Assembly (NCBI GenBank): GCA_001630475.1 | Contig: KV419403.1 | Span: 371,387-435,386, forward strand | Length of the DNA: 64,000 nucleotides | Reading direction: 5' to 3' | From: Sistotremastrum niveocremeum HHB9708 | Taxonomy: Eukaryota > Basidiomycota > Agaricomycetes > Sistotremastrales > Sistotremastraceae | Shown here: positions 1 through 64,000 of the stretch, in pieces | Layout: each line of letters opens with the position of its first letter | Position numbering within the stretch: the first letter of the stretch is position 1 | Translations under genes and position numbers: made by a program | Notes under the pieces: model-generated | Databases searched by the model: none | Told to the model about the DNA's origin: nothing | The model's input: the letters and a program-made list of their open reading frames with translations, nothing else

Positions 1-767
1 TGCAAATCAGAATTTGCAAGAACATGATGTCCAAAAGCAATGTGACTGCACATCAGAGAGGAAGTTTCTTGCACTGTGATCATCTCCAAGCTGTATCTTC
101 AGTTGTCAAGTCTATACAAGTCAGAGACACAGGTTCTGCATGCCGGAAATCAAGAGAACACTTTCTAGGTTTCTGATCATTATGGCACATCAAGCATCCC
201 CAACCATTCATTTGGCCATTTGATACCCCATTTTCCCATTGATATGCAACTCTGGGCAGCAAATGCAGCTTTTACAATGATGTTGGAGGAATTCTCAGGC
301 TCCAGGGCTTGCCGGGGTCAAGGTGTTTGTCAGAGAAGCAGCAGCTGAGAAGTGGAAGCAAAGAAGCAAAGAAGCATCAGGGTTCAGGGGCTATGCTTCT
401 GCCGGAGTTAGTGGACCCTGAATTTCCGCTTTTGGTAAATGAAATTTTTCAAATATTTTTTCAAATACTGACCCAACCCTACTCCACACCTAAAATAGCA
501 AAAAAGCGAAATTTGGCGCACGCACATCACACACATTTTGAAAAAGTATAGACCTGGTTTTGTCTGAGAGCTTTGTAGGGGACTGATGGGGCAGAAAAGG
601 CATTTTTTCGAAATTTTGCCTGGAGTGGCGCGCGCACCGTGGTGAAATTTCAAAATTTCAAAATTTCATGGTGAACGCACGCCAAAGTCGGAAAATTCTG
701 GCTATCCAACGCCACCCACTCAAAATTTTGAAATTTTTCATGGTGTGCACACGCCACACCCAAAATT
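1..767. repeat. gene-free AT-rich stretch with recurring palindrome-like units
   Basis: I see no supportable gene here. From about 600 to 800 the sequence repeats variants of a unit combining GGCG(T/C)GCGCAC-like cores, CATGGTG and runs such as AAATTTCAAAATTT. Similar units recur near 880-905. The arrangement suggests decayed repeats or the edge of an old mobile element, but no ends or target duplications could be assigned. Confidence 0.4.
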
Positions 768-1953
768 TTGTGGTGCACACACGCCAAACCCCAAAATTGC
801 ATGGATCAGCGCCAACATTGGCCCAAAATCTTAAAACTTAGAGAGATTTTTGTCCATGAAAAAGGGTGGTCCACAACCTCTGGGAGTGGCGTGCGCATGG
901 TGCCAAACATAGCCTTATATGGTAATTTTACCATGGGACGGACCACTTTTAGCCTGTACGATTATTTACCAGAACGGTCCTCCATAGGTATTGAACAGGC
1001 CCGGGAAAATCTGAATCAAGCTTACGCTGCCAGACTGGCTGCCGATCGTGACTTCAAGAAAAGTAAGTTCTATTGCGTTGACTATTCTGGTGTTGAATGT
1101 TCTACAGATCTTGTGATTACGGATGGGATGGCGCTCTATGTAAGAAACAACCATCGGTTCTCATGGCAACATACTCACCAGAACTAGCTCTACGAGACCC
1201 GTTCTAATTTTCGTCAGGACATTAAGGAGGCTGCTTTGCAGATTGTTGAAGACAAGTACGATCTGTACAATAACCACAACACTTGGCCTGGTCAACCCCC
1301 AGCGAGCCATGACACGGATCTTGTCAGAGAGAGAGTCGAGCATCTCTTGACTAACGGAAACTTCTTGATTCGCCGCGACGAAGGGGTTTGTCATGTGTTT
1401 TTTTTTTGTCAATTCTAACACTCATTGAATTTGCACTAGTCTAATATCTACAACTTTGGTCATGCTGCGCTGGAGGAAACAGCTTTCAGAGCCTTCTGGG
1501 GCAAAAAGGGTTTAGCGCGTAGACTTCCGGAAAAGTTTCAAGTCTTCCCGCGGATGGGTCTGGTGCTTGTCGCGACTGCTGTCAGTATGTTTTCACAGGA
1601 CGTTCTTCCTAACATCTCATCTGTGGCCTTTAGGTTCAATGTGCGCTCATGAGTTACAAGGGCGGCGGCAAAGCCAAACTCGATTTCCATGCTCGTACCT
1701 TCACTCCGATTTATCTCAAGCAACTCGCCGCCCTTGAATATCTTGAGGCTGATGCATTGAAAGGTCCCCGTTTGGAGCGAATGCGTACTCGATGGTCAAC
1801 AATTTTGTAAGTGTACTCGGTCGTCTGTTAACGTTTGTTATTCATATTCTCACCCTTGATAGCTTCGAGCGCGCTCGTGTGGATCCTGGATTGAAGTATC
1901 TGCCTGACATGACAGAAGTCGGGGTGAACACGGACGACGACGACACGTCGTAA
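768..1953 (+). CDS. DUF6532-like protein, N-terminally truncated
   Basis: Function unknown; the DUF6532 domain is widely expanded in mushroom genomes. The joined frame is open through exons ending at 1062, then 1108-1139, 1188-1385, 1440-1580, 1634-1806 and 1863-1953, with every junction in phase and GT-AG. The later exons carry the family pattern: an NFGHAAL segment, an aromatic FWGKKG step, a hydrophobic GLVLVATAVQCAL helix and a basic TPIYLKQLAALEY helix. An acidic tail of aspartates precedes the stop. The start is uncertain: the first exon runs back into the AT-rich repeat region, an ATG at 933 is possible, and the usual long N-terminal half is absent. A complete DNA transposon lies about 350 bp past the stop in the 3' flank. 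It may be a domain remnant or a short paralogue. Confidence 0.6.
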
Positions 1954-2298
1954 TTCCCCAGTCTCTCGGTTCTGCATCGTCTTCCCCCGTCTGGCAACCT
2001 CGTCATTGTTCCGCGTCCTGCGTCTTCGTCCTGCGTCTTTGTCGATCGGAAAAGTTGTCCTTGATCGCTTTCCGTCGTTTTTTTTTTTTGATTTGCATTG
2101 TGTCTTTCGTTCTGCTCTCTCCATCCACACTCCGACTCCTCATTCACCTATCCCTCATCATCCGTCATAACTTTATACCGCCACACTAATTTTCTCCCTC
2201 TTTCTTCCATTAACTCATCCCCCCTTCCCCCATTGACTCATCCCCCCTTCCCTTCATTCAGCAATCGCGCACTCGTTTTTTCACTTGTGCCCCTCTCT
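1954..2298. other. pyrimidine-rich 3' flank
   Basis: A C/T-rich tract (about 2105-2290, with repeated CATCCCCCTTCCC-like units) fills the space between the DUF6532-like stop and the transposon. No coding potential is apparent. It is probably 3' untranslated or spacer sequence into which the transposon inserted. Confidence 0.4.
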
Positions 2299-2305
2299 TT
2301 TGTAG
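2299..2305 (+). repeat. left target-site duplication of the transposon
   Basis: TTTGTAG directly precedes the left inverted end; the same heptamer follows the right end. Confidence 0.75.
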
Positions 2306-5300
2306 TGGGGATCGGCAACCCCTATAACGAATTTGTGACCATTACATAAGCTTATCTCTACTCGCGTCGTGGCAAATCCTCCCTCCCACAGCTTTCCCTC
2401 TCGTTCTGATGCTCCGTGCGGATAATAAATCGTTATAAAATAAGTACGATATCCTAAGACCTATGAGATATCGTATATGCAAAATTCATCCCAAATGAGA
2501 CTTTATTCGTCATCCGGCTCGTCCTCACACTCAAACTCATCTCGTCTCGTCATCTGCACGTCCATCTCGTCCCCATCCCCTGTTGATTCTTGCTGAATCC
2601 CTCTGGCAACTTGAACCTTATACCTCTCAACGGCCTTTAGCACCGCTGCCAGTCTGTCAGCTCTAAGAGGCATCTCCTTTGCTCGAGGAATTTCCTTATC
2701 CACCAGTCGTAGTCGTTTGATCTGAGCATCGAGTTGGGCACGGGTCATACGGGTGAGCGCATCGTGATCTAAAACAATCTCAGTGTTCATAACTGCGTCC
2801 AGAGCCTGTTTTCGCTTCTGTGCGTTTGCGAGAGCTTTCGCTCGGGTGGCCTCCACGCGGGCCCGGTCGTGCTCGATCGCCCCTTTCTTGCGTTTCATCT
2901 CCAATCCACTGTCATCCTGCCTCCGAGCTTCTGTTCGCACATGCTTGTCAAGTTTTTTATCGCTCGTCATCTCAACGTATCGGCCGGTGCGATTTTTCTT
3001 GTATTTGGCCTTGGCATTGTGCATCAATAACGAGAGCCTAGGATTCGCGCGTTGGGTTACCCGGAATGAACCCAGAGCTCCCTCGTTGTGGTCGTTTGTG
3101 GGATGCATTCGGGCTCTGTTCCGTTCCGCAGGGGTGAGTGTGGCGATCGTGCCATCATGTGCAAACTCGGCTGAAAATCTTTGCCAGGTTTGGAGTGCAC
3201 CTTCAAAGAAAGCTACCAACAATGCGCTCAGGTGAGGTAGCGTCGGGCTCATCTGCTGGATCGCATATACAACCTCTGGTCGTTCCCACTGTTGCCCGTC
3301 CATCGCCCCAGTGATGCAACTGACATTGTTTGAGACGAGAAGAGATGGATCCTGGATTATCGCTTTGCAATGGGCAATGACATGGAGATGGAGAGGGCCG
3401 AGGTGGAGAGCATTGGTGTCCTTGATATTCTGACCTCGGATGCGGCGTAGATACGGATGGGTAATAGATTGAGAATAGAGGGCCAGAACACAGAGTTCCT
3501 GGATCGTCGGAAGGTCGTGTAGCGCATCCCAAAGGTTTTGTTCCATGTGATTTAATGAATGAGAGTCCTTCTTGTCTTTGACAAGTAGAAGAAACTCTTT
3601 ATATAACGGCAGATGAACCAGAAGCTCAGCGGCGGCTTCACAGTGTGACTGATATCGGGTATTGCTTGTGTCGGGGAAGTTGACCGCGTAACCTAAAATA
3701 TCCACAAAATACCAACGATAGGTGTCCTGTTGACCTTTCTTGTCGTCCTTGTGATTAAATATGGCTCCTGCAAGACTGGTTGCCTTGACCGCACCACCGA
3801 CCGAAACATCGAGGGCCCGTGTTTTCGCCACCGAGACCCCTGGTTCTGCAGCCACTGCTGCATTATCTCGATTCATGAGCTTTCGTGGGCCGATTACTCC
3901 GGCTGTCAGCCACCAGGCACCCATTGATGTGTTTCCACCCTTCACAGCGTTGAGATCCTTGTGCATACAGCAGCCTGTCCAGACGAAAAGCCGTTCGTGA
4001 CGCTGTTCTTCGGTGCTGAGCTTCTGGAACGCCTCCTCCCCTATTTCTTGTTGCAGTGATTTCAGTACCTGTCTGTCATGCGCCTCTCGTTCCGTCTCTG
4101 TGAGACGTTGCCAGCATTCATACCCTCCCAGAGCCTGCATCGCTGCATGACTCCTGAGCCAGAGAAGTCGCAAGACCTCGTCCGAAGGCATGTCGAGGAG
4201 GGCATTCTCGCCTCGGATCTCGAGACAACATGCATTCTTGTATTCCTCCATCAGACGAGCGAGTTTCTTCTGGTCTTCCGCATGGTCCATGTGAATCCCC
4301 GTAAATTTTGCAACGAAAGCACGAGGATCGATGGGGTTTGCTTGACCTTTTGGAGTAGCATTGTATGCTCTGGCGATCTCTTCTAGACGTGTGATCCAGC
4401 CTCGTAGTTGCTCTTCACTAGTGTGACTGACAGCCGAATCAACACCTAGATGAAAGTTTTCGAATAGCCCGTCAGGACCAATAGTGTCGATCGTTTTTGC
4501 TTCGTAGTTCCGGTGTCGATGAGTGGTTCCGTCCCCACTAATGGTGATACCTGATACTGCGGTTGGTATACCTTGAAAGCGGATAGAAGGATTGAGATGT
4601 TACCTTCGGCAGCAGTCATTTTCTCTGCTAGCTGAATATCTGCATATATGCCGCCTTCTCTATTGCATCGACCCACAGTCCGAGCATCCAGCTTTCCTTT
4701 CACTTCTTTTCCTAGAGCCTGCCCTACCACCTGCACTACTGGACCAACTGCCACAGCCGGAACACCCAGTACAGTCAACTCTCTCGTCATTGCTCGGAAC
4801 TCGGGTTTGTAAACACCATGCTCCCGCAGGTGTACAAACCTGCTTTCGTCCTCGGACTTCTTCACGGCTTTGGCCACCGCTCGTTCGGTTTGCCCAGGGT
4901 GACGGCTAATTTGAGCAGACTTGTTGTGGCAGAGCTTCTTGTATTTTACCACTTGCCCTTCGAGGCTTTCTATCTGTTCGGTTCCAGTATCATGTTAGAC
5001 GCCCCTGAATGGATCATCAGTAAACAAACAAACATACCCTATCCCCGAGTTTGATGACTTGAGCATGATTTTGTTTGGTACGTTCGCTCTCGAGACTCTC
5101 CTGTAGGGAAATTTCTCGTGCCTTCGAGGCCTCGAGCTCCTTATGTAGGTGGGCGATGGTATCCTTCCCACGATTTAGGACTTTAGTGGCGTTCCGGAAT
5201 TTTTTTGTATAGTGAGCAGCACGTTCCTTTAACTTTGAGACAAGAGGGAGGGACGCAGGAGGTGGTATATTCTCTTTGTCTGCGCAGACACGCCCACTTT

Positions 5301-5875
5301 CGCCCTCACTATCCTCATTCTCTGACTCTGAGCCGCTAGCTTCGCCACTTCTGGAACAGTTGGCGCTGATAGCTTGCAACCGAGCAGCACAACACTGCTC
5401 CTTCTGAGCGGTGCTGCGTTTCCTTTTACGAATCAATGGGAGGCCCTTCTCAGGCATGTGGGAGTGCAATCCCTGGAGAAGCACGACGCGTCGCGACGCG
5501 CCAGACGGCTTATGTAAGCGACTTCTTCCTCCCGACCGCTCGCCTTCCAGAAACGGTCACACACGGTCACTACAGGGGCAACGAGTGGACCAGAGGGATG
5601 GATTTCACGATCAAAATGATTTGTCCAGAATGTTTGTTCGAAAAAGGCTTATTAGCGCGAGATCAGATGTATTATGACGCATTACAGGACAAAAACAAAA
5701 ATTTCGTTCTGAACATCCTGTTCAGAGAACCGAGAAACCCCCATTCAGCAGAAAATCCGGGCAAATACCTTGGGCGTTAGACCCAGGCAATGCGTTTGCC
5801 ACGATTTTGGCATTTTCCCGCCAAACGACGCGTCACGTCGGAGTTGAAATTTTGGCAGAGGGTTGCCGATCCCCA
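2306..5875 (-). mobile_element. complete DNA transposon, 16-bp TIRs, hAT-like ends
   Basis: The element starts with TGGGGATCGGCAACCC (2306-2321) and ends with its exact reverse complement (5860-5875). It is flanked by the direct repeat TTTGTAG at 2299-2305 and 5876-5882, which I read as the target-site duplication. Everything between is explained by one long spliced gene on the minus strand plus short flanks. The ends resemble the CAGGGGTCGGCAA-type termini common in hAT elements, but hAT duplications are 8 bp and only 7 bp match perfectly here, so the superfamily is inferred, not proven. Perfect ends and an unbroken reading frame suggest a young and possibly autonomous copy. Confidence 0.85.
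2503..5457 (-). CDS. transposase-like protein of the 3.57 kb DNA transposon
   Basis: Probable transposase of about 945 residues. Exons are 5457-5038, 4973-4604 and 4550-2503, in phase with GT-AG introns of 64 and 53 bp. The N-terminus is basic, then acidic serine-rich, then a coiled coil (about residues 80-150). A SGDGTTHRHRNYE motif lies near residue 268, placing an aspartate where RNase-H-fold transposases have their first catalytic acid. CCMHKDLNAVKGG lies near residue 457 and resembles the CxxH-LN segment of hAT proteins. The C-terminus is lysine/arginine-rich helix and ends in an acidic tail. I recognise this architecture as a common unnamed protein of basidiomycete genomes; the transposase role is inferred from its position inside matching inverted ends. 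No frameshift or stop is visible. The start is the first ATG (5457); an in-frame GTG lies at 5484. Confidence 0.8.
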
Positions 5876-5882
5876 TTTGTAG
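5876..5882 (+). repeat. right target-site duplication of the transposon
   Basis: TTTGTAG directly follows the right inverted end and matches the left copy at 2299-2305. Confidence 0.75.
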
Positions 5883-6616
5883 TGCTGCTTGTGCCCATCC
5901 GTAGTCTACATTATTGTTTTTGAATGAATACTGCATCTGGCTATCCTGCTAGGTGGCATCCTATTTCCTATACTGAGCGTGATCCGTGTAATCTGCCGAA
6001 CGAATCAATGGGAATTGCGGGACTCTATGGGGTTCTACGGGACATGAGGGAATCTATAGGAACCTGTTAGAATCAAGGGAATGTATGAAAGCCGAGAGAG
6101 AATCTATGGACTGACTCTGTTCCGTGGAGAATCTATGCAGCGCTCGTGTAGCCGTCAGCGATCTATGAAGAGCTCGGTAAGCATCAGTCTTCTATGTGGG
6201 AAGCTGGCCAGATATGGGCCGCATCAGAGATTCTTGATTTCTATAGAAATTTCCCGACGTTCTAGGCAACTCTGTCCGGTTGGCCCGCAGTCTATGAAGG
6301 AAGCCGGTTACTATGGGTAACCTTCAATACTCTATGTACGTTCGGGAGAACAAGCCGCTTCTATACTCTTCTTTCGGAGATCACCTCCCGCTAAGGAAAC
6401 TCCGTATTCTCCTAGCGTTCTATTGCGACTACCAAAGAAGCCGGCGCACGTTGGGACCGTTCTGGCTCGGCCAATCAATCTACGGAGTGCTCCGAACCCT
6501 GAAATCAGGTTATGGGGGTCTACGCGGCGATCCGAAGACGGGTTGGCGATCTATGCCCGGCTAGTGATTTGAGGCCTTTCTCTGGCTGCTATGAAACTAT
6601 GCGGTGCTATGCAAAT
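5883..6616. repeat. ~29-bp periodic degenerate repeat with TCTATG core
   Basis: A short core, (A)TCTATG or a one-base variant, recurs at about 6024, 6053, 6082, 6103, 6132, 6162, 6191, 6240, 6291, 6331, 6360, 6419, 6479, 6509 and 6550. Many intervals are 29-30 bp or a multiple of that. The roughly 22 bases between cores do not look alike from unit to unit. The open frames here are short and unlike any family I know. I read it as a worn minisatellite or an array of anchored short motifs of unknown role. Confidence 0.45.
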
Positions 6617-8112
6617 CTAGAGAGACAGTTCCGGGTTTGCTGATGCTCTGTGATCGACGATCGCTATTAGCACTTGATAGAGCATACACCATTGCGGTTG
6701 GCCGCAAGTCAGATATGTGAGATCGAGCAAAAACGACGAGAGACACAGGGCGATACAAAGCGGAGGTGCTGAGAAGTGGCGAGGCTGAAAGACGCCGTCT
6801 AATGAAGTACCAGTCCTGCTGTAGCAGTATTGATATGAGAGGTTTGCAGGATTGCAGTCAAAACTCGTAGTCAACAGGCCGGCAAATACTTCTTTCGCAA
6901 TATTGATGGTGAGATGTGTAACTTGATCAAGAGCAGTGACTTCGTCCGGAGGGGACCACGGGAGCTTTCAATTTACCAGTACCAGTCTAGTAGCACGTAT
7001 GGGATCGTGAGGGGCTAGCACAGATCGGGTCCTGCGAGATGCATGGTGATTCAGATCTGCTTTGATTGACAGTCCAGAAATCAGAAAGAATAGCAGCATC
7101 AGGATGAGCCTGAGTCTAAATGTTTCGAGCTGCAATCGTAGAAAATCAAGGACACTCGCCTCAGTAACCAGCAGTAGCCTTCGAACAAGAAAGACGACGT
7201 TTTGGGAATAAACAGAGAAGCCAGGGTCGAGATTATGGAGAAGAGAAGAACTTGAAGACAACAGATGACTTATTCACCACAAATCGGCGTACTCGGCCAA
7301 GCAAGCAAAACGTATTCGGGGCCATAGCATGTGAAGGCACCAAGAGTCTCCGTATAAATTTTGGTGCCGCCGAGACCAATAATAGGATCTAGGAGCCCTC
7401 CCCGCCCTGGCGTGAGATGAACGTACAACGACGGCAAGAATTGGCCGTCAATTTGCAAAATAGATGACCAGTAACGTTATAACGAAGCACATTCGTAAGC
7501 CATCAGCAAGACCACAAGTGAAGCAGCTTTCCACTTTACACATACGTGAAGTTGAAGAGTCTCCGGATCACCATCAACCTCTGCCATGCCTACTCCTAAT
7601 CATTAGAGATAAAATTGATAAAGGATATAGATCAAATCTTACCGCAGCAGCTTACAGGCTTGCATCATCGATTCATCGGTAGTTCCGCTTTGACCTCGTT
7701 GCCATCAACGTCGCCAGCAACGATAGAACCAGACGCAGAAGCACAAGACCGAGGACAATGGCCAAATTGTAAGCCGCAGCACATTGGAGCTGTTTGACGC
7801 ATGGACGCATGGAGAAGAAGTCCGTCTTGGAAAGGGTACAATGCCGTTGCGATCGTCCATTAGGCCATGAGGCTAGGAGGAGCCAATGTTCCCGAATATC
7901 CAGGTAACGAGAAGAGAAGCTATCGCTGTACATGTCGATGTGAAGACACAAGTACAATACCGCCAGTACAAAGAAGACGCATCCACGTCGACGGTCGCAG
8001 CATAAGAGCGCACCCTCGGCTTACATATCCGAATGCCGAAATGCCGGACAGGGAAGTCTCGGATAACGGCACCGGTAAAGATTCGGCATCGGTAGCACCC
8101 TGATCGGACATA
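6617..8112 (-). pseudogene. unrecognised, possibly decayed membrane-protein ORFs
   Basis: Several open segments share the minus strand. An N-terminal piece starting at 8112 (MSDQGATDAES...) runs to 7920. A hydrophobic stretch lies at 7760-7690, a segment with a GLGGTK motif at 7458-7270, another hydrophobic helix at 7130-7060, and a helix-like piece at about 6950-6617. I could not join them through ordinary introns into one convincing frame; two candidate introns would be only about 35 bp. It may be a real gene with odd splicing or a decayed one. Family unknown. Confidence 0.25.
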
Positions 8113-8834
8113 CCGCTTCCCACGAAACACATGTTCCTCGCTTGTTCCTGATTCACTGATCTTCCTTATCAACCCTGATCCGACCCTGTCTCGTTTCTCG
8201 GGTCTCGGATATGTTTCGGCAGTTTCGTTACAAAATCGATAATCTCTGAAACTGAATTTTGGAGACGAAGAATCAGACAGGAAAAGTTGGAGTTCATTTG
8301 ATTTATTGATGAGTTAGTTGACTATGTTAGAAGGCATCCTAATCTATAAGATACAGTCACAAAAACAGGGGTCGAGAGTATGAGTATATATGATACAAGG
8401 AACGACAGATACATAAGAAAGAAAGAACAAGAGGAAGAAAACAGGAACGAGCAGCCCGAGATAAGGGAGTTAGAAGTTAAAGAGTTAAAATTTTAAAAGG
8501 CGATGAGGATAGGAGTGAGAGTAAGAAGCACCAGTAACAGGTGTGAAAGAGAAGAAAGAACAAGAACGAGAGAAAGCCAAATCAATCGGCTTCGCTCGAG
8601 GCTAGGCTGCATCGTGTTTTACACCTTACAAAGATAAATAATTCCCGCCTGGAGAATCGTCTTTGGAAGAGAAACCAAAAAGAGAAATGATCCATAGAGA
8701 TCAACGATGAAAGAAGATGAGAGAAAATCGTAAAGGGTGTTGACGTGCACGTATTCATCTGCGGCGAGGATGCCGAGAAAGTCACAGCGCATGTTTTGAG
8801 TCAACGCGAGGGGCATAGCATAGTACGTCAAGAT
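8113..8834. other. intergenic region downstream of GH16
   Basis: Purine-rich on the plus strand from about 8400 to 8580. It is probably 3' untranslated and spacer DNA of the GH16 gene, whose stop is at 8835. No gene seen. Confidence 0.4.
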
Positions 8835-10178
8835 TTATGAAATGTTGTAGGTAGCGATATAGTTGATGACCCATTTCGCATCTGCATCCAAAGAGAGGAA
8901 AGTCAGTAATCTGACACGTGGTACGACACGCGCCAAGCGCACGCCGAAAGAGAAGGACTCACACTTGAAATTAGCAGGATTTTGAACTGCCTCGGCACAC
9001 GTTCCAGGACATCCGGCAGATCCATAACTCGCGCCTGCCCAATCTCCGCACAGTCTATAAATCAATAGAATTAGCCAAGAAAATCGACGTGGCAGTAGGA
9101 AGAACGAACGTAGTGTCGATGACCATTTGATGATTGTTGAAATGGCTCGATGAACAGCTTGAGGTGGCCCAGAAAGCAGCAGGCGATCCCCATGAGGTAG
9201 GCTGAGGATGGAAGGAGCTAATATCCCCCGGAATCGCGCCTCGCGCAAAGTGCCCTGCAGGAAAGAGGATGGTCAGTTACGCGTTCAGGGACGATGGCGA
9301 GTGCAGGCATGCCAGCGGAAATGAAACGCCAAGAGCCGAAAAGAGTCAAACTCACAGATTTTAATGCCAGTGTTATCCCATAGCATAGCGAATACACCGC
9401 CGTTGATAGAGTTAAGGTTATGACCGTAACTGTTTGGGTTATTGTCGGAGAAGGCGCAGCCGTCGTTATTGGCGTTGCTCGATGCGCACGTCGTGCCGAG
9501 CAAACGGGACGTGAAGGCGGGTGTGGTGGGAGCGGAAGGTGTGGTATCGGTCGAACATCCTGATCCCGTATGAAGCGTCATTTGATTCGTGGCTTGTTCG
9601 TGAACGCCTTCGACGATGTCGATCTCTCCACCATTCGGCCAGTTAGGACCAACCGTCCACCAAGCAGGCCAAACGGAGCAGCCATGGGGCATTTCTGCAT
9701 TTCGATCAGTTAAAATGTATCTTGGGATAGATCGTATGGAAGAGTACGCACTGACGACGTCCATAATGAAAAGACCTTGGTTATACACCTTGTTCGTCGA
9801 GATTCTGACGCTGTTTCGGGGCTGGCCAGGACCGAGAGGTGTATAATCGTCGACGGCAATGACTGCGGCACCGTTTCCATCGATGTAAGTCAAGTTGGCT
9901 TTGACAGCTTCATCCTGGGCCAAGTAGTTGACTTGTCCGTGGGTGGGATCGCCGAAATCCCAGTAAGACCACCCGTTGAAGAACGATTCGCCAGCGAACT
10001 TGTCTTCAAGGGTGTACGTCGCGCGACGTTCTAAGGTGGCATTCTGTTCTCTGGCATGACGAGCAATTTCGACATGTCTGCGCACGACAGCAGCTGACGA
10101 TCCAAAGCCAGAAGTGAGTGCTGAAGCGAGGAGAGGCAAAGCGGCGAGGACGAGACAAGGAGACGTCGAGGTGAACAT
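8835..10178 (-). CDS. secreted GH16 beta-glucanase (laminarinase-like)
   Basis: Secreted endo-beta-1,3(4)-glucanase of glycoside hydrolase family 16, about 349 residues, closely resembling the Phanerochaete laminarinase Lam16A type. Exons: 10178-9752, 9694-9356, 9254-9110, 9054-8963 and 8881-8835. The start MFTSTSPCLVL opens a clear signal peptide; a basic ERR site before ATYTLEDKF suggests propeptide removal. The catalytic motif GEIDIVEG (ExDxxE, nucleophile and acid/base glutamates) follows WPAWWTVGPNWPNG. Conserved cysteines sit in HTGSGC, DGC and the CGDWAG...GCPGTC tail. All junctions hold phase and no key residue is missing. It should act on fungal wall or plant beta-glucans outside the cell. 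An upstream in-frame methionine (10298) would bury the signal peptide and was not chosen. A purine-rich tract on the plus strand (10228-10270, CT-rich on the coding strand) just upstream is typical of fungal promoters. Confidence 0.93.
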
Positions 10179-11052
10179 TTTCAAAAAGAAAAAGTGGCGG
10201 AAGCAGAAGTCGTGATTAGGAGTCGACCTCGGGAGAAAAAAAAAGAGGAGAGGGAGGGAGGAGGAAGGGGCGGATGACAATGAACAAGGGACCCACAATC
10301 GGGAAAATCGAGTTGGTACTTATAATGGGTGCCGACAAGCGGGTGGCTGTGCCGATTGCCTTTGAGACCGGCTCGGAAGTCTCGATATAGAAAATGAAGC
10401 ATCCCGATCGAGAAACCATATCCAGGCCATCCGAGACAGTGAATGCATATCAACTCAGATAATGCCACTCGCACGCATTCGCTGATGATGAGATGAAGGA
10501 GATCACCGCCATTGCGCTCTGTGATGCAGCTCAATCAGCGGGATGCCTTTTCAGGCGGCGTTTGTCAAGAGGGCGGACTCCGGCTGAACGTCGTTGCCGG
10601 CGTCTCACAGGCCGAGGGCTGGGTGCGCTTCACGGTGGCATTGCCAAGTTCAGGAACGAGCACAATGGCCAAGTGCAATCACCAGATTCACCTTCGCTGT
10701 CGTGGCTTTGTCGACGCGCGGTTGATAGGACGAAATCCGGGGAGAGCCGAGACCCCTCGTCGCATGTTGACTGGGCCAAACAAAGCATTATTCCTCTTGT
10801 CTTCGCGACCCTGATCAACGTTGCCTTTTCTCTTATCTAACCGTGCCACGCACAGACCTCCAGCCTTTCATGAACGTGATCATACCGCAGGAATCACCAA
10901 ACGGTCCTCCTCAGCCTCGAAGCAAGTCGAATCGAAGATCGTATTCATTCAAATTCATTCCGTCCATCATGATTCTCTAGAAATACATTTCATGATCACC
11001 TCCTTTTCCGTAATCGTCCCTGCAACACTACGCGAGCGGAGCAAGACAAATT
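10179..11052. other. intergenic: GH16 promoter and PGM 3' flank
   Basis: The CT-rich (coding strand) tract at 10228-10270 and the rest of this stretch lie upstream of GH16 and downstream of phosphoglucomutase. Overlapping open frames at 10493-10840 show no recognisable protein. Confidence 0.5.
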
Positions 11053-13035
<1,983 letters not shown>

Positions 13036-15061
13036 CAGCTCAGCGCAAGAGAGATGGAGAGTAAGTGGATGAGTTGGTGCGGAATGAGGTCAGACGAGTG
13101 TCAGACGTTCGATCTTATCTAGGAATGGTAATTTCAAACTCCGAGGAAACTGCTTTCAGAAAGTGTACATCGATCAAAGCAACCAACCCATCCCAGCATT
13201 TCTTGTTACTCCATCGACAAGCCTGATGAGAGCGAGGGAGATGATCCGAGAGATATAGAGGTAATCCAATCAGTGGTCGTGGTTCGGGAACGTTCATTTC
13301 TACCCCGCGGCTTGCCTCTTAGGGAGATATACTGACGTCTCTGTTACGTGCTCTGCTTGCTTGCTGGAATATTCGTGGTCGACACTCGTCTATCTAGAGT
13401 AGTAGAAGCTACTACCAGTATCGCTACCGAGATCAGCAATAATCTGGGGCTCAATCTTGCAGTGTCGTGCGTTTGGCGACTTCCGGGACTACAAAACTCA
13501 TTGATCGACATCACCCTCATGTCTGAGATCTCGGGTCGTTTCTGGAGTAGCATCTGCGATGGAATGGAAGACATGTTCCGAAAGCTCGATCTGCCTCCAA
13601 TATGCATGGAATGCTTCCGTTCAGTCTCGGAGAATCCCAAGTTTGGTCTCAGCCTCAAATATAGTTAGTAGCGCGATGGCCCACGTTCAAACATTGGGAA
13701 GACAATCACCGTGCGCCATATATTTCACGTCTATATCTTCGAAATTTCCGTGCTGATGTTTGCATGGAGTAATATTGTAGACGTTCTGCGCGAGGCTAGA
13801 ACACTCGACGGTCCCACGCTAATAATGCCATATAAATCGAACTGTACGGCTTACAGGGAAACTCCCTAGGAAAGAAGAATTCAAAGCCTCCGCCAAGAAA
13901 TCACTATATAAGTGGGCCTACTAGTGGCTTTTCGATGCTGGTTGAAGTCAAGCTGAATAATCTACATGTGCAGTACGGCTATTCGAGGCAAGGTATGACT
14001 GTCCTTTGTTCAATTAATTGTCACGCAGAAGGATTCAGGGGCGCACTCGCCGAAAAGCCTCACCTCTACTCAGGCTTGCCATGCGCTAGAAAAAAAAACA
14101 GTATGCTTCCATGGCTTCTTACTCGTCTACTTTCTCGCGAATGAGGCGGATCTGTCATCATATTTACTGAGGGAATTTTGGCCGATTCTTCTGGACAACG
14201 CCGCTCCATCTGTCAAGCTTGAAGAAGCTTGGGAACGATCTCCCTTTCCTATTCACTTGATTAAACGGCTCTATGTGGCTATGACCGCCACCTCCTGGCA
14301 ATGCCGGCATCGTTCGATTTGCCAGACACTGGTGAGGACGCCGCATTTTGAGCTGATGGGCTAAAATAATCTATCACAGAAATTCTATAGATTTTGCGCA
14401 ATATATTTTGTACACGATTACACATCCCATGATCAATGCACCAGTATATGTCTATGTACAGAGAAATCCTGAGCCTGACTCAAGTCTAGATCGATGCAGT
14501 TGAACTGAATGAAGGCCAAGCTGTCGGTCCCAACGATCGTGAACCCTCGTTCCCACAAACTCGGCTCATACTTTTTCCTTCTTGACCTCTCCCTCCTCCT
14601 CAGCCGTACACTTGGGCTGGTTCACATACATCTCTTCGAATAACAGCTGGACATAAACTTGATTCTGAGTTCACTTACAATCAAACGTCCTCTGTGGCCT
14701 TGTTTCGCGACCTTATTGTGGCGCGCACTCTGGATCCTGCGGTCGACTACACCATTTACGGCGAATTCAGTTTACTGCTTTGCTAACCATCCTGGAGGAA
14801 CCAAAGGTGCCGGTATTAAATGAGTGTTTAAATTGTTTGCACCAAGATCTGGGAGTGGCGGGCGCCCGATGACTGCCCTCTGCGGAAGAGCTATCTAGTA
14901 CAATGAAGACTAACAACGAGCGCTGAAACAACCCGTATGATGCGGACGACTCAACATCGAGGAAGTATAGAAGTGTTCCTCGCCCAAGAAATTGTATAAA
15001 TTGGCCTTCGGACGGGTACGTAATTATTTCCATCCCTTACTTTGACGCGTCCGTCCTCACC
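13036..15061. other. long intergenic region between divergent PGM and P450
   Basis: About 2 kb holding the promoters of both neighbours. Overlapping open frames on both strands at 13344-13668, and others at 13935-14144, look like chance. A minus-strand frame around 14760-14560 reads as a basic segment followed by an acidic lysine/glutamate tail and could be a gene remnant, but I could not assign it. Confidence 0.4.
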
Positions 15062-17368
15062 ATGCTCGCCGATAGTCTTAACGCGCAGAACCTCGCAATC
15101 ATTGCTGCGGGGTTTCTCACTCTCTACATCACCTACACGAGAACGCGCCACGCGACGCGTCTTAAAGCCAATGGTCTTCGTTTTCCGGCCGGGCCGAAAG
15201 GCTACCCGATCATTGGAAATCTCTTCGACATCCCTCAAGAACATCAATGGTTGACATTCGCCAGTTGGAAGAGAACGTACGGTATGCCTATCATCGGCAT
15301 CTCTCGGCCACGTACTCTACTAACGTTTCCTCGGCTTGACTCGTTTAGGCGATGTTGTGGGCCTAAGCATCTTTGGCAAACCAATCATCGTCCTTAATTC
15401 GCGTCACGCTATCAAAGAACTCCTTGTTAAGCGCAGTGCAATCTACTCTGATAGGCCTAAACTTATTATGCTTCGTCAATGGTGAGCATCCGGCCGTTAA
15501 GCTTCGGCGTCTGTTTTGTTTGTTGATATTGTCAAGGGCGGGTTGGGATTGGTGTCTGCCAATGCTAGGATATGGAGAAGAGATGCACCAACAGAGGAAG
15601 CTAATGAATGCCTGTCTTAATGCGACATCCATTCGTCAATATCACGCGTTGATGACCAAAGAGACGCGCGATTTTTGCGTCAGACTTCTCAAGGACCCCA
15701 AGAAACACCTAGAGTTGAACCGTAGGTATGAACCCTGTTATAACGAGATGGAGTATCGTCACTTATTCTTTGCTATTCTGCTTAGAATGGCTGGCGCAAA
15801 CATCCTGAAGATGACCTACGGCTATAGCAGTATGTCACATCATTTGTGTCGCCTCACACCCTTACGATAGATTACAGTCGCGGAAGAGAATGACTCTTAT
15901 GTCGACAAGATTGAACAGCTATCTGTCAAGATGACACCTCTAGGCGCCGCAGGATCTCACCCCGTTGACCTGTTCCCAGCGCGTTCGTCGTTCGGCCGTT
16001 CCTCTGCTCTTTGCTGTACTGATGAGCATTCATGTAGTGGCAAATTTACCTCCGTTCCTGTTCGGGAAACAGTTCGCGGCCATCGTTACGGAAGTCAAAC
16101 AGATTATGGACGAACTTCTGGTGGTGCCATACCACGAAACTTTGAGCCAAATGGTAATTCTATCAAGCGAAGTGTGTCCATCTCTGATTGGTCCTGTCTC
16201 AGGCCACCGGCTCACATATCCCATCTCTTCTGTCCGAGTTGGTAGAGTCACACCGACAAGGAGATGGCTCCGTGAAGAATGAAAGAGCCATACAAGCGGC
16301 GACGGCGATTACATATATAGGTTCGTCGACTAATGTATGCTCAAGATTTGGAACCTGACAGCGTCTACAGCTGGCGCAGATACAGTGCGTCTCATCGTAT
16401 TTCGGATCACTGGATGCTCACGGGACGCACGAACTACAGACCGTGTCATCTCTAGATACATTCATTCTAGCGATGATGTCATATCCCGAGGTTCAGAAGA
16501 AGGCTCAGCGAGTCATGGACGATTATCTGCGAGGTGCCCGGCTTCCGGAATACAGCGACAGAGACTCGTTGCCCTACATAGAGGCCGTTATTCTCGAGAC
16601 ATTCAGGTACGCATCCTGCTGCAGATATTCTATGGCACCTGAAGGCTTCTCAGATGGAAACCGGTTGCGCCTCTCGGTACGTTATCTTCACCGTACCGCT
16701 GAACTTTGAATCAGAAGTCCTGATGCTATTTCTTATCTATAGCCCTTCCACACTTTCTCATGCAAGATGACGAATATAACGGCTACTTGTTCCCCGCGGG
16801 ATCCCTTATATTCTCCAATTCATGGTAAACATCTGTCCATCTGGATCCATAATATTCAATGCTAATTGGCCCTCCAAACAGGCAATGCTTCAACGACGAA
16901 GAAGATTACCCCGAACCATCTAAATTCATCCCCGACAGATTCATGAATACCGAAGGAACAGCTATCAATCCCGACGTCCTCAATCCTCGAGAGATCGCAT
17001 TCGGCTTCGGACGCAGGTGATCTTTTCACTTACATTCTCCCCCGTTTCTGTAGCTAATATAATGGCTTCTTCTAGGATTTGTCCAGGAAGGCATATGGCG
17101 GATGCGTCTCTTTGGATTAGCATCGCTACGCTACTTACGACATTTAACATGTCGAAGCCTGTGGACGAGAATGGGCACGTCATCGAACCGGATCTGGAGT
17201 ATGAATGCGGTCCTGCTGTCAGGTGAGTCAGAATTTCATCCGGCTCCTCGATGCTGTATGATTGACTTCCTTATCGCCAGCCATCCAAAGCCTTTCAAGT
17301 GTGATTTCGTTCCTCGATCCCAGGTGGCCATCGATTTGTTGCATGCGTCCACTAAAGAGGGGGCGTAG
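15062..17368 (+). CDS. cytochrome P450 monooxygenase (basidiomycete B-class, CYP5144-like)
   Basis: ER-anchored haem monooxygenase; substrate unknown. Fourteen exons: 15062-15281, 15349-15481, 15537-15725, 15786-15829, 15878-15982, 16038-16153, 16203-16320, 16371-16384, 16440-16606, 16654-16676, 16743-16824, 16882-17016, 17076-17222 and 17281-17368. Every junction keeps phase, so the gene looks intact despite frequent breaks. An N-terminal hydrophobic anchor precedes the proline-rich FPAGPKGYP hinge. Helix I reads AGADTT, split by a 14-nt exon. ETFR is the ExxR motif, DRFMN the PERF-like region and FGFGRRICPGRH the haem-cysteine loop. The resemblance to family 5144 or sterigmatocystin-oxidoreductase-type annotations comes from the overall pattern only. 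It converges on the Zn2Cys6 gene downstream. Confidence 0.93.
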
Positions 17369-17738
17369 ATTCCTTTAGGCGCGCCCGAGGCCTCTCGAGA
17401 TCTCTGTACTCAGTTACAAGAATACAATGCTATATTCGCCTTCATCGCCCTTGCCTGCCTGAGACTCAGACTACGAGAGTAGAATATCACGTATATTTAA
17501 CAACTTTCAAATGTACATGATTACTACCGATAGGGGTACAAGATAGAGGCCAGGAGAAAACGGGAGTTCAAATTACGGAGCCATAACACGCTGCAGAATC
17601 CTTGTCCAGGAAGGACACTGAGGCGTTGAATAAAAATGTTAAGAAAAAGATAGAGTAGTGAAGGAACTACAGATTGATGAACAAGAAGTAGGAGGGACGA
17701 GAAAGACGTAGGTGACAACAGAAGACACAGTCTGCTGT
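17369..17738. other. intergenic between convergent genes
   Basis: 3' ends of the P450 (+) and the Zn2Cys6 gene (-) meet here. No gene or repeat recognised. Confidence 0.5.
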
Positions 17739-19096
17739 TTATTTGGAGGAGTCGTCTCCGTTATCTTCAAATCGCACGCTGGACACGTTGCGTTGGGGAG
17801 AGGTAGGAGATCCCGGAGAGAAGTAGAACGCATTGTTTTCTTCCGAGTGCATGGGGTACCCGGGGTGTGGATGATGATGTCCATGATGGTTAGGGGGGAG
17901 GGGGAGAGCGTTAGGTGGAATAAGATGCATTTGTGCTTGGCGATGATACTCCATCTCAGCTTGATGATGCTTCTCATCCTCGTGACGATCATCTGCAAAA
18001 GAGTGAGACAAGAGCAGGATGAAGATAAGACGATAGACTGACCAGGCATATCACCCTCCTCTCCGACTGACCGTCGACGCTTCGAACGACAGGAATCGCA
18101 TTCCTTGCCCTCCTCGGTGCATGTCTTACATGTTCGTTCAATGCAAGCGATGGACTTCCTGATACAGCCCTGGCAAGGCCTGCCTTCGTCACACTGAGTT
18201 TTGTCCCTCCTGCAACCCGCGCAGGCCATCTTGACCCTCGTGCCAGCACCTCTGCCCTTTCGCGGAGCATCCTCGCACATCTCGCCGATGGCGCTACAGT
18301 GGCTGCATGGGCGGGCCTCCTCGCACTTCTTGTTATCGCGACGACAGCATTTGCAGCGAAGCTTCAAGCGTTTAGCATTGCTAGAGCGAGTGACATGGAT
18401 GCATTGTTCGTTGCGGTTGACACAACGTGAGCAGGGGCGGGTGTTCTCACACTTCTTGTTATCGCGGCGGCAGGCCTGACAAGCAAGCTTGGCACGATCC
18501 GCTGGATTTGTGCGATTACGAGGAGGATGGATGACCTGCGGCATCGAGTGGAGAGCATGAGAGTAGGGTATCATCTCCCCCTCGTCGCCAGGCTGCGAGT
18601 GGGAGAAGTCGATGACATTCGTGGCCCGGTTCAGCGCAGGACCAGAGCGACGTTCGTTCTCCGGATCATCGATACACGGGACACCTTTCTCAGCGCATCC
18701 AGTGCAAGGCTTTCCACCAAGGCAGCGCACGCGATCTCGTCTGCACTGGATGCAGCCGTCGACGCACTCGTGGGCCTTAAAACTTTTCTTCCTGCATCCA
18801 CCGCACGGTCGACCTCCGTCGCACTTGGTCTTGTCTTTACGGCAGTTGGAACATGCCCTCAAGGCCTTTTTGTTAGATCCTTGCGACGATTGCGGCTCTG
18901 GATGTCGGTCCACCGGAATCGGAAGCGGTGGTGGGGGTGCGAGCGCGGGATCGTAAACTGGATATGGCGGATATCCTGGAGGCGGGGGATGATGCGCAAG
19001 GCTTGGGTCCATGTAGGGCGGCGGCAAAAAAGGCGGTAACGGATGGCCAGTCGGCGGCATCGTATGGGGCGACGGCGGGGTCACTGTGCTCCTCAT
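17739..19096 (-). CDS. protein with five tandem Zn2Cys6 clusters
   Basis: Probable nuclear DNA-binding protein of about 435 residues; exons 19096-18043 and 17992-17739. A proline-rich N-terminus (first 65 residues) is followed by five copies of the fungal binuclear cluster C-x2-C-x6-C-x5-C-x2-C-x5/8-C, beginning CSNCRKDKTKC, CIQCRRDRVRC, CQACRRDNKKC, CKCCRRDNKKC and CAGCRRDKTQC. A sixth, partial cysteine set (CKTCTEEGKECDSC) and a basic KRRR patch follow. The C-terminus is rich in histidine, proline and glutamine. Most fungal Zn2Cys6 regulators carry one cluster and a middle homology region; none is seen here. It may bind long or repeated sites or act as a metal- or RNA-binding protein. An ATG at 19151 lies in another frame and would need an intron of about 41 bp. 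Confidence 0.85.
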
Positions 19097-19438
19097 ATTT
19101 CTGCGATTTAGGAGGGGAAGACGTTGAGCGTGACGAGTAACGCTGTGACATGTTGACTAATCTACTGTTGAGGTTTCACGGACTTTGCCGGACTTGCATT
19201 GTGAAACAGAGCTGTGCGCCATACCATTGGCAAAAGACACTAGACTATCGAGAATATCGAGGAAAGAGGTGCTAAATTGGGCTAACTTCCCGCGCGAGGC
19301 GCGTGATCGTCAAAGGTCCCATCGATGGGCGTCACGATCCCACTAGTCAATAATCTTTGCAATTCTCTGTCTTCAGAGATTCGGGGTCCACTGCATGGAA
19401 CTTATGAGTGTCGAGATGCATATGAAAGGGAAAAATTC

Positions 19439-20905
19439 TCACAGCATTGCTCGTGCCGCCGTATGTAGGACTTCTCCAGAATGCCACTCCACCTTTTCCA
19501 CCCCTTTTCCGATAAGACTATCAGCCCTGGTAGGTCCAACATTCAATAGCATGACGGGCTTCCGCAACTCAATCGCATGCTTCAGCAGCCTACACTCTCT
19601 TAAATCAGGAGAAAAGTCATAGGAGAACGAAGACTTACCTGAACGCAGAATAGGTGGCTGTAGTGGTGCCTATAATTAGCAAGCGATCGCAGGCTTCGAC
19701 ATGCTCAAAACTAAAGAATGCTCTTAAATGGGAAGCCGAAGGAGCTTGGAAAGCACTAACGAGCGATCTTTCACGATAGCGGGGACAGACTCTCCGAAGA
19801 ATATTACGGACGGCTTCAACTGCATGTGGGATTCTGTTGAGTCAGACAGCGAGACGGGAAGCAAGTATATGCGTACGACGAGGTCTGGCTTCCCTTCCTT
19901 CGAACACTCTTCGCAATTCGGTATCACGAAATCATCCCATGAGGCGTTCTCGAGCTCTACCTAAAGGCAGGTGTTCAGCCAATGATCTCACAGAACGTGG
20001 GGAAGTGACTCACATCACCGTCGGGGTTCGTTCGTAACCGTTGGCCAGAATCTTCGACTTCATCCATGAACGCTTTCCATCTCGGGTTCGCAATCGAAAG
20101 CTTATTCTGAAACAAATCCCTCCTCGTCAAATGGCCCTTTCTGCAATGTACTGTCTTTCGAACGAAGTTAAACATCGTTTGATCAAGAAAGAGCGACAGT
20201 CTTACGTGCAAAGTTCCATGAAGCTCAAGGATCTTCGAAGCAGCGTATTTATCGGTCCAATAGGATGGCCGGGCCTTGTGATGCAGCCCGTCTACATTTT
20301 GAGTGACCAGACGTGAGATGTGTCCTGAGTGCATAAATGCCGAAAGTGCGTAATGCGTCGGATTGGGTCTTGCTTTGGCAATTGGAGGATAGCCTAGATA
20401 AGAGCGACACCTTCAATCCGTCCTTAAGACCATAGATTTCAGGCGTGGATGGCGATGGACTGACCAATATCTCTGCCTGCGAGAAATCTCAGTACCAATG
20501 ACGCCATCTACACATTATTAGCAACGTACCGGAATGAGAAGCCTCTCGGGCTGTCCTCAACGAGGTCGCTGTACTTCAAACCGTTAAGATCTCAGTCTGA
20601 TGCCCATACATCGATAGGTACAGCTCACAAATATTGGTCTGATTCGGTCATCAATTTCCAGTATCGTGAACTCAAATCAAGGATACGCACTTATAATTAG
20701 GATTCATATACCGCCCATCCTTTCCTCTATAAGCTCTGATACCTGAATCGACGCTGACACCAGCACCAGTCAAGACCGCGACATTGCCCGACTCCAGGAA
20801 ATCCGCAACACGCTGAGCTGCGACGGTCAAGGTACTCAAGAGAGGCGGGTTCGATGCTGAGGCGGCGAGAATATCAGGAGGGATGTGAGGAATTGATATT
20901 CGCAT
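19439..20905 (-). CDS. sirtuin, SIRT4-like (class II) NAD-dependent deacylase
   Basis: NAD-dependent protein deacylase or lipoamidase-type sirtuin, likely mitochondrial as in SIRT4. About 330 residues from ten exons: 20905-20691, 20638-20629, 20573-20530, 20476-20465, 20410-20206, 20154-20014, 19960-19877, 19819-19761, 19710-19639 and 19589-19439. All phases agree. Motifs: TGAGVSVDSGIRAYR (NAD loop), TQNVDGLHHKA, the catalytic ELHGTLH histidine, GTTTATYSAF and LLNVGPTRAD. The class II signature YMNPNYKPIF then QRYWCRSYLGYPP is clear. Two exons are only 10 and 12 nt. The zinc site is unusual: the second pair is CEEC but the first reads HCRKGH, with one cysteine. An upstream in-frame ATG at 20962 would add 19 residues and could supply a longer targeting sequence. 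Confidence 0.92.
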
Positions 20906-21675
20906 TCTGAGCTGAGCTGCAGGTGTGTCCCTTGGATCACCACCGTCACGGATCACCCTCACTGCTAATGGGATCGCTCGGCGACGTCTTCGCCGACTTC
21001 AGGCGATGTCGGAGTCGGAGGCAATTCCGAACGACGCCGACATTTTCCTCATTTTTCTCGCTGCCCGTTGTGTGCATTGGATGCCTGGCTGTCGCCTCTC
21101 TTCGACGTTCCCTAACATGCTATCTCCTTTGCCTGTCTCCCTCATTATCATTCTGCAGAACAACACACAGTCTCGACGTTCGTGGCCCGGATACTAGTAT
21201 TACGGCGGTTTCGACTTCAATGGTTCCATTGAAAATTCTGTTTCACTACTGGAAATGCCATCACAATGACTGCATGTACCTGTTTTGCTACACCGAACGG
21301 TTTCAAGACAGAACGATGTCCGACCGAAAATCATTCCCCTCCTGACGACTACATGCGAAGCGTGATGCGATGAAAAACAGTGAATATCGCTAAATAACCC
21401 GTCAACATTAACATCTCGACCGATATGCGATAGTCCGGTGGTTTGGTCCCTATGGGGCCTCAGAGAGCTGATATTCTAAAAATAGATTTTGCGGCACCTT
21501 GGTTGCACGATGCATGAGGCGGCATTGAGGTCCCGTGGTTCATCTTTATGTTAAGGTACCAGTCGAGCATTTCCTGTCAGTTGACTAGCTTCTTATCTAG
21601 TCAGGGTTCGAAGCAGAAGTATACATGCGGTTCGCTCCTCCTTCTCACACATCCATTCATCTCGGTCTTTCCGGC
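20906..21675. other. promoter side of the sirtuin and duplicated flank of the secreted-protein array
   Basis: From about 20990 the sequence matches the stretch around 23000-23550, which precedes the second array member, with many substitutions. It is thus the 5' flank of the duplicated unit whose gene copy is dead (21676-21935). No gene is supported here. Confidence 0.5.
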
Positions 21676-21935
21676 ATGCCAGCGCCATCCAATTTTCTCT
21701 CTCTCATGATACACCTTGGTTTTGCACCCTGACCTTGTCATGTCTCAATGAGCGTCGCAGTGCTCTGGCCATGTGAGTTACATATCTTCATCGTCGTCTG
21801 ATGTATCTTAACGATTTTCTCAGAGCTGCGTTAAAGTGTGATCTCTGTAGGGAGCAAGGCTTTGGACCTCCCTCTCCTTGCACCACCAATTGCGTTCCGG
21901 AATATTATGTTTATGTTCACTCAACATGACTATCG
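21676..21935 (+). pseudogene. dead copy of the ten-cysteine small secreted protein
   Basis: Aligned by eye to the gene at 23700-23951, the same sequence order is present: MPAPSxFLSL start, a hydrophobic leader, the SQ junction, a GT intron and the second exon with its cysteines. The copy is broken: the leader frame meets a stop (CCC TGA), the first mature cysteine codon reads TGA, and the second exon has lost its frame. The 5' flank is also duplicated, showing that a whole unit of roughly 1 kb was copied before one copy decayed. Confidence 0.75.
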
Positions 21936-22390
21936 TTCGACAACAATACCCTATTGTTGCTAATCGACTACGGTATTGAGTACCACGAAGATTACACTCG
22001 TCGACGACGTTCGTTCTTCATTCCAGATCTTGAGCGTATTTGAAGACATCCGTATCGGGCAGCAATCATGCAGGGCTACATCCTCACAAAAAATGCACAC
22101 TATTCCGGCTCCACATGCACACGCTCTGCCATCCTCGCCGGAATCGAGCTCCACGGTCTTCCAGCCTATACTTCCTATCCTCTATATAGGACGTACTCAT
22201 GTGACTCAATCATTACGCGGTGAGATAATAATGGGAAGGACACAATTGACTAGCCGTTATCAACGAAGCGATTTTCTCTACAGAAGCTCTTCTTGCCTTG
22301 AGACTGCCGATACGGTGCTGCCTCATGGAGGTTTATCAGGATAACGACCCGGGTCCATGTACGGCGGGTACGATGAATGGACTTTTGGCA

Positions 22391-22398
22391 TATATAAG
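22391..22398 (+). promoter_or_regulatory. TATA box of array gene 1
   Basis: TATATAAG lies 70 bp before the ATG at 22461. The same octamer lies 72 bp before the related gene at 28519. Confidence 0.6.
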
Positions 22399-22460
22399 TA
22401 GCGGCGATCCCACCGGCCATGTCGCCTCAACTCCATCGACGAACCATCGAGCGTGCATCC

Positions 22461-22707
22461 ATGAATCTCAGTCTCAAATATTTCATGATGGCACTGGCCC
22501 TGGTTCCCGTTTTGATCAACGCACAATCGTGCACTCCCAAGTGTTGCGGTACGGTTAGTCATTCGGGTGACCTCATTGACGAGAAGAATCATCAGCTAAC
22601 GAAGAACATTTGATGCGTTCATGTAGACTTGTATCGAGGCATGTGGGTTTTGTTGCAAGGGAATACCTCAGCCTTGTCATTCCGACTGTACAAGCGGGTG
22701 TTCCTGA
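22461..22707 (+). CDS. small secreted ten-cysteine protein 1
   Basis: Predicted secreted protein of 57 residues; function unknown. Exons 22461-22553 and 22627-22707. MNLSLKYFMMALALVPVLINA is a strong signal peptide, leaving a mature chain of about 36 residues with ten cysteines in the order C-x3-CC-x3-C-x3-C-x2-CC-x6-C-x3-C-x3-C. The phase-0 intron falls right after CCGT, as in its four relatives. The cysteine order begins like that of a hydrophobin (C, CC, C, C, CC, C) but the spacing is far too tight and there are two extra cysteines, so a disulfide-knotted effector, toxin-like or antimicrobial peptide is more likely (inference). Nearly identical in its second exon to gene 5 (28519). Confidence 0.85.
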
Positions 22708-23699
22708 AGAACCAGAGCATATGGCTCGTTCCGTCAAGCAGGTATTGTCTCTAATTTCAATTGGATAACAAAGACCTAAATGGGTGATTATAGATTCACA
22801 TTGGGTGGTTCTGAATTGGGCGCCTCCATATACGTATACTTAACGTAGTAACGGTACATGTAGTCATACTAAGTATTATTTATACTATACTATACAAGAT
22901 AGGCTTTCTGTGTATCAAGCCTTATCACATAGCTATCTGATTGCCGTGCTGCAGGGAGCTGAAGGCAGAAAGTCAGTCTTGACTTCGCCGGCGTCGGGCC
23001 AAGCTTCGGGCGATGTCGAATTCGGAAGCAATTGCGGACTTCGCCGACACCTTCCTCATCCTTCTTCTTCGCTGTACAGGTCAGTTGTGTACGTCTGATG
23101 CCTGGGCACCACGATGTCCCTTTAGTCGCGCCCCCCTTTTAGATCAAGTTTCGATTGTTCAGCGCGATCGTGAGCACAGCTTCGACTTGCCGGTACCGTG
23201 ACGTGGCACGACCATGCAAGCAATATCCAAGCTATTGGAGGCCTTTCACCATGCCATGCACTAGAATTGCAATCACAGCTAACAAACCTGTCTCCATTCT
23301 TTCGCCCAATGGTTCTAACATGCAAAAATGACGAAAATCCGGTCTTTTGTCGCGGTTGGATGCTGTGACGAGTGCTGGCACCAGCAACGTCTCCCCGTGG
23401 GCTTTCTCAGAACTAGGTTTAAAAAATTTGCCACCGATATGCAACAGCGCGGGGCTTTGATCCCTGTTGGGCCTCCGAGTGCTGTTCCAAAATTAGGCTT
23501 CGAGGCGCCGTATCTGCACGGTGCATGAGGCTCGCACGAGTTCTGAGATCCCGTGGTTCACTCGACTCTCAGGTACAGAATGCGGCTTCTATCGCGGAAT
23601 CAGCTTCTCGGACCTCGATGAGCCTGATTAAAAACTCAAATGAAATGAAAGGATGCGCTGTGAGCCCCCCTTTCTCGCATCGACTTCAATCGAACTAGC

Positions 23700-23951
23700 A
23701 TGCCAGCTCCATCCAAGCTTTCTCTCTTCATCATTTTGGCTGCGCTAGCTTTGGCACCTGATTTTATCATGTCTCAATGCCCATCGCACTGCTGTGGTGT
23801 CGTGAGTACAATACTGCCGTTGTCTGCTATCGTGAGACTGACGAATTCTCAGAGCTGTGTTAAAGGTTGCCAGCTGTGCTGCGGGGAGCTTGGGTTTTCA
23901 CCAACTTCCGCTTGTATGACCAATTGCGTTTCGGAATGTAACGTCGACTAA
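23700..23951 (+). CDS. small secreted ten-cysteine protein 2
   Basis: Predicted secreted protein of 66 residues; exons 23700-23801 and 23853-23951. The signal peptide runs to about ...PDFIMS, then QCPSHCCGV ends exon 1 and SCVKGCQLCC opens exon 2. The ten-cysteine order of the array is kept, with a longer loop after the second CC pair (GELGFSPTSA) and a tail after the last cysteine (NVD). It is the most diverged intact member and the sister of the dead copy at 21676. Function unknown. Confidence 0.83.
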   Translation: MPAPSKLSLFIILAALALAPDFIMSQCPSHCCGVVSTILPLSAIVRLTNSQSCVKGCQLCCGELGFSPTSACMTNCVSECNVD

Positions 23952-24655
23952 ATGTGACCACCGTTCGAGAACGTTCCGATCGCTGTTTGTCGACTTTGCC
24001 ATCGTATGAATGATGAATCTACGGGCAATTGCTGTCGCAGCATATGGGTTGACGGCACTGCCGTTAAACATCGCCATTCAGAAGTAAGCCGGAAGGGAAA
24101 GTCTTCTGATTCACGCTACCAGCATCCAGGATTTGGTTGATTGTGGGACTTCGTCGAATTCGACCCTCCCCTCGGGTTGTCCGATCTCGGTTGACGAGAA
24201 GTCGCTCTTTGAGTCTTCAAAAAAAGAAAAGGGATCACAACGAAACATTTCTTCAGCCTAAAAATCCAATCTTCCCACGGGTGTGTTCAATCATTTAGCT
24301 AGGCACTGTTCCAGTCAAAATTTGTGGCGGCTGGGGAACCATGCGTAGGAGAATCCGACATGATCGACAAGGGACCTCGAAGGGCCATATCCGCACAAAA
24401 CCCTTTTGATTCTCAAGACATACCCATGTGACTCAGTCGCTCCATGAGATGGTGACCTGACCATGGGGGAGGAGATAATTCAATAATGATGAACACTCCT
24501 TATCAACAATACAAGTCACGCGAATTTCTTCCCAGAGTTCCTCTTCGATATCGGTTGGCCAGGAAAACCTGATCAATGGGGTCACTTATCAGGCCATATA
24601 TCAGGGCAAGCGGCCTATCAGAGTATTGGGTTGATCGCGTGCTCTTTCGAGTATG

Positions 24656-24663
24656 TATATATG
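24656..24663 (+). promoter_or_regulatory. TATA-like element of array gene 3
   Basis: TATATATG lies 81 bp before the ATG at 24737, in a position like that of the boxes of genes 1 and 5. Confidence 0.4.
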
Positions 24664-24736
24664 GAGCAGCCTTGCAGCGACTGCACCATCCAAACTCTCA
24701 CTGCACCCGAATCATCACCGTCCCAGAGAGAGTGCC

Positions 24737-24980
24737 ATGAAAACTACTCTGAAATTTAGTATTCTGATAGCGCTGGCTTTGGTTTCCGCTCTAGTGAACG
24801 CACAAGATTGCACCGCCAGATGTTGTGGTACTGTCAGTTCTTTCTTTGTCGATTTGATTCGCCGTGATTCACGTTGATAAATTCACTGTGTAGCAATGTA
24901 TTCAAAGTTGTCACTCTTGTTGCGGCGCGGGATTCGGAAATGAACCTTGTATTTCCGATTGTATCAGCGGGTGTGAGTAG
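24737..24980 (+). CDS. small secreted ten-cysteine protein 3
   Basis: Predicted secreted protein of 60 residues; exons 24737-24832 and 24894-24980. MKTTLKFSILIALALVSALVNA is the signal peptide. The mature chain starts QDCTARCCGT and continues QCIQSCHSCCGAGFGNEPC after the phase-0 intron, keeping the ten-cysteine order. Intron and flanks are very like those of gene 4 (25549), so these two are recent duplicates. Function unknown. Confidence 0.85.
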
Positions 24981-25548
24981 AGAAGAGTATTCTGGGCATT
25001 CTCATCATTGCTTTTCGAGTCTACAATCGAAATAGAGCCTCTCCTAGAACCCTTGCTGTTGTAGCATACAGGGCGATAAGTGTTGACTGCAGTACGATTG
25101 GACGTCACGCCAGACGCAAGCGGGAAAGGCGAGTCTTATGGCTCACAATAACAGCATTCAGGATTCGGTTTCTGGTGGGACGTTGGCAGATTTGATTCGG
25201 AGTCCCTCCTCGAGTTATCCCAGCTAATCCTGGGTGAGGTCACACCGCCTGTTAATTTTCTTCCGTCCTAGGAATGCAAGCTTCCCATAAGGGTCTTCGA
25301 ATCGGTATCTAAGCGCTCTGACAACCAAAGTCTGTGCCTAGTCTGAAACCACGATGCGTAGGAGAAAAGGACCTGATGCAAAAGGGATCATCTGTTCAAT
25401 GGGGTTGGCTATTTAGATTATCGGGCTGTCAGAATATTTTGTTGATCATCGCACGCGTGCAGTTTGGAGTTCATATACGATGCAGCATTGCAGCGAAGCC
25501 ACCATTATCTGGCTGTAACTCCGTCATCACTGTCCCGGCAAGAGTGCC

Positions 25549-25789
25549 ATGAATACTCCCGTGAAATATATTCTGATAGCACTAGTAGTGGTGCCCATTG
25601 TAGTGAACGCACAATCCTGCGAGCCTGATTGTTGTGGCACCGTCAGTTCTTTCTTTGTTGATCTGATTTACCGTCCTTCACGCTGATGAACCCACTGTGT
25701 AGCAATGTATCCTGAACTGTCATTCTTGTTGCGGGGGACTCGCAGGGCACGAAGAATGTGTTCTCGATTGTTCGAGTGGCTGTGAGTAG
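25549..25789 (+). CDS. small secreted ten-cysteine protein 4
   Basis: Predicted secreted protein of 59 residues; exons 25549-25641 and 25703-25789. Signal peptide MNTPVKYILIALVVVPIVVNA; mature chain QSCEPDCCGT then QCILNCHSCCGGLAGHEEC, with the last three cysteines at four-residue steps. Same intron position and phase as the rest of the array. Its mature loops differ from gene 3 far more than the intron start does, which hints at selection for change in the mature peptide (inference). Confidence 0.85.
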
Positions 25790-26989
25790 AGAAGAATATC
25801 AGAGGACGAATTTACAGCAGGTTACCCCGTTGCAGTGAGTACTAGATACGTTGTCTGGTTCGTTGGATCGGATGACCTGGATCTGACAATACGACCTATA
25901 GATTAGCTTTGAACCTGCTTTTTAGTGGATAATATTCGCATAGGATAGGCATCCCCTGTATGAAGATATAACGAGCATGGAATCAAGCATGGAATCCGAG
26001 TTTACAGAGCGGATCACGGAAACTCTGATGAAAAATGCCGGTCTTTTCAATCACTTTGGCATGCAGATCTTATCGTCTCCTAGTACTGATTAATATTGAG
26101 TTCCATTCATGGCGTCTGACATCGATCCCATTGATTTCGCGGCACTGATACTCATCAGGAAACAGCTTTTTCGGCTATACCGACGCGCGTCGTGCGGATG
26201 CTCCGAGATCCGACCATACCAACCGAGCCACAGCGAAAGCCACAGACCTCGCCATACCAACCCATACCTCACGTTCAAGATCTATGCCGGAATGAGACCG
26301 ATGTCAGTCTTCTTGCCAAGTCTGACAGGAGGGACAAGTCGACGTTCAGTTGCTGGGGTGTGGACAAGGGATATCATGATCTTGGGTCGACACTGCGGTA
26401 AATGCACAACGTTCCTGCATCATACACGCTAATCCATCCTATATTATGAAGCTGCGCCCATGTCTCCAAGTCTACATATGTATTACTATGTTTAAGAAGA
26501 AATCCTTCCATTAATCGAGTCTTGTTTGCTTCCGACTGGAGTTGAATGGGACGGCATATTAGTTGATCAATCAAGACCATGCGGGCGTTTTGGACGAAGC
26601 TTGGAGTATGGATTCATGAACGGTGTGGGACGAGAGTGCAAGAGTAATATAATGTTCGCTTCAGACAAGACGCGACTCGGAGAACGAGGGTTGGAAATCG
26701 TTAAGTCAAGAAACGCGTACACAGGGACAAACAACACGCCCTTGTCTTGTTCCCTCTCTCATGACTTGCCATCGTCGACACTGTTCTCCGCAGCACGTCT
26801 CTGCCCTCCCTCTCTCCTTAGACAGCAATCATGTGACTATCTCAGATGAATTTCCTTGGAACCCTGAGGACGCCGGCCCACCCAGAACTTTCTGCCAAAA
26901 CACGAACTGCCCTTCCCTTCAATCTATGTTCCTCGCTCTGCATCAATTTATTCCCTTTGACTTGCTTCGCTTCCTAAACACAAGATCCA
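25790..26989. other. intergenic region with unassigned ORFs
   Basis: An open frame on the plus strand at 26109-26432 (MASDIDPIDFAALIL...) and others at 26526-26849 have no family I know and no clear splice partners. A short direct repeat, AGCATGGAATC, sits at about 25974 and 25985. Confidence 0.35.
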
Positions 26990-27726
26990 CGAATGGTCTT
27001 TGCAGCAGACATTGGCAACAATACAACACTTGTTCCCATCGCTCTCGCCGATCCGGATGCCGGTACCGTCTTGAGAAAGGGTGGCATGGTTCAACAGGGC
27101 AAGGGCAGTCCTATTTTTTGGTGACTCTCCTACTCTCAAATTCACTCGTCCTTCCCACCTCTCCCTCTATCCAAAATTCTTTGATGAATTCTTTCAAATC
27201 CAACACCAACCCGCCAACCAAAATCGCTGCTGCAAATCGCAATCAATCCGGCTGCCACCCGTGTCCCTGCAAGTCATGCTCCGGCTGCAACTACTCGCTC
27301 CTGCCGCGTAAAAGTCGTGGACGTTCATCCCAATTTGATGCGCAATGCTAAGCAGTGGCTAGGATTCCCAAACACCGTAAGTTTTCAGCCCTCGGAGTCT
27401 CATATGCCAACGTCTGACGTTCTCTTGTGTTCTCGGAGCAGCAAGCGGCCTGACAGTAAGCTAGACGTTATGTCCAAGACTTCAAAGCTGATTGCAAAAG
27501 TCCCCCTTCGAGGTCATCCGTGAACTCACCAAGCGCGAAGAGCTCCGTCCTGAGTATTTGTCTAGGAATACGGGGGACTCTGAATCGGAACGTCTGATAA
27601 GTTTCTGTTCTGTTTTTCGACTTTGACCCTCATCCTCTCGTAGCCTTTCTCTTGGACCAAGACGACGAGGACTTGGTCATCGAGAACAATATGTCTCGCG
27701 AAGACTTTGACCCCTCTCTTTTCTAA
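26990..27726 (+). pseudogene. unrecognised gene or gene remnant with acidic C-terminus
   Basis: Pieces of good-looking coding sequence follow one another. MVFAADIGNNTTLVPIALAD starts at 26992. A segment ending in KVVDVHPNLMRNAKQWLGFPN reaches about 27376. A C-terminal part beginning SPFEVIRELTKREELRPEY (about 27500) joins through an intron to PFLLDQDDEDLVIENN and ends at 27726. I could not join the three without breaking phase: the stretch 27120-27270 has no AG acceptor and the exon near 27443 leads into a stop. It may be a decayed gene or one with unusual splicing. Function unknown. Confidence 0.3.
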
Positions 27727-28446
27727 TCACATATATATCGTCTCTTGCTATATATAGAGCGTCTGTATACCCTTCTATCTGCCTATCCCGTCATCTCTTT
27801 AGTGTACATAGCCATTGCCTTGTATTTCTCGCGCTGAAACATGAATTTATTTATTTAATATTGAATATTTGAGTGATCTCCTCTCTAGTCTGAGTGAAAA
27901 TCCTTCTAATACATGCAATCCTATCTCAAACTATGCAAAGTGTCTCGAGTCTAGTCTAGTCTGTGCAAGTCTGGCCAAGTCTGTGATCGGGACCCTAGGA
28001 ATCCTGGTCTCGCGGGTATATACCGTCTATACCGGCATATTCCGATCTAGCACTTTCCTGATGCTGATAGGTGCAGAAGATATAGGATTGTATTGAAACT
28101 CAGCCGGCTTCAAATTTATTCTGGTTCCGAGTCCGCACGTATACACGCTCTGGAGTTTCTGCTAAGATAGAGCTGCCCTTTCTCATCGATCTCATCTTTT
28201 ATATGCCCTTTCCTATACTTTTCAATGAACCGTACCCCTGTGACGCACATCATACGTCTCCACGGCGGAATCCGTGAGATCCACTAGTCTTCATCAACGA
28301 GGCGAATTTCTGCCCAGGCATTCTCAGCGCGTTGATCATACAATGGGTGCCAACACAGTCGTGCCTGATCGAAGACGTCGGCGGATATCAGGGCAGCCGT
28401 GGCCATAGTATCATTGCCGCCTAATCACAACTGAAGGAAGTTGAGA
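27727..28446. other. intergenic, includes repeated TCTAGTCTAGTCTGTGCAAG-like units
   Basis: Around 27940-27985 short near-repeats (AGTCTAGTCTAGTCTG, CAAGTCTGGCCAAGTCTG) occur. No gene recognised. The end is the promoter of array gene 5. Confidence 0.35.
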
Positions 28447-28454
28447 TATATAAG
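28447..28454 (+). promoter_or_regulatory. TATA box of array gene 5
   Basis: TATATAAG lies 72 bp before the ATG at 28519, matching sequence and spacing in array gene 1. Confidence 0.6.
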
Positions 28455-28518
28455 TGATAGCAATCCACAAGGCTTACTATCTCAGTCCCATTGATATCAA
28501 ACCAGCAAGTGAACAACC

Positions 28519-28763
28519 ATGAATCTCAGTCTGAAACATCTCATGATGATACTGGCACTCGTTCCTGTCATGATCAGCGCACAATGTACTCCCCAGTGTT
28601 GCGGTACTGTTAGTCGTTCAGTCGACCTAATTGACGAGAAGAATCTTTAGCTAACGAAGAGCGATTGATGCGTTCACTGTAGGGTTGTATCCAGGCTTGT
28701 GGTTTTTGTTGCAAAGGGATACCTCAACCTTGTCATTCCGACTGTACCAGCGGGTGTAACTAG
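28519..28763 (+). CDS. small secreted ten-cysteine protein 5
   Basis: Predicted secreted protein of 56 residues; exons 28519-28608 and 28683-28763. Signal peptide MNLSLKHLMMILALVPVMISA; mature chain QCTPQCCGT then GCIQACGFCCKGIPQPC and the final C-x3-C-x3-C. Almost the same as gene 1 at 22461 over the second exon and flanks, although 6 kb apart, so array gene 1 or 5 was copied across the cluster. Function unknown. Confidence 0.85.
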
Positions 28764-29028
28764 AGACCCCGAGAATATCAATGGTTGCACCGATAAGCAG
28801 GTAGGGTCTCTGAATGTTTTCGCACAATCAATATCTGAAACGAGATCCATAGATCCGCATTGACCGGCTTCTGAACCGAGCGCCTCCACGTATGGTACAT
28901 ATAATAATATACAAGATAGGCTTTCCATGTATCAAGCCACAGCACACGAATACAAACACGGAGCACCAACTTCACCACGAAACCTACATGAAGTCGTTGC
29001 TACGGAGGGCTGGTTGACATAACGTCAA

Positions 29029-30875
29029 TCATGGCTTCAGACTCAAGTCCGCTTCAAGATAGGGAATCTTCACTGAGTCTTCCGCGACTGACGATCTTGT
29101 ATCTGAACCTGCTCCGTGTAGCCCAAGATTGGTGAAAGACTTTATCACAAATCCCAAAGGCATTGGACGTTCCGGAATCGCGGTGATCGGTTCGAGTGTG
29201 TAGGCTACACCCTGAGATTGTAGGCCTAGTCGAGCTCTTGAATTGAGGCTATTGAAAGTCGTCAGAAAAGTTTGGGGAAAGGGTCGCAGTCGCCTCACGT
29301 TGCCAGGAGTGAATTGGCGTAAACTGAACGTCGTTAGAATCAGTCTCATTCCCACTTCGTGTCCCAGAACTCACTATTACTCAGTAGTTGATATACGGCG
29401 ATGTACGCATAGCTCCGCTTCAGAAATACGAACTGTTGATAGTCAGAGCGAGCAAAAGAAGTTGAGCACTATGTTCACTCACGAAAGACAAAACTAGTGC
29501 ATCGACAATTCTAGTATTATGTCAGCAACACGACATGCTATTAGTGGAGAAAGCATACACTATTGTGATGCCATTTTGGATGGAGTATTGCACCAGAGCA
29601 TCGAGCAGTCTATTTGTCCTGATACTGGTGTTAGCCATCAGCACAAGATAGCATAGGACGGTCGAAACCTGCTGAATCCAGTCCTACTCATACGAAGGAA
29701 GTAACACAATGATAATGTGAGCATACTATCGGAGACAATATTGAGGGTCAGGCACGCCGTAACCTGTCCCTAGCGACGTACATGAGGTTATTAATACCGC
29801 TGAGCAGTCAAAGGGTAAGAGCGCACCACCAATACTCCGGAGCCAAACGAGCTGAAAGACCGCAGTATGAGGCTGATTGGATGGATAAGTATAAGTTCGT
29901 GGAGAGGTATTTTCGTTTCACCATTGTATCGATATAGCTACAGCCAAGAACTTAGTGATAACGTTTCTTTCTCGGAGAGAAAATGACCCACCAACACTCA
30001 TGGCTTCAGTATGCCATGTTTAGACGAATGAGCACAGAAGAAAGGTTCTTGCACTCACCAAATCGTCCAAGGCTGATTAAAGCCTACAGTGACGAACATT
30101 AGGTGAACATCGATCAAAGGTTGTGCAGCATACCAGAAATGAGCATAACCAGGCACGACGTCCGCTCACTGAGGGTCGATCAACCAATCAGAGAAAGTGG
30201 GTCTTGGAAAACCGCCCCACTACTTACGAAGGTATATTCGAAAAACAAAAAAGGCATCAAAAAGGAATTTGATCAAAGCCTATGAAACGCTGTCAGGCAG
30301 GTCAAACAGTCATTTCAAAAGCACTCACAGTTACTGCGATTGTGAGCTATGTGCGCGTTGGGTGAGCCGTATTCGATTAATACAAAAGGGAACGCACGCA
30401 TATTGACCTTGAAGTCCAAAAGATAAGCGACTGGAGATGAGTGTGATCAAATCGAGTACCGTACCAGATTGCGACTCCGAGCGCCAATACATCTCCGAAG
30501 TTATGTATTAGGTAGTAATAAGAGAGATGCCAAGTAAAAGCAACATGAAGCGTTTCTAGAACCCTTCGAATCTCGTTAGGGAAGGCGCACGGGATCATGA
30601 CATGGTTTCTGACCACAGCGACGAAATCTGCTCGGGCATTTAGAAAAGTGCGCTGCGCAACTGGGCTATTACTTACCAAGATACGGAGGACGAAGGAGTC
30701 CTGGACAGATGTTTGGAAGTAGAAAAGAGTCTGGAAAGACGTGAAGCCGAATAGCCTGCCAGGGTTGCTCGCTTAGCTTCCCCTCAAATTTGGAAATCTG
30801 GTCGCCTCACATTGAGGAAGCCAATACTCCAATGAGGAGAACTCCTTGAGTCGCGGCAATGGAAGTGGATTCCAT
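29029..30875 (-). CDS. DUF6534-type multi-pass membrane protein
   Basis: Membrane protein of the DUF6534 kind common in Agaricomycetes; role unknown, topology receptor-like (about seven helices). It begins MESTSIAATQGVLLIGVLAS at 30875. Exons found: 30875-30811, 30755-30677, 30627-30614 (14 nt), 30563-30465, 30407-30398 (10 nt), 30346-30329 (18 nt), 30279-30228, 30168-30134, 30083-30059, 29937-29922 (16 nt), 29872-29798, 29725-29669 and 29624-29561, then pieces to 29029. Family segments appear in order: LETLHVAFTWHLSYYYLIHNFGD, a FLFDAFFVFRIYLLSGRRAW helix, LLDALVQYSIQNGI and the diagnostic IYANSLLATLNSRARLG near the end. One junction (29560-29440) is unresolved: the likely 28-nt exon is off by one base. 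So the gene is either very finely spliced or newly damaged there. Confidence 0.7.
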
Positions 30876-32968
30876 CGCGAAACCTTGGTAAACGAGTGGA
30901 AAGAGGCAAGGGAGTGTTATACAGTGCACCAATGGGCGATGTTATCAAGCAACTATCATTGCTCTCGTAGGGTGCCACTTCATGATCTTATTATGGCCTC
31001 AGTGTTGACACATCTGCATCTACAAGTCGTTACGTACTCCAGATCTCAATGTGTCTCGAGCCTCGGTCGAGCGTGCCACAACAGAGATGCGCATTGCGCA
31101 CAGCCCAGGCGCGTTCCCAACTCGAGTACTAGTAAATCAGACTCGTCGACCAGAAGGCTTATTCAATTGGTCGAGCTCGTTGTCCATGGGAACGAAAGTG
31201 CTAAGAGTCTTACTTCAAGGGGTAGAGATTGTAGAGAGACCGCCGATGATCGTCGCCAGAGAGGCCATTTTGCTCGGAGCCACGGCAACTTCCGTAACCT
31301 TCTCCCAACGTTGATGTTCTCGTTGAACCTGTTGTCCAGGTAGGCTTTTTTGAATTATCAAATCACGATGCTTGATTCTTCCTTTAGAATTTTGCATCAG
31401 GCTGATCCGATCCTTGACTCATATACCTTACTGGGATTCGGCGGACTCGACACACCGCGAACTCATTATTTGCTAGTAAGCCGGACTCGGAGGACGTCAA
31501 ACGTTACTACTTCTCTCTCGTCTGCCAAACACTAGGTAGCTATCAGTTGCCGCATCCTCGGTTCTTTCTATGTAACTTTTCTCTGTTAATGACCAGAAGA
31601 CGCATCTCAATGACTCATAAATCTAAACTCTCACGACAACATTCGTATCGTCTCAGTCAACTGGACGAATCAGAGGCTGATATTTCGTCCAATTGTTATA
31701 TGGAAAACGACGTCTCTATTTCCCTCATGTATCTGTGCTGAAGCTGAAGCTTGGATGATACATGTTGATTAAGGAGTGAGCATCTTTCATCAAATTCACT
31801 TGCGTAAATTTCCTCGATGCCGTAATATATATAAGCTGATAACTCTTCTCACACGGCACGTAGTGTCTAGACCTTTTTCATTTTCAGGAAACAGTCCAGA
31901 CCAACCAGCCTGATTCCTCTTGAAATAGAAGGACTCGAGATCCGATGGCCACACTAAAACCCCCCTCAATTCCAAGTATGGTTAGCAACTTGATAAGGTC
32001 GAATCGCGACGATGGGTCATCGCCTGATTCATCACATTGCTTACCCCTCAAAAATTCAGAATCTTCCGCATCAGACTTGGGACTACCAGCCGCCGCCGCA
32101 ACTGCAATGAGATGGACTGTATTATATGCTTAGAGTTTATGCAATTCCTGTCAGGTTACCCTTTCGAAATGCAAGGTAGTATCTGCGACTCTCGCTCATT
32201 GGCTCATTATCTCACTAAGGCTGCTCTTCATAAGCTTCAGACGGTGATCTTGTTTGAATCGAGGCCGAATTAAATAAAATAAAAAACAATTTCACACGAA
32301 AGCGAAGCCTCCGGCGCTCGGCGACCCTCCGGGCCTCCGACTATTTGATCGGCGGCTTATTACTAGTAAACATGATGGTTGTATTTTATTTCGTCGATGT
32401 TTCCCTATCTCCCATTTGAGTACGGAGAGCATCTACCTCGAAAGCCCCGCGTTGACTTCGATGGGACTGTCATCAGAAGACTTCAAGTGCCGAGAAGGCC
32501 GACCAGCGAGGCCTCGTGAGGTCTCGGCCCCTGAAGAACGCAGAGTAAACCTGCAATCCGAACACATCCGTCTTCACACTCCGTGCACCGATTGGCACGC
32601 ATCAGACATGTAAGTCCATTTATACTGTTTCGATCAAATCGTTCAGGTCCACGACGGTTCCTCAGCCGATTGCTTTGCATTATGGCGTCTACGCCCCTAT
32701 TGAGAAGCTTCGTCACCAATACATATAGATAAGGTGGTAGAATCCCTCGGCAGAATCGGACGAAGCGAATCGTCATCAGTTCCGGGGAAATCTTGTCCTT
32801 CGATGCCCTTGAAGTAGGGATCAGTCAAGCGGTTCCTGATTATGCCGTCGAACCCGGCGTTTCCAGGAATGATAAATAGCGAAGAGACCAGGACGAATAC
32901 GACCCTTTCCTATCCTTCCTCCACTTGCGTTCGCTCCCCACATCCGGGCTTCTACCCTAGTCCTCACC
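30876..32968. other. intergenic between divergent DUF6534-type gene and P450
   Basis: Several open frames (30846-31343, 31547-31741, 31945-32133) show no recognisable domain. A GC-rich patch at 32300-32345 with repeated CCTCCGG motifs stands out from its AT-rich surroundings. Confidence 0.35.
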
Positions 32969-35073
32969 ATGTTTCTGTGCTTAATCAGAATCCCGATTCT
33001 GGATACCACTACTGGCCTGGCGATCCTCTCTATGGCTCTCATTATTCTTCGTGGGGTGTTTCATTGGCTGCGACGATCTAAACGACGATTTCCTCCGGGA
33101 CCGAGAGGAACATATTTCTTCGGCGGTGCTCGCAAGGAGATAATGGGCTCCAGCTTCCTGTGGTTGAAGTATTCAGAATGGGCGAAGCGATACGGTGTGT
33201 ATTCAGTCTCTGATTGAAGCGTGCGACTTAGTTTGCTTGGCTATTCAGGACCCATAATATACTATAGAATTAGGAATCAACCTTATATTATCCTGCAAAA
33301 TGCGAAGGCCGCGACGGACCTCCTCGAAAAACGAGCACGCATATACTCGGATCGGCCAAACAATATAATGTTCGATAAGCTTGTTGGAAGCACCAACATC
33401 ATGACTAGGACCAAATACCGTGATCCACGCTTTCCCAAGTACAGAAAGATGTTCCACGATGAACTCGGTGCTCGTGGAGGCAAAGCCCACTGGGCCGTTC
33501 AAGAACAGGAAGCGAAGGTCTTCCTTATGAATCTCCTTGATGACCCGGAGAACTTTCTCCTTCATACGCGAAGGTGAAGTTTAAATATTTTCCTGGTTCT
33601 GCGTACCCTAAATATTTTTGGCATGAACAGCACCGCTAGTGCAGCTATCATGCGGGTGACCTACGGATACACTCCTTCGAGGGAAAACGACTATTTCGTC
33701 AACTTGATCCGAGAATGGATGGCTAGTTTTGTGGATGCAGGGCGACCTGGGCTCTGGCTGGTGGACACATATCCATTTCGTGAGTGAACAGCATTTTTTT
33801 CATACCTAAATTCACTTCGAAAACACTTATGATTGATTCAGTCCGATATCTTCCGCGTTGGTTTCCCGGAGCAGGGTTTCTTGCCATTGCGGAGAAACAG
33901 AAGCGAATGAACGAAAAGATTTTGTCTACGCCTATCAATTGGGTCAAGAAGGAAATGGTGACTCTTTTGTGCTCTCAATTGTCTAAGAAACTTACATATC
34001 CAACGGCAGGCCGCCGGAAGAGCTGCTTCCTCGTTTGCGTCGAAGTACCTCAGCCAGCCGAATTTATCAGCCGAAGACGAGGACATTGTTCGGGTAGTCT
34101 CGGGAGTTATGTATTTTGCTGGATCAGATACGGTCAGTCATGCTCAACAGCGATTTTTGTATCAAGATTGACATATCTCCTCAGATGGCGTGGACGCTAG
34201 CAGCTTTTTTCCTGGCGATGACTTTGAATCCATCAATACAAGAAAAGGCACAGCACGAGCTCGATGCTTTCCTGGGATCGGAACGACTTCCCACACTCGA
34301 CGACAAGGATTCCTTGCCTTACGTCAAAGCTATCCTGAAAGAGACGCTCAGATGGCATCCGGTGGCTCCCTTAGGCATGTTCCCTTCAAACAAAGGGATT
34401 GACTCTTTGAGAATGACACGATTGACAGGCCTTCCCCATCGGCTTACCGAGGATGATGAGTACGAACACATGTTCATACCTGCTGGCGCTACTGTGCAGC
34501 CGAATATATGGTTCGCCAAGTCGCAAGTTGGCTGAGAGACCCTTACGCTGACACCAAGGCTTTGACACTTTCGATTCTCAGGCAAATCGCACACGATGAA
34601 GAGACATATCCAGATCCCATGACTTTTGACCCCGAGCGGTATCTATCGCGAGATGAAAAACATACTCAACCTGATCCCATGACGTATGTCTTTGGGTTTG
34701 GTCGAAGAATATGCCCTGGTACGCGAGATACCTTTCCTCGATCACCGTACTCGGATCTTACAGTAAACGCTTGCTCCCTCGTCTCGCTTACAGGAATGCA
34801 CTTCGCGGAGAACGCTCTATTCCTGACGATAGCAAGTACACTTGCGATATTCAACATCGGTAAAGTTCTAGATGAGGAAGGCCGTGAAATCACGCCTGAA
34901 GTCAAGTTCACTAGTGGTATCGTGAGGTGCGACGTTTCGCTCGGATCTTCAACTGCTATCCTGACGTCTATTCCGCCCTGACATAAACCAGTCATGTGGA
35001 ACCCTTTAAGTGCAAGGCAACCCCTCGATCCTCAAGCGCTGAAGATTTGATAAGGTCGGCTGCCTTCGCATAA
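32969..35073 (+). CDS. cytochrome P450 monooxygenase 2
   Basis: Second haem monooxygenase of the same broad type as that at 15062. Exons: 32969-33194, 33249-33573, 33631-33779, 33842-33957, 34010-34132, 34185-34374, 34429-34510, 34582-34718, 34794-34926 and 34992-35073. It has an N-terminal membrane helix, FPPGPRG hinge, helix I FAGSDT-MAW, ExxR as ETLR, DPERYL and the haem loop FGFGRRICPG followed by MHFAEN. All junctions keep phase. The intron after 34374 starts with GC (GCATGT) and ends CAG, giving PLGLPHRL; no GT alternative keeps the frame. The last exon gives the usual HVEPFKC tail; without it the frame would run on about 18 residues to a stop at 34981. Substrate unknown. Confidence 0.92.
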
Positions 35074-35718
35074 CGGATTGATAATGATAGGAAGTCATTA
35101 CAAGACTGGGAAGATGTTGAGAAATTGTCACATAAAAATGTCGTTGTACTACCGTAGTTCATAAGCAGACGCTGTATGTACATTGTACTAGTATGCAGTG
35201 GCGGACTTATGTCATTTGACAATTCTGACCACTTCGTTTTCAAATGTTCGGACCCCTTTTGATCAGGAGCACTTAGATCAAGAGGACTCATGCATGTCAC
35301 AGTTACCAATAGCTCAAATATTTTCTATGACCCACCTCCGACTTAGCGGAGGAGGAAGTCTTGCAGCATCGGCAGCACTCGGAATAATACGTTTTTCCTG
35401 ACTCTTAGCTTCTTCTACATTCCTTCTACGTACAATACACATTCGTCGCAACTTATGGGATACACGATTAAGAGAAAGATGAAGAGAACAGGAGATGAAC
35501 AGTAAATTAAACAAACCGCTGCGAGGACATCTATTCCAGGCAATCATGATGCGGAGGGGACAGCCCGGTGCCTTTCGAAAATAGTAAATAAAATGAGGAA
35601 TGAGTAGATTAAGGACGGGGTGCGTGTAGGAGTAGGAGACGCCTCGACATCGAGAGGTACGTCGTAAGAATTACGGAACGGTGCGTGGCGGAGCAGGGAG
35701 GACGTGTTGGCCTTCTTC
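35074..35718. other. intergenic, 3' flanks
   Basis: Between the P450 (+) and the peptide precursor (-). No gene, repeat or RNA recognised. Confidence 0.45.
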
Positions 35719-36039
35719 TCACATGTCGCATCCCATGCCACAGAGAATTTGCTGCTCGGTGGTTTAGTATAAGCCTGGATTATAGTATGCTATGCCACTC
35801 ACTCTTTTCCAAAGCCCTGTTAATTTGGTTAGCGCGGTTTGTGTCAGGATGATCGAGAGCTCACAATTGGCGAGTTCCGTTCGCTCTTCAATGAAGGCTC
35901 CTGTAGAATTCACTCAACATCGGGAAGTCATATAAACACATTTCTACTCACTGGTTCCAATAGGGGCGGCATGAACGTCAGTCTGAACGGTGGCCAGAGT
36001 CATCAGGAACAACGCAACGGCGGCGAGTTTGATTTGCAT
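35719..36039 (-). CDS. secreted peptide precursor with terminal Kex2 site and CGMGC peptide
   Basis: A 56-residue precursor from four exons: 36039-35952, 35900-35865, 35816-35803 (14 nt) and 35751-35719, all in phase. MQIKLAAVALFLMTLATVQ starts a signal peptide; a short pro-region (about residues 27-45) ends NWLWKR. KR is the classic Kex2 cleavage site, and after it come only ten residues, QILCGMGCDM, then the stop. The KR codons end exactly at an exon boundary, so the final exon encodes just the mature peptide. Two cysteines three residues apart could form a small disulfide ring, and the N-terminal Gln could cyclise. It has no C-terminal CaaX box, so it is not a standard basidiomycete mating pheromone. 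A role as signal, antimicrobial peptide or RiPP core is inference. Confidence 0.72.
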
Positions 36040-37039
36040 GATGTTGGATGTTATTTGGAAAGTGAAGTTGAGAATGTTAAGAATCGTGGGTTGCAAGGAG
36101 AGATTGTAGATTTGGAAATGAGTGATGGAGGGAGAGAAAGACTTGGAAGTGGCACGAAAGCGTAGAATAAACAAGAGTGAATCGGAAATAACGGAGAATC
36201 AACGGAGATGGTCCACTCAAAAATTTCTCAAGATGAGTGTGGCACAAGAGTTGGCGCAGCCCACCAAGGGAGACACCGGAGAGATGGAGAACGGAGTGCA
36301 GAGACGATTTGGGGAGGCATCAACAGTCTACTAATATCCGCTCTCTTATACCACATCGTGGCGCATGCGTGTCAATCACGAGTTTCCTGATACTATGCAT
36401 AGATCATCACTGCAGATAGGAACGTCAGTCGAGGCAATCAGCATCTTGGGAGAGCGCCTCTGATCTGGTTGGATGCAGACTTTGCGCTCAGTAGGAACAT
36501 TTTGACGGCGGTCGGTGGACGTCGGCAAGAGCTGATCCGACGAAGCGCCCAGCCGACGTGACCCGTTTTAGGAAATAGCAAGTGTCTCACGGTCTCCGTG
36601 TTTGTTGCCATCACGATGAACGCGTTCCACCGGACATGTGCTTTCAGCCTGCCAGCTTCATATTGACTTCCAGCAACTTCAGCTACAATAGTTCTAACTT
36701 CATCTTGGACTCAAAAATGATGAGGGTACTCACGGTTGCAACGAGTCAGAACGACTTCGACTTCTCTTGACGATCTCGCAGGCTCAACTTCGTCGATGCG
36801 TCCGCTCATCTGCATCAGATGTCGCATCACACTATTGATCGCATGCCTTGATGTTGGTTGTCGAAAGTCTGAAGACGATCGGGACCATAATCTTGATATG
36901 TTTACTAGATGAACGAACGTGTCACTGTCTGGCAGCTGGAATGCCGACTATCGGGCAGAGTTTACGGATTCATTGGACCGATACAGTGATACACGCATCT
37001 TCTCCATAACATGTATCGCCTTCTGTGGTCACTGCTATA
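36040..37039. other. intergenic, promoter side of the peptide precursor
   Basis: A purine-rich stretch (36110-36290) and a possible TATAAGAG box on the minus strand near 36342-36349. Open frames here look like chance. Confidence 0.35.
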
Positions 37040-37659
37040 TTATTTTTGTCCTGCTCCGTATCTAGCTTCAGCGGCTCCGGCTTGATCTCGGGACATGAAG
37101 TCGATGGCATCTTCGTCTCTTGGATATTTCGCTCGATAGCGTGCCTTGAATCTCGTCATAAATGCGTAGCGGCGCTCTCTTAACCTTTCGGTTTGTTCAA
37201 GAACGAAGAACCAATGCATACCCAGAACTGGATCAGACGCTAGTAGGTCCCAATCCGTTCTCCAGCTATGTGCACAGATTCTCAATCTGTAGCGTTTGCT
37301 CAAGAGTCAAGATAATGTCTCGGAACCCCGCATTGGCAATATTTGTGCTCATCATCCTTGACTAATATTTCAAGCCCACCGCCCGTCGGTAACACCTCGA
37401 GCTCCGTCTTCAGCTTCACTCATAGCAATGTCACGCTTAGCCTTGTAAGGACCCCAACTGCACGCCGTCTATTCGGGGTTCTCCATACGTAACTTCTACT
37501 GCGATCGTTAGGTTCTTGACGAGTGCTTTGCCTCTCTTGAAATATTTGCATGAATATTCGTTCTGAAGCTCGTTGAAATGGTTCGGCGAGAGCAGACTTG
37601 AAAAGTTTAGCCGGACTTTCAGAAGTAGAATTGAAGAACGAATGGGTGCCTGTTGACAT
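37040..37659 (-). CDS. unrecognised ORFs, possible small gene
   Basis: Three minus-strand segments read like protein: MSTGTHSFFNSTSESPAKLF from 37659; a lysine-rich piece LKTELEVLPTGGGLEILVK around 37410 that includes CQCG; and a basic C-terminal part HWFFVLEQTERLRERRYAF to the stop at 37040. They lie in different frames and I could not fix the introns. No family recognised. Codon composition and the charged helices suggest a real but possibly decaying gene. Confidence 0.3.
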
Positions 37660-38131
37660 CTACTGTGTCCGATGGTCGCTATTAGATTATCTATGGTGGA
37701 ATTGCTACTAGTACAGATGGCAGGCTCGGCGGGAGCTCATCGGCCGAGATAGCCGCAATAAGCCGGCTCGGCCGGACACGGGTCCCAGTCACAGGCGCAC
37801 CGGCTAACGCTCGTCATCATCTTGCAATAGCCTGGTACTTTCGACAGTGAACACGTCACATAGCACAAATGCCTGGGTGTAACCTACTTCAATCTCGCTC
37901 TCAAATGCGACGTGGACGGTCAAATATCCGCCGGAATTGATGTTGAAGGTATTCATCCCGAAATTGTCAGGGCTGGGGTGTAATGGCCAGAAGGAGTTGC
38001 TGAAGCTTCTGGTCTCCTGAGGTGAGTCTCCGACTCGGTCGTTAGCTCAACTGCGTTACTAGTATCCCGTACATCCCCACTCTTCTCAGTATTTCAAGTT
38101 TGAGTGATTCATTGACTGACGCAAGAACAGG
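37660..38131. other. intergenic upstream of ligase 1
   Basis: Holds the promoter of the plus-strand ligase. A GC-rich patch (37725-37800) with GGC/CCGGC repeats is present. No gene seen. Confidence 0.4.
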
Positions 38132-40188
38132 ATGCCTCTCTTCTCGGGACGACCAACCCCCTCATTTCCAAATGTGGATCTTCTGACCTATCTTTTTGGT
38201 ATGATGTTTCTGTTTATTCTCAAAGGCTTAGAAAGATCTGACGGGCTTCAGACGATCCACGAACGCTGTATCCCCATGACCTGAATACACCGTTGTTCAT
38301 CAGCAGCTCGAACACCTCCAATTTCCTGACAGGCAATTCCATCGAGAACCTCTCGCGACGCTTAGGGAAAGGCCTCAGAGATCTCGCTGGCATCCGCGAC
38401 CATGGTGGAAACGACGCCGGGAAGGATGTAGTGTTATGCACATCCACCAACCATTTGCTGTATCCAATCTGCATGTTGGGGACCATCTGTGCGGGCGCAA
38501 TATTCTCTGGTGCCAATCCAGGGTACGGCGAGTCAGGTACGTTGTCTATTTCTATGGTAGAAACTCTTGGACCCTGACTGCTCGATTGCCTTAGAACTCA
38601 CGCATCAACTTCGCGACTCGGGGGCCAAAGTCATCTTTGCTTCCGCCAGCACCCTGCCCACTGTCCTTCTTTGCACGGAGAAACTGGGGATACCGAAGTC
38701 TCAAATATTCCTCTTCGATGGACCTCGTGATGGCATCCGCGGAATAGAATCGCTATTTGATAACGATCGTATGGAATGGAGACGGATATCGACGTACGAA
38801 GAAATGGCGAACTCGTGAGTCGAAATTCTACGTGAATATTTACTTTTCGCTGAGTATCGGTGAATCTACAGGACAGCGGTCCTGCTGTACAGTTCGGGTA
38901 CTACCGGCCTATCAAAGGGCTGTCGAATAACGCATCAAAATCTTGTCTGTGGCGGCATATCGTGTCTGCAATGTTCCGACCCCACGGATGGCCGCATTAG
39001 ACCTAAGAAAACCTACCTCGCCTTTCTCCCCCTCTATCATATCTGTGAGTCCTTTGAAGCGGTTCCTGTACCATGTCAGCTTATCAATCGATCGCAGTGG
39101 GCCAGCTATATTACTGTGTAGGCAGCGTCAAAACCGGCAACACAACATATATCATGGAAGATTTCACTTTCCCTGGCCTACTCGCGTCCATTGAAAAATT
39201 CCGAATCAATTTCTTAGTTATCGTTCCTCCAATTGCCGTTCTCATCGCCAAATCACCGCTCACAAAGAAATACGATCTCTCGTCCGTCCAATACGTCCTT
39301 TCCGGCGGTGCTCCCCTCTCCGCTGAAGCCGGCTTGGGTGTCGAACGCGTGTTCGATCCCACGGGGAAGAAAGGCGCGCGTATCACCCAAGTATGGGGTT
39401 TGAGTGAAACAACCGGTGCAGCAACCTTCTTCGATCTTGACGATTATGACGATGAAGGCAAGAGAGAGGGCGTCGGGAAATTGATCTCTGGCGTCAGTGC
39501 GATGATCATCTCAGATGATGGAAAAGAAGTGGCCCAAGGAGAACGCGGCGAGATACTGGTCCGTGGACCTACGATATTCCCTGGATACTGGAGGAATGAG
39601 AAAGCCACCAAAGAGACCTTTACCAGGGATGGTTGGCTGAAGACCGGAGATATCGGATATATGACGAAGAAGGATGTGCTGTTTATCGTCGATCGCAAAA
39701 AAGTAAGCAAACCTTTTGCTTCTGCACCTTGAGAAATCTTACATGTTCGCGTGACAGGAACTCATCAAAGTAAGCCTGCCGTAAAATAGCTCGAACACGA
39801 AATGACGTCATTTCCAGGTCAAAGGATTTCAAGTTGCCCCAGCTGAACTGGAGGCTACACTTCTCGAAAGCCATGATGTAGATGATGTCGCCGTAATCGG
39901 TATTAAAATGTGCGTGTCAAGCTCTTCGTCCTCCTCTTTGGATCTCATCATGGAAGTAGAGATGACGCTGAACATCCCCGGGCTTATATAGTCCCCGCTC
40001 ATCCGAACGTGAAGGCGGAAGACGTGCAGAAATGGGTTTCAGATCGATTAGCACCTTATAAACGACTGACGGGCGGCGTTCGGTTCGTGAAAAGTATACC
40101 AAAGAGTGCCTCTGGAAAAATTTTGCGGAAAGATCTTAAGGCCGAAGCTGCACGGGAGAGTTCTACTCCTGCTATTGCTAAGCTGTAG
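38132..40188 (+). CDS. 4-coumarate/acyl-CoA ligase-like enzyme 1
   Basis: Adenylate-forming CoA ligase (ANL superfamily), turning a carboxylic acid, ATP and CoA into an acyl-CoA. The start MPLFSGRPTPSFPNVDLLTYLFG matches the N-terminal pattern of its five relatives. AMP-binding P-loop: YSSGTTGLSKGC. Then the adenylation core with QVWGLSETTG and GWLKTGDIG, the hinge DRKK-ELIK and the catalytic lysine in PKSASGKILRK. The protein ends AKL, a peroxisomal PTS1 signal. Introns after LFG, GES, ANS, YHI, DRKK, ELIK and GIKI all keep phase, so the gene looks whole. It is the only one of the six on the plus strand and the most diverged. The substrate could be a fatty, aryl or hydroxycinnamic acid; the sequence alone does not tell. 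Confidence 0.92.
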
Positions 40189-40480
40189 ACGCGCAATATA
40201 ATGGCTATGACTCCGATCTATCTTGCATTCAAGTTCTCTTCGGAAAGGGATGCCTGTTTCTTTCGACTACAGGATTTCGTTATCTTCAGTCATGTTGTGA
40301 GGTTCAATCTAATCAGTCGAAAGTAGCCCGGCCGAAAATCTACTGATTTCCCATGTTCATCTGAAGGCCAACCAAGCCGCTTTACAAACGTCTATGACAG
40401 TGTCAAATCAAGTCGGTGAATCACTCAGTCACCTCTACAACTCGAAATAGTCATCGCTGTTCAGAGATCGGCGATGATCA

Positions 40481-42529
40481 CTACAGTCTTGCGACTATCA
40501 AACCCTCGGACGGTGCCTTCGCCGCCCGATCTCTTAAGAATTTCCTCAGGATCTTGCCTGATGCGCTCTTCGGAATACTGTCAAGAAATTCGACCCCGCC
40601 TGTGAGTCGTTTGTAGCTCGCGAGGTGTTTAGCAACCCAGGCCTCGATTGAAGCTGCAGTCACTTCTGGGCTGGATCTCACCACATATGCCCTGGGATGC
40701 TCTCCGCCATATCTATCTCTGTTCAAAAAGTCAGTCATGGTTTGGCTAAGACGAATGCCGAGCTCACCGAGGCACACCGATGACTGCAGCATCTGCAACT
40801 CCCGGATTCAGGAGCAACGTTGCTTCCAATTCCGCGGGTGCTACTTGGAAGCCTTTGACCTTTAAATCTGGATTTCAGGAACCGCTAAGATCGAACGAGA
40901 TGCGCGAACGTACCTTGATCATTTCCTGCTTTCGCCTCAGTGACGTATATCAAGATAAACGATGCAAGGCTCACTTTCTTCCGGTCCACGATAAAGAACA
41001 TGCCCCGGTGGTCCATCCTGCCGATGTCTCCCGTCTTCAGCCATCCATCGGGCGTGATCGTATCCCTCGTGGCCTTCTCGTTCTTCCAATACCCTTTGAA
41101 CACAAACGGCGCCCTCAGCCATATTTCTCCTGGTTCTCCCTGTTGCACTTCCTTCTCATCTTCGTCAACGATCATAGCTTCGACTCCAGGCATCAGCTGG
41201 CCGACAGCGAGTCTTCCCGTTTCTTCATCCCAATCATCATAATCGAATAAAGTAGCCACGCAAGCAGCTTCGCTCAATCCCCATGCTTGAGACACCCTCA
41301 CTTTTCCCGAACCATCTGGATCGAGGACCCTCTCGACTGCTAAAGCAACTTCGGAGCCTAGCGGTGCGGCTGCACTGCCGATGCATCTGAGGGAAGTCAA
41401 GTCATGGTTTTTCACCAGGGGTGATTTGGCCAAGAGCACAGCGATGGGAGGAACGATGTGAATATCGGTCACACGATTCCTCTGGATAGCATCGAGGATG
41501 GTCGGGAAAGTGAAATCTTCGACGATGTGGGTCAGATGTCCCGATCGGGTGTTGTTAATGACCGCTCCAAACATGCCAGCTAAGAGGGAGAGATTCAACC
41601 CAACGCCTTAGCTCGAGAGTTAACGACACATACCCACATGGAAAAATGGTAGGAAGGCTAAGTAAACTCGTGGAGGATGACTCTTGTCGCGCTTTCTTCT
41701 CTCGAGATGAGGTTTGTCGCGAACAGAGATGAAGGACGCGCTCTCAGAGACCATATTCCAATGGGTGAGTTCGCAACCCTTTGAAAGTCCCGTTGTGCCA
41801 GAACTGTACGCCAAGGCGGCAGTACTATGGGAGGATCAGTATCAGACACATGGTGGGAGACCTAGGTGGAGACATACGTAGTCGTAACTTCCCGGAATTT
41901 TGTGAGCTTGCGCCAGTCACGACCCTCAAAATCAAGAAGATCCTCTATTCCTCGGAGATCCCCTCGAGATCCATCTATGAGAAATATATGCTCTTTCGGA
42001 ATGGACAACTTCGTGGCACATGCCAAGACGACTTGCAAGGTGGCGGACGACGCAAAGATAACTTTGGCACCCGAGTCTCTCAGCTGGTGCAACAGCTCTA
42101 GGTCGGAGTTCAGGAAGATGCAAGCTTGCAAGAAAGGAATATGGCACACCATATTCGCCGTAAGTAGGATTAGCACCCGTGAAAATTGCGCCCGCGGCTA
42201 TCGTGCCATACAGTACTGCTGGATACAGCAGGTGATTAGGCGACGCACAAAGGACTACATCGCCGGCCTTCACTCCTGCCAATTCTTGTAGTCCGTGCCC
42301 GATATTCAAAGTGAGTTCACGAAGCCCATTGGCAGTCAGAAATTTCTTCGGATTTGCCGCGCTAACAAAGAGTGGCTTTGATCGATCATATGGATACGTC
42401 TCGTCCTCTACAACAACAAGTTAGCGCGCGCCAGCGATATTCAAGATTGATAGATGTCTCACCGAACACCCAGGTCAGAAGATCGACGGTGGGAAAATTT
42501 ATCCTTGGTCGAGGTGATTGTATAGGCAT
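40481..42529 (-). CDS. 4-coumarate/acyl-CoA ligase-like enzyme 2
   Basis: Second member of the array, converging on ligase 1. MPIQSPRPRINFPTVDLLTW starts at 42529. It has the P-loop YSSGTTGLSKGC, SQAWGLSEAACVAT, GWLKTGDIGRMDHRG, the DRKK hinge and PKSASGKILRK with the catalytic lysine. It ends ARL, a PTS1-type tail for peroxisome import. Segments follow in the same order as in ligases 5 and 6 and each ends at a splice donor. No stop or frameshift seen. Closest in sequence to ligase 5. Confidence 0.9.
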
Positions 42530-43328
42530 CGAATCTCAAACGTTAACTTGGTCCAACGGTCGACGCCGTCGATGTTCGAGTTTCGCTAGGCCGCATATTT
42601 CTTCATTCACATCCATATGTACCAGCATATGAGGGCGCATGACCTCAAGCTGATAGGGGCTGAGATGCCACCTCGGTCAACCCCTGGGCCGACATGTGCA
42701 GTGGGAGAAGAGAACCGATAAGAATTGCATCATTTCGAACCAATGGCAGTGCTAGTATGCTTCTCACTTCCATGATGAGGATACCCTAGCGTGGATGAGC
42801 TCAAGGTGGTCGACTTGGTACGAATGAGCGTTGTCGACGCCGTCGAGGAGGTTGAACGGAATCGGCACCTCCCGCGAGTCACTTTCGCGAGGCTCAAATT
42901 TATTTATGTTCACTATGGAAGTTATCGGTCCAGGCGGTCCTACTCAAGATTTTAGTTGCAGATCTTCTGCTTCCTGAATCGAACGCTCAAATGGCTTTCG
43001 AAAGTGCCAGCGCTCAAACAATGGGGCGGCAAAGGCTGCAAAAGCAATTCATTCACTTTGGGCACCATCATTCGGAGCCCCGTCGCAGTCCACGCATATG
43101 CATGCCCTGTGGGACCCTGTCAGTAGCAGAAGCTCGATTGATGTCAGACGAATCCATCGCCATCAGATGGGCATACTGGATAGCACGTTCTTTACGGCAT
43201 CGAGAGTAGAAGAATATATGAATGCACCGGTATACCCTGATTGCCATCGTCCAATGATCATTGTCAGTCGTATAGATATAGATTGATACTCCGATCACCT
43301 TCAAAGCCCAAGAACTTGAATATGACTC
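42530..43328. other. intergenic between ligases 2 and 3
   Basis: Promoter of ligase 2 and 3' flank of ligase 3. No independent gene recognised; open frames at 42991-43304 on both strands overlap and look like chance. Confidence 0.4.
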
Positions 43329-45385
43329 TTAAATCCTTGACATCAGTGTGAGCTCTGTTCTAGATTCGGCGGCCCGATCCCTCAAATTCCGCCTTACAAC
43401 CTTGCCCATGCCGTTTTTCGGAACGACGTCGACGAATTCGATCCCTCCGGTGAGGTGCTTGTAATGAGTGAGGTGTCTTGCCATCCAGGCGTGAATAGAA
43501 GCTGCTGTGAGTTCCGGATTAGATTTCACTATGTACGCCCTTGGATCTTCGCCACCATAATTATCGTTTGCATTACTATCTCAGAAATTAGCAAGAATAG
43601 CAATGAAACCAATGCATGGCGCACCCGGGTACGCCGATGACTCCTGCATCCGCCACGTGTGGATGGGAGAGTAGAATCGCCTCAAGCTCTGCGGGTGCCA
43701 CTGGAACGCCTAGGAGGTGGAAGTTCAGCTTTCGACTATCGGTGATGTCGGATTGGATACGTACCGCGTACCTTAAGCATTTCCTGACAAGCACTGAGCA
43801 ACTAATTTCGAGGTAATGCTCAAACAATTCACCTTCTTTCGGTCCGTGATATAGAAAAATCCGCGATGATCTGTCTTGCCAATATCCCCGGTCTTGAACC
43901 ATCCATCAAGCGTGATCGTCTCCCTCGTCGCGTTCTCATTCTTCCAATAACCTTTGAATACAAATGGCGCTCTCAGCCATATTTCGCCATGCTTGCCCTG
44001 CACTACCTCACTTCCTTCCTCGTCGACAATCTTGGCTTCAACGCTGGCTAATAATGGGCCGACCGCTAGTCTTCCCGTCTGATCGTCCCAATCGCCATGA
44101 TCGAATGCCGCAGCTATCCCGAACTCAGTCAAGCCCCAGGATTGGCACAGCTTGAGGTTTTTTGAACCGTCGGGGTCAAGAACCTGCTCTACGGCTAATG
44201 CGACTTCTGAGCCTAAAGGAGCTCCAATACAAACAACCTGTTTGACGGATACCAAGTTGAAGTTCTTCACAAAAGGGGATTTAACCAAGAGAACGGCAAT
44301 GGAAGGAGTAATAAGGAGGTGGTTGATCTGAAATCTTGGAATGGCGTTGAGGACGTCACGGAGCGATGGTGGTTCAAAAATGTAAGTCAGATGTCCCAGA
44401 CGAGCGCTGTTGATCATATACAAATAGATCCCGACTGGAAAAAGCATCTCATTAGCTTCGACTTTTAACATGAAAGGTAGATTTGCATACGTCCGCGAAA
44501 CAGAGAGATATGGGTCAGGACAACAGGCTCGATGTACGGCTGTTCCGGACGGGATTCTCGTGCGGACTTTTGATAGCTACTGTGGATGAAAGAAACGCTG
44601 TGAGATACCATATTCCAGTGTGTCATTTCGCAGCCTTTTGGAAACCCGGTCGTGCCAGAGCTGTACGTCAGAACGCCAGAGCTGAAGAACCGTTAACTCG
44701 ACGCCCGATTTATTGCAAGAAATCGAAACTGACGTAGTCACTACCTCTCGGAAGGTAGTAAGTCTCTGCCAATCCTTTCCTTCAAAATTAAGTAGGTCTT
44801 CTATTCCTCGGATTCCATCCTTAGGACCGTCTATGAGGAAAATATGGGACCTCGGAACAGATAATTCCGCAGCGCACGTTCGAACAACTGATAAAGTTGC
44901 AGCTGATGCAAAGATGACTTTGGCGCCACAGTCTTGGAGTTGGCGTGACAGCTCTAAAACGTGGATGAAGACGTGGTTTAGACGCCAGGTGGAAAAGACG
45001 AACCGAATGCAGTGTAAGTGGGATCGGCGCCCGAGAAAATGGCACCAGCGCAGATCGTACCAAAAACCACTGCTGGATATAGCAAGTGATTTGGAGAGGA
45101 ACAAAGCGCTACATCGCCAGGCTTTACTCCCACCAATTCTCGCAATCCATGTCCAATCTTCATAGTGACATCCCGGAGTCCATTCCCTGTAAGGTACCTG
45201 CTTGGGTCCAAGGCGCTAACAAAGAGAGGTATTGATCGGTCATATTGATAGGTCTCGTCATCTGTAACGATGCCGGTCAGCGATAACTCGAACAAAATCT
45301 TATCTCGGGACTGTTTACCGAAAATCCACGTCAGGATGTCAATTGTGGGGAAATTAACCGGTGGACGAGGTGACTGGATTGGCAT
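43329..45385 (-). CDS. 4-coumarate/acyl-CoA ligase-like enzyme 3
   Basis: Starts MPIQSPRPPVNFPTIDILTW. P-loop YSSGTTGFPKGC, SWGLTEFGIAAAFDHGDWD, GWFKTGDIG and DRKK are present. Differences from the group: the region after the P-loop is shorter and has lost the usual LAFLPFFH segment (reads VVLTHISLF), and the C-terminal motif is PKNGMGKVVRRNLRD in place of PKSASGKILRK, though the catalytic lysine remains. The last residues SRI are a weak PTS1. It pairs with ligase 4 (46701), with which it shares these changes and an upstream flank, so the two arose by tandem duplication. Changed substrate or activity is likely (inference). Confidence 0.87.
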
Positions 45386-45547
45386 TGGATAGCGATGTAA
45401 TCAAGGACTGATGTTCGCAGTGTAGAAGTGGCATTGCAAGCCATAGCGTTCGGTTCGCATTCTTATGTATAGCCAACAGAATTAGCAAATCATGATTGAG
45501 CTGCGTGTCCCTCCTGTTGATAGGAACAACATGTCTTCCATTTTATT

Positions 45548-46163
45548 GGGGGGGCGAAGCCCCCCCGTATAATCTGTGATGGGGCTCTGAATTCACAGCT
45601 AAGCGAGCGACCCGATTCCCACGTCACGCTCGGTACTCGGTCAGCTGTGTCCGAGCTTTCCCACGTCACGCTCGCTCGCTTAACGTGCGCTGTCGGACTG
45701 CGAAAACCAGTGCCTCAGGCTGCTCGAATCTGTGGCGGAAAATGGCTACCGCTTCCTTCTTTTGGGTAATTTAACGCGTAGATGTATAGTATGAGTGTAC
45801 TTAGCTTTTTGTATGAGGTATTGACTCACAAAACCACTGTTAAATACCTGATGGATGCTGAAAACCAGTCTACAGTGAATAAAACTGAAATTTAGGTTGG
45901 AGGCGGACTTAGGCACTGATGCCAAGGTTCCAGTCTGAAACCAGCCTACACTGTCGCTAAAAACTCTAGAAAACGTTAAGGAAAGCTTCGACTACCGTGC
46001 AGAAATTCACAAGGTATTGTTGGCTCTTGCTCCCTTGCATTGTCAAGAGTAAAATTGAATAAAATAACAACAAGGCTGGAATTCTCGATATACACAGATG
46101 AATGCTGTAGTCATGTCTCACGCATGTAACAATGTGAACAGTTCAGATTTACTTCGCCCCCCC
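45548..46163. mobile_element. probable small inserted element with GGGGGGGCGAAG ends
   Basis: GGGGGGGCGAAG at 45548-45559 is matched by its reverse complement CTTCGCCCCCCC at 46152-46163. The left end is itself a perfect hairpin (G7-CGAAG-C7). Inside are direct repeats of CCCACGTCACGCTCG and inverted AAGCGAGCGA/TCGCTCGCTT (45600-45680). The equivalent site upstream of ligase 4 lacks this DNA, as expected for an insertion. I could not find a target duplication, so the family is open; a non-autonomous DNA element or a Helitron-like end are possible. Confidence 0.4.
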
Positions 46164-46229
46164 GTAAATCTTGTGGCGTAGCCACGTCGATAAACATAAT
46201 TTACACGCGCGAGACTAAGAATCCAAATG

Positions 46230-46565
46230 CAGGCTGTTGAGACCTCATGCGGCGTAGCGCGTTGGGCAAGTGTCAGCGGCCTGAGAACAAAACTTCTCGG
46301 AATAATCCGAGTTCTGGGATAAACCCCCCACCAAGGCGCCGATTTCTTGTACGCCGCCCAGGTCACAAAAGCGGGCGTTCAGGCCTGTGAGAACACGGTC
46401 GAATTGAACTTGAAGTCGATGCGCAGGCTATGAATCGCTCCTGAGGCCCGAGAGCCTGCGTGCGGGCAGCCTGCCAAAGTGCCAATGAGACAGTGGCTCA
46501 ACTTGAACTGAGGGGACCTTCGACACGCATCAACTTCACTAAGCAGCCTGGTCAGGATTGAGAGC
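46230..46565 (+). repeat. duplicated intergenic unit, copy 1
   Basis: Shares long stretches with 49147-49215 and 49780-49960, such as TTCGGAATAATCCGAGTTC, GGCGCCGATTTCTTGTACGC and GTCGAATTGAACTTGAAGTC. Same orientation as copy 2, each lying upstream of a ligase gene. Confidence 0.75.
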
Positions 46566-46700
46566 ATATCTGAAATTGAAGCAGTGATTCCTCCGTACTG
46601 CGAAGTTCAGGCAGCGACTTGTGAAATCACGCCTCTGATACATTGTATTGATTGTTGGTGGGTTAATTATAATCCCATTCACAGACAGCGAATACGATTC

Positions 46701-48774
46701 TCAAGTCCTCGACATCACTGGGGCGTTTGCTCTGGATTCGGCGGCCCAATCCTGCAAACTCCTCCTCATAACTTTCCCAAATGTATTCCTAGGAATGACA
46801 TCAACGAACTCGATGCCTCCGGAGAGACTCTTGTGCGGTGCAAGGTGCTTTGCCATCCAGGCATCGATTGAAGCTGCCGTGGCATCTGGATTGGATTTTA
46901 CGATGTATGCCCTGGGATATTCGCCACCGGCCTCGTTGCCGTCTCTATCACTGCCTCACAAGTGTTAGCCATGTAAGAGATGGAGCCAAAGCAGGGCACA
47001 CCAGGGCACACCGACGACCCCTGCATCCGCCACGTCCGGACTGGAGAGTAAGGTTGCTTCAAGCTCAGCAGGCGCAACTTGAAGGCCTAGAAAAAGGACG
47101 CTTGTCATCTGAGCATCACTGATGTATGTAGAACTGAGCACGTACCGTGCACTTTAATCATTTCCTAGAAGCAGTGAGCATTTAATCCTGAGATATGAGT
47201 TGGACAATTCACCTTCATCCGGTCTACGATGTAGAAAAATCCACGATGGCCCACCCTACCAATATCCCCGGTCTTCAACCACCCATCAGGTGTGAGCGTC
47301 TCCCGCGTAGCCTCATCGTTCTTCCAATAACCCTTGAACACGAATGGTGCCCTCAGCCATATTTCCCCTAGTTCACCTAGTACCACCTCCGCTTCTTCGC
47401 CATCTACAATCTTAGCTTCTATGCCAGACAACAACGGGCCGACTGCCAATCTTTGGGTCTCTTCGTCCCAATCACCATGATCAAACGCAGTAGCTATAGT
47501 AGTTATCTCGGTCAAGCCCCAGGCTTGACATAACTTGAGCTTCTTCGAACCATCGGGATCGAGAGCCTCCTCTACCGCCAACGCTACGTCCGAACCCAAA
47601 GGCGAGCCACCGCAAAGGAGCTGCGTGACGCTTGACAGGTTGTAATCTTTTACGATTGTGGATTTAGCCAAGGGCACCGCGATGGATGGGAATATAATCA
47701 ACTCATTGATCCGGAATCTCTGAATGGCGTCCAGAATGGCAGAGAAGTCTTGTGGATCGAGTATGTAGGTCAGGCGTCCCGATCGAGTTCCATTGATCAT
47801 CGACACAAAAATGCTAACTGACACAAATTTAATCAACCTCAACCAGAAAATTGCCAAGAAAATGTACACACCTGCGCGGAACAATGGGAAATAGACGAGG
47901 GTGATGGGGTCAGCGTCCTCTGTTTCCGGATTGAATGTCTGTGTAGAGCTTTGATGACGTCTGCAGAGAAAGGAAATGCCGTGGGACACAGCATTCCAGT
48001 GTGTAACTTCGCAGCCTTTCGGAAGTCCAGAAGTGCCAGAGCTATATGTCAGAAAAGCGGTGCTGTGTAACAGTTAAGCTAAACATCCAACGCAGTAATT
48101 GACCCGAGACTGACGTAGATGATACCTCTTGGAAGGTAGTGAGCCTAGGCCAATTTTGGCCTTCGAAATTAAGCAGGTCTTCTACGCCCCGAAATCCATC
48201 TCTTGCGCCATCTATGAGGAAGATATGGACAGTTGAAATGGACAGTCGCGCGGCACACATCGAAACGACGGATAAAGTCGCAGCAGATGCAAAGATGACT
48301 TTGGCACCAGAGGATTGGAGTTGGCGTGACAACTCTGGAATAGATATTGAGTGAAGCTTTTATAATTTTGTCGCAAATGCAGTAGTACAGACCAAATTCA
48401 GTGTGACTGGGATCGGCGCCTGTGAAAATGGCGCTGGCGCAGAGGGTGCCGAAAACCACTGCCGGATACAGCAAATGGTTGGGAGATGCACACAGTACCA
48501 CATCTCCGGGCTTCACGCCTGCCAATTCCCGTAAGCCATGCCCAATTTTCATGGTCAGTTCCTTGAGGTAATTTTTTGTGAGATACTCCTCCGGGTTTGA
48601 GGCGTTAACAAAGAGAGGTTTCGAGCGATCATATGTGGACGTTTCGTCATCTGCGACGAGGATACTAGTCAGAGATATTCGAAGGTCTCATAACATGATT
48701 GTTTTACCAAAGATCCACGTCAGGATATCAATAGTAGGGAAGTTGATCGTCGGACGAGGCGATTGGATTGGCAT
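46701..48774 (-). CDS. 4-coumarate/acyl-CoA ligase-like enzyme 4
   Basis: Starts MPIQSPRPTINFPTIDILTW. P-loop YSSGTSGLPKGC (Thr to Ser change at a position that tolerates it), CQAWGLTEITTIATAFDHGDWD, GWLKTGDIG, and hinge DRMK in place of DRKK. The C-terminal motif is PRNTFGKVMRRSLQD, with lysine kept. The protein ends SRT, which is not a good PTS1, unlike its relatives. The LAFLPFFH segment after the P-loop reads LVYFPLFRAG. The frame is open through the expected exons. Sister of ligase 3; both seem to be drifting away from the canonical motifs. Confidence 0.86.
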
Positions 48775-49146
48775 CAACAAGGAGTAATAATGCTAGATCA
48801 ATGACCGATGTTGACAGTACGGAAGCTTGCAGAAGCCAATTCGCAATCCATAGCAGTCGATTCCCAGCTCTATGTATAGCTAGCCAGCTCATGTCACTAT
48901 TCGGTACTGAGATGGCGTCCCATTGACTTCCCAAGATAGCGGACTCGGAGTTTGAGACCAAGGTGGCGGCTGGTCGGAATTTCCTATCGCGCTATCATAG
49001 CTGCACCCACCACGGAAGGCCATTTCTGATGAATTCAGGGTTTTCCAAACGCCAGTGTCAACGCTTGTGAGCTTCAAATAGGCTTGACGAGTACAGGCCA
49101 TGCGTGAGTCAAGTGGTGGTGGTGGTACTACTGGCGCACTGGGTCA

Positions 49147-49960
49147 GCGGCCTGACAAACTCCTGACAACAAAACTTTTCGGAATAATCCGAGTTCCGAA
49201 GGCGCCGATTTCTTGTACGCCGCGCGCCAAGGGGCATGCATCGGCAAATGCCGAGACACAGGGTGGTCAGGGTCAGGGTTCCGGAGGGCCTTAAATATTT
49301 TTTTCGACATACTTTTTATATTAATCCACAGACCACATGAGGTTATATGCGACTCTAATGTATGTCTATAATGACTCTATGCTTGTCAAAAAGAGCTTTA
49401 AGAGCGACTGGTGGTTGCCGAGGCCAGCTGCCTCTGGTGGTGGTCACTTTGTCACGCGATGTCACGCCTGGGAGTCACAGTCACGGGGATGTCACTGCTT
49501 GTGACCCACACTCACGCTCTATAGGGAAAACACAACGCTGATGTTTCTTGACGATGAATACAGGTCCGAAAGCCTGCTGAGGCCCGTGGAAAATATTTTG
49601 AGGCCCTAAATTAATATATTTATTATTTTTCGGAGTTTAAACTTCAGGGTTCAGGTTCCAGGAGGCCTTATAGAAATTTTCCGACGTCATATCATAATTT
49701 TTTTTCCTGCATGCCCCTTGCCGCGCGCCGGGCCCAGGACAAAAACCGGAGGCAATGCTGTGGGAAAAAAAGGGGGTCGAATTGAACTTGAAGTCGAAGC
49801 TCAGGCTGTGGATCGTTCCTGAGGCCCGAGAGTCAGCGGGCAGCCTGCCAATGAATCAGTGACTCAGTGGTTCAACTCGAACTGAAGCGATATCGATTTC
49901 CAACACACATCCGAGTCAACCTCACTAAGCACCCTCAGGCTGATCAACTCGTTACAACCG
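49147..49960 (+). repeat. duplicated intergenic unit, copy 2, split by an insertion
   Basis: Matches 46230-46565 on both sides of the 493-bp miniature element. Copy 1 has no such element, which dates the insertion after the duplication. Confidence 0.7.
49228..49720. mobile_element. hAT-like miniature element (MITE), 493 bp
   Basis: Ends with CAAGGGGCATGCA (49228-49240) and its exact reverse complement TGCATGCCCCTTG (49708-49720). The 8-bp direct repeat CCGCGCGC flanks it at 49220-49227 and 49721-49728. Eight-base duplications and CA-GGGG-type ends are hallmarks of hAT elements. There is no transposase inside; the interior holds GTCACG-rich and AT-rich parts. Confidence 0.82.
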
Positions 49961-50412
49961 ACCATCTAGGTAAACAGATATAGACGGTATTTCGCAATTG
50001 CTATTTCGTTTTGGCTGGGGCATAACTATGTTCGAAGTAGGGCGTTTCTGCTTTCGTATTCCTTTCGGATATTCAAATTTCTGGGAATTTACTATTTTCT
50101 ACCCGATCTTTTTGTCCTAATCGGCTAGGTAGAGCCCGCCGGCTGTCCTACCGCCTTTCAGGAAACGGATCTGGCTAGCATTCCTCGAAAGCAAGATCCT
50201 CAAGATCCCAACTTGGATTCTTAGATATCGCGAATCAATACGGTGGTGATCTTTTCCTCAACAATATGGAAAATGGATCATCGGTTCTTGGAAATATAAC
50301 CCACAGTCAGCCAGGCAGGTGTTCGCTCCCAAACTTTGCTGTATATCTGTATTGTTACAAGCCTTACTATCACATTACATGGAAGTGGTGCCTCATGCGG
50401 TGCGAGGACCGC

Positions 50413-50996
50413 TTACTGAGCATTTGCAGGCTGCTTTGCAGCTTCTTTCGCCTGCTGCTCCGCCATTTCCTTGAAGAACTTGGCGGCGTATGCCGAGTCC
50501 ATGAATTCATTGATAATCTTGATCTTTGGCTCCGTAGCATCCTCCGTGAAGAAATACGTGAACATATATTCGTTGGTGTTTGGCAACCCGAACTTCGTTC
50601 GACCATCTACGGCGATCTATAGTGTTCAAATTCGAGAGTCAGTACTTTGGAGAGACCAAGGGTAGCATGCACTGTACGTGAAGTATAACCTTGTTGTCTC
50701 CCTCAGTCACATCCAAGATATCGAGCTGCATTTGAGATTAGAGACGATATGGTCATGTCTGCACCAAGCGGACTCACATCAAAACGTTCGAATGCTAGCA
50801 ACGCACTTGTGATACGGGCGCCCCATTCCGCTTTATCTGAAACAGGCCAACCCATTGACTTTGGGAAATAATAATGTTGGTAGCTGTCGTCGAGGAGCGC
50901 AATAATGCCGGCTGCGTCCAGCTTGCTGAACGCATCGACATATTTCAGTACGACGGATAGTTGAGCTGAAGGATTCGCGGGTGGTGTGTAGGGCAT
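50413..50996 (-). CDS. NTF2/SnoaL-like small protein
   Basis: A 152-residue protein with the NTF2-like (SnoaL) cone fold pattern; exons 50996-50778, 50725-50690 and 50616-50413, all in phase. The start MPYTPPANPSAQLSVVLKYVDAF matches a family common in mushrooms. The pattern of an N-terminal helix pair with LDAAGIIALLDDSYQHYYFP, then beta strands (VDGRTKFGLPNTNEYMFTYFF) and a C-terminal helix fits. Such proteins may be small isomerases, hydrolases or simple binding proteins; here the role is unknown. It lies within the ligase array, which raises the chance that it acts on the same metabolite (inference). Confidence 0.85.
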
Positions 50997-52065
50997 GACG
51001 GCTGATGGAGTCGCACGACTGGCACATATGAAAGGGTACGTCGCTATATAAGCATCCTATAATGCGGTCCGAATCAGCGCGCAAAAATTGGTGGCCTACA
51101 TCAGGAAACACCCCCCTGACGCTTGGAAGCGCTTTATAGCGCTGTGTATGAACTAGGGTACACGGGGTGGCTTTCCTGACGTAGCGCTCAACCTGAAATG
51201 AGCGAGAAGCTGTTTCAAAGTGTTTAGTATTTGTGAATGTGAGTTTAGTAGGATTTTAGATTTCCGAGTGAGGACAGAAAACGCGTAAAGGACAGGGGGT
51301 AGTTCAAAATCTCAGTGTGCGCGAGAACATCGGATCCGCACCGTGCGACGAATCGGAACGACTCGGAGGGTCGCAATACCATTTTCTGCATCAGCGATCC
51401 AGGATAGCGTTGACTAGCTAATCTTAGAAAGGTCCAGACTCTGCGGCCTTCCATAGCCGCCCAAAAAGTCTCGTTCCTAGATCCACTAGCGACGGTCGCG
51501 CGTTCTTGTTGTCTACATGCGTGTCGACAGAAAATCAACAAGCGCAAACAGTCTAGAGTGGTCGACCGTCCATAGACATATGCATGCATAGATGGTCATA
51601 GAAGACCCTGATCAGCTGATGTAGAGGACGATTGATGTAAAATCAAATCGAGGTCGAGGCAGAGTCCATCCTCCGTATCGGCTCTCTGCTCGTGGTGGTC
51701 AGATTCCGAGTCGCAGTGATCGTACGATAATGTTTACTGACAAACTTGGCAGCTAATTAGCTGCTAACTCTCTGGATGGCTCTATATCAGCGACATCTTA
51801 ACGTCTATTAGCGCTAATAATGCTAACTTGTACCTTTTTAGCATATTTCTAGCATTATCAGCACAAGATGACAGCTGGGAAGCCCTCGGCTCTCTGGATC
51901 AAGGAGGGTCGGATGAAAAAGACATCAAGAGCTGGAAACCGGTTGTATCGATCTCCCCCAGGGTTCAAATGTCATCATATCGCAAGGAGACTAGAATATA
52001 TGACAGGCTTCAATAATTGGGCTGCAAACCGGACAAGGCATGGATGCGAAGATCGGAGACGAGCA
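50997..52065. other. intergenic between NTF2-like gene and ligase 5
   Basis: NTF2-like promoter and 3' flank of ligase 5. Short AGCTAATTAGCTGCTAA-like inverted repeats occur around 51750-51830. The minus-strand frame 51245-51589 is unlike known proteins. Confidence 0.4.
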
Positions 52066-54120
52066 CTACAATCTTGAGACTGGTTTCTCGACTAAGCTTC
52101 CCTTAGAAGCTCGGTCTCGCAAAATCTGCCTCAAAATCTTGCCCGATGCACTCTTCGGAACAACATCAACGAATTCCACACCTCCTGTGAGTCGTTTATA
52201 GCTCGCAAGTCGACTTGCGACCCATGCCTCAAGCGAAGCTGCAGTCACTTCCGGACTAGCTTTCACTACGTACGCTCTTGGATGCTCTCCGCCATATTTA
52301 TATCTTTTCAAGAGATCAGTCCTGGTTACGATAAGACGAAGGCCGAGCTCACCGAGGGACACCGATGACTGCGGCGTCTGCAACTCCCGGATTGAGAAGC
52401 AAAGTTGCTTCAAGTTCCGCGGGTGCTACTTGGAAGCCTTTGACCTTTCAGATTGCTATTCAGAAACGTGGAGGTGCTCGCGTGGAATAATATTCGTATG
52501 CCAACCTTGATCATTTCCTAGGTATTTTTAAGCTACACATGACGGAGAACGCGGTGGAAAGCTTACCTTCTTCCGATCCATGATATAAAACATGCCGCGA
52601 TGATCGACCCTGCCAATGTCCCCCGTCTTCAGCCATCCATCAGGAGTGATCGTCTCTCGTGTTGCCTTCTCATTCTTCCAATATCCCTTGAAAACGAACG
52701 GAGCTCTTATCCAAATCTCGCCTTGCTCTCCATCTTTCACCTCCTTCTCATTGTCGTCAACAATCATAGCTTCAGCTCCAGAGATCAATGTCCCAACGGA
52801 AAGCCTCTTCGTCTCTTCGTCCCAATCGCCATAGTCAAAACCGGTGGCCACACCCGTCACTTCACTCATGCCCCATGCTTGAGCGACTTTCACGTTCCTT
52901 GCACCATCTGGGTCCACCACGTTCTCTACTGCTAAGGCAACTTCTGTACCCAGCGGGGCAGCACCAGAGACGATGGTTCTGAGTGAGCTCAAATCGTATT
53001 TTTTCACCAAAGGCGATTTGGCGAGGAGAACAGCGACGGGAGGGACGACGACGAGATCGGTGATCCGGAACTTTTGGATAGCATCGAGAAAGATGGGGAA
53101 CGTGAATTGCTCGACGATGTAAGTCAGATGTCCCTGGCGAGGATTGTTGATGACGAATCCAAGCATGCCAGCTAAAGTAGGATTATTCTCCCTTAGTCAC
53201 TTCAAAACTAATTATGCATATACATACCTACGTGGAAGAAGGGCATGTAGCCAAGGAAAACCTTGGGGGTATCCTCTTTCGGTGCAGTCAATTTCTTGAT
53301 AGGCGGATGATAGTGACTCGAGATGAATGACGCGCTTTGAGTGACAAAATTCCAATGCGTGATTTCGCAGCCTTTTGAGAGTCCTGTAGTGCCAGAACTG
53401 TATACCAAGGCGGCGATGCTATGCCTAAGTCAGCACGAGTGAAGTAGAAGAATGCAATCTCAGATACTTACGTCGATACGACTTCTCGAAACGTTGTCAG
53501 TCTAGGCCAATCACGCCCTTCATATTGAAGCAGCTCCTCTATCTCTCGGACTCCCCCGCCGGAACCATCGATGAGAAATATACGATCTCGTGGAATGCCC
53601 AATCTGGCAGCACACGTCAAGACGAGTGCTAAAGTGACAGTCGACGCAAAAACGACTGTGGCACCGGAGTCTCGCAGTTGGTGCAACAGCTCTAAGTTTT
53701 TGTTCAGGTATAGTCCAGCTTCTGAGAATGCAACCGCTTACCAGACTCGCCGTAAGTGGCATTGCAGCCCGTGAAGATAGCTCCTGCGCATATCGTCCCA
53801 TATACGACAACGGGATACAGGAGGTGATTTGGGGAAGCACAGAGTATCACATCGCCTGGCTTCACTCCGACCAACTCCCGCAATCCATGCCCAAGCTTCA
53901 TGGACATCTCGCGCAGTCCATGACCCGTTAGGTACCTCTTTGGATTCGAAGTACTAATGAACAGAGGCTTTGCTCGATCATATTGATACGTATCATCATC
54001 TGAGATATCGCACGTAAGTCGGTGATGAATAAATGGGTATCAGAGCATTTTACCGAAGATCCAAGTTAAGAGATCGATCGTCGGGACATTGAGACTGGGT
54101 CGAAGAGATTGAATCGGCAT
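52066..54120 (-). CDS. 4-coumarate/acyl-CoA ligase-like enzyme 5
   Basis: Canonical member: MPIQSLRPSLNVPTIDLLTW start, P-loop YSSGTTGLSKGC, LGYMPFFHVGM, AQAWGMSEVTGVATGFDYGDWD, GWLKTGDIGRVDHRG, DRKK hinge, VKGFQVAPAELEA, and PKSASGKILRQ with the catalytic lysine. It ends SRL, a strong PTS1 tail. No break seen across the exon segments. Together with ligase 2 it is the most conserved copy, so it is a good candidate for the ancestral activity. Confidence 0.92.
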
Positions 54121-54998
54121 CGACGATCAAAAACGCTGACGACGAAGAACTCAGGTCGAAGGGCCGTGTCGTTTGGTGCGCATATGTATGCATCCCATCA
54201 ATTGGCATGCTCGAATGAGTGCGTTCCGTGGTGATAAGAACCGAGCTGTCTTCTCAATGAAGTTCAAATGTTCAATCCTTCCCAGGCTGGGATGAGGGTG
54301 AAACGCTGGCTGATACGGGTGGGAGATCATGAAGGCAAAGCGCAAGCAGTCTTCCTAAGCGAGAAATCGACAGTACACTGACTCTACGCCAGGACATTAA
54401 GGTGAGCAGTCGAGCTTCTGGTATTATCGAGGTCGTCGTCTGCGTCAGTGAGCAAGCGGTATCGGAAACCGGACCCCTCGACTCACTCCCAGCCTCCATT
54501 CCAGCTCATCGAATTTGCACTCAACAGAACCCGAATCAAGATATGCCTGCACATGTTGATCTCGAGATTCAATTAAAGGAGCTGACAGGACAATGCACTA
54601 CATTCGATGGCTCGGAACAGGTTTCGTCGATCTCCCACTGGTCATGCTCCCTTTCTGACGACACCCATCTATAGCCAATGATTTTATGTTCTGTTTCTCT
54701 CTTCGCATGTGCAAGGACATCAAAGAAGCCTATGTCGTTGACGCAAACGGTGGTCACGCCACGCGTCAGGGGGCCAGGTCGACCAAGAAGCCTTGACGGC
54801 GTCTGCGGTAGAACGGATCTGATGTGATGTGAGGAGATATTTCAGTTCTTATCATATATGAGATCTTGCGGAAGGCGTATCTTTTATTTCACCCTTGAAG
54901 TAGTTCAGGCATCTGACTGGCAGCTCATCCAGTCGTTTTCACGGTCCCTTCGGACTCAAATATCGAACTGCGATTTACTGCTCAAAACTTGCACGCGA
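54121..54998. other. intergenic between divergent ligase 5 and desaturase
   Basis: Shared promoter region. No gene recognised; overlapping frames at 54402-54674 and 54569-54757 look like chance. Confidence 0.4.
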
Positions 54999-56401
54999 AT
55001 GCAGCGGTACGACATCCTCTTTGATTGGCCGAGACAACTCCATTTACCGGACATGGTTTCAAGAATGTTTGAAAATACAGTCGTGATCCCGTCGTACTGC
55101 TTCGAGCGGCGAGCTGTGAGGTCACTCCTCACTCTCAACTGCTACATTGTACTGTTTGTTAGTGGGTGGTGGGTCAATAACCTCTTTCTGACACGCTGTC
55201 TACTTACAGCAGCACTTTGATCATAGCTACGCCGCTATATGCATAGAGACTGCTTGTCGCCAAGACGCGGTCGTTGAATATTTATCGGATCCAGGAGTTT
55301 TCATTCTTCAATATCTCTGTTGGGCATCATAGTACGTTGTAAAGAATCTCAAAGCTGCTTGTCTGAACTATATATAGCTGGTATCTTCAGAGCTTGGTCT
55401 TCTGCGGATTCTGGGCACTTGGTCATCAATGCCTCCACAACACGTTCTCTTCCTCTCAGCGTGTGGACGATGTGATCGGCCTCATCCTTTCGACCTTCTT
55501 GGGGACACCATACTATCCTACACATATCCCTTCCGCGTTGTGTCTGGATGAGCAAGGGCATGCCGTTAAACCAGGATCGTTCGTTATTGCACCATCTCCT
55601 ATGTAGCTCCGGCCAACTAATCATGTCATACAGACTCGAACAAAACCTTCAGCATCTGGAACATTGCGATGATGCTACCGAATATTTACTCGGTCGAGTC
55701 ATATTCCAGCAGTTATCGGCGTACAATATCTTGCCATCTGGCCTCAAACTTGATTCAGACAAGTCGGGTCCGTTCAGACGCTACTTTCTTCGTGAGTTGC
55801 CATTGTCATAAGCTACGCTTAGCACCTTGATCTATTCCTCGTTTATAGGATCTCCGCGGGCTGTGAAGCCGCGCTACAATCTCGTAGTCTTTTCCGACCT
55901 TGGTCTTCTTGTATTCGGGAGTATGCTGGTCTACCTCTCGAACACATACGGCATTATGGATGTTATGAACTATTAGTACGTGCTCCGATCTATCTTAGAA
56001 TCCCCGAATGTGCTTCTTATCAGATATGTTTCAGCGGTATTCCTTGGATCGGATACAATTATCGGCTCATAGTTCTCACCGACCTTCGATACTCGCATAC
56101 GTCGCCGGATGATTTCGCTCCCGAGGCAAGGTCTCGAAATGTGATGGGCGAGGGGTTTACCAAACTCGACTCAGCCCACTGTCACATCGTCCACCATCTC
56201 TTTCCCCACATTCCTTGGTATAACTTGGAGGAAGCAATGCAACATCTCAGGGATGCCATCGACAGGATGCAGGTTGATTCTAACGAATCAACATCCGGAT
56301 TGGCATCTCCTGCATCGACGTTATCTCGATGGGCTGACGACGACGGAGAACTGATCTTCTATCGGAACTCCCATTTAGCGCTCAAGCGTGCTGAGTCCTG
56401 A
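54999..56401 (+). CDS. Delta12-type fatty acid desaturase relative with altered histidine boxes
   Basis: Membrane di-iron desaturase family, normally adding a double bond to C18 acyl chains. The frame starts MQRYDILFDWPRQLHLPDM; VVIPSYCFERRAVRSL is the conserved entry segment. Box 1 reads GHQCLH (HxxxH kept, usual HECGH changed). Box 2, normally SHxxHH, appears only as RSLLHH, with the first histidine missing in the splicing I favour. The QHTHP region reads RYSHTSP. Box 3 HCHIVHHLFPHIPWY (HxxHH) is intact. FSDLGLLVFGSMLVYLS is a membrane helix. Exons near 54999-55146, 55202-55330, 55381-~55530, ~55568-55790, 55850-55978 and ~56028-56401. Either a paralogue with a new reaction (acetylenase or hydroxylase types share this fold) or a gene losing function. 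Confidence 0.65.
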
Positions 56402-56577
56402 AGGCCTGAAGAGAACCCGACCAGACATGGAGTAATGGTGGCTCATTAATGCGACCATTCTCGCTTCGTTATGTGATTGGATAATGGATTCGAGGGGCGA
56501 AACAATGCTTGACAGCGGACAGACGTACACGACCTCGAATATTCTGTCACCTACATGACACGGGAATAGACAATCCT

Positions 56578-58628
56578 TTACAATCTTGCGACGCTCTTGG
56601 ATGCTCTGGGACTGCTCTTCAAAGCTCGCTCCCTCAGAATTCTCCTCAAAATCTTCCCTGAAGCGCTCTTCGGGATCTCATCAACGAATTCGACTCCGCC
56701 AGTCAGACGTTTGTAAGGACTGAGACGATCCGCGATCCACGCCTCAACCGAAGCTGCCGTAACGTTTGGTCGAGCCCTTACAACGTACGCCTTGGGTTCT
56801 TCGCCACCATCAGTAACACTATCGGCAATGAGTAAGTTTCATGAAATAGGGCAATAGCTTTGCATACCGAGGGACACCAATGACTGCAGCATCTGCAACG
56901 TCTGGATTGAGGAGAAGCGCTGCCTCGAGCTCCGCGGGTGCTACTTGGAAACCTTTGACCTGACAAGTTGTTCAGCTACCGCTCATTATACGCCCAGCGA
57001 TGACGGACTTTGATCAATTCCTGAAGACAATGAGCTCTAACGATATCCGAATTGATCATAGGATCTTACCTTCTTGCGCTCAACAATGTAGAACATGCCC
57101 CGATCGTCGATCCTCGCAATATCACCAGTCTTCGTCCACCCCTCAGGCGTAATCGTATTCCTAGTAGCTTTCTCGTTCCTCCAATATCCCTTAAACACAA
57201 ACGGTCCACGCAACCACAATTCGCCCGCCTCTCCCTCCTTCACCTCCCTCGCATCATCATCCACAATCATCGCCTCCAAACCAGCTGCCAAATGTCCAAC
57301 AGCAAGCCTTCCAGTCCGCTCATCCCAATCACCACGATCGAATATCGTGCCTCCACAAGTGACCTCGCTCATACCCCATCCTTGATGCAATTTGACGTTC
57401 TTTGCTCCGCTCGATTCGAGGACCTTCTCAACTGCCAAAGCGAGCTCTGTTCCTAGCGGGGCTGCACCGCATAGGATATTGGATAGGGAGGAGATATTGT
57501 AGTCTTTGACGATAGGTGACTTTGCGAGGAGGACTGCAACCGGAGGGGCCATGACGAGATCGGTGATACGATGTCGGTCAATGGCTTGGAGAATGCCAGG
57601 AAATGTGAATTGTTCAACGATATAAGTCAGACGCCCCATGCGAGCGTTGTTCATAACGAAGTAAGTCAAGCCAACTTGAAGTAAGTGTCAGAAATCGACT
57701 GCCAATTAAGAGGGTACAGAGATTGCATGCTTACAGGCATGGAAGAATGGCAGGAATGCGAGATAAATAGGCTCAGGGAATTTCCTGTTCGGATATCTCC
57801 TTTCTGCGGAGACCTTGTCCAGGATCGAAATGGTAGATACGCTGTGTGTGACCAAGTTCCAATGCGTGATCTCACAGCCTTTGGATAATCCGGTTGTACC
57901 AGAACTATATAGCAAGACTGCCGTTCTGAGCAAATGTGAGCGCCTAGTCAATAAACTGAGATTAGAATGGCAACGTACGTAGAAGAAAGCTTTTGATAGT
58001 CCGTTATTTTCTGCCAGTCTTGACCTTGATTCCTGAGTAGATCCTGAATACCACGTACACCATCCTTCGGCCCGTCCAGTAAGAAGATGTGCTCTTTTGT
58101 AATATTTAACTTTGCAGTGCATGCCAGGACGACAGGCAAAGTTACGGCCGACGCAAAGATCACTCTTGCGCCTGAATCTCTCAGTTGATGTAGCAGCTCT
58201 GGCGCGTATGTGAGAAGGAGCGCTAGTCCTGAAGTGAGGGTACTCACCAAATTCCGTGTAGGTCGGGTTAGAACCTGTAAAGATGGCGCCCGCACAAATG
58301 CTTCCCAAAACAGCAGCAGGATACAGGAGATGGTTTGGAGAGGCACAGAGCACTACCTCGCCTGCCTTTACTCCTGCCAGTTCTCGAAGACCTCGTCCTA
58401 TCTTCCTTGTGAGGTATAGTAACTGATTTCCTGTGATGTGCTGCGTTGGGTCCGTGACGCTGATGTAGAGGGGCTCTTCGCGGTCGTACGTATACGTATT
58501 GTCATCTAGACATGTTATCTATTAGCTGCCTAAAGTAAAATGTATGCAAAAGGGAGCTCACTGAAGATCCATGACAGGATGTCGATTGCAGGAAAGCTAG
58601 GTGTCGGACGAGGCGAGTTAATGGGCAT
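56578..58628 (-). CDS. 4-coumarate/acyl-CoA ligase-like enzyme 6
   Basis: Starts MPINSPRPTPSFPAIDILSW. P-loop YSSGTTGLSKGC, LAFLPFFHA, HQGWGMSEVTCGGTIFDRGDWD, GWTKTGDIARIDDRG, hinge ERKK, and PKSASGKILRRILRE with catalytic lysine. Ends ARL, a PTS1-type tail. The stop is at 56578-56580, about 180 bp past the stop of the desaturase gene on the other strand, so the two converge. No interruption found. Confidence 0.9.
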
Positions 58629-61190
58629 TCTGAGCAGTTCAAGCTCGGTGTTGGAACAAGATGAAAATCCAGTAGAGGAGCTGTCTCGTGACGAGGGTAG
58701 TTATGCTATACGCTTAACAGAGTGAGACATCGCCGCCTAGCAAAAGGGGTAGCAGTGACTATAGGACCCCTGGGCCGTCTAGATTGAGCTTAGCAGTTGT
58801 ACAATTGTCGTGCCATGATCGTTCTGAACCTCAGGGGCGAAAATGAGGCAGGCGCCGATGTCTTGAACTGGTATCTGCCATGTTGGACGCCAAAGAATAA
58901 GCAGGTTTGATCTCTGTCTCTTTTCCTCTGCCACGATAAGTCGAGTTAATGGCCCAAGAAGTAGCGGGGCATTGGAGTGACGGTCACCGCAGATAAGCTC
59001 CGTATGGCCGTGAGAACCGACGGTTCGGCGGTTTCCGGGTGGACACTGTCACGTGAAAGAAGCCCTCGAAAGTCGTTCCAGTTGAACCGACTGCATCGGT
59101 GTGCACTCAAGGGGTTTTCAGAACCTTAAATCCGTACCCTGGGCCAGGGTGTGTGTGTGGGTCTCGGGCCCTTCCACACGTAAGTGCCCACCCATAATTA
59201 AATATTTATATTAATTTTTCAATAATTATATACAAGTTCCGGAGTGCTCCAGTATATATTGGAAGCCTCAAAAATGTGTTTGGGCCTCTGCAACAGCTAA
59301 AAATCATACAATATAGCAGTATCTAGGGTCTGAGGCTTGTATATGACTAAAAAAATCAATATATTAATTGATTTTATATATACATTGGTGTAAACTACTC
59401 ATAGAAATATCCTCTGTATAACCTCCTGGGTCTTTGATAACTGGGTGTACGCAAGCTGAGTTCAAAACCACAGCTGAAAAAGGATCCCCGGGTGTCGGAA
59501 ATATCCCGGAAGCGTCCAAAAATGGAAATAATCTCGGAGATAACGGATTTAAGAGGTGTGTGTGTGTGTCTCGAGGCCTTCCCCGCGTAAGGTGACGTAC
59601 GTTCCGTGTTTGCGATTCCGAAAACCCCTTGTGTGCACTCCTTCTTCTCGGGGCCTCTGCTTTTCAATCTTCTCAGGAGTGGACGGCGGACACCTATCGG
59701 TATGGACGAATTCTGATTTTAGTTCAGATTCTTACGTCGTCATAGCCTGAGGAATCAGGATTAATCAGGACACGAGACTACTGTGTCGTCGGTATTGACC
59801 TGCAACAATGCTTGCTCTGATCGACAGACGGTTCTTCATCGGCCCGAATAAGCCTACATAGAGCTCTTCGTGCCACGAAACGTATCATGAAAAAAGATGA
59901 ATTCAAACGCGTCATCTCAACTATCTGGATGCTGAACTTGGGCTATGCTTTTCCAGATCGATGAATCTGAAAAATGCAGTACCATGGAGCGATTGAATAT
60001 CTGAGAGGCTATACACGGATCATAGACATCAGCTTCAACCCTTGACACCATTGCGCCGATAACTTCGATGAGGAGCACACAAGTCGCCAACGCCACACGA
60101 CAGGCGAGCTTGGTCGTGTATTGCACCTGTGTTGGCGTCTGTAATTTCTAAAACACGAAGCACGTCAAGGGTGGACTGGATCAGCCAATCATCATTGCCA
60201 GATATCTCGCGAGCTCCTGACTCTCTAGTGCGACGATCGGGTGTAACTTGCTGAAATTCTCCACGGCTGTAATCCCTCAGTTTATTTCATGGACATGCGT
60301 CATTATTCCTGCCAAGTATTCTGCACGATCAATCTATCGCACATCAAAGCTTGACGTATGGGGCCCCGTATGGGCGGTGACCGATGTGGTCCATATTCAT
60401 CCATAGCATGTGGTCTCTACAACTCTCTGATCAAATATTGGCATTTCTTCGATGCGATATGTTACTCTCCGGGCAGTCCTGACTCTCGAACCGGCACATA
60501 TCCCGCCACTTCATCAGTATTGGCTAATGCTTCATGGCCATGGAAAAAAATCCATACAAACATCAGAAAGGACAACCTATGATGCCGTTCCGCCACGTTC
60601 TCCATCTAATTCGGCTGCAAAATCGACGTCGGTATTCAATATCCTGAAAGAAGTGATAGAAGACCCGGCCATCTTGCTCCAGCTCCACTCTAGTTGAGTC
60701 GCTCTAGTACCGAACCATTTGATAGATATTTACTCTCATCATATTTGAAGCTTCGAAAGATTTCGACCGCGTTGGAGAGCTATGATTGGATTGCGAAAAT
60801 AGGTTGTGTTGTGAGTCGGGGGGCCGCGGCATATGCTTCGAGGCGGGTACACCTGATAGGAGGCAGTTGGAGCTTCGTGATTTATACTAACTCTGTCACG
60901 TTGATCAAGGAGGACGTAATTTTGCGGCCCCAATTAAACTCGAGGTGAGCGATCCGAGCGTCGAGCAGGTTGATGAAGGGGCTATTTCGGGGCCGAATCG
61001 TCACCTTCGTGGGCACCAATATTATCTTGGCTATGTGCTGCTCCGCTTCCTACCATTCAAAGAAGACAAACCAAAGTGTTGTAGCCCAAAATGATCGAAT
61101 AACCTTGATGCTCCAAACAACGCCCATATTAGCGCCCATCGCATCGTTTCGAACTCCGCGCTTCACCACTGCCGCTCGCGTCTACTTGTG
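58629..61190. other. long intergenic region with a miniature element and unassigned ORFs
   Basis: Upstream of ligase 6 lies a miniature element (59108-59631). A plus-strand frame 60452-60697 ends in a helical segment SVFNILKEVIEDPAILLQL but has no clear family. A minus-strand frame 60126-59917 begins with a signal-peptide-like MQYTTKLACRVALATCVLL; I could not extend it convincingly. Confidence 0.4.
59108..59631. mobile_element. hAT-like miniature element (MITE), 524 bp
   Basis: Inverted ends CAAGGGGTTTTC (59108-59119) and GAAAACCCCTTG (59620-59631), extended by imperfect matches. The 8-bp direct repeat TGTGCACT flanks it at 59100-59107 and 59632-59639. The first seven bases CAAGGGG equal those of the element at 49228, so both may be moved by one related transposase. 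Inside, GTGTGTGTGGGTCTCGGGCC at about 59150 and a variant near 59560 repeat. No coding sequence. Confidence 0.85.
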
Positions 61191-61197
61191 TATAAAT
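61191..61197 (+). promoter_or_regulatory. TATA box of the repeat-peptide precursor
   Basis: TATAAAT lies 64 bp before the ATG at 61255, in the usual position for a fungal TATA box. Confidence 0.6.
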
Positions 61198-61254
61198 ATT
61201 CGTCGATGTTCCTCTCGATGAAGTAGGATCCAATCCACTATCACTTGACATATC

Positions 61255-61823
61255 ATGTTCTCCAAGTCTTTCGCCGTTGTTGCTTTCTTCGCTACTTTGG
61301 TCGTTGCGAGCCCTGTCGCTAACCCCGAGACTGGTGCTAAGCCTGACTTGCAAGGTATCATTTTTATCTCAGTCGGTTCCAGGTTGACCAATCTGACGCT
61401 CTTTCCTTAGCGCGCCAGTGGGGATGGCCCTTGCACTCAGATGTAGCCGAAGAGACTGCGGAACCTCAGCTCAAAGGTTCGCGGTGCGATGTTCAGTGCA
61501 TCGAGATCATCACTAACTTTTCTGCAGCACGTCAGTGGGGATGGCCTCTTCACAGCGATATCAGCGATGAAGCTGAGAAATCCAAGCTTAAAGGTGTTTC
61601 TATGAATAATTTCTCATGATTGACCCCGACTGATTTCCGACTTAGCTCGTCAGTGGGGATGGCCCTTGCATTCTGACACCACTGAAGAAGAAGCAGCTAA
61701 ATTGAAAGGTATGGGTTTCTCTTTCTTACTCGAAACTCAACATTAAATTTGAGTTTAGCGCGTCAATGGGGATGGCCTCTCCACAGCGACGTCGAGGAGA
61801 CTGGAGATGAGTCCAAATATTAA
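61255..61823 (+). CDS. secreted precursor with four exon-encoded ARQWGWPLHSD repeats
   Basis: A 119-residue precursor from five exons: 61255-61354, 61411-61476, 61528-61593, 61646-61708 and 61759-61823. Exon 1 encodes a signal peptide (MFSKSFAVVAFFATLVVA) and a short pro-region. Each of exons 2-5 encodes one copy of ARQWGWPLHSD followed by an acidic spacer; exons 2-4 end in LK. All four introns are phase 1 at the same place in the repeat, so the gene grew by exon duplication. The layout (leader, short pro-region, repeated peptide split by acidic spacers and basic residues) resembles yeast alpha-factor-like and Kex2-processed repeat precursors. The basic site is LKAR, not KR, so cleavage may follow K or R. 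The likely mature peptide is QWGWPLHSD, perhaps with pyroglutamate. Function unknown; no CaaX motif. Confidence 0.85.
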
Positions 61824-62373
61824 CAGATGATCTACTCGATTGTTATGGTACCGCTCAAGCGGTTGTATATGCCAAATGATATTCTCTGAACGTCTCGAAT
61901 ACCAGCGTGTCCATTGTGGCCCAATCCTTGTTACAAGACTATATATAACTGTACGAAAACAAAGATGTAGGATTTGACCGCAATAATATTCGGGATCCCT
62001 CGCAAGCTATAATCAATGCATCCACTATCTGCAATGTCACATGTCAATTCAACCTTCGATTTGGACGACAGCTTGTCCCTTCATGTTGCGATAGAAGAAT
62101 ACCTCTCCCTTGTCTTCGATGAATTGACACTTCCACTTCCACTCTTGCGTCCTTCTTGACCTTGACGCAACAGCTGATCTCTATCAAACACCCAGGTGAT
62201 GCCTAATAGAAAGGCATCGCGTCTCCGCGTGGCCTCGGAGGAGAAAACCATTGGAAGGAGAGAAGTGCCAAACCAGGAATAAGAAAATGCCCACATCAAC
62301 TCCGATCAACAGTGAATACGAACACCAAGGCTCTAGTAAAATTCTCGGATGCTATCTCAAACTTCTCTAAAGC
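61824..62373. other. intergenic between repeat-peptide precursor and kinase remnant
   Basis: 3' flanks of the two neighbours. The minus-strand frame 62081-62299 matches nothing I know. Confidence 0.4.
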
Positions 62374-62915
62374 TTATTGATACATGAACCACGGATGTTG
62401 CACTACATCCTGCATAGTTATTCGTTCCTCGGTATTAATCTTTAACAGTCCCGGATAGACCGAAGGCTGGGCCCCGAAAAGTCAGAGACGAGACAGAGGT
62501 GGCGCCCATTGGTGCTTTGTTCTTAAAAATGATTCCGGGCGGCGTAGATGCTTTCTCTGCTTGAGTGATTCGTATGAGCGGCGAATGTACGGATCTTCTG
62601 AGGGATGTAGAGGTCGGGCATTGCGGTGAATGGGACGGCCGATAGATCGGCAATCATGATCTTCAGAGTGACAAAGGCCCTTAGGTCGTTCGTCACGGAT
62701 AAGTCGTGAGCAAGCCAGGCCGTAGAAGTGCCTCCATGGCCAAGTTTGTTCAAGATCTTATACCTTCCTTCGCCAATGCTTTCTCCTATGGATACTGGGT
62801 AATAACCGCCCAACGTGTACCTGTCAAGTCTTTCCACTTCATCATCGATGGAAGGACGCATATACACCTGTGTAGCTGAGGACAACCGCGGAGCTATCAG
62901 TGATCTGGTGCTCAA
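62374..62915 (-). pseudogene. truncated SRPK-like protein kinase
   Basis: The N-terminal part (62915 to about 62520) reads like a fungal SRPK: MRPSIDDEVERLDRYTLGGYYPVSIGESI, then the glycine loop KLGHGGTSTAWLAHD and VTLKIM. The C-terminal end of the kinase domain (INTEERITMQDVVQHPWFMYQ) follows directly at about 62445-62374. The whole middle, including the catalytic HRD and DFG regions, is missing. VTLKI also has Thr where the ATP-site lysine motif normally reads VALKI. It is thus a tandem copy of the neighbouring kinase with a large internal deletion. Confidence 0.75.
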
Positions 62916-63255
62916 ATGTCTCGACAGGGGGTCTGTAAATCGGCAGACTCACGGTCAGTTTGGGCCAACATAGCAGAAGTTGCTGACGATGAATAGAAAG
63001 ACATTGTGACCAGACAGTTGCTCGTTTCTTTGGTACACGGGTAATTACTCGTAGCGACTTGTTGGTGCACGGATGACTCGTAGAATATTGAAGCTCCGAC
63101 AGCGATGGACTTGGGCTCTTCGGACAACTACTACTGGCAGACTCGTATGCTATTGTAATCTGTTCCTTTCCCACAGCGATCAAGCACTATACAACGTGTA
63201 CAAATGCGGATTTGCTGAGTGGATTTTCAAATGCAGTACGAGTGTCATAGGTCCG
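62916..63255. other. intergenic between kinase remnant and kinase gene
   Basis: Overlapping minus-strand frames (62842-63183, 62912-63127) give no kinase features. Seen as spacer. Confidence 0.4.
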
Positions 63256-64000
63256 TCAGTCATTAATACTAGTAATTTGATACTTGAACCACGGATGCCG
63301 TACGACGTCTTGCATCGTAATCCTTTGTTTAGGATTAATCTTCAACATCTTTAACAACAAAGCCTCCAAGAGGTCGATCTCCCCCGGATCAATACGTGTA
63401 CCGGCTTCGGCAGCTATAGACCCAAAGTCGGGGCCAACAGGATCGTCGTGCAACCCAACCTGGACCAATCTCTGACGAATTGTGCACATTGAAGCCGGAG
63501 CATACAATGCCGCAATTTCCTGCTCGGATTTTGGGTATTTCCTTAACCACATACTCCACCAGGGCTCAGGAAGCTTCCCCAGGGTATGAACAATGTCCTC
63601 GAGGATTGCATCGTCGCTCGGAAAATACGATTGAAACAGAGGCTTCGTAGTGCGCAGCTCGAAAAGCACACATCCCAGACTCCATACGTCTGAAGCCAAG
63701 CCGGTCGTCGAGCAAAGAAGGTTCTCTGGCGAGGCATATGCCATAGGTATAGGGGGGTAATAGTCCGACGGTAGTGGATCTTTTGCCTCCAAAGCAACGC
63801 CAAAATCAATCAGCAAAATACTTTCTGTCAAGAAAGAGTGAGAACAGAAGCTAGAGGCCGGCACAGGGGCGACAAGTTCTTTTGGAGCGTAGGACAATAG
63901 AAGGCGATTTAGCTGAAGTTTGAGCTTCTCCACATCAGGATCCCCGAACACTTCGTAGATTTTGTGAGGCGACAATTAGGTCTTAGGTATTTGAAGCAGA
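63256..64000 (-). CDS. SRPK-like serine/threonine kinase, C-terminal part
   Basis: The gene continues past the window edge; this is its 3' part. IDFGVALEAKDP includes the DFG-type metal-binding motif; YASPENLL is the activation-segment end (APE region, here SPE), SDVWSLGCVLFEL is helix F, and KINPKQRITMQDVVRHPWFKYQ closes the kinase domain. This order is that of fungal SR-protein-kinase-like proteins, large lineage-specific families in mushrooms. An intron near 63830 (FLTESIL) probably joins the upstream exon. The homologous C-terminus in the truncated neighbour at 62374 points to a tandem duplication. Confidence 0.8.

Follow-up and report, generated by a model that had tools for sequence, protein, structure and literature searches.

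A 64,000-nucleotide stretch of contig KV419403.1 of Sistotremastrum niveocremeum HHB9708 (hereafter the window) carries at 61255-61823, on the forward strand, a gene model of five exons read from the sequence, whose predicted 119-residue product we interpret as a secreted precursor of short peptides with a recognisable processing logic, at a probability of about 0.82. We regard the gene as a member of a small gene family and not as a one-off. The secreted multi-copy peptide precursor proposed for this locus in the initial annotation is supported by paralogs, by relatives outside this genome, by selection at the codon level and by the processing signals, and the exon-per-repeat architecture proposed with it was recovered in full, with five exons and four identical cores, one on each phase-1 exon.

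The ATG lies at 61255 and the TAA stop ends at 61823. Exon 1 (61255-61354), which ends in phase 1, encodes a putative signal peptide MFSKSFAVVAFFATLVVA, recognised by inspection, and the pro region SPVANPETGAKPDLQ without any core, and each of exons 2-5 contributes one copy of the core QWGWPLHSD, all on the forward strand. Exon 2 (61411-61476) reads [A]R-QWGWPLHSD-VAEETAEPQLK, with core copy 1 at 61416-61442 directly behind LQAR. In the following exons LKAR directly precedes the core: exon 3 (61528-61593) reads [A]R-QWGWPLHSD-ISDEAEKSKLK with copy 2 at 61533-61559, exon 4 (61646-61708) reads [A]R-QWGWPLHSD-TTEEEAAKLK with copy 3 at 61651-61677, and exon 5 (61759-61823) reads [A]R-QWGWPLHSD-VEETGDESKY, followed by the stop, with copy 4 at 61764-61790. 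The spacers, initially described as acidic, do hold three to four D/E each, but one to three lysines each as well. Introns 1-4 span 61355-61410 (56 nt), 61477-61527 (51 nt, without an in-frame stop), 61594-61645 (52 nt) and 61709-61758 (50 nt); all four are of the GT..AG type, within 50-56 nt, and split a codon after its first base. Their lengths modulo 3 are 2, 0, 1 and 2, and since three of the four are not multiples of three, the four units can be read as one protein only after the predicted splicing. The donor of intron 2 (GTTCGC) looks weak, and a motif scan of the introns did not find the CTRAY branch motif in intron 4. A TATA-box-like TATAAATA was noticed by eye at 61191-61198 (forward strand), 57-64 nt upstream of the ATG; similar boxes, also found by eye, stand about 51-56 nt and 80-87 nt upstream of the ATG in the two paralogs described below, L009 and L010, respectively.

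The genome searched comprises 34.7 Mb in 111 contigs, and a pattern search over its whole length returned 14 QWGWP-coding sites, 12 of which fall into three clusters, all on contig C10, which carries the window; the two others (C13, C15) are single sites with no repeat around either. The two paralogs on C10 are L009 (275.9-276.5 kb, minus strand, five exons with five copies of QWGWPYHAVERD) and L010 (293.9-294.4 kb, plus strand, four exons with four copies of QWGWPWHNTD, one of which has WS for WP and one NA for NT), so that copy number differs among the three genes (four in the window gene, five in L009, four in L010). Searching the genome with the L009 protein retrieved only the three C10 loci (nine matches) and no other cluster. 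With a pattern that allowed two mismatches, 63 places matched compared with 29 for the reversed control, 13 of them known copies; the remaining 50 still exceed the control, and no repeat surrounds the three of these that were inspected (two with one mismatch, one on C10). A junction pattern matched 24 places compared with 18 for its control, eight of them known copies, with no clustering among the remaining 16. Within the window, a scan for amino-acid 5-mers repeated at least three times within 1.5 kb found this gene as the sole cluster on the forward strand, which, together with the QWGWP clusters at three places in the genome, argues against a chance repeat. Pfam matches of the three precursors all scored under the curated cut-offs and were taken as chance.

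Outside this genome, two relatives were found in a large protein collection, P0001 and P0002, both of them exon-1 fragments. P0001, recovered among the best 8000 candidates by shared words, has the core QWGWPHHNTD behind a perfect X-Ala/X-Pro ladder, and both relatives were recovered among 211 candidates; with the window protein alone as query, none of 63 candidates matched at E <= 10. Exon 1 of the window gene aligns with exon 1 of the paralogs and of P0001, and a lysine at position 4, a hydrophobic stretch and a [VA]VA/[SG]P site were seen by inspection at the N-terminus of five sequences. P0002 differs from the L009 exon-1 frame at four of 61 residues, and its exon 1 ends in LEG where that of L009 ends in LKG, suggesting that the lysine of the cut site may be dispensable.

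The strongest evidence for a mature peptide is that two unrelated signals appear to mark the same N-terminal glutamine. The residues before the core are LKAR in ten of the 13 copies, LQAR in one and VADP in two, and all of them end at Q. No arginine stands before the core in the first copy of L009, L010 and P0001; here a ladder leads from the likely signal-peptide site to Q, in which 8 of 8 (L009), 10 of 10 (L010) and 8 of 8 (P0001) dipeptides end in A or P, as against A or P at 1 of 8, 2 of 10 and 1 of 8 of the other dipeptide positions. The two additional dipeptides in the L010 ladder keep the register, and the composition-preserving probabilities of the ladders are 7e-4 (L009), 4e-4 (L010) and 7e-4 (P0001), for sequences that are related and not independent. 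Ladders of X-Ala and X-Pro are substrates of STE13-type dipeptidyl aminopeptidases. In the window gene the ladder (61309-61353, forward strand) is decayed: 6 of 8 dipeptides end in A or P if the count extends to the Ala of QAR. The first copy of this gene follows LQAR. As in L009, L010 and P0001, the ladder comes after the predicted signal peptide rather than after a KEX2 site.

These signals suggest a route of maturation in which signal peptidase would take off the first 18 residues and a single-arginine endoprotease, for instance a kexin, would cut at L-[KQ]-A-R ahead of each Gln, while in the paralogs the first copy would be freed by a STE13-type dipeptidyl aminopeptidase working down the ladder until it reaches this residue. 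Once exposed, the glutamine would form pyroglutamate, and removal of the acidic tail by carboxypeptidases would leave about QWGWPLHSD(V). Yeast Kex2 cuts poorly with Ala at P2, which makes the identity of the cutting enzyme uncertain. Domain searches of the genome located kexin P-domains at two places and a single gene for a PF00930 dipeptidyl peptidase, the translation of which has a hydrophobic, anchor-like stretch before the catalytic part. The latter gene (C10:333429-335000, L029-L032) shares its contig with all three precursors, at about 39 kb from L010 and about 98 kb from the window gene; this may be coincidence. Cutting of KEPs (KEX2-processed repeat proteins) after a single Arg was reported for Pichia expression, and STE13-like trimming of other KEPs for Pichia expression and Pleurotus (Vogt et al., PMC9769878). 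By analogy with Coprinopsis cinerea, in which pyro-Q KEP peptides were detected (PMC9769878), an N-terminal pyroglutamate is expected here too. The C-terminus is less certain than the N-terminus; an Arg follows VE in L009 and NTD in P0001, which suggests a mature peptide of approximately ten residues. Likely products are thus pyroglutamyl, Trp-rich peptides of about this length, and the three genes would release three variants that differ at core positions 6, 8 and 9. At positions 6-8 the variants are L-HS, Y-HA and W-HN in this genome and H-HN in P0001. In the gene models each intron splits the Ala codon of A-R as G/CN, and the internal exons are symmetric (phase 1-1), complete cassettes, so that skipping or adding an exon would keep the frame and restore the cut site.

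Synonymous sites of the cores are close to saturated (pS within genes 0.87, 0.93 and 0.96 for the three genes), yet the core amino acids hardly change, which argues that the peptide sequence is kept by selection and that the exon copies look old, their likeness not stemming from recent duplication. Compared with unit 1, the other cores of the window gene differ at 6, 3 and 8 of 27 bases while the protein is identical, and their serine codons include both classes. No amino-acid difference from unit 1 was found in the three comparisons of the window gene or in the four of L009, and two were found in L010, in two of three comparisons. With base changes equal in number but placed at random, 11.8 (window gene), 18.7 (L009) and 9.2 (L010) amino-acid changes would be expected, and none of 20000 simulations for each gene went down to the observed counts of 0, 0 and 2. 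With the last units left out, spacer pN is 0.384 in the window gene, 0.179 in L009 and 0.057 in L010; the nominal core pN of 0.093 (window gene) and 0.020 (L009) results from path counting between codons of one amino acid and has no amino-acid change behind it. The expectation that repeats change more slowly than spacers, examined here for repeats within genes and for paralogs of one genome, is accordingly confirmed in the window gene and L009, while L010 does not discriminate, its spacers being about as conserved as its cores (core pN 0.043). Across the 13 copies Q1, W2, G3, W4 and H7 are invariant and P5 has one exception; at positions 6 and 8 each gene has its own constant residue, and with position 9 these sites make up the gene-specific differences. 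As for the proposal that copy number changes by exon duplication, the number does vary among the paralogs (4/5/4), but the apparent age of the exon copies speaks against recent change.

Like KEPs (Le Marquer 2019; Umemura 2020; Vogt 2022), the family has a putative signal peptide, at least three near-identical short cores and a basic cut site; some basidiomycete KEPs also have Gln-started cores and STE13-like ladders. The published surveys define KEPs by at least three repeats of 8-100 aa bounded by KR/KK/RK/RR (Umemura, PMC7329392) or at least three similar fragments with KR/RR/KK between them (Le Marquer, PMC6339444); for C. cinerea only, Vogt et al. also used a repeat search for which no cut-site filter is stated (PMC9769878). 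With 4, 5 and 4 units the three genes reach the repeat number of both surveys, but none of KR, RR, KK and RK occurs anywhere in the three proteins. They are therefore not KEPs by survey definition, and neither pipeline would report them, whatever genomes were included; Kex2 processing, with which the layout was compared at the outset, is not supported in its strict dibasic sense. Further differences from KEPs are that the cut site L-[KQ]-A-R is split by an intron, that each exon holds one core, and that in the paralogs nothing but the ladder separates the predicted signal peptide from the first core. The C. cinerea KEP 490115 (cores QMRPPSW and QYKAPSW) likewise has a Gln-started core, which in Pichia expression was freed by STE13-like trimming, partly as pyro-Q (PMC9769878), whereas its sites are RR and its core ends in Trp and lacks QWGWP. 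In our view the family works like a KEP, being a monobasic, exon-modular variant rather than a strict member. Literature searches, which left most subscription papers and supplements outside, gave no match to QWGWP, WGWPLH, WGWPYH or WGWPWH, and papers with the string WGWP, among the matches listed, look unrelated by title and the start of the abstract; 'Kex2-processed repeat' together with 'exon' was not found within the same limits on access. These searches turned up no published account of the family, whose general kind is already known.

Among other explanations, we consider it unlikely, although worth weighing, that the genes encode dikaritin-type RiPPs, the cores of which would be cross-linked oxidatively by UstYa-family enzymes before release to give a cyclic, possibly bioactive peptide. 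Such a product is possible for L009. It neighbours an AMP-binding (ANL) enzyme gene and two UstYa genes at 1.4-2.8 kb (the nearest UstYa open frame at 1.4 kb), and one But2-like gene, whose Pfam score falls just short of the cut-off, lies in between. The L009 core includes a Tyr, and ustiloxin-type peptides are cyclised at this residue (PMC7329392). The But2-like gene and the divergent UstYa pair occupy 4868-7480 of the L009 region. Yet this pair provides the only UstYa matches on C10: there are none in the window, L010 is about 15 kb away, and Tyr is not found in the cores of the window gene, L010 or P0001. In the 7.5 kb inspected at a divergent UstYa pair on C36, whose neighbour gene shows weak similarity (E 0.007), no repeat precursor was seen, nor was one in two other UstYa regions inspected; because these three regions lack a repeat precursor in the 5-mer scan, the proximity of UstYa is a lead for L009 only and not a test. 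In the Umemura survey 103 of 1680 Basidiomycota KEPs (6.1%) sit with DUF3328 genes, and Tyr in 65.6% of the repeats near such genes is a tendency (PMC7329392); background on UstYa in mushrooms is given in PMC8893723 and PMC12409109. The genome is rich in this family, with 53 exon-level UstYa matches on 15 contigs including C36, C7, C4, C33 and C52, and a trio like that of But2-like and UstYa genes beside L009 may also exist at L033 (C36), with a third gene that bears a weak resemblance. That the product is a structural or surface-active repeat protein similar to Rep1/repellent, whose fragments would coat hyphae and not signal, appears quite improbable to us. Short repeats with two conserved Trp would suit it, and Ustilago maydis Rep1, which derives from a KEP, is an example (PMC6339444), but Rep1 is reported in that survey without a STE13 signature (PMC6339444). 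The cores, moreover, vary little or not at all inside one gene (two single-residue exceptions in L010) and are gene-specific at positions 6, 8 and 9, a pattern more in keeping with specific recognition than with bulk coating.

We find it very unlikely that the peptides are alpha-type sexual pheromones in the ascomycete sense. The family shares with alpha-factor type precursors the putative signal peptide, the X-Ala/X-Pro ladder and multiple secreted cores, and the W-x-W close to the start of the core is reminiscent of yeast alpha-factor. The core is nevertheless a different one, the ladder is perfect only before the first copy, and the three proteins do not match the alpha-factor Pfam families PF04648 and PF05436. 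The genome returned no STE2 match, in a search whose control was silent too, and its 25 exon-level STE3 matches are all on C13 and C35, with homeobox matches on C14 and C69 and neither kind on C10, a distribution in keeping with a basidiomycete. A CaaX pheromone was also considered and rejected: basidiomycete pheromones of this type end in CaaX and have no signal peptide, and the window protein ends in DESKY after an N-terminal hydrophobic leader. An artefact or pseudogene, i.e. a chance repeat without a real spliced gene, we judge scarcely credible: the apparently weak donor of intron 2 would allow for it, but purifying selection acts at the codon level in all three genes and exon 1 is conserved in other sequences.

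Further genes lie beside the precursors. The AMP-binding (ANL) enzyme gene at 56623-58629 (minus strand) is the one nearest to the window gene, and any action on the peptide is hypothetical. Among the relatives that the ANL gene beside L009 has in this genome, it scores highest, and the relative orientation of enzyme and precursor differs between the two pairs. At E <= 1e-20 all ten matches of the L009 ANL piece, itself included, are on C10, for which reason the closeness of ANL genes to two precursors may be only local duplication. The gene at 56623-58629 belongs to an array of at least six related ANL gene pieces (38870-58629), which we take to be 4-coumarate-CoA-ligase-like, and further ANL loci stand at 490 and 540 kb on C10. 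A protein-kinase piece (63259-63975) lies beside the window gene and a helicase piece downstream of it, L009 and L010 have a transposase piece between them, and the four open frames scanned around L010 gave one Pfam match over the cut-off (ADIP). Elsewhere in the window, one 505-aa frame (17642-19156, minus strand) contains four Zn(2)-Cys(6) cluster stretches, to our knowledge an unusual number, and the long open frames at 2506-5556 (minus strand) presumably belong to a KDZ/Kyakuja-type transposase.

For the secreted precursor that we favour, the most likely role judging from its architecture is that of an extracellular peptide signal or a biotic-interaction peptide, to which we would give slightly less than an even chance; six KEP knockouts of C. 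cinerea without a detected phenotype (PMC9769878) caution that a signalling role is not assured. More tentatively, and with the odds in our view against it, we speculate that the family represents a new class of basidiomycete peptide signals, with protease sites completed by splicing, a dose tuned by gain, loss or skipping of exons, and gene-specific variants kept uniform within each gene through selection and not gene conversion. If this were true, the class, being monobasic, would have escaped the pipelines of the two published KEP surveys, and it may occur widely. Because monobasic cutting and STE13 trimming are both predicted to yield the same N-terminus, the family offers a clean test of the two activities in basidiomycetes, and its gene-specific cores are candidates for receptor or target searches. 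Should the processing model hold, surveys requiring dibasic sites would undercount fungal repeat-peptide precursors, and other exon-per-repeat genes with [x]-A-R before Gln may be findable elsewhere.
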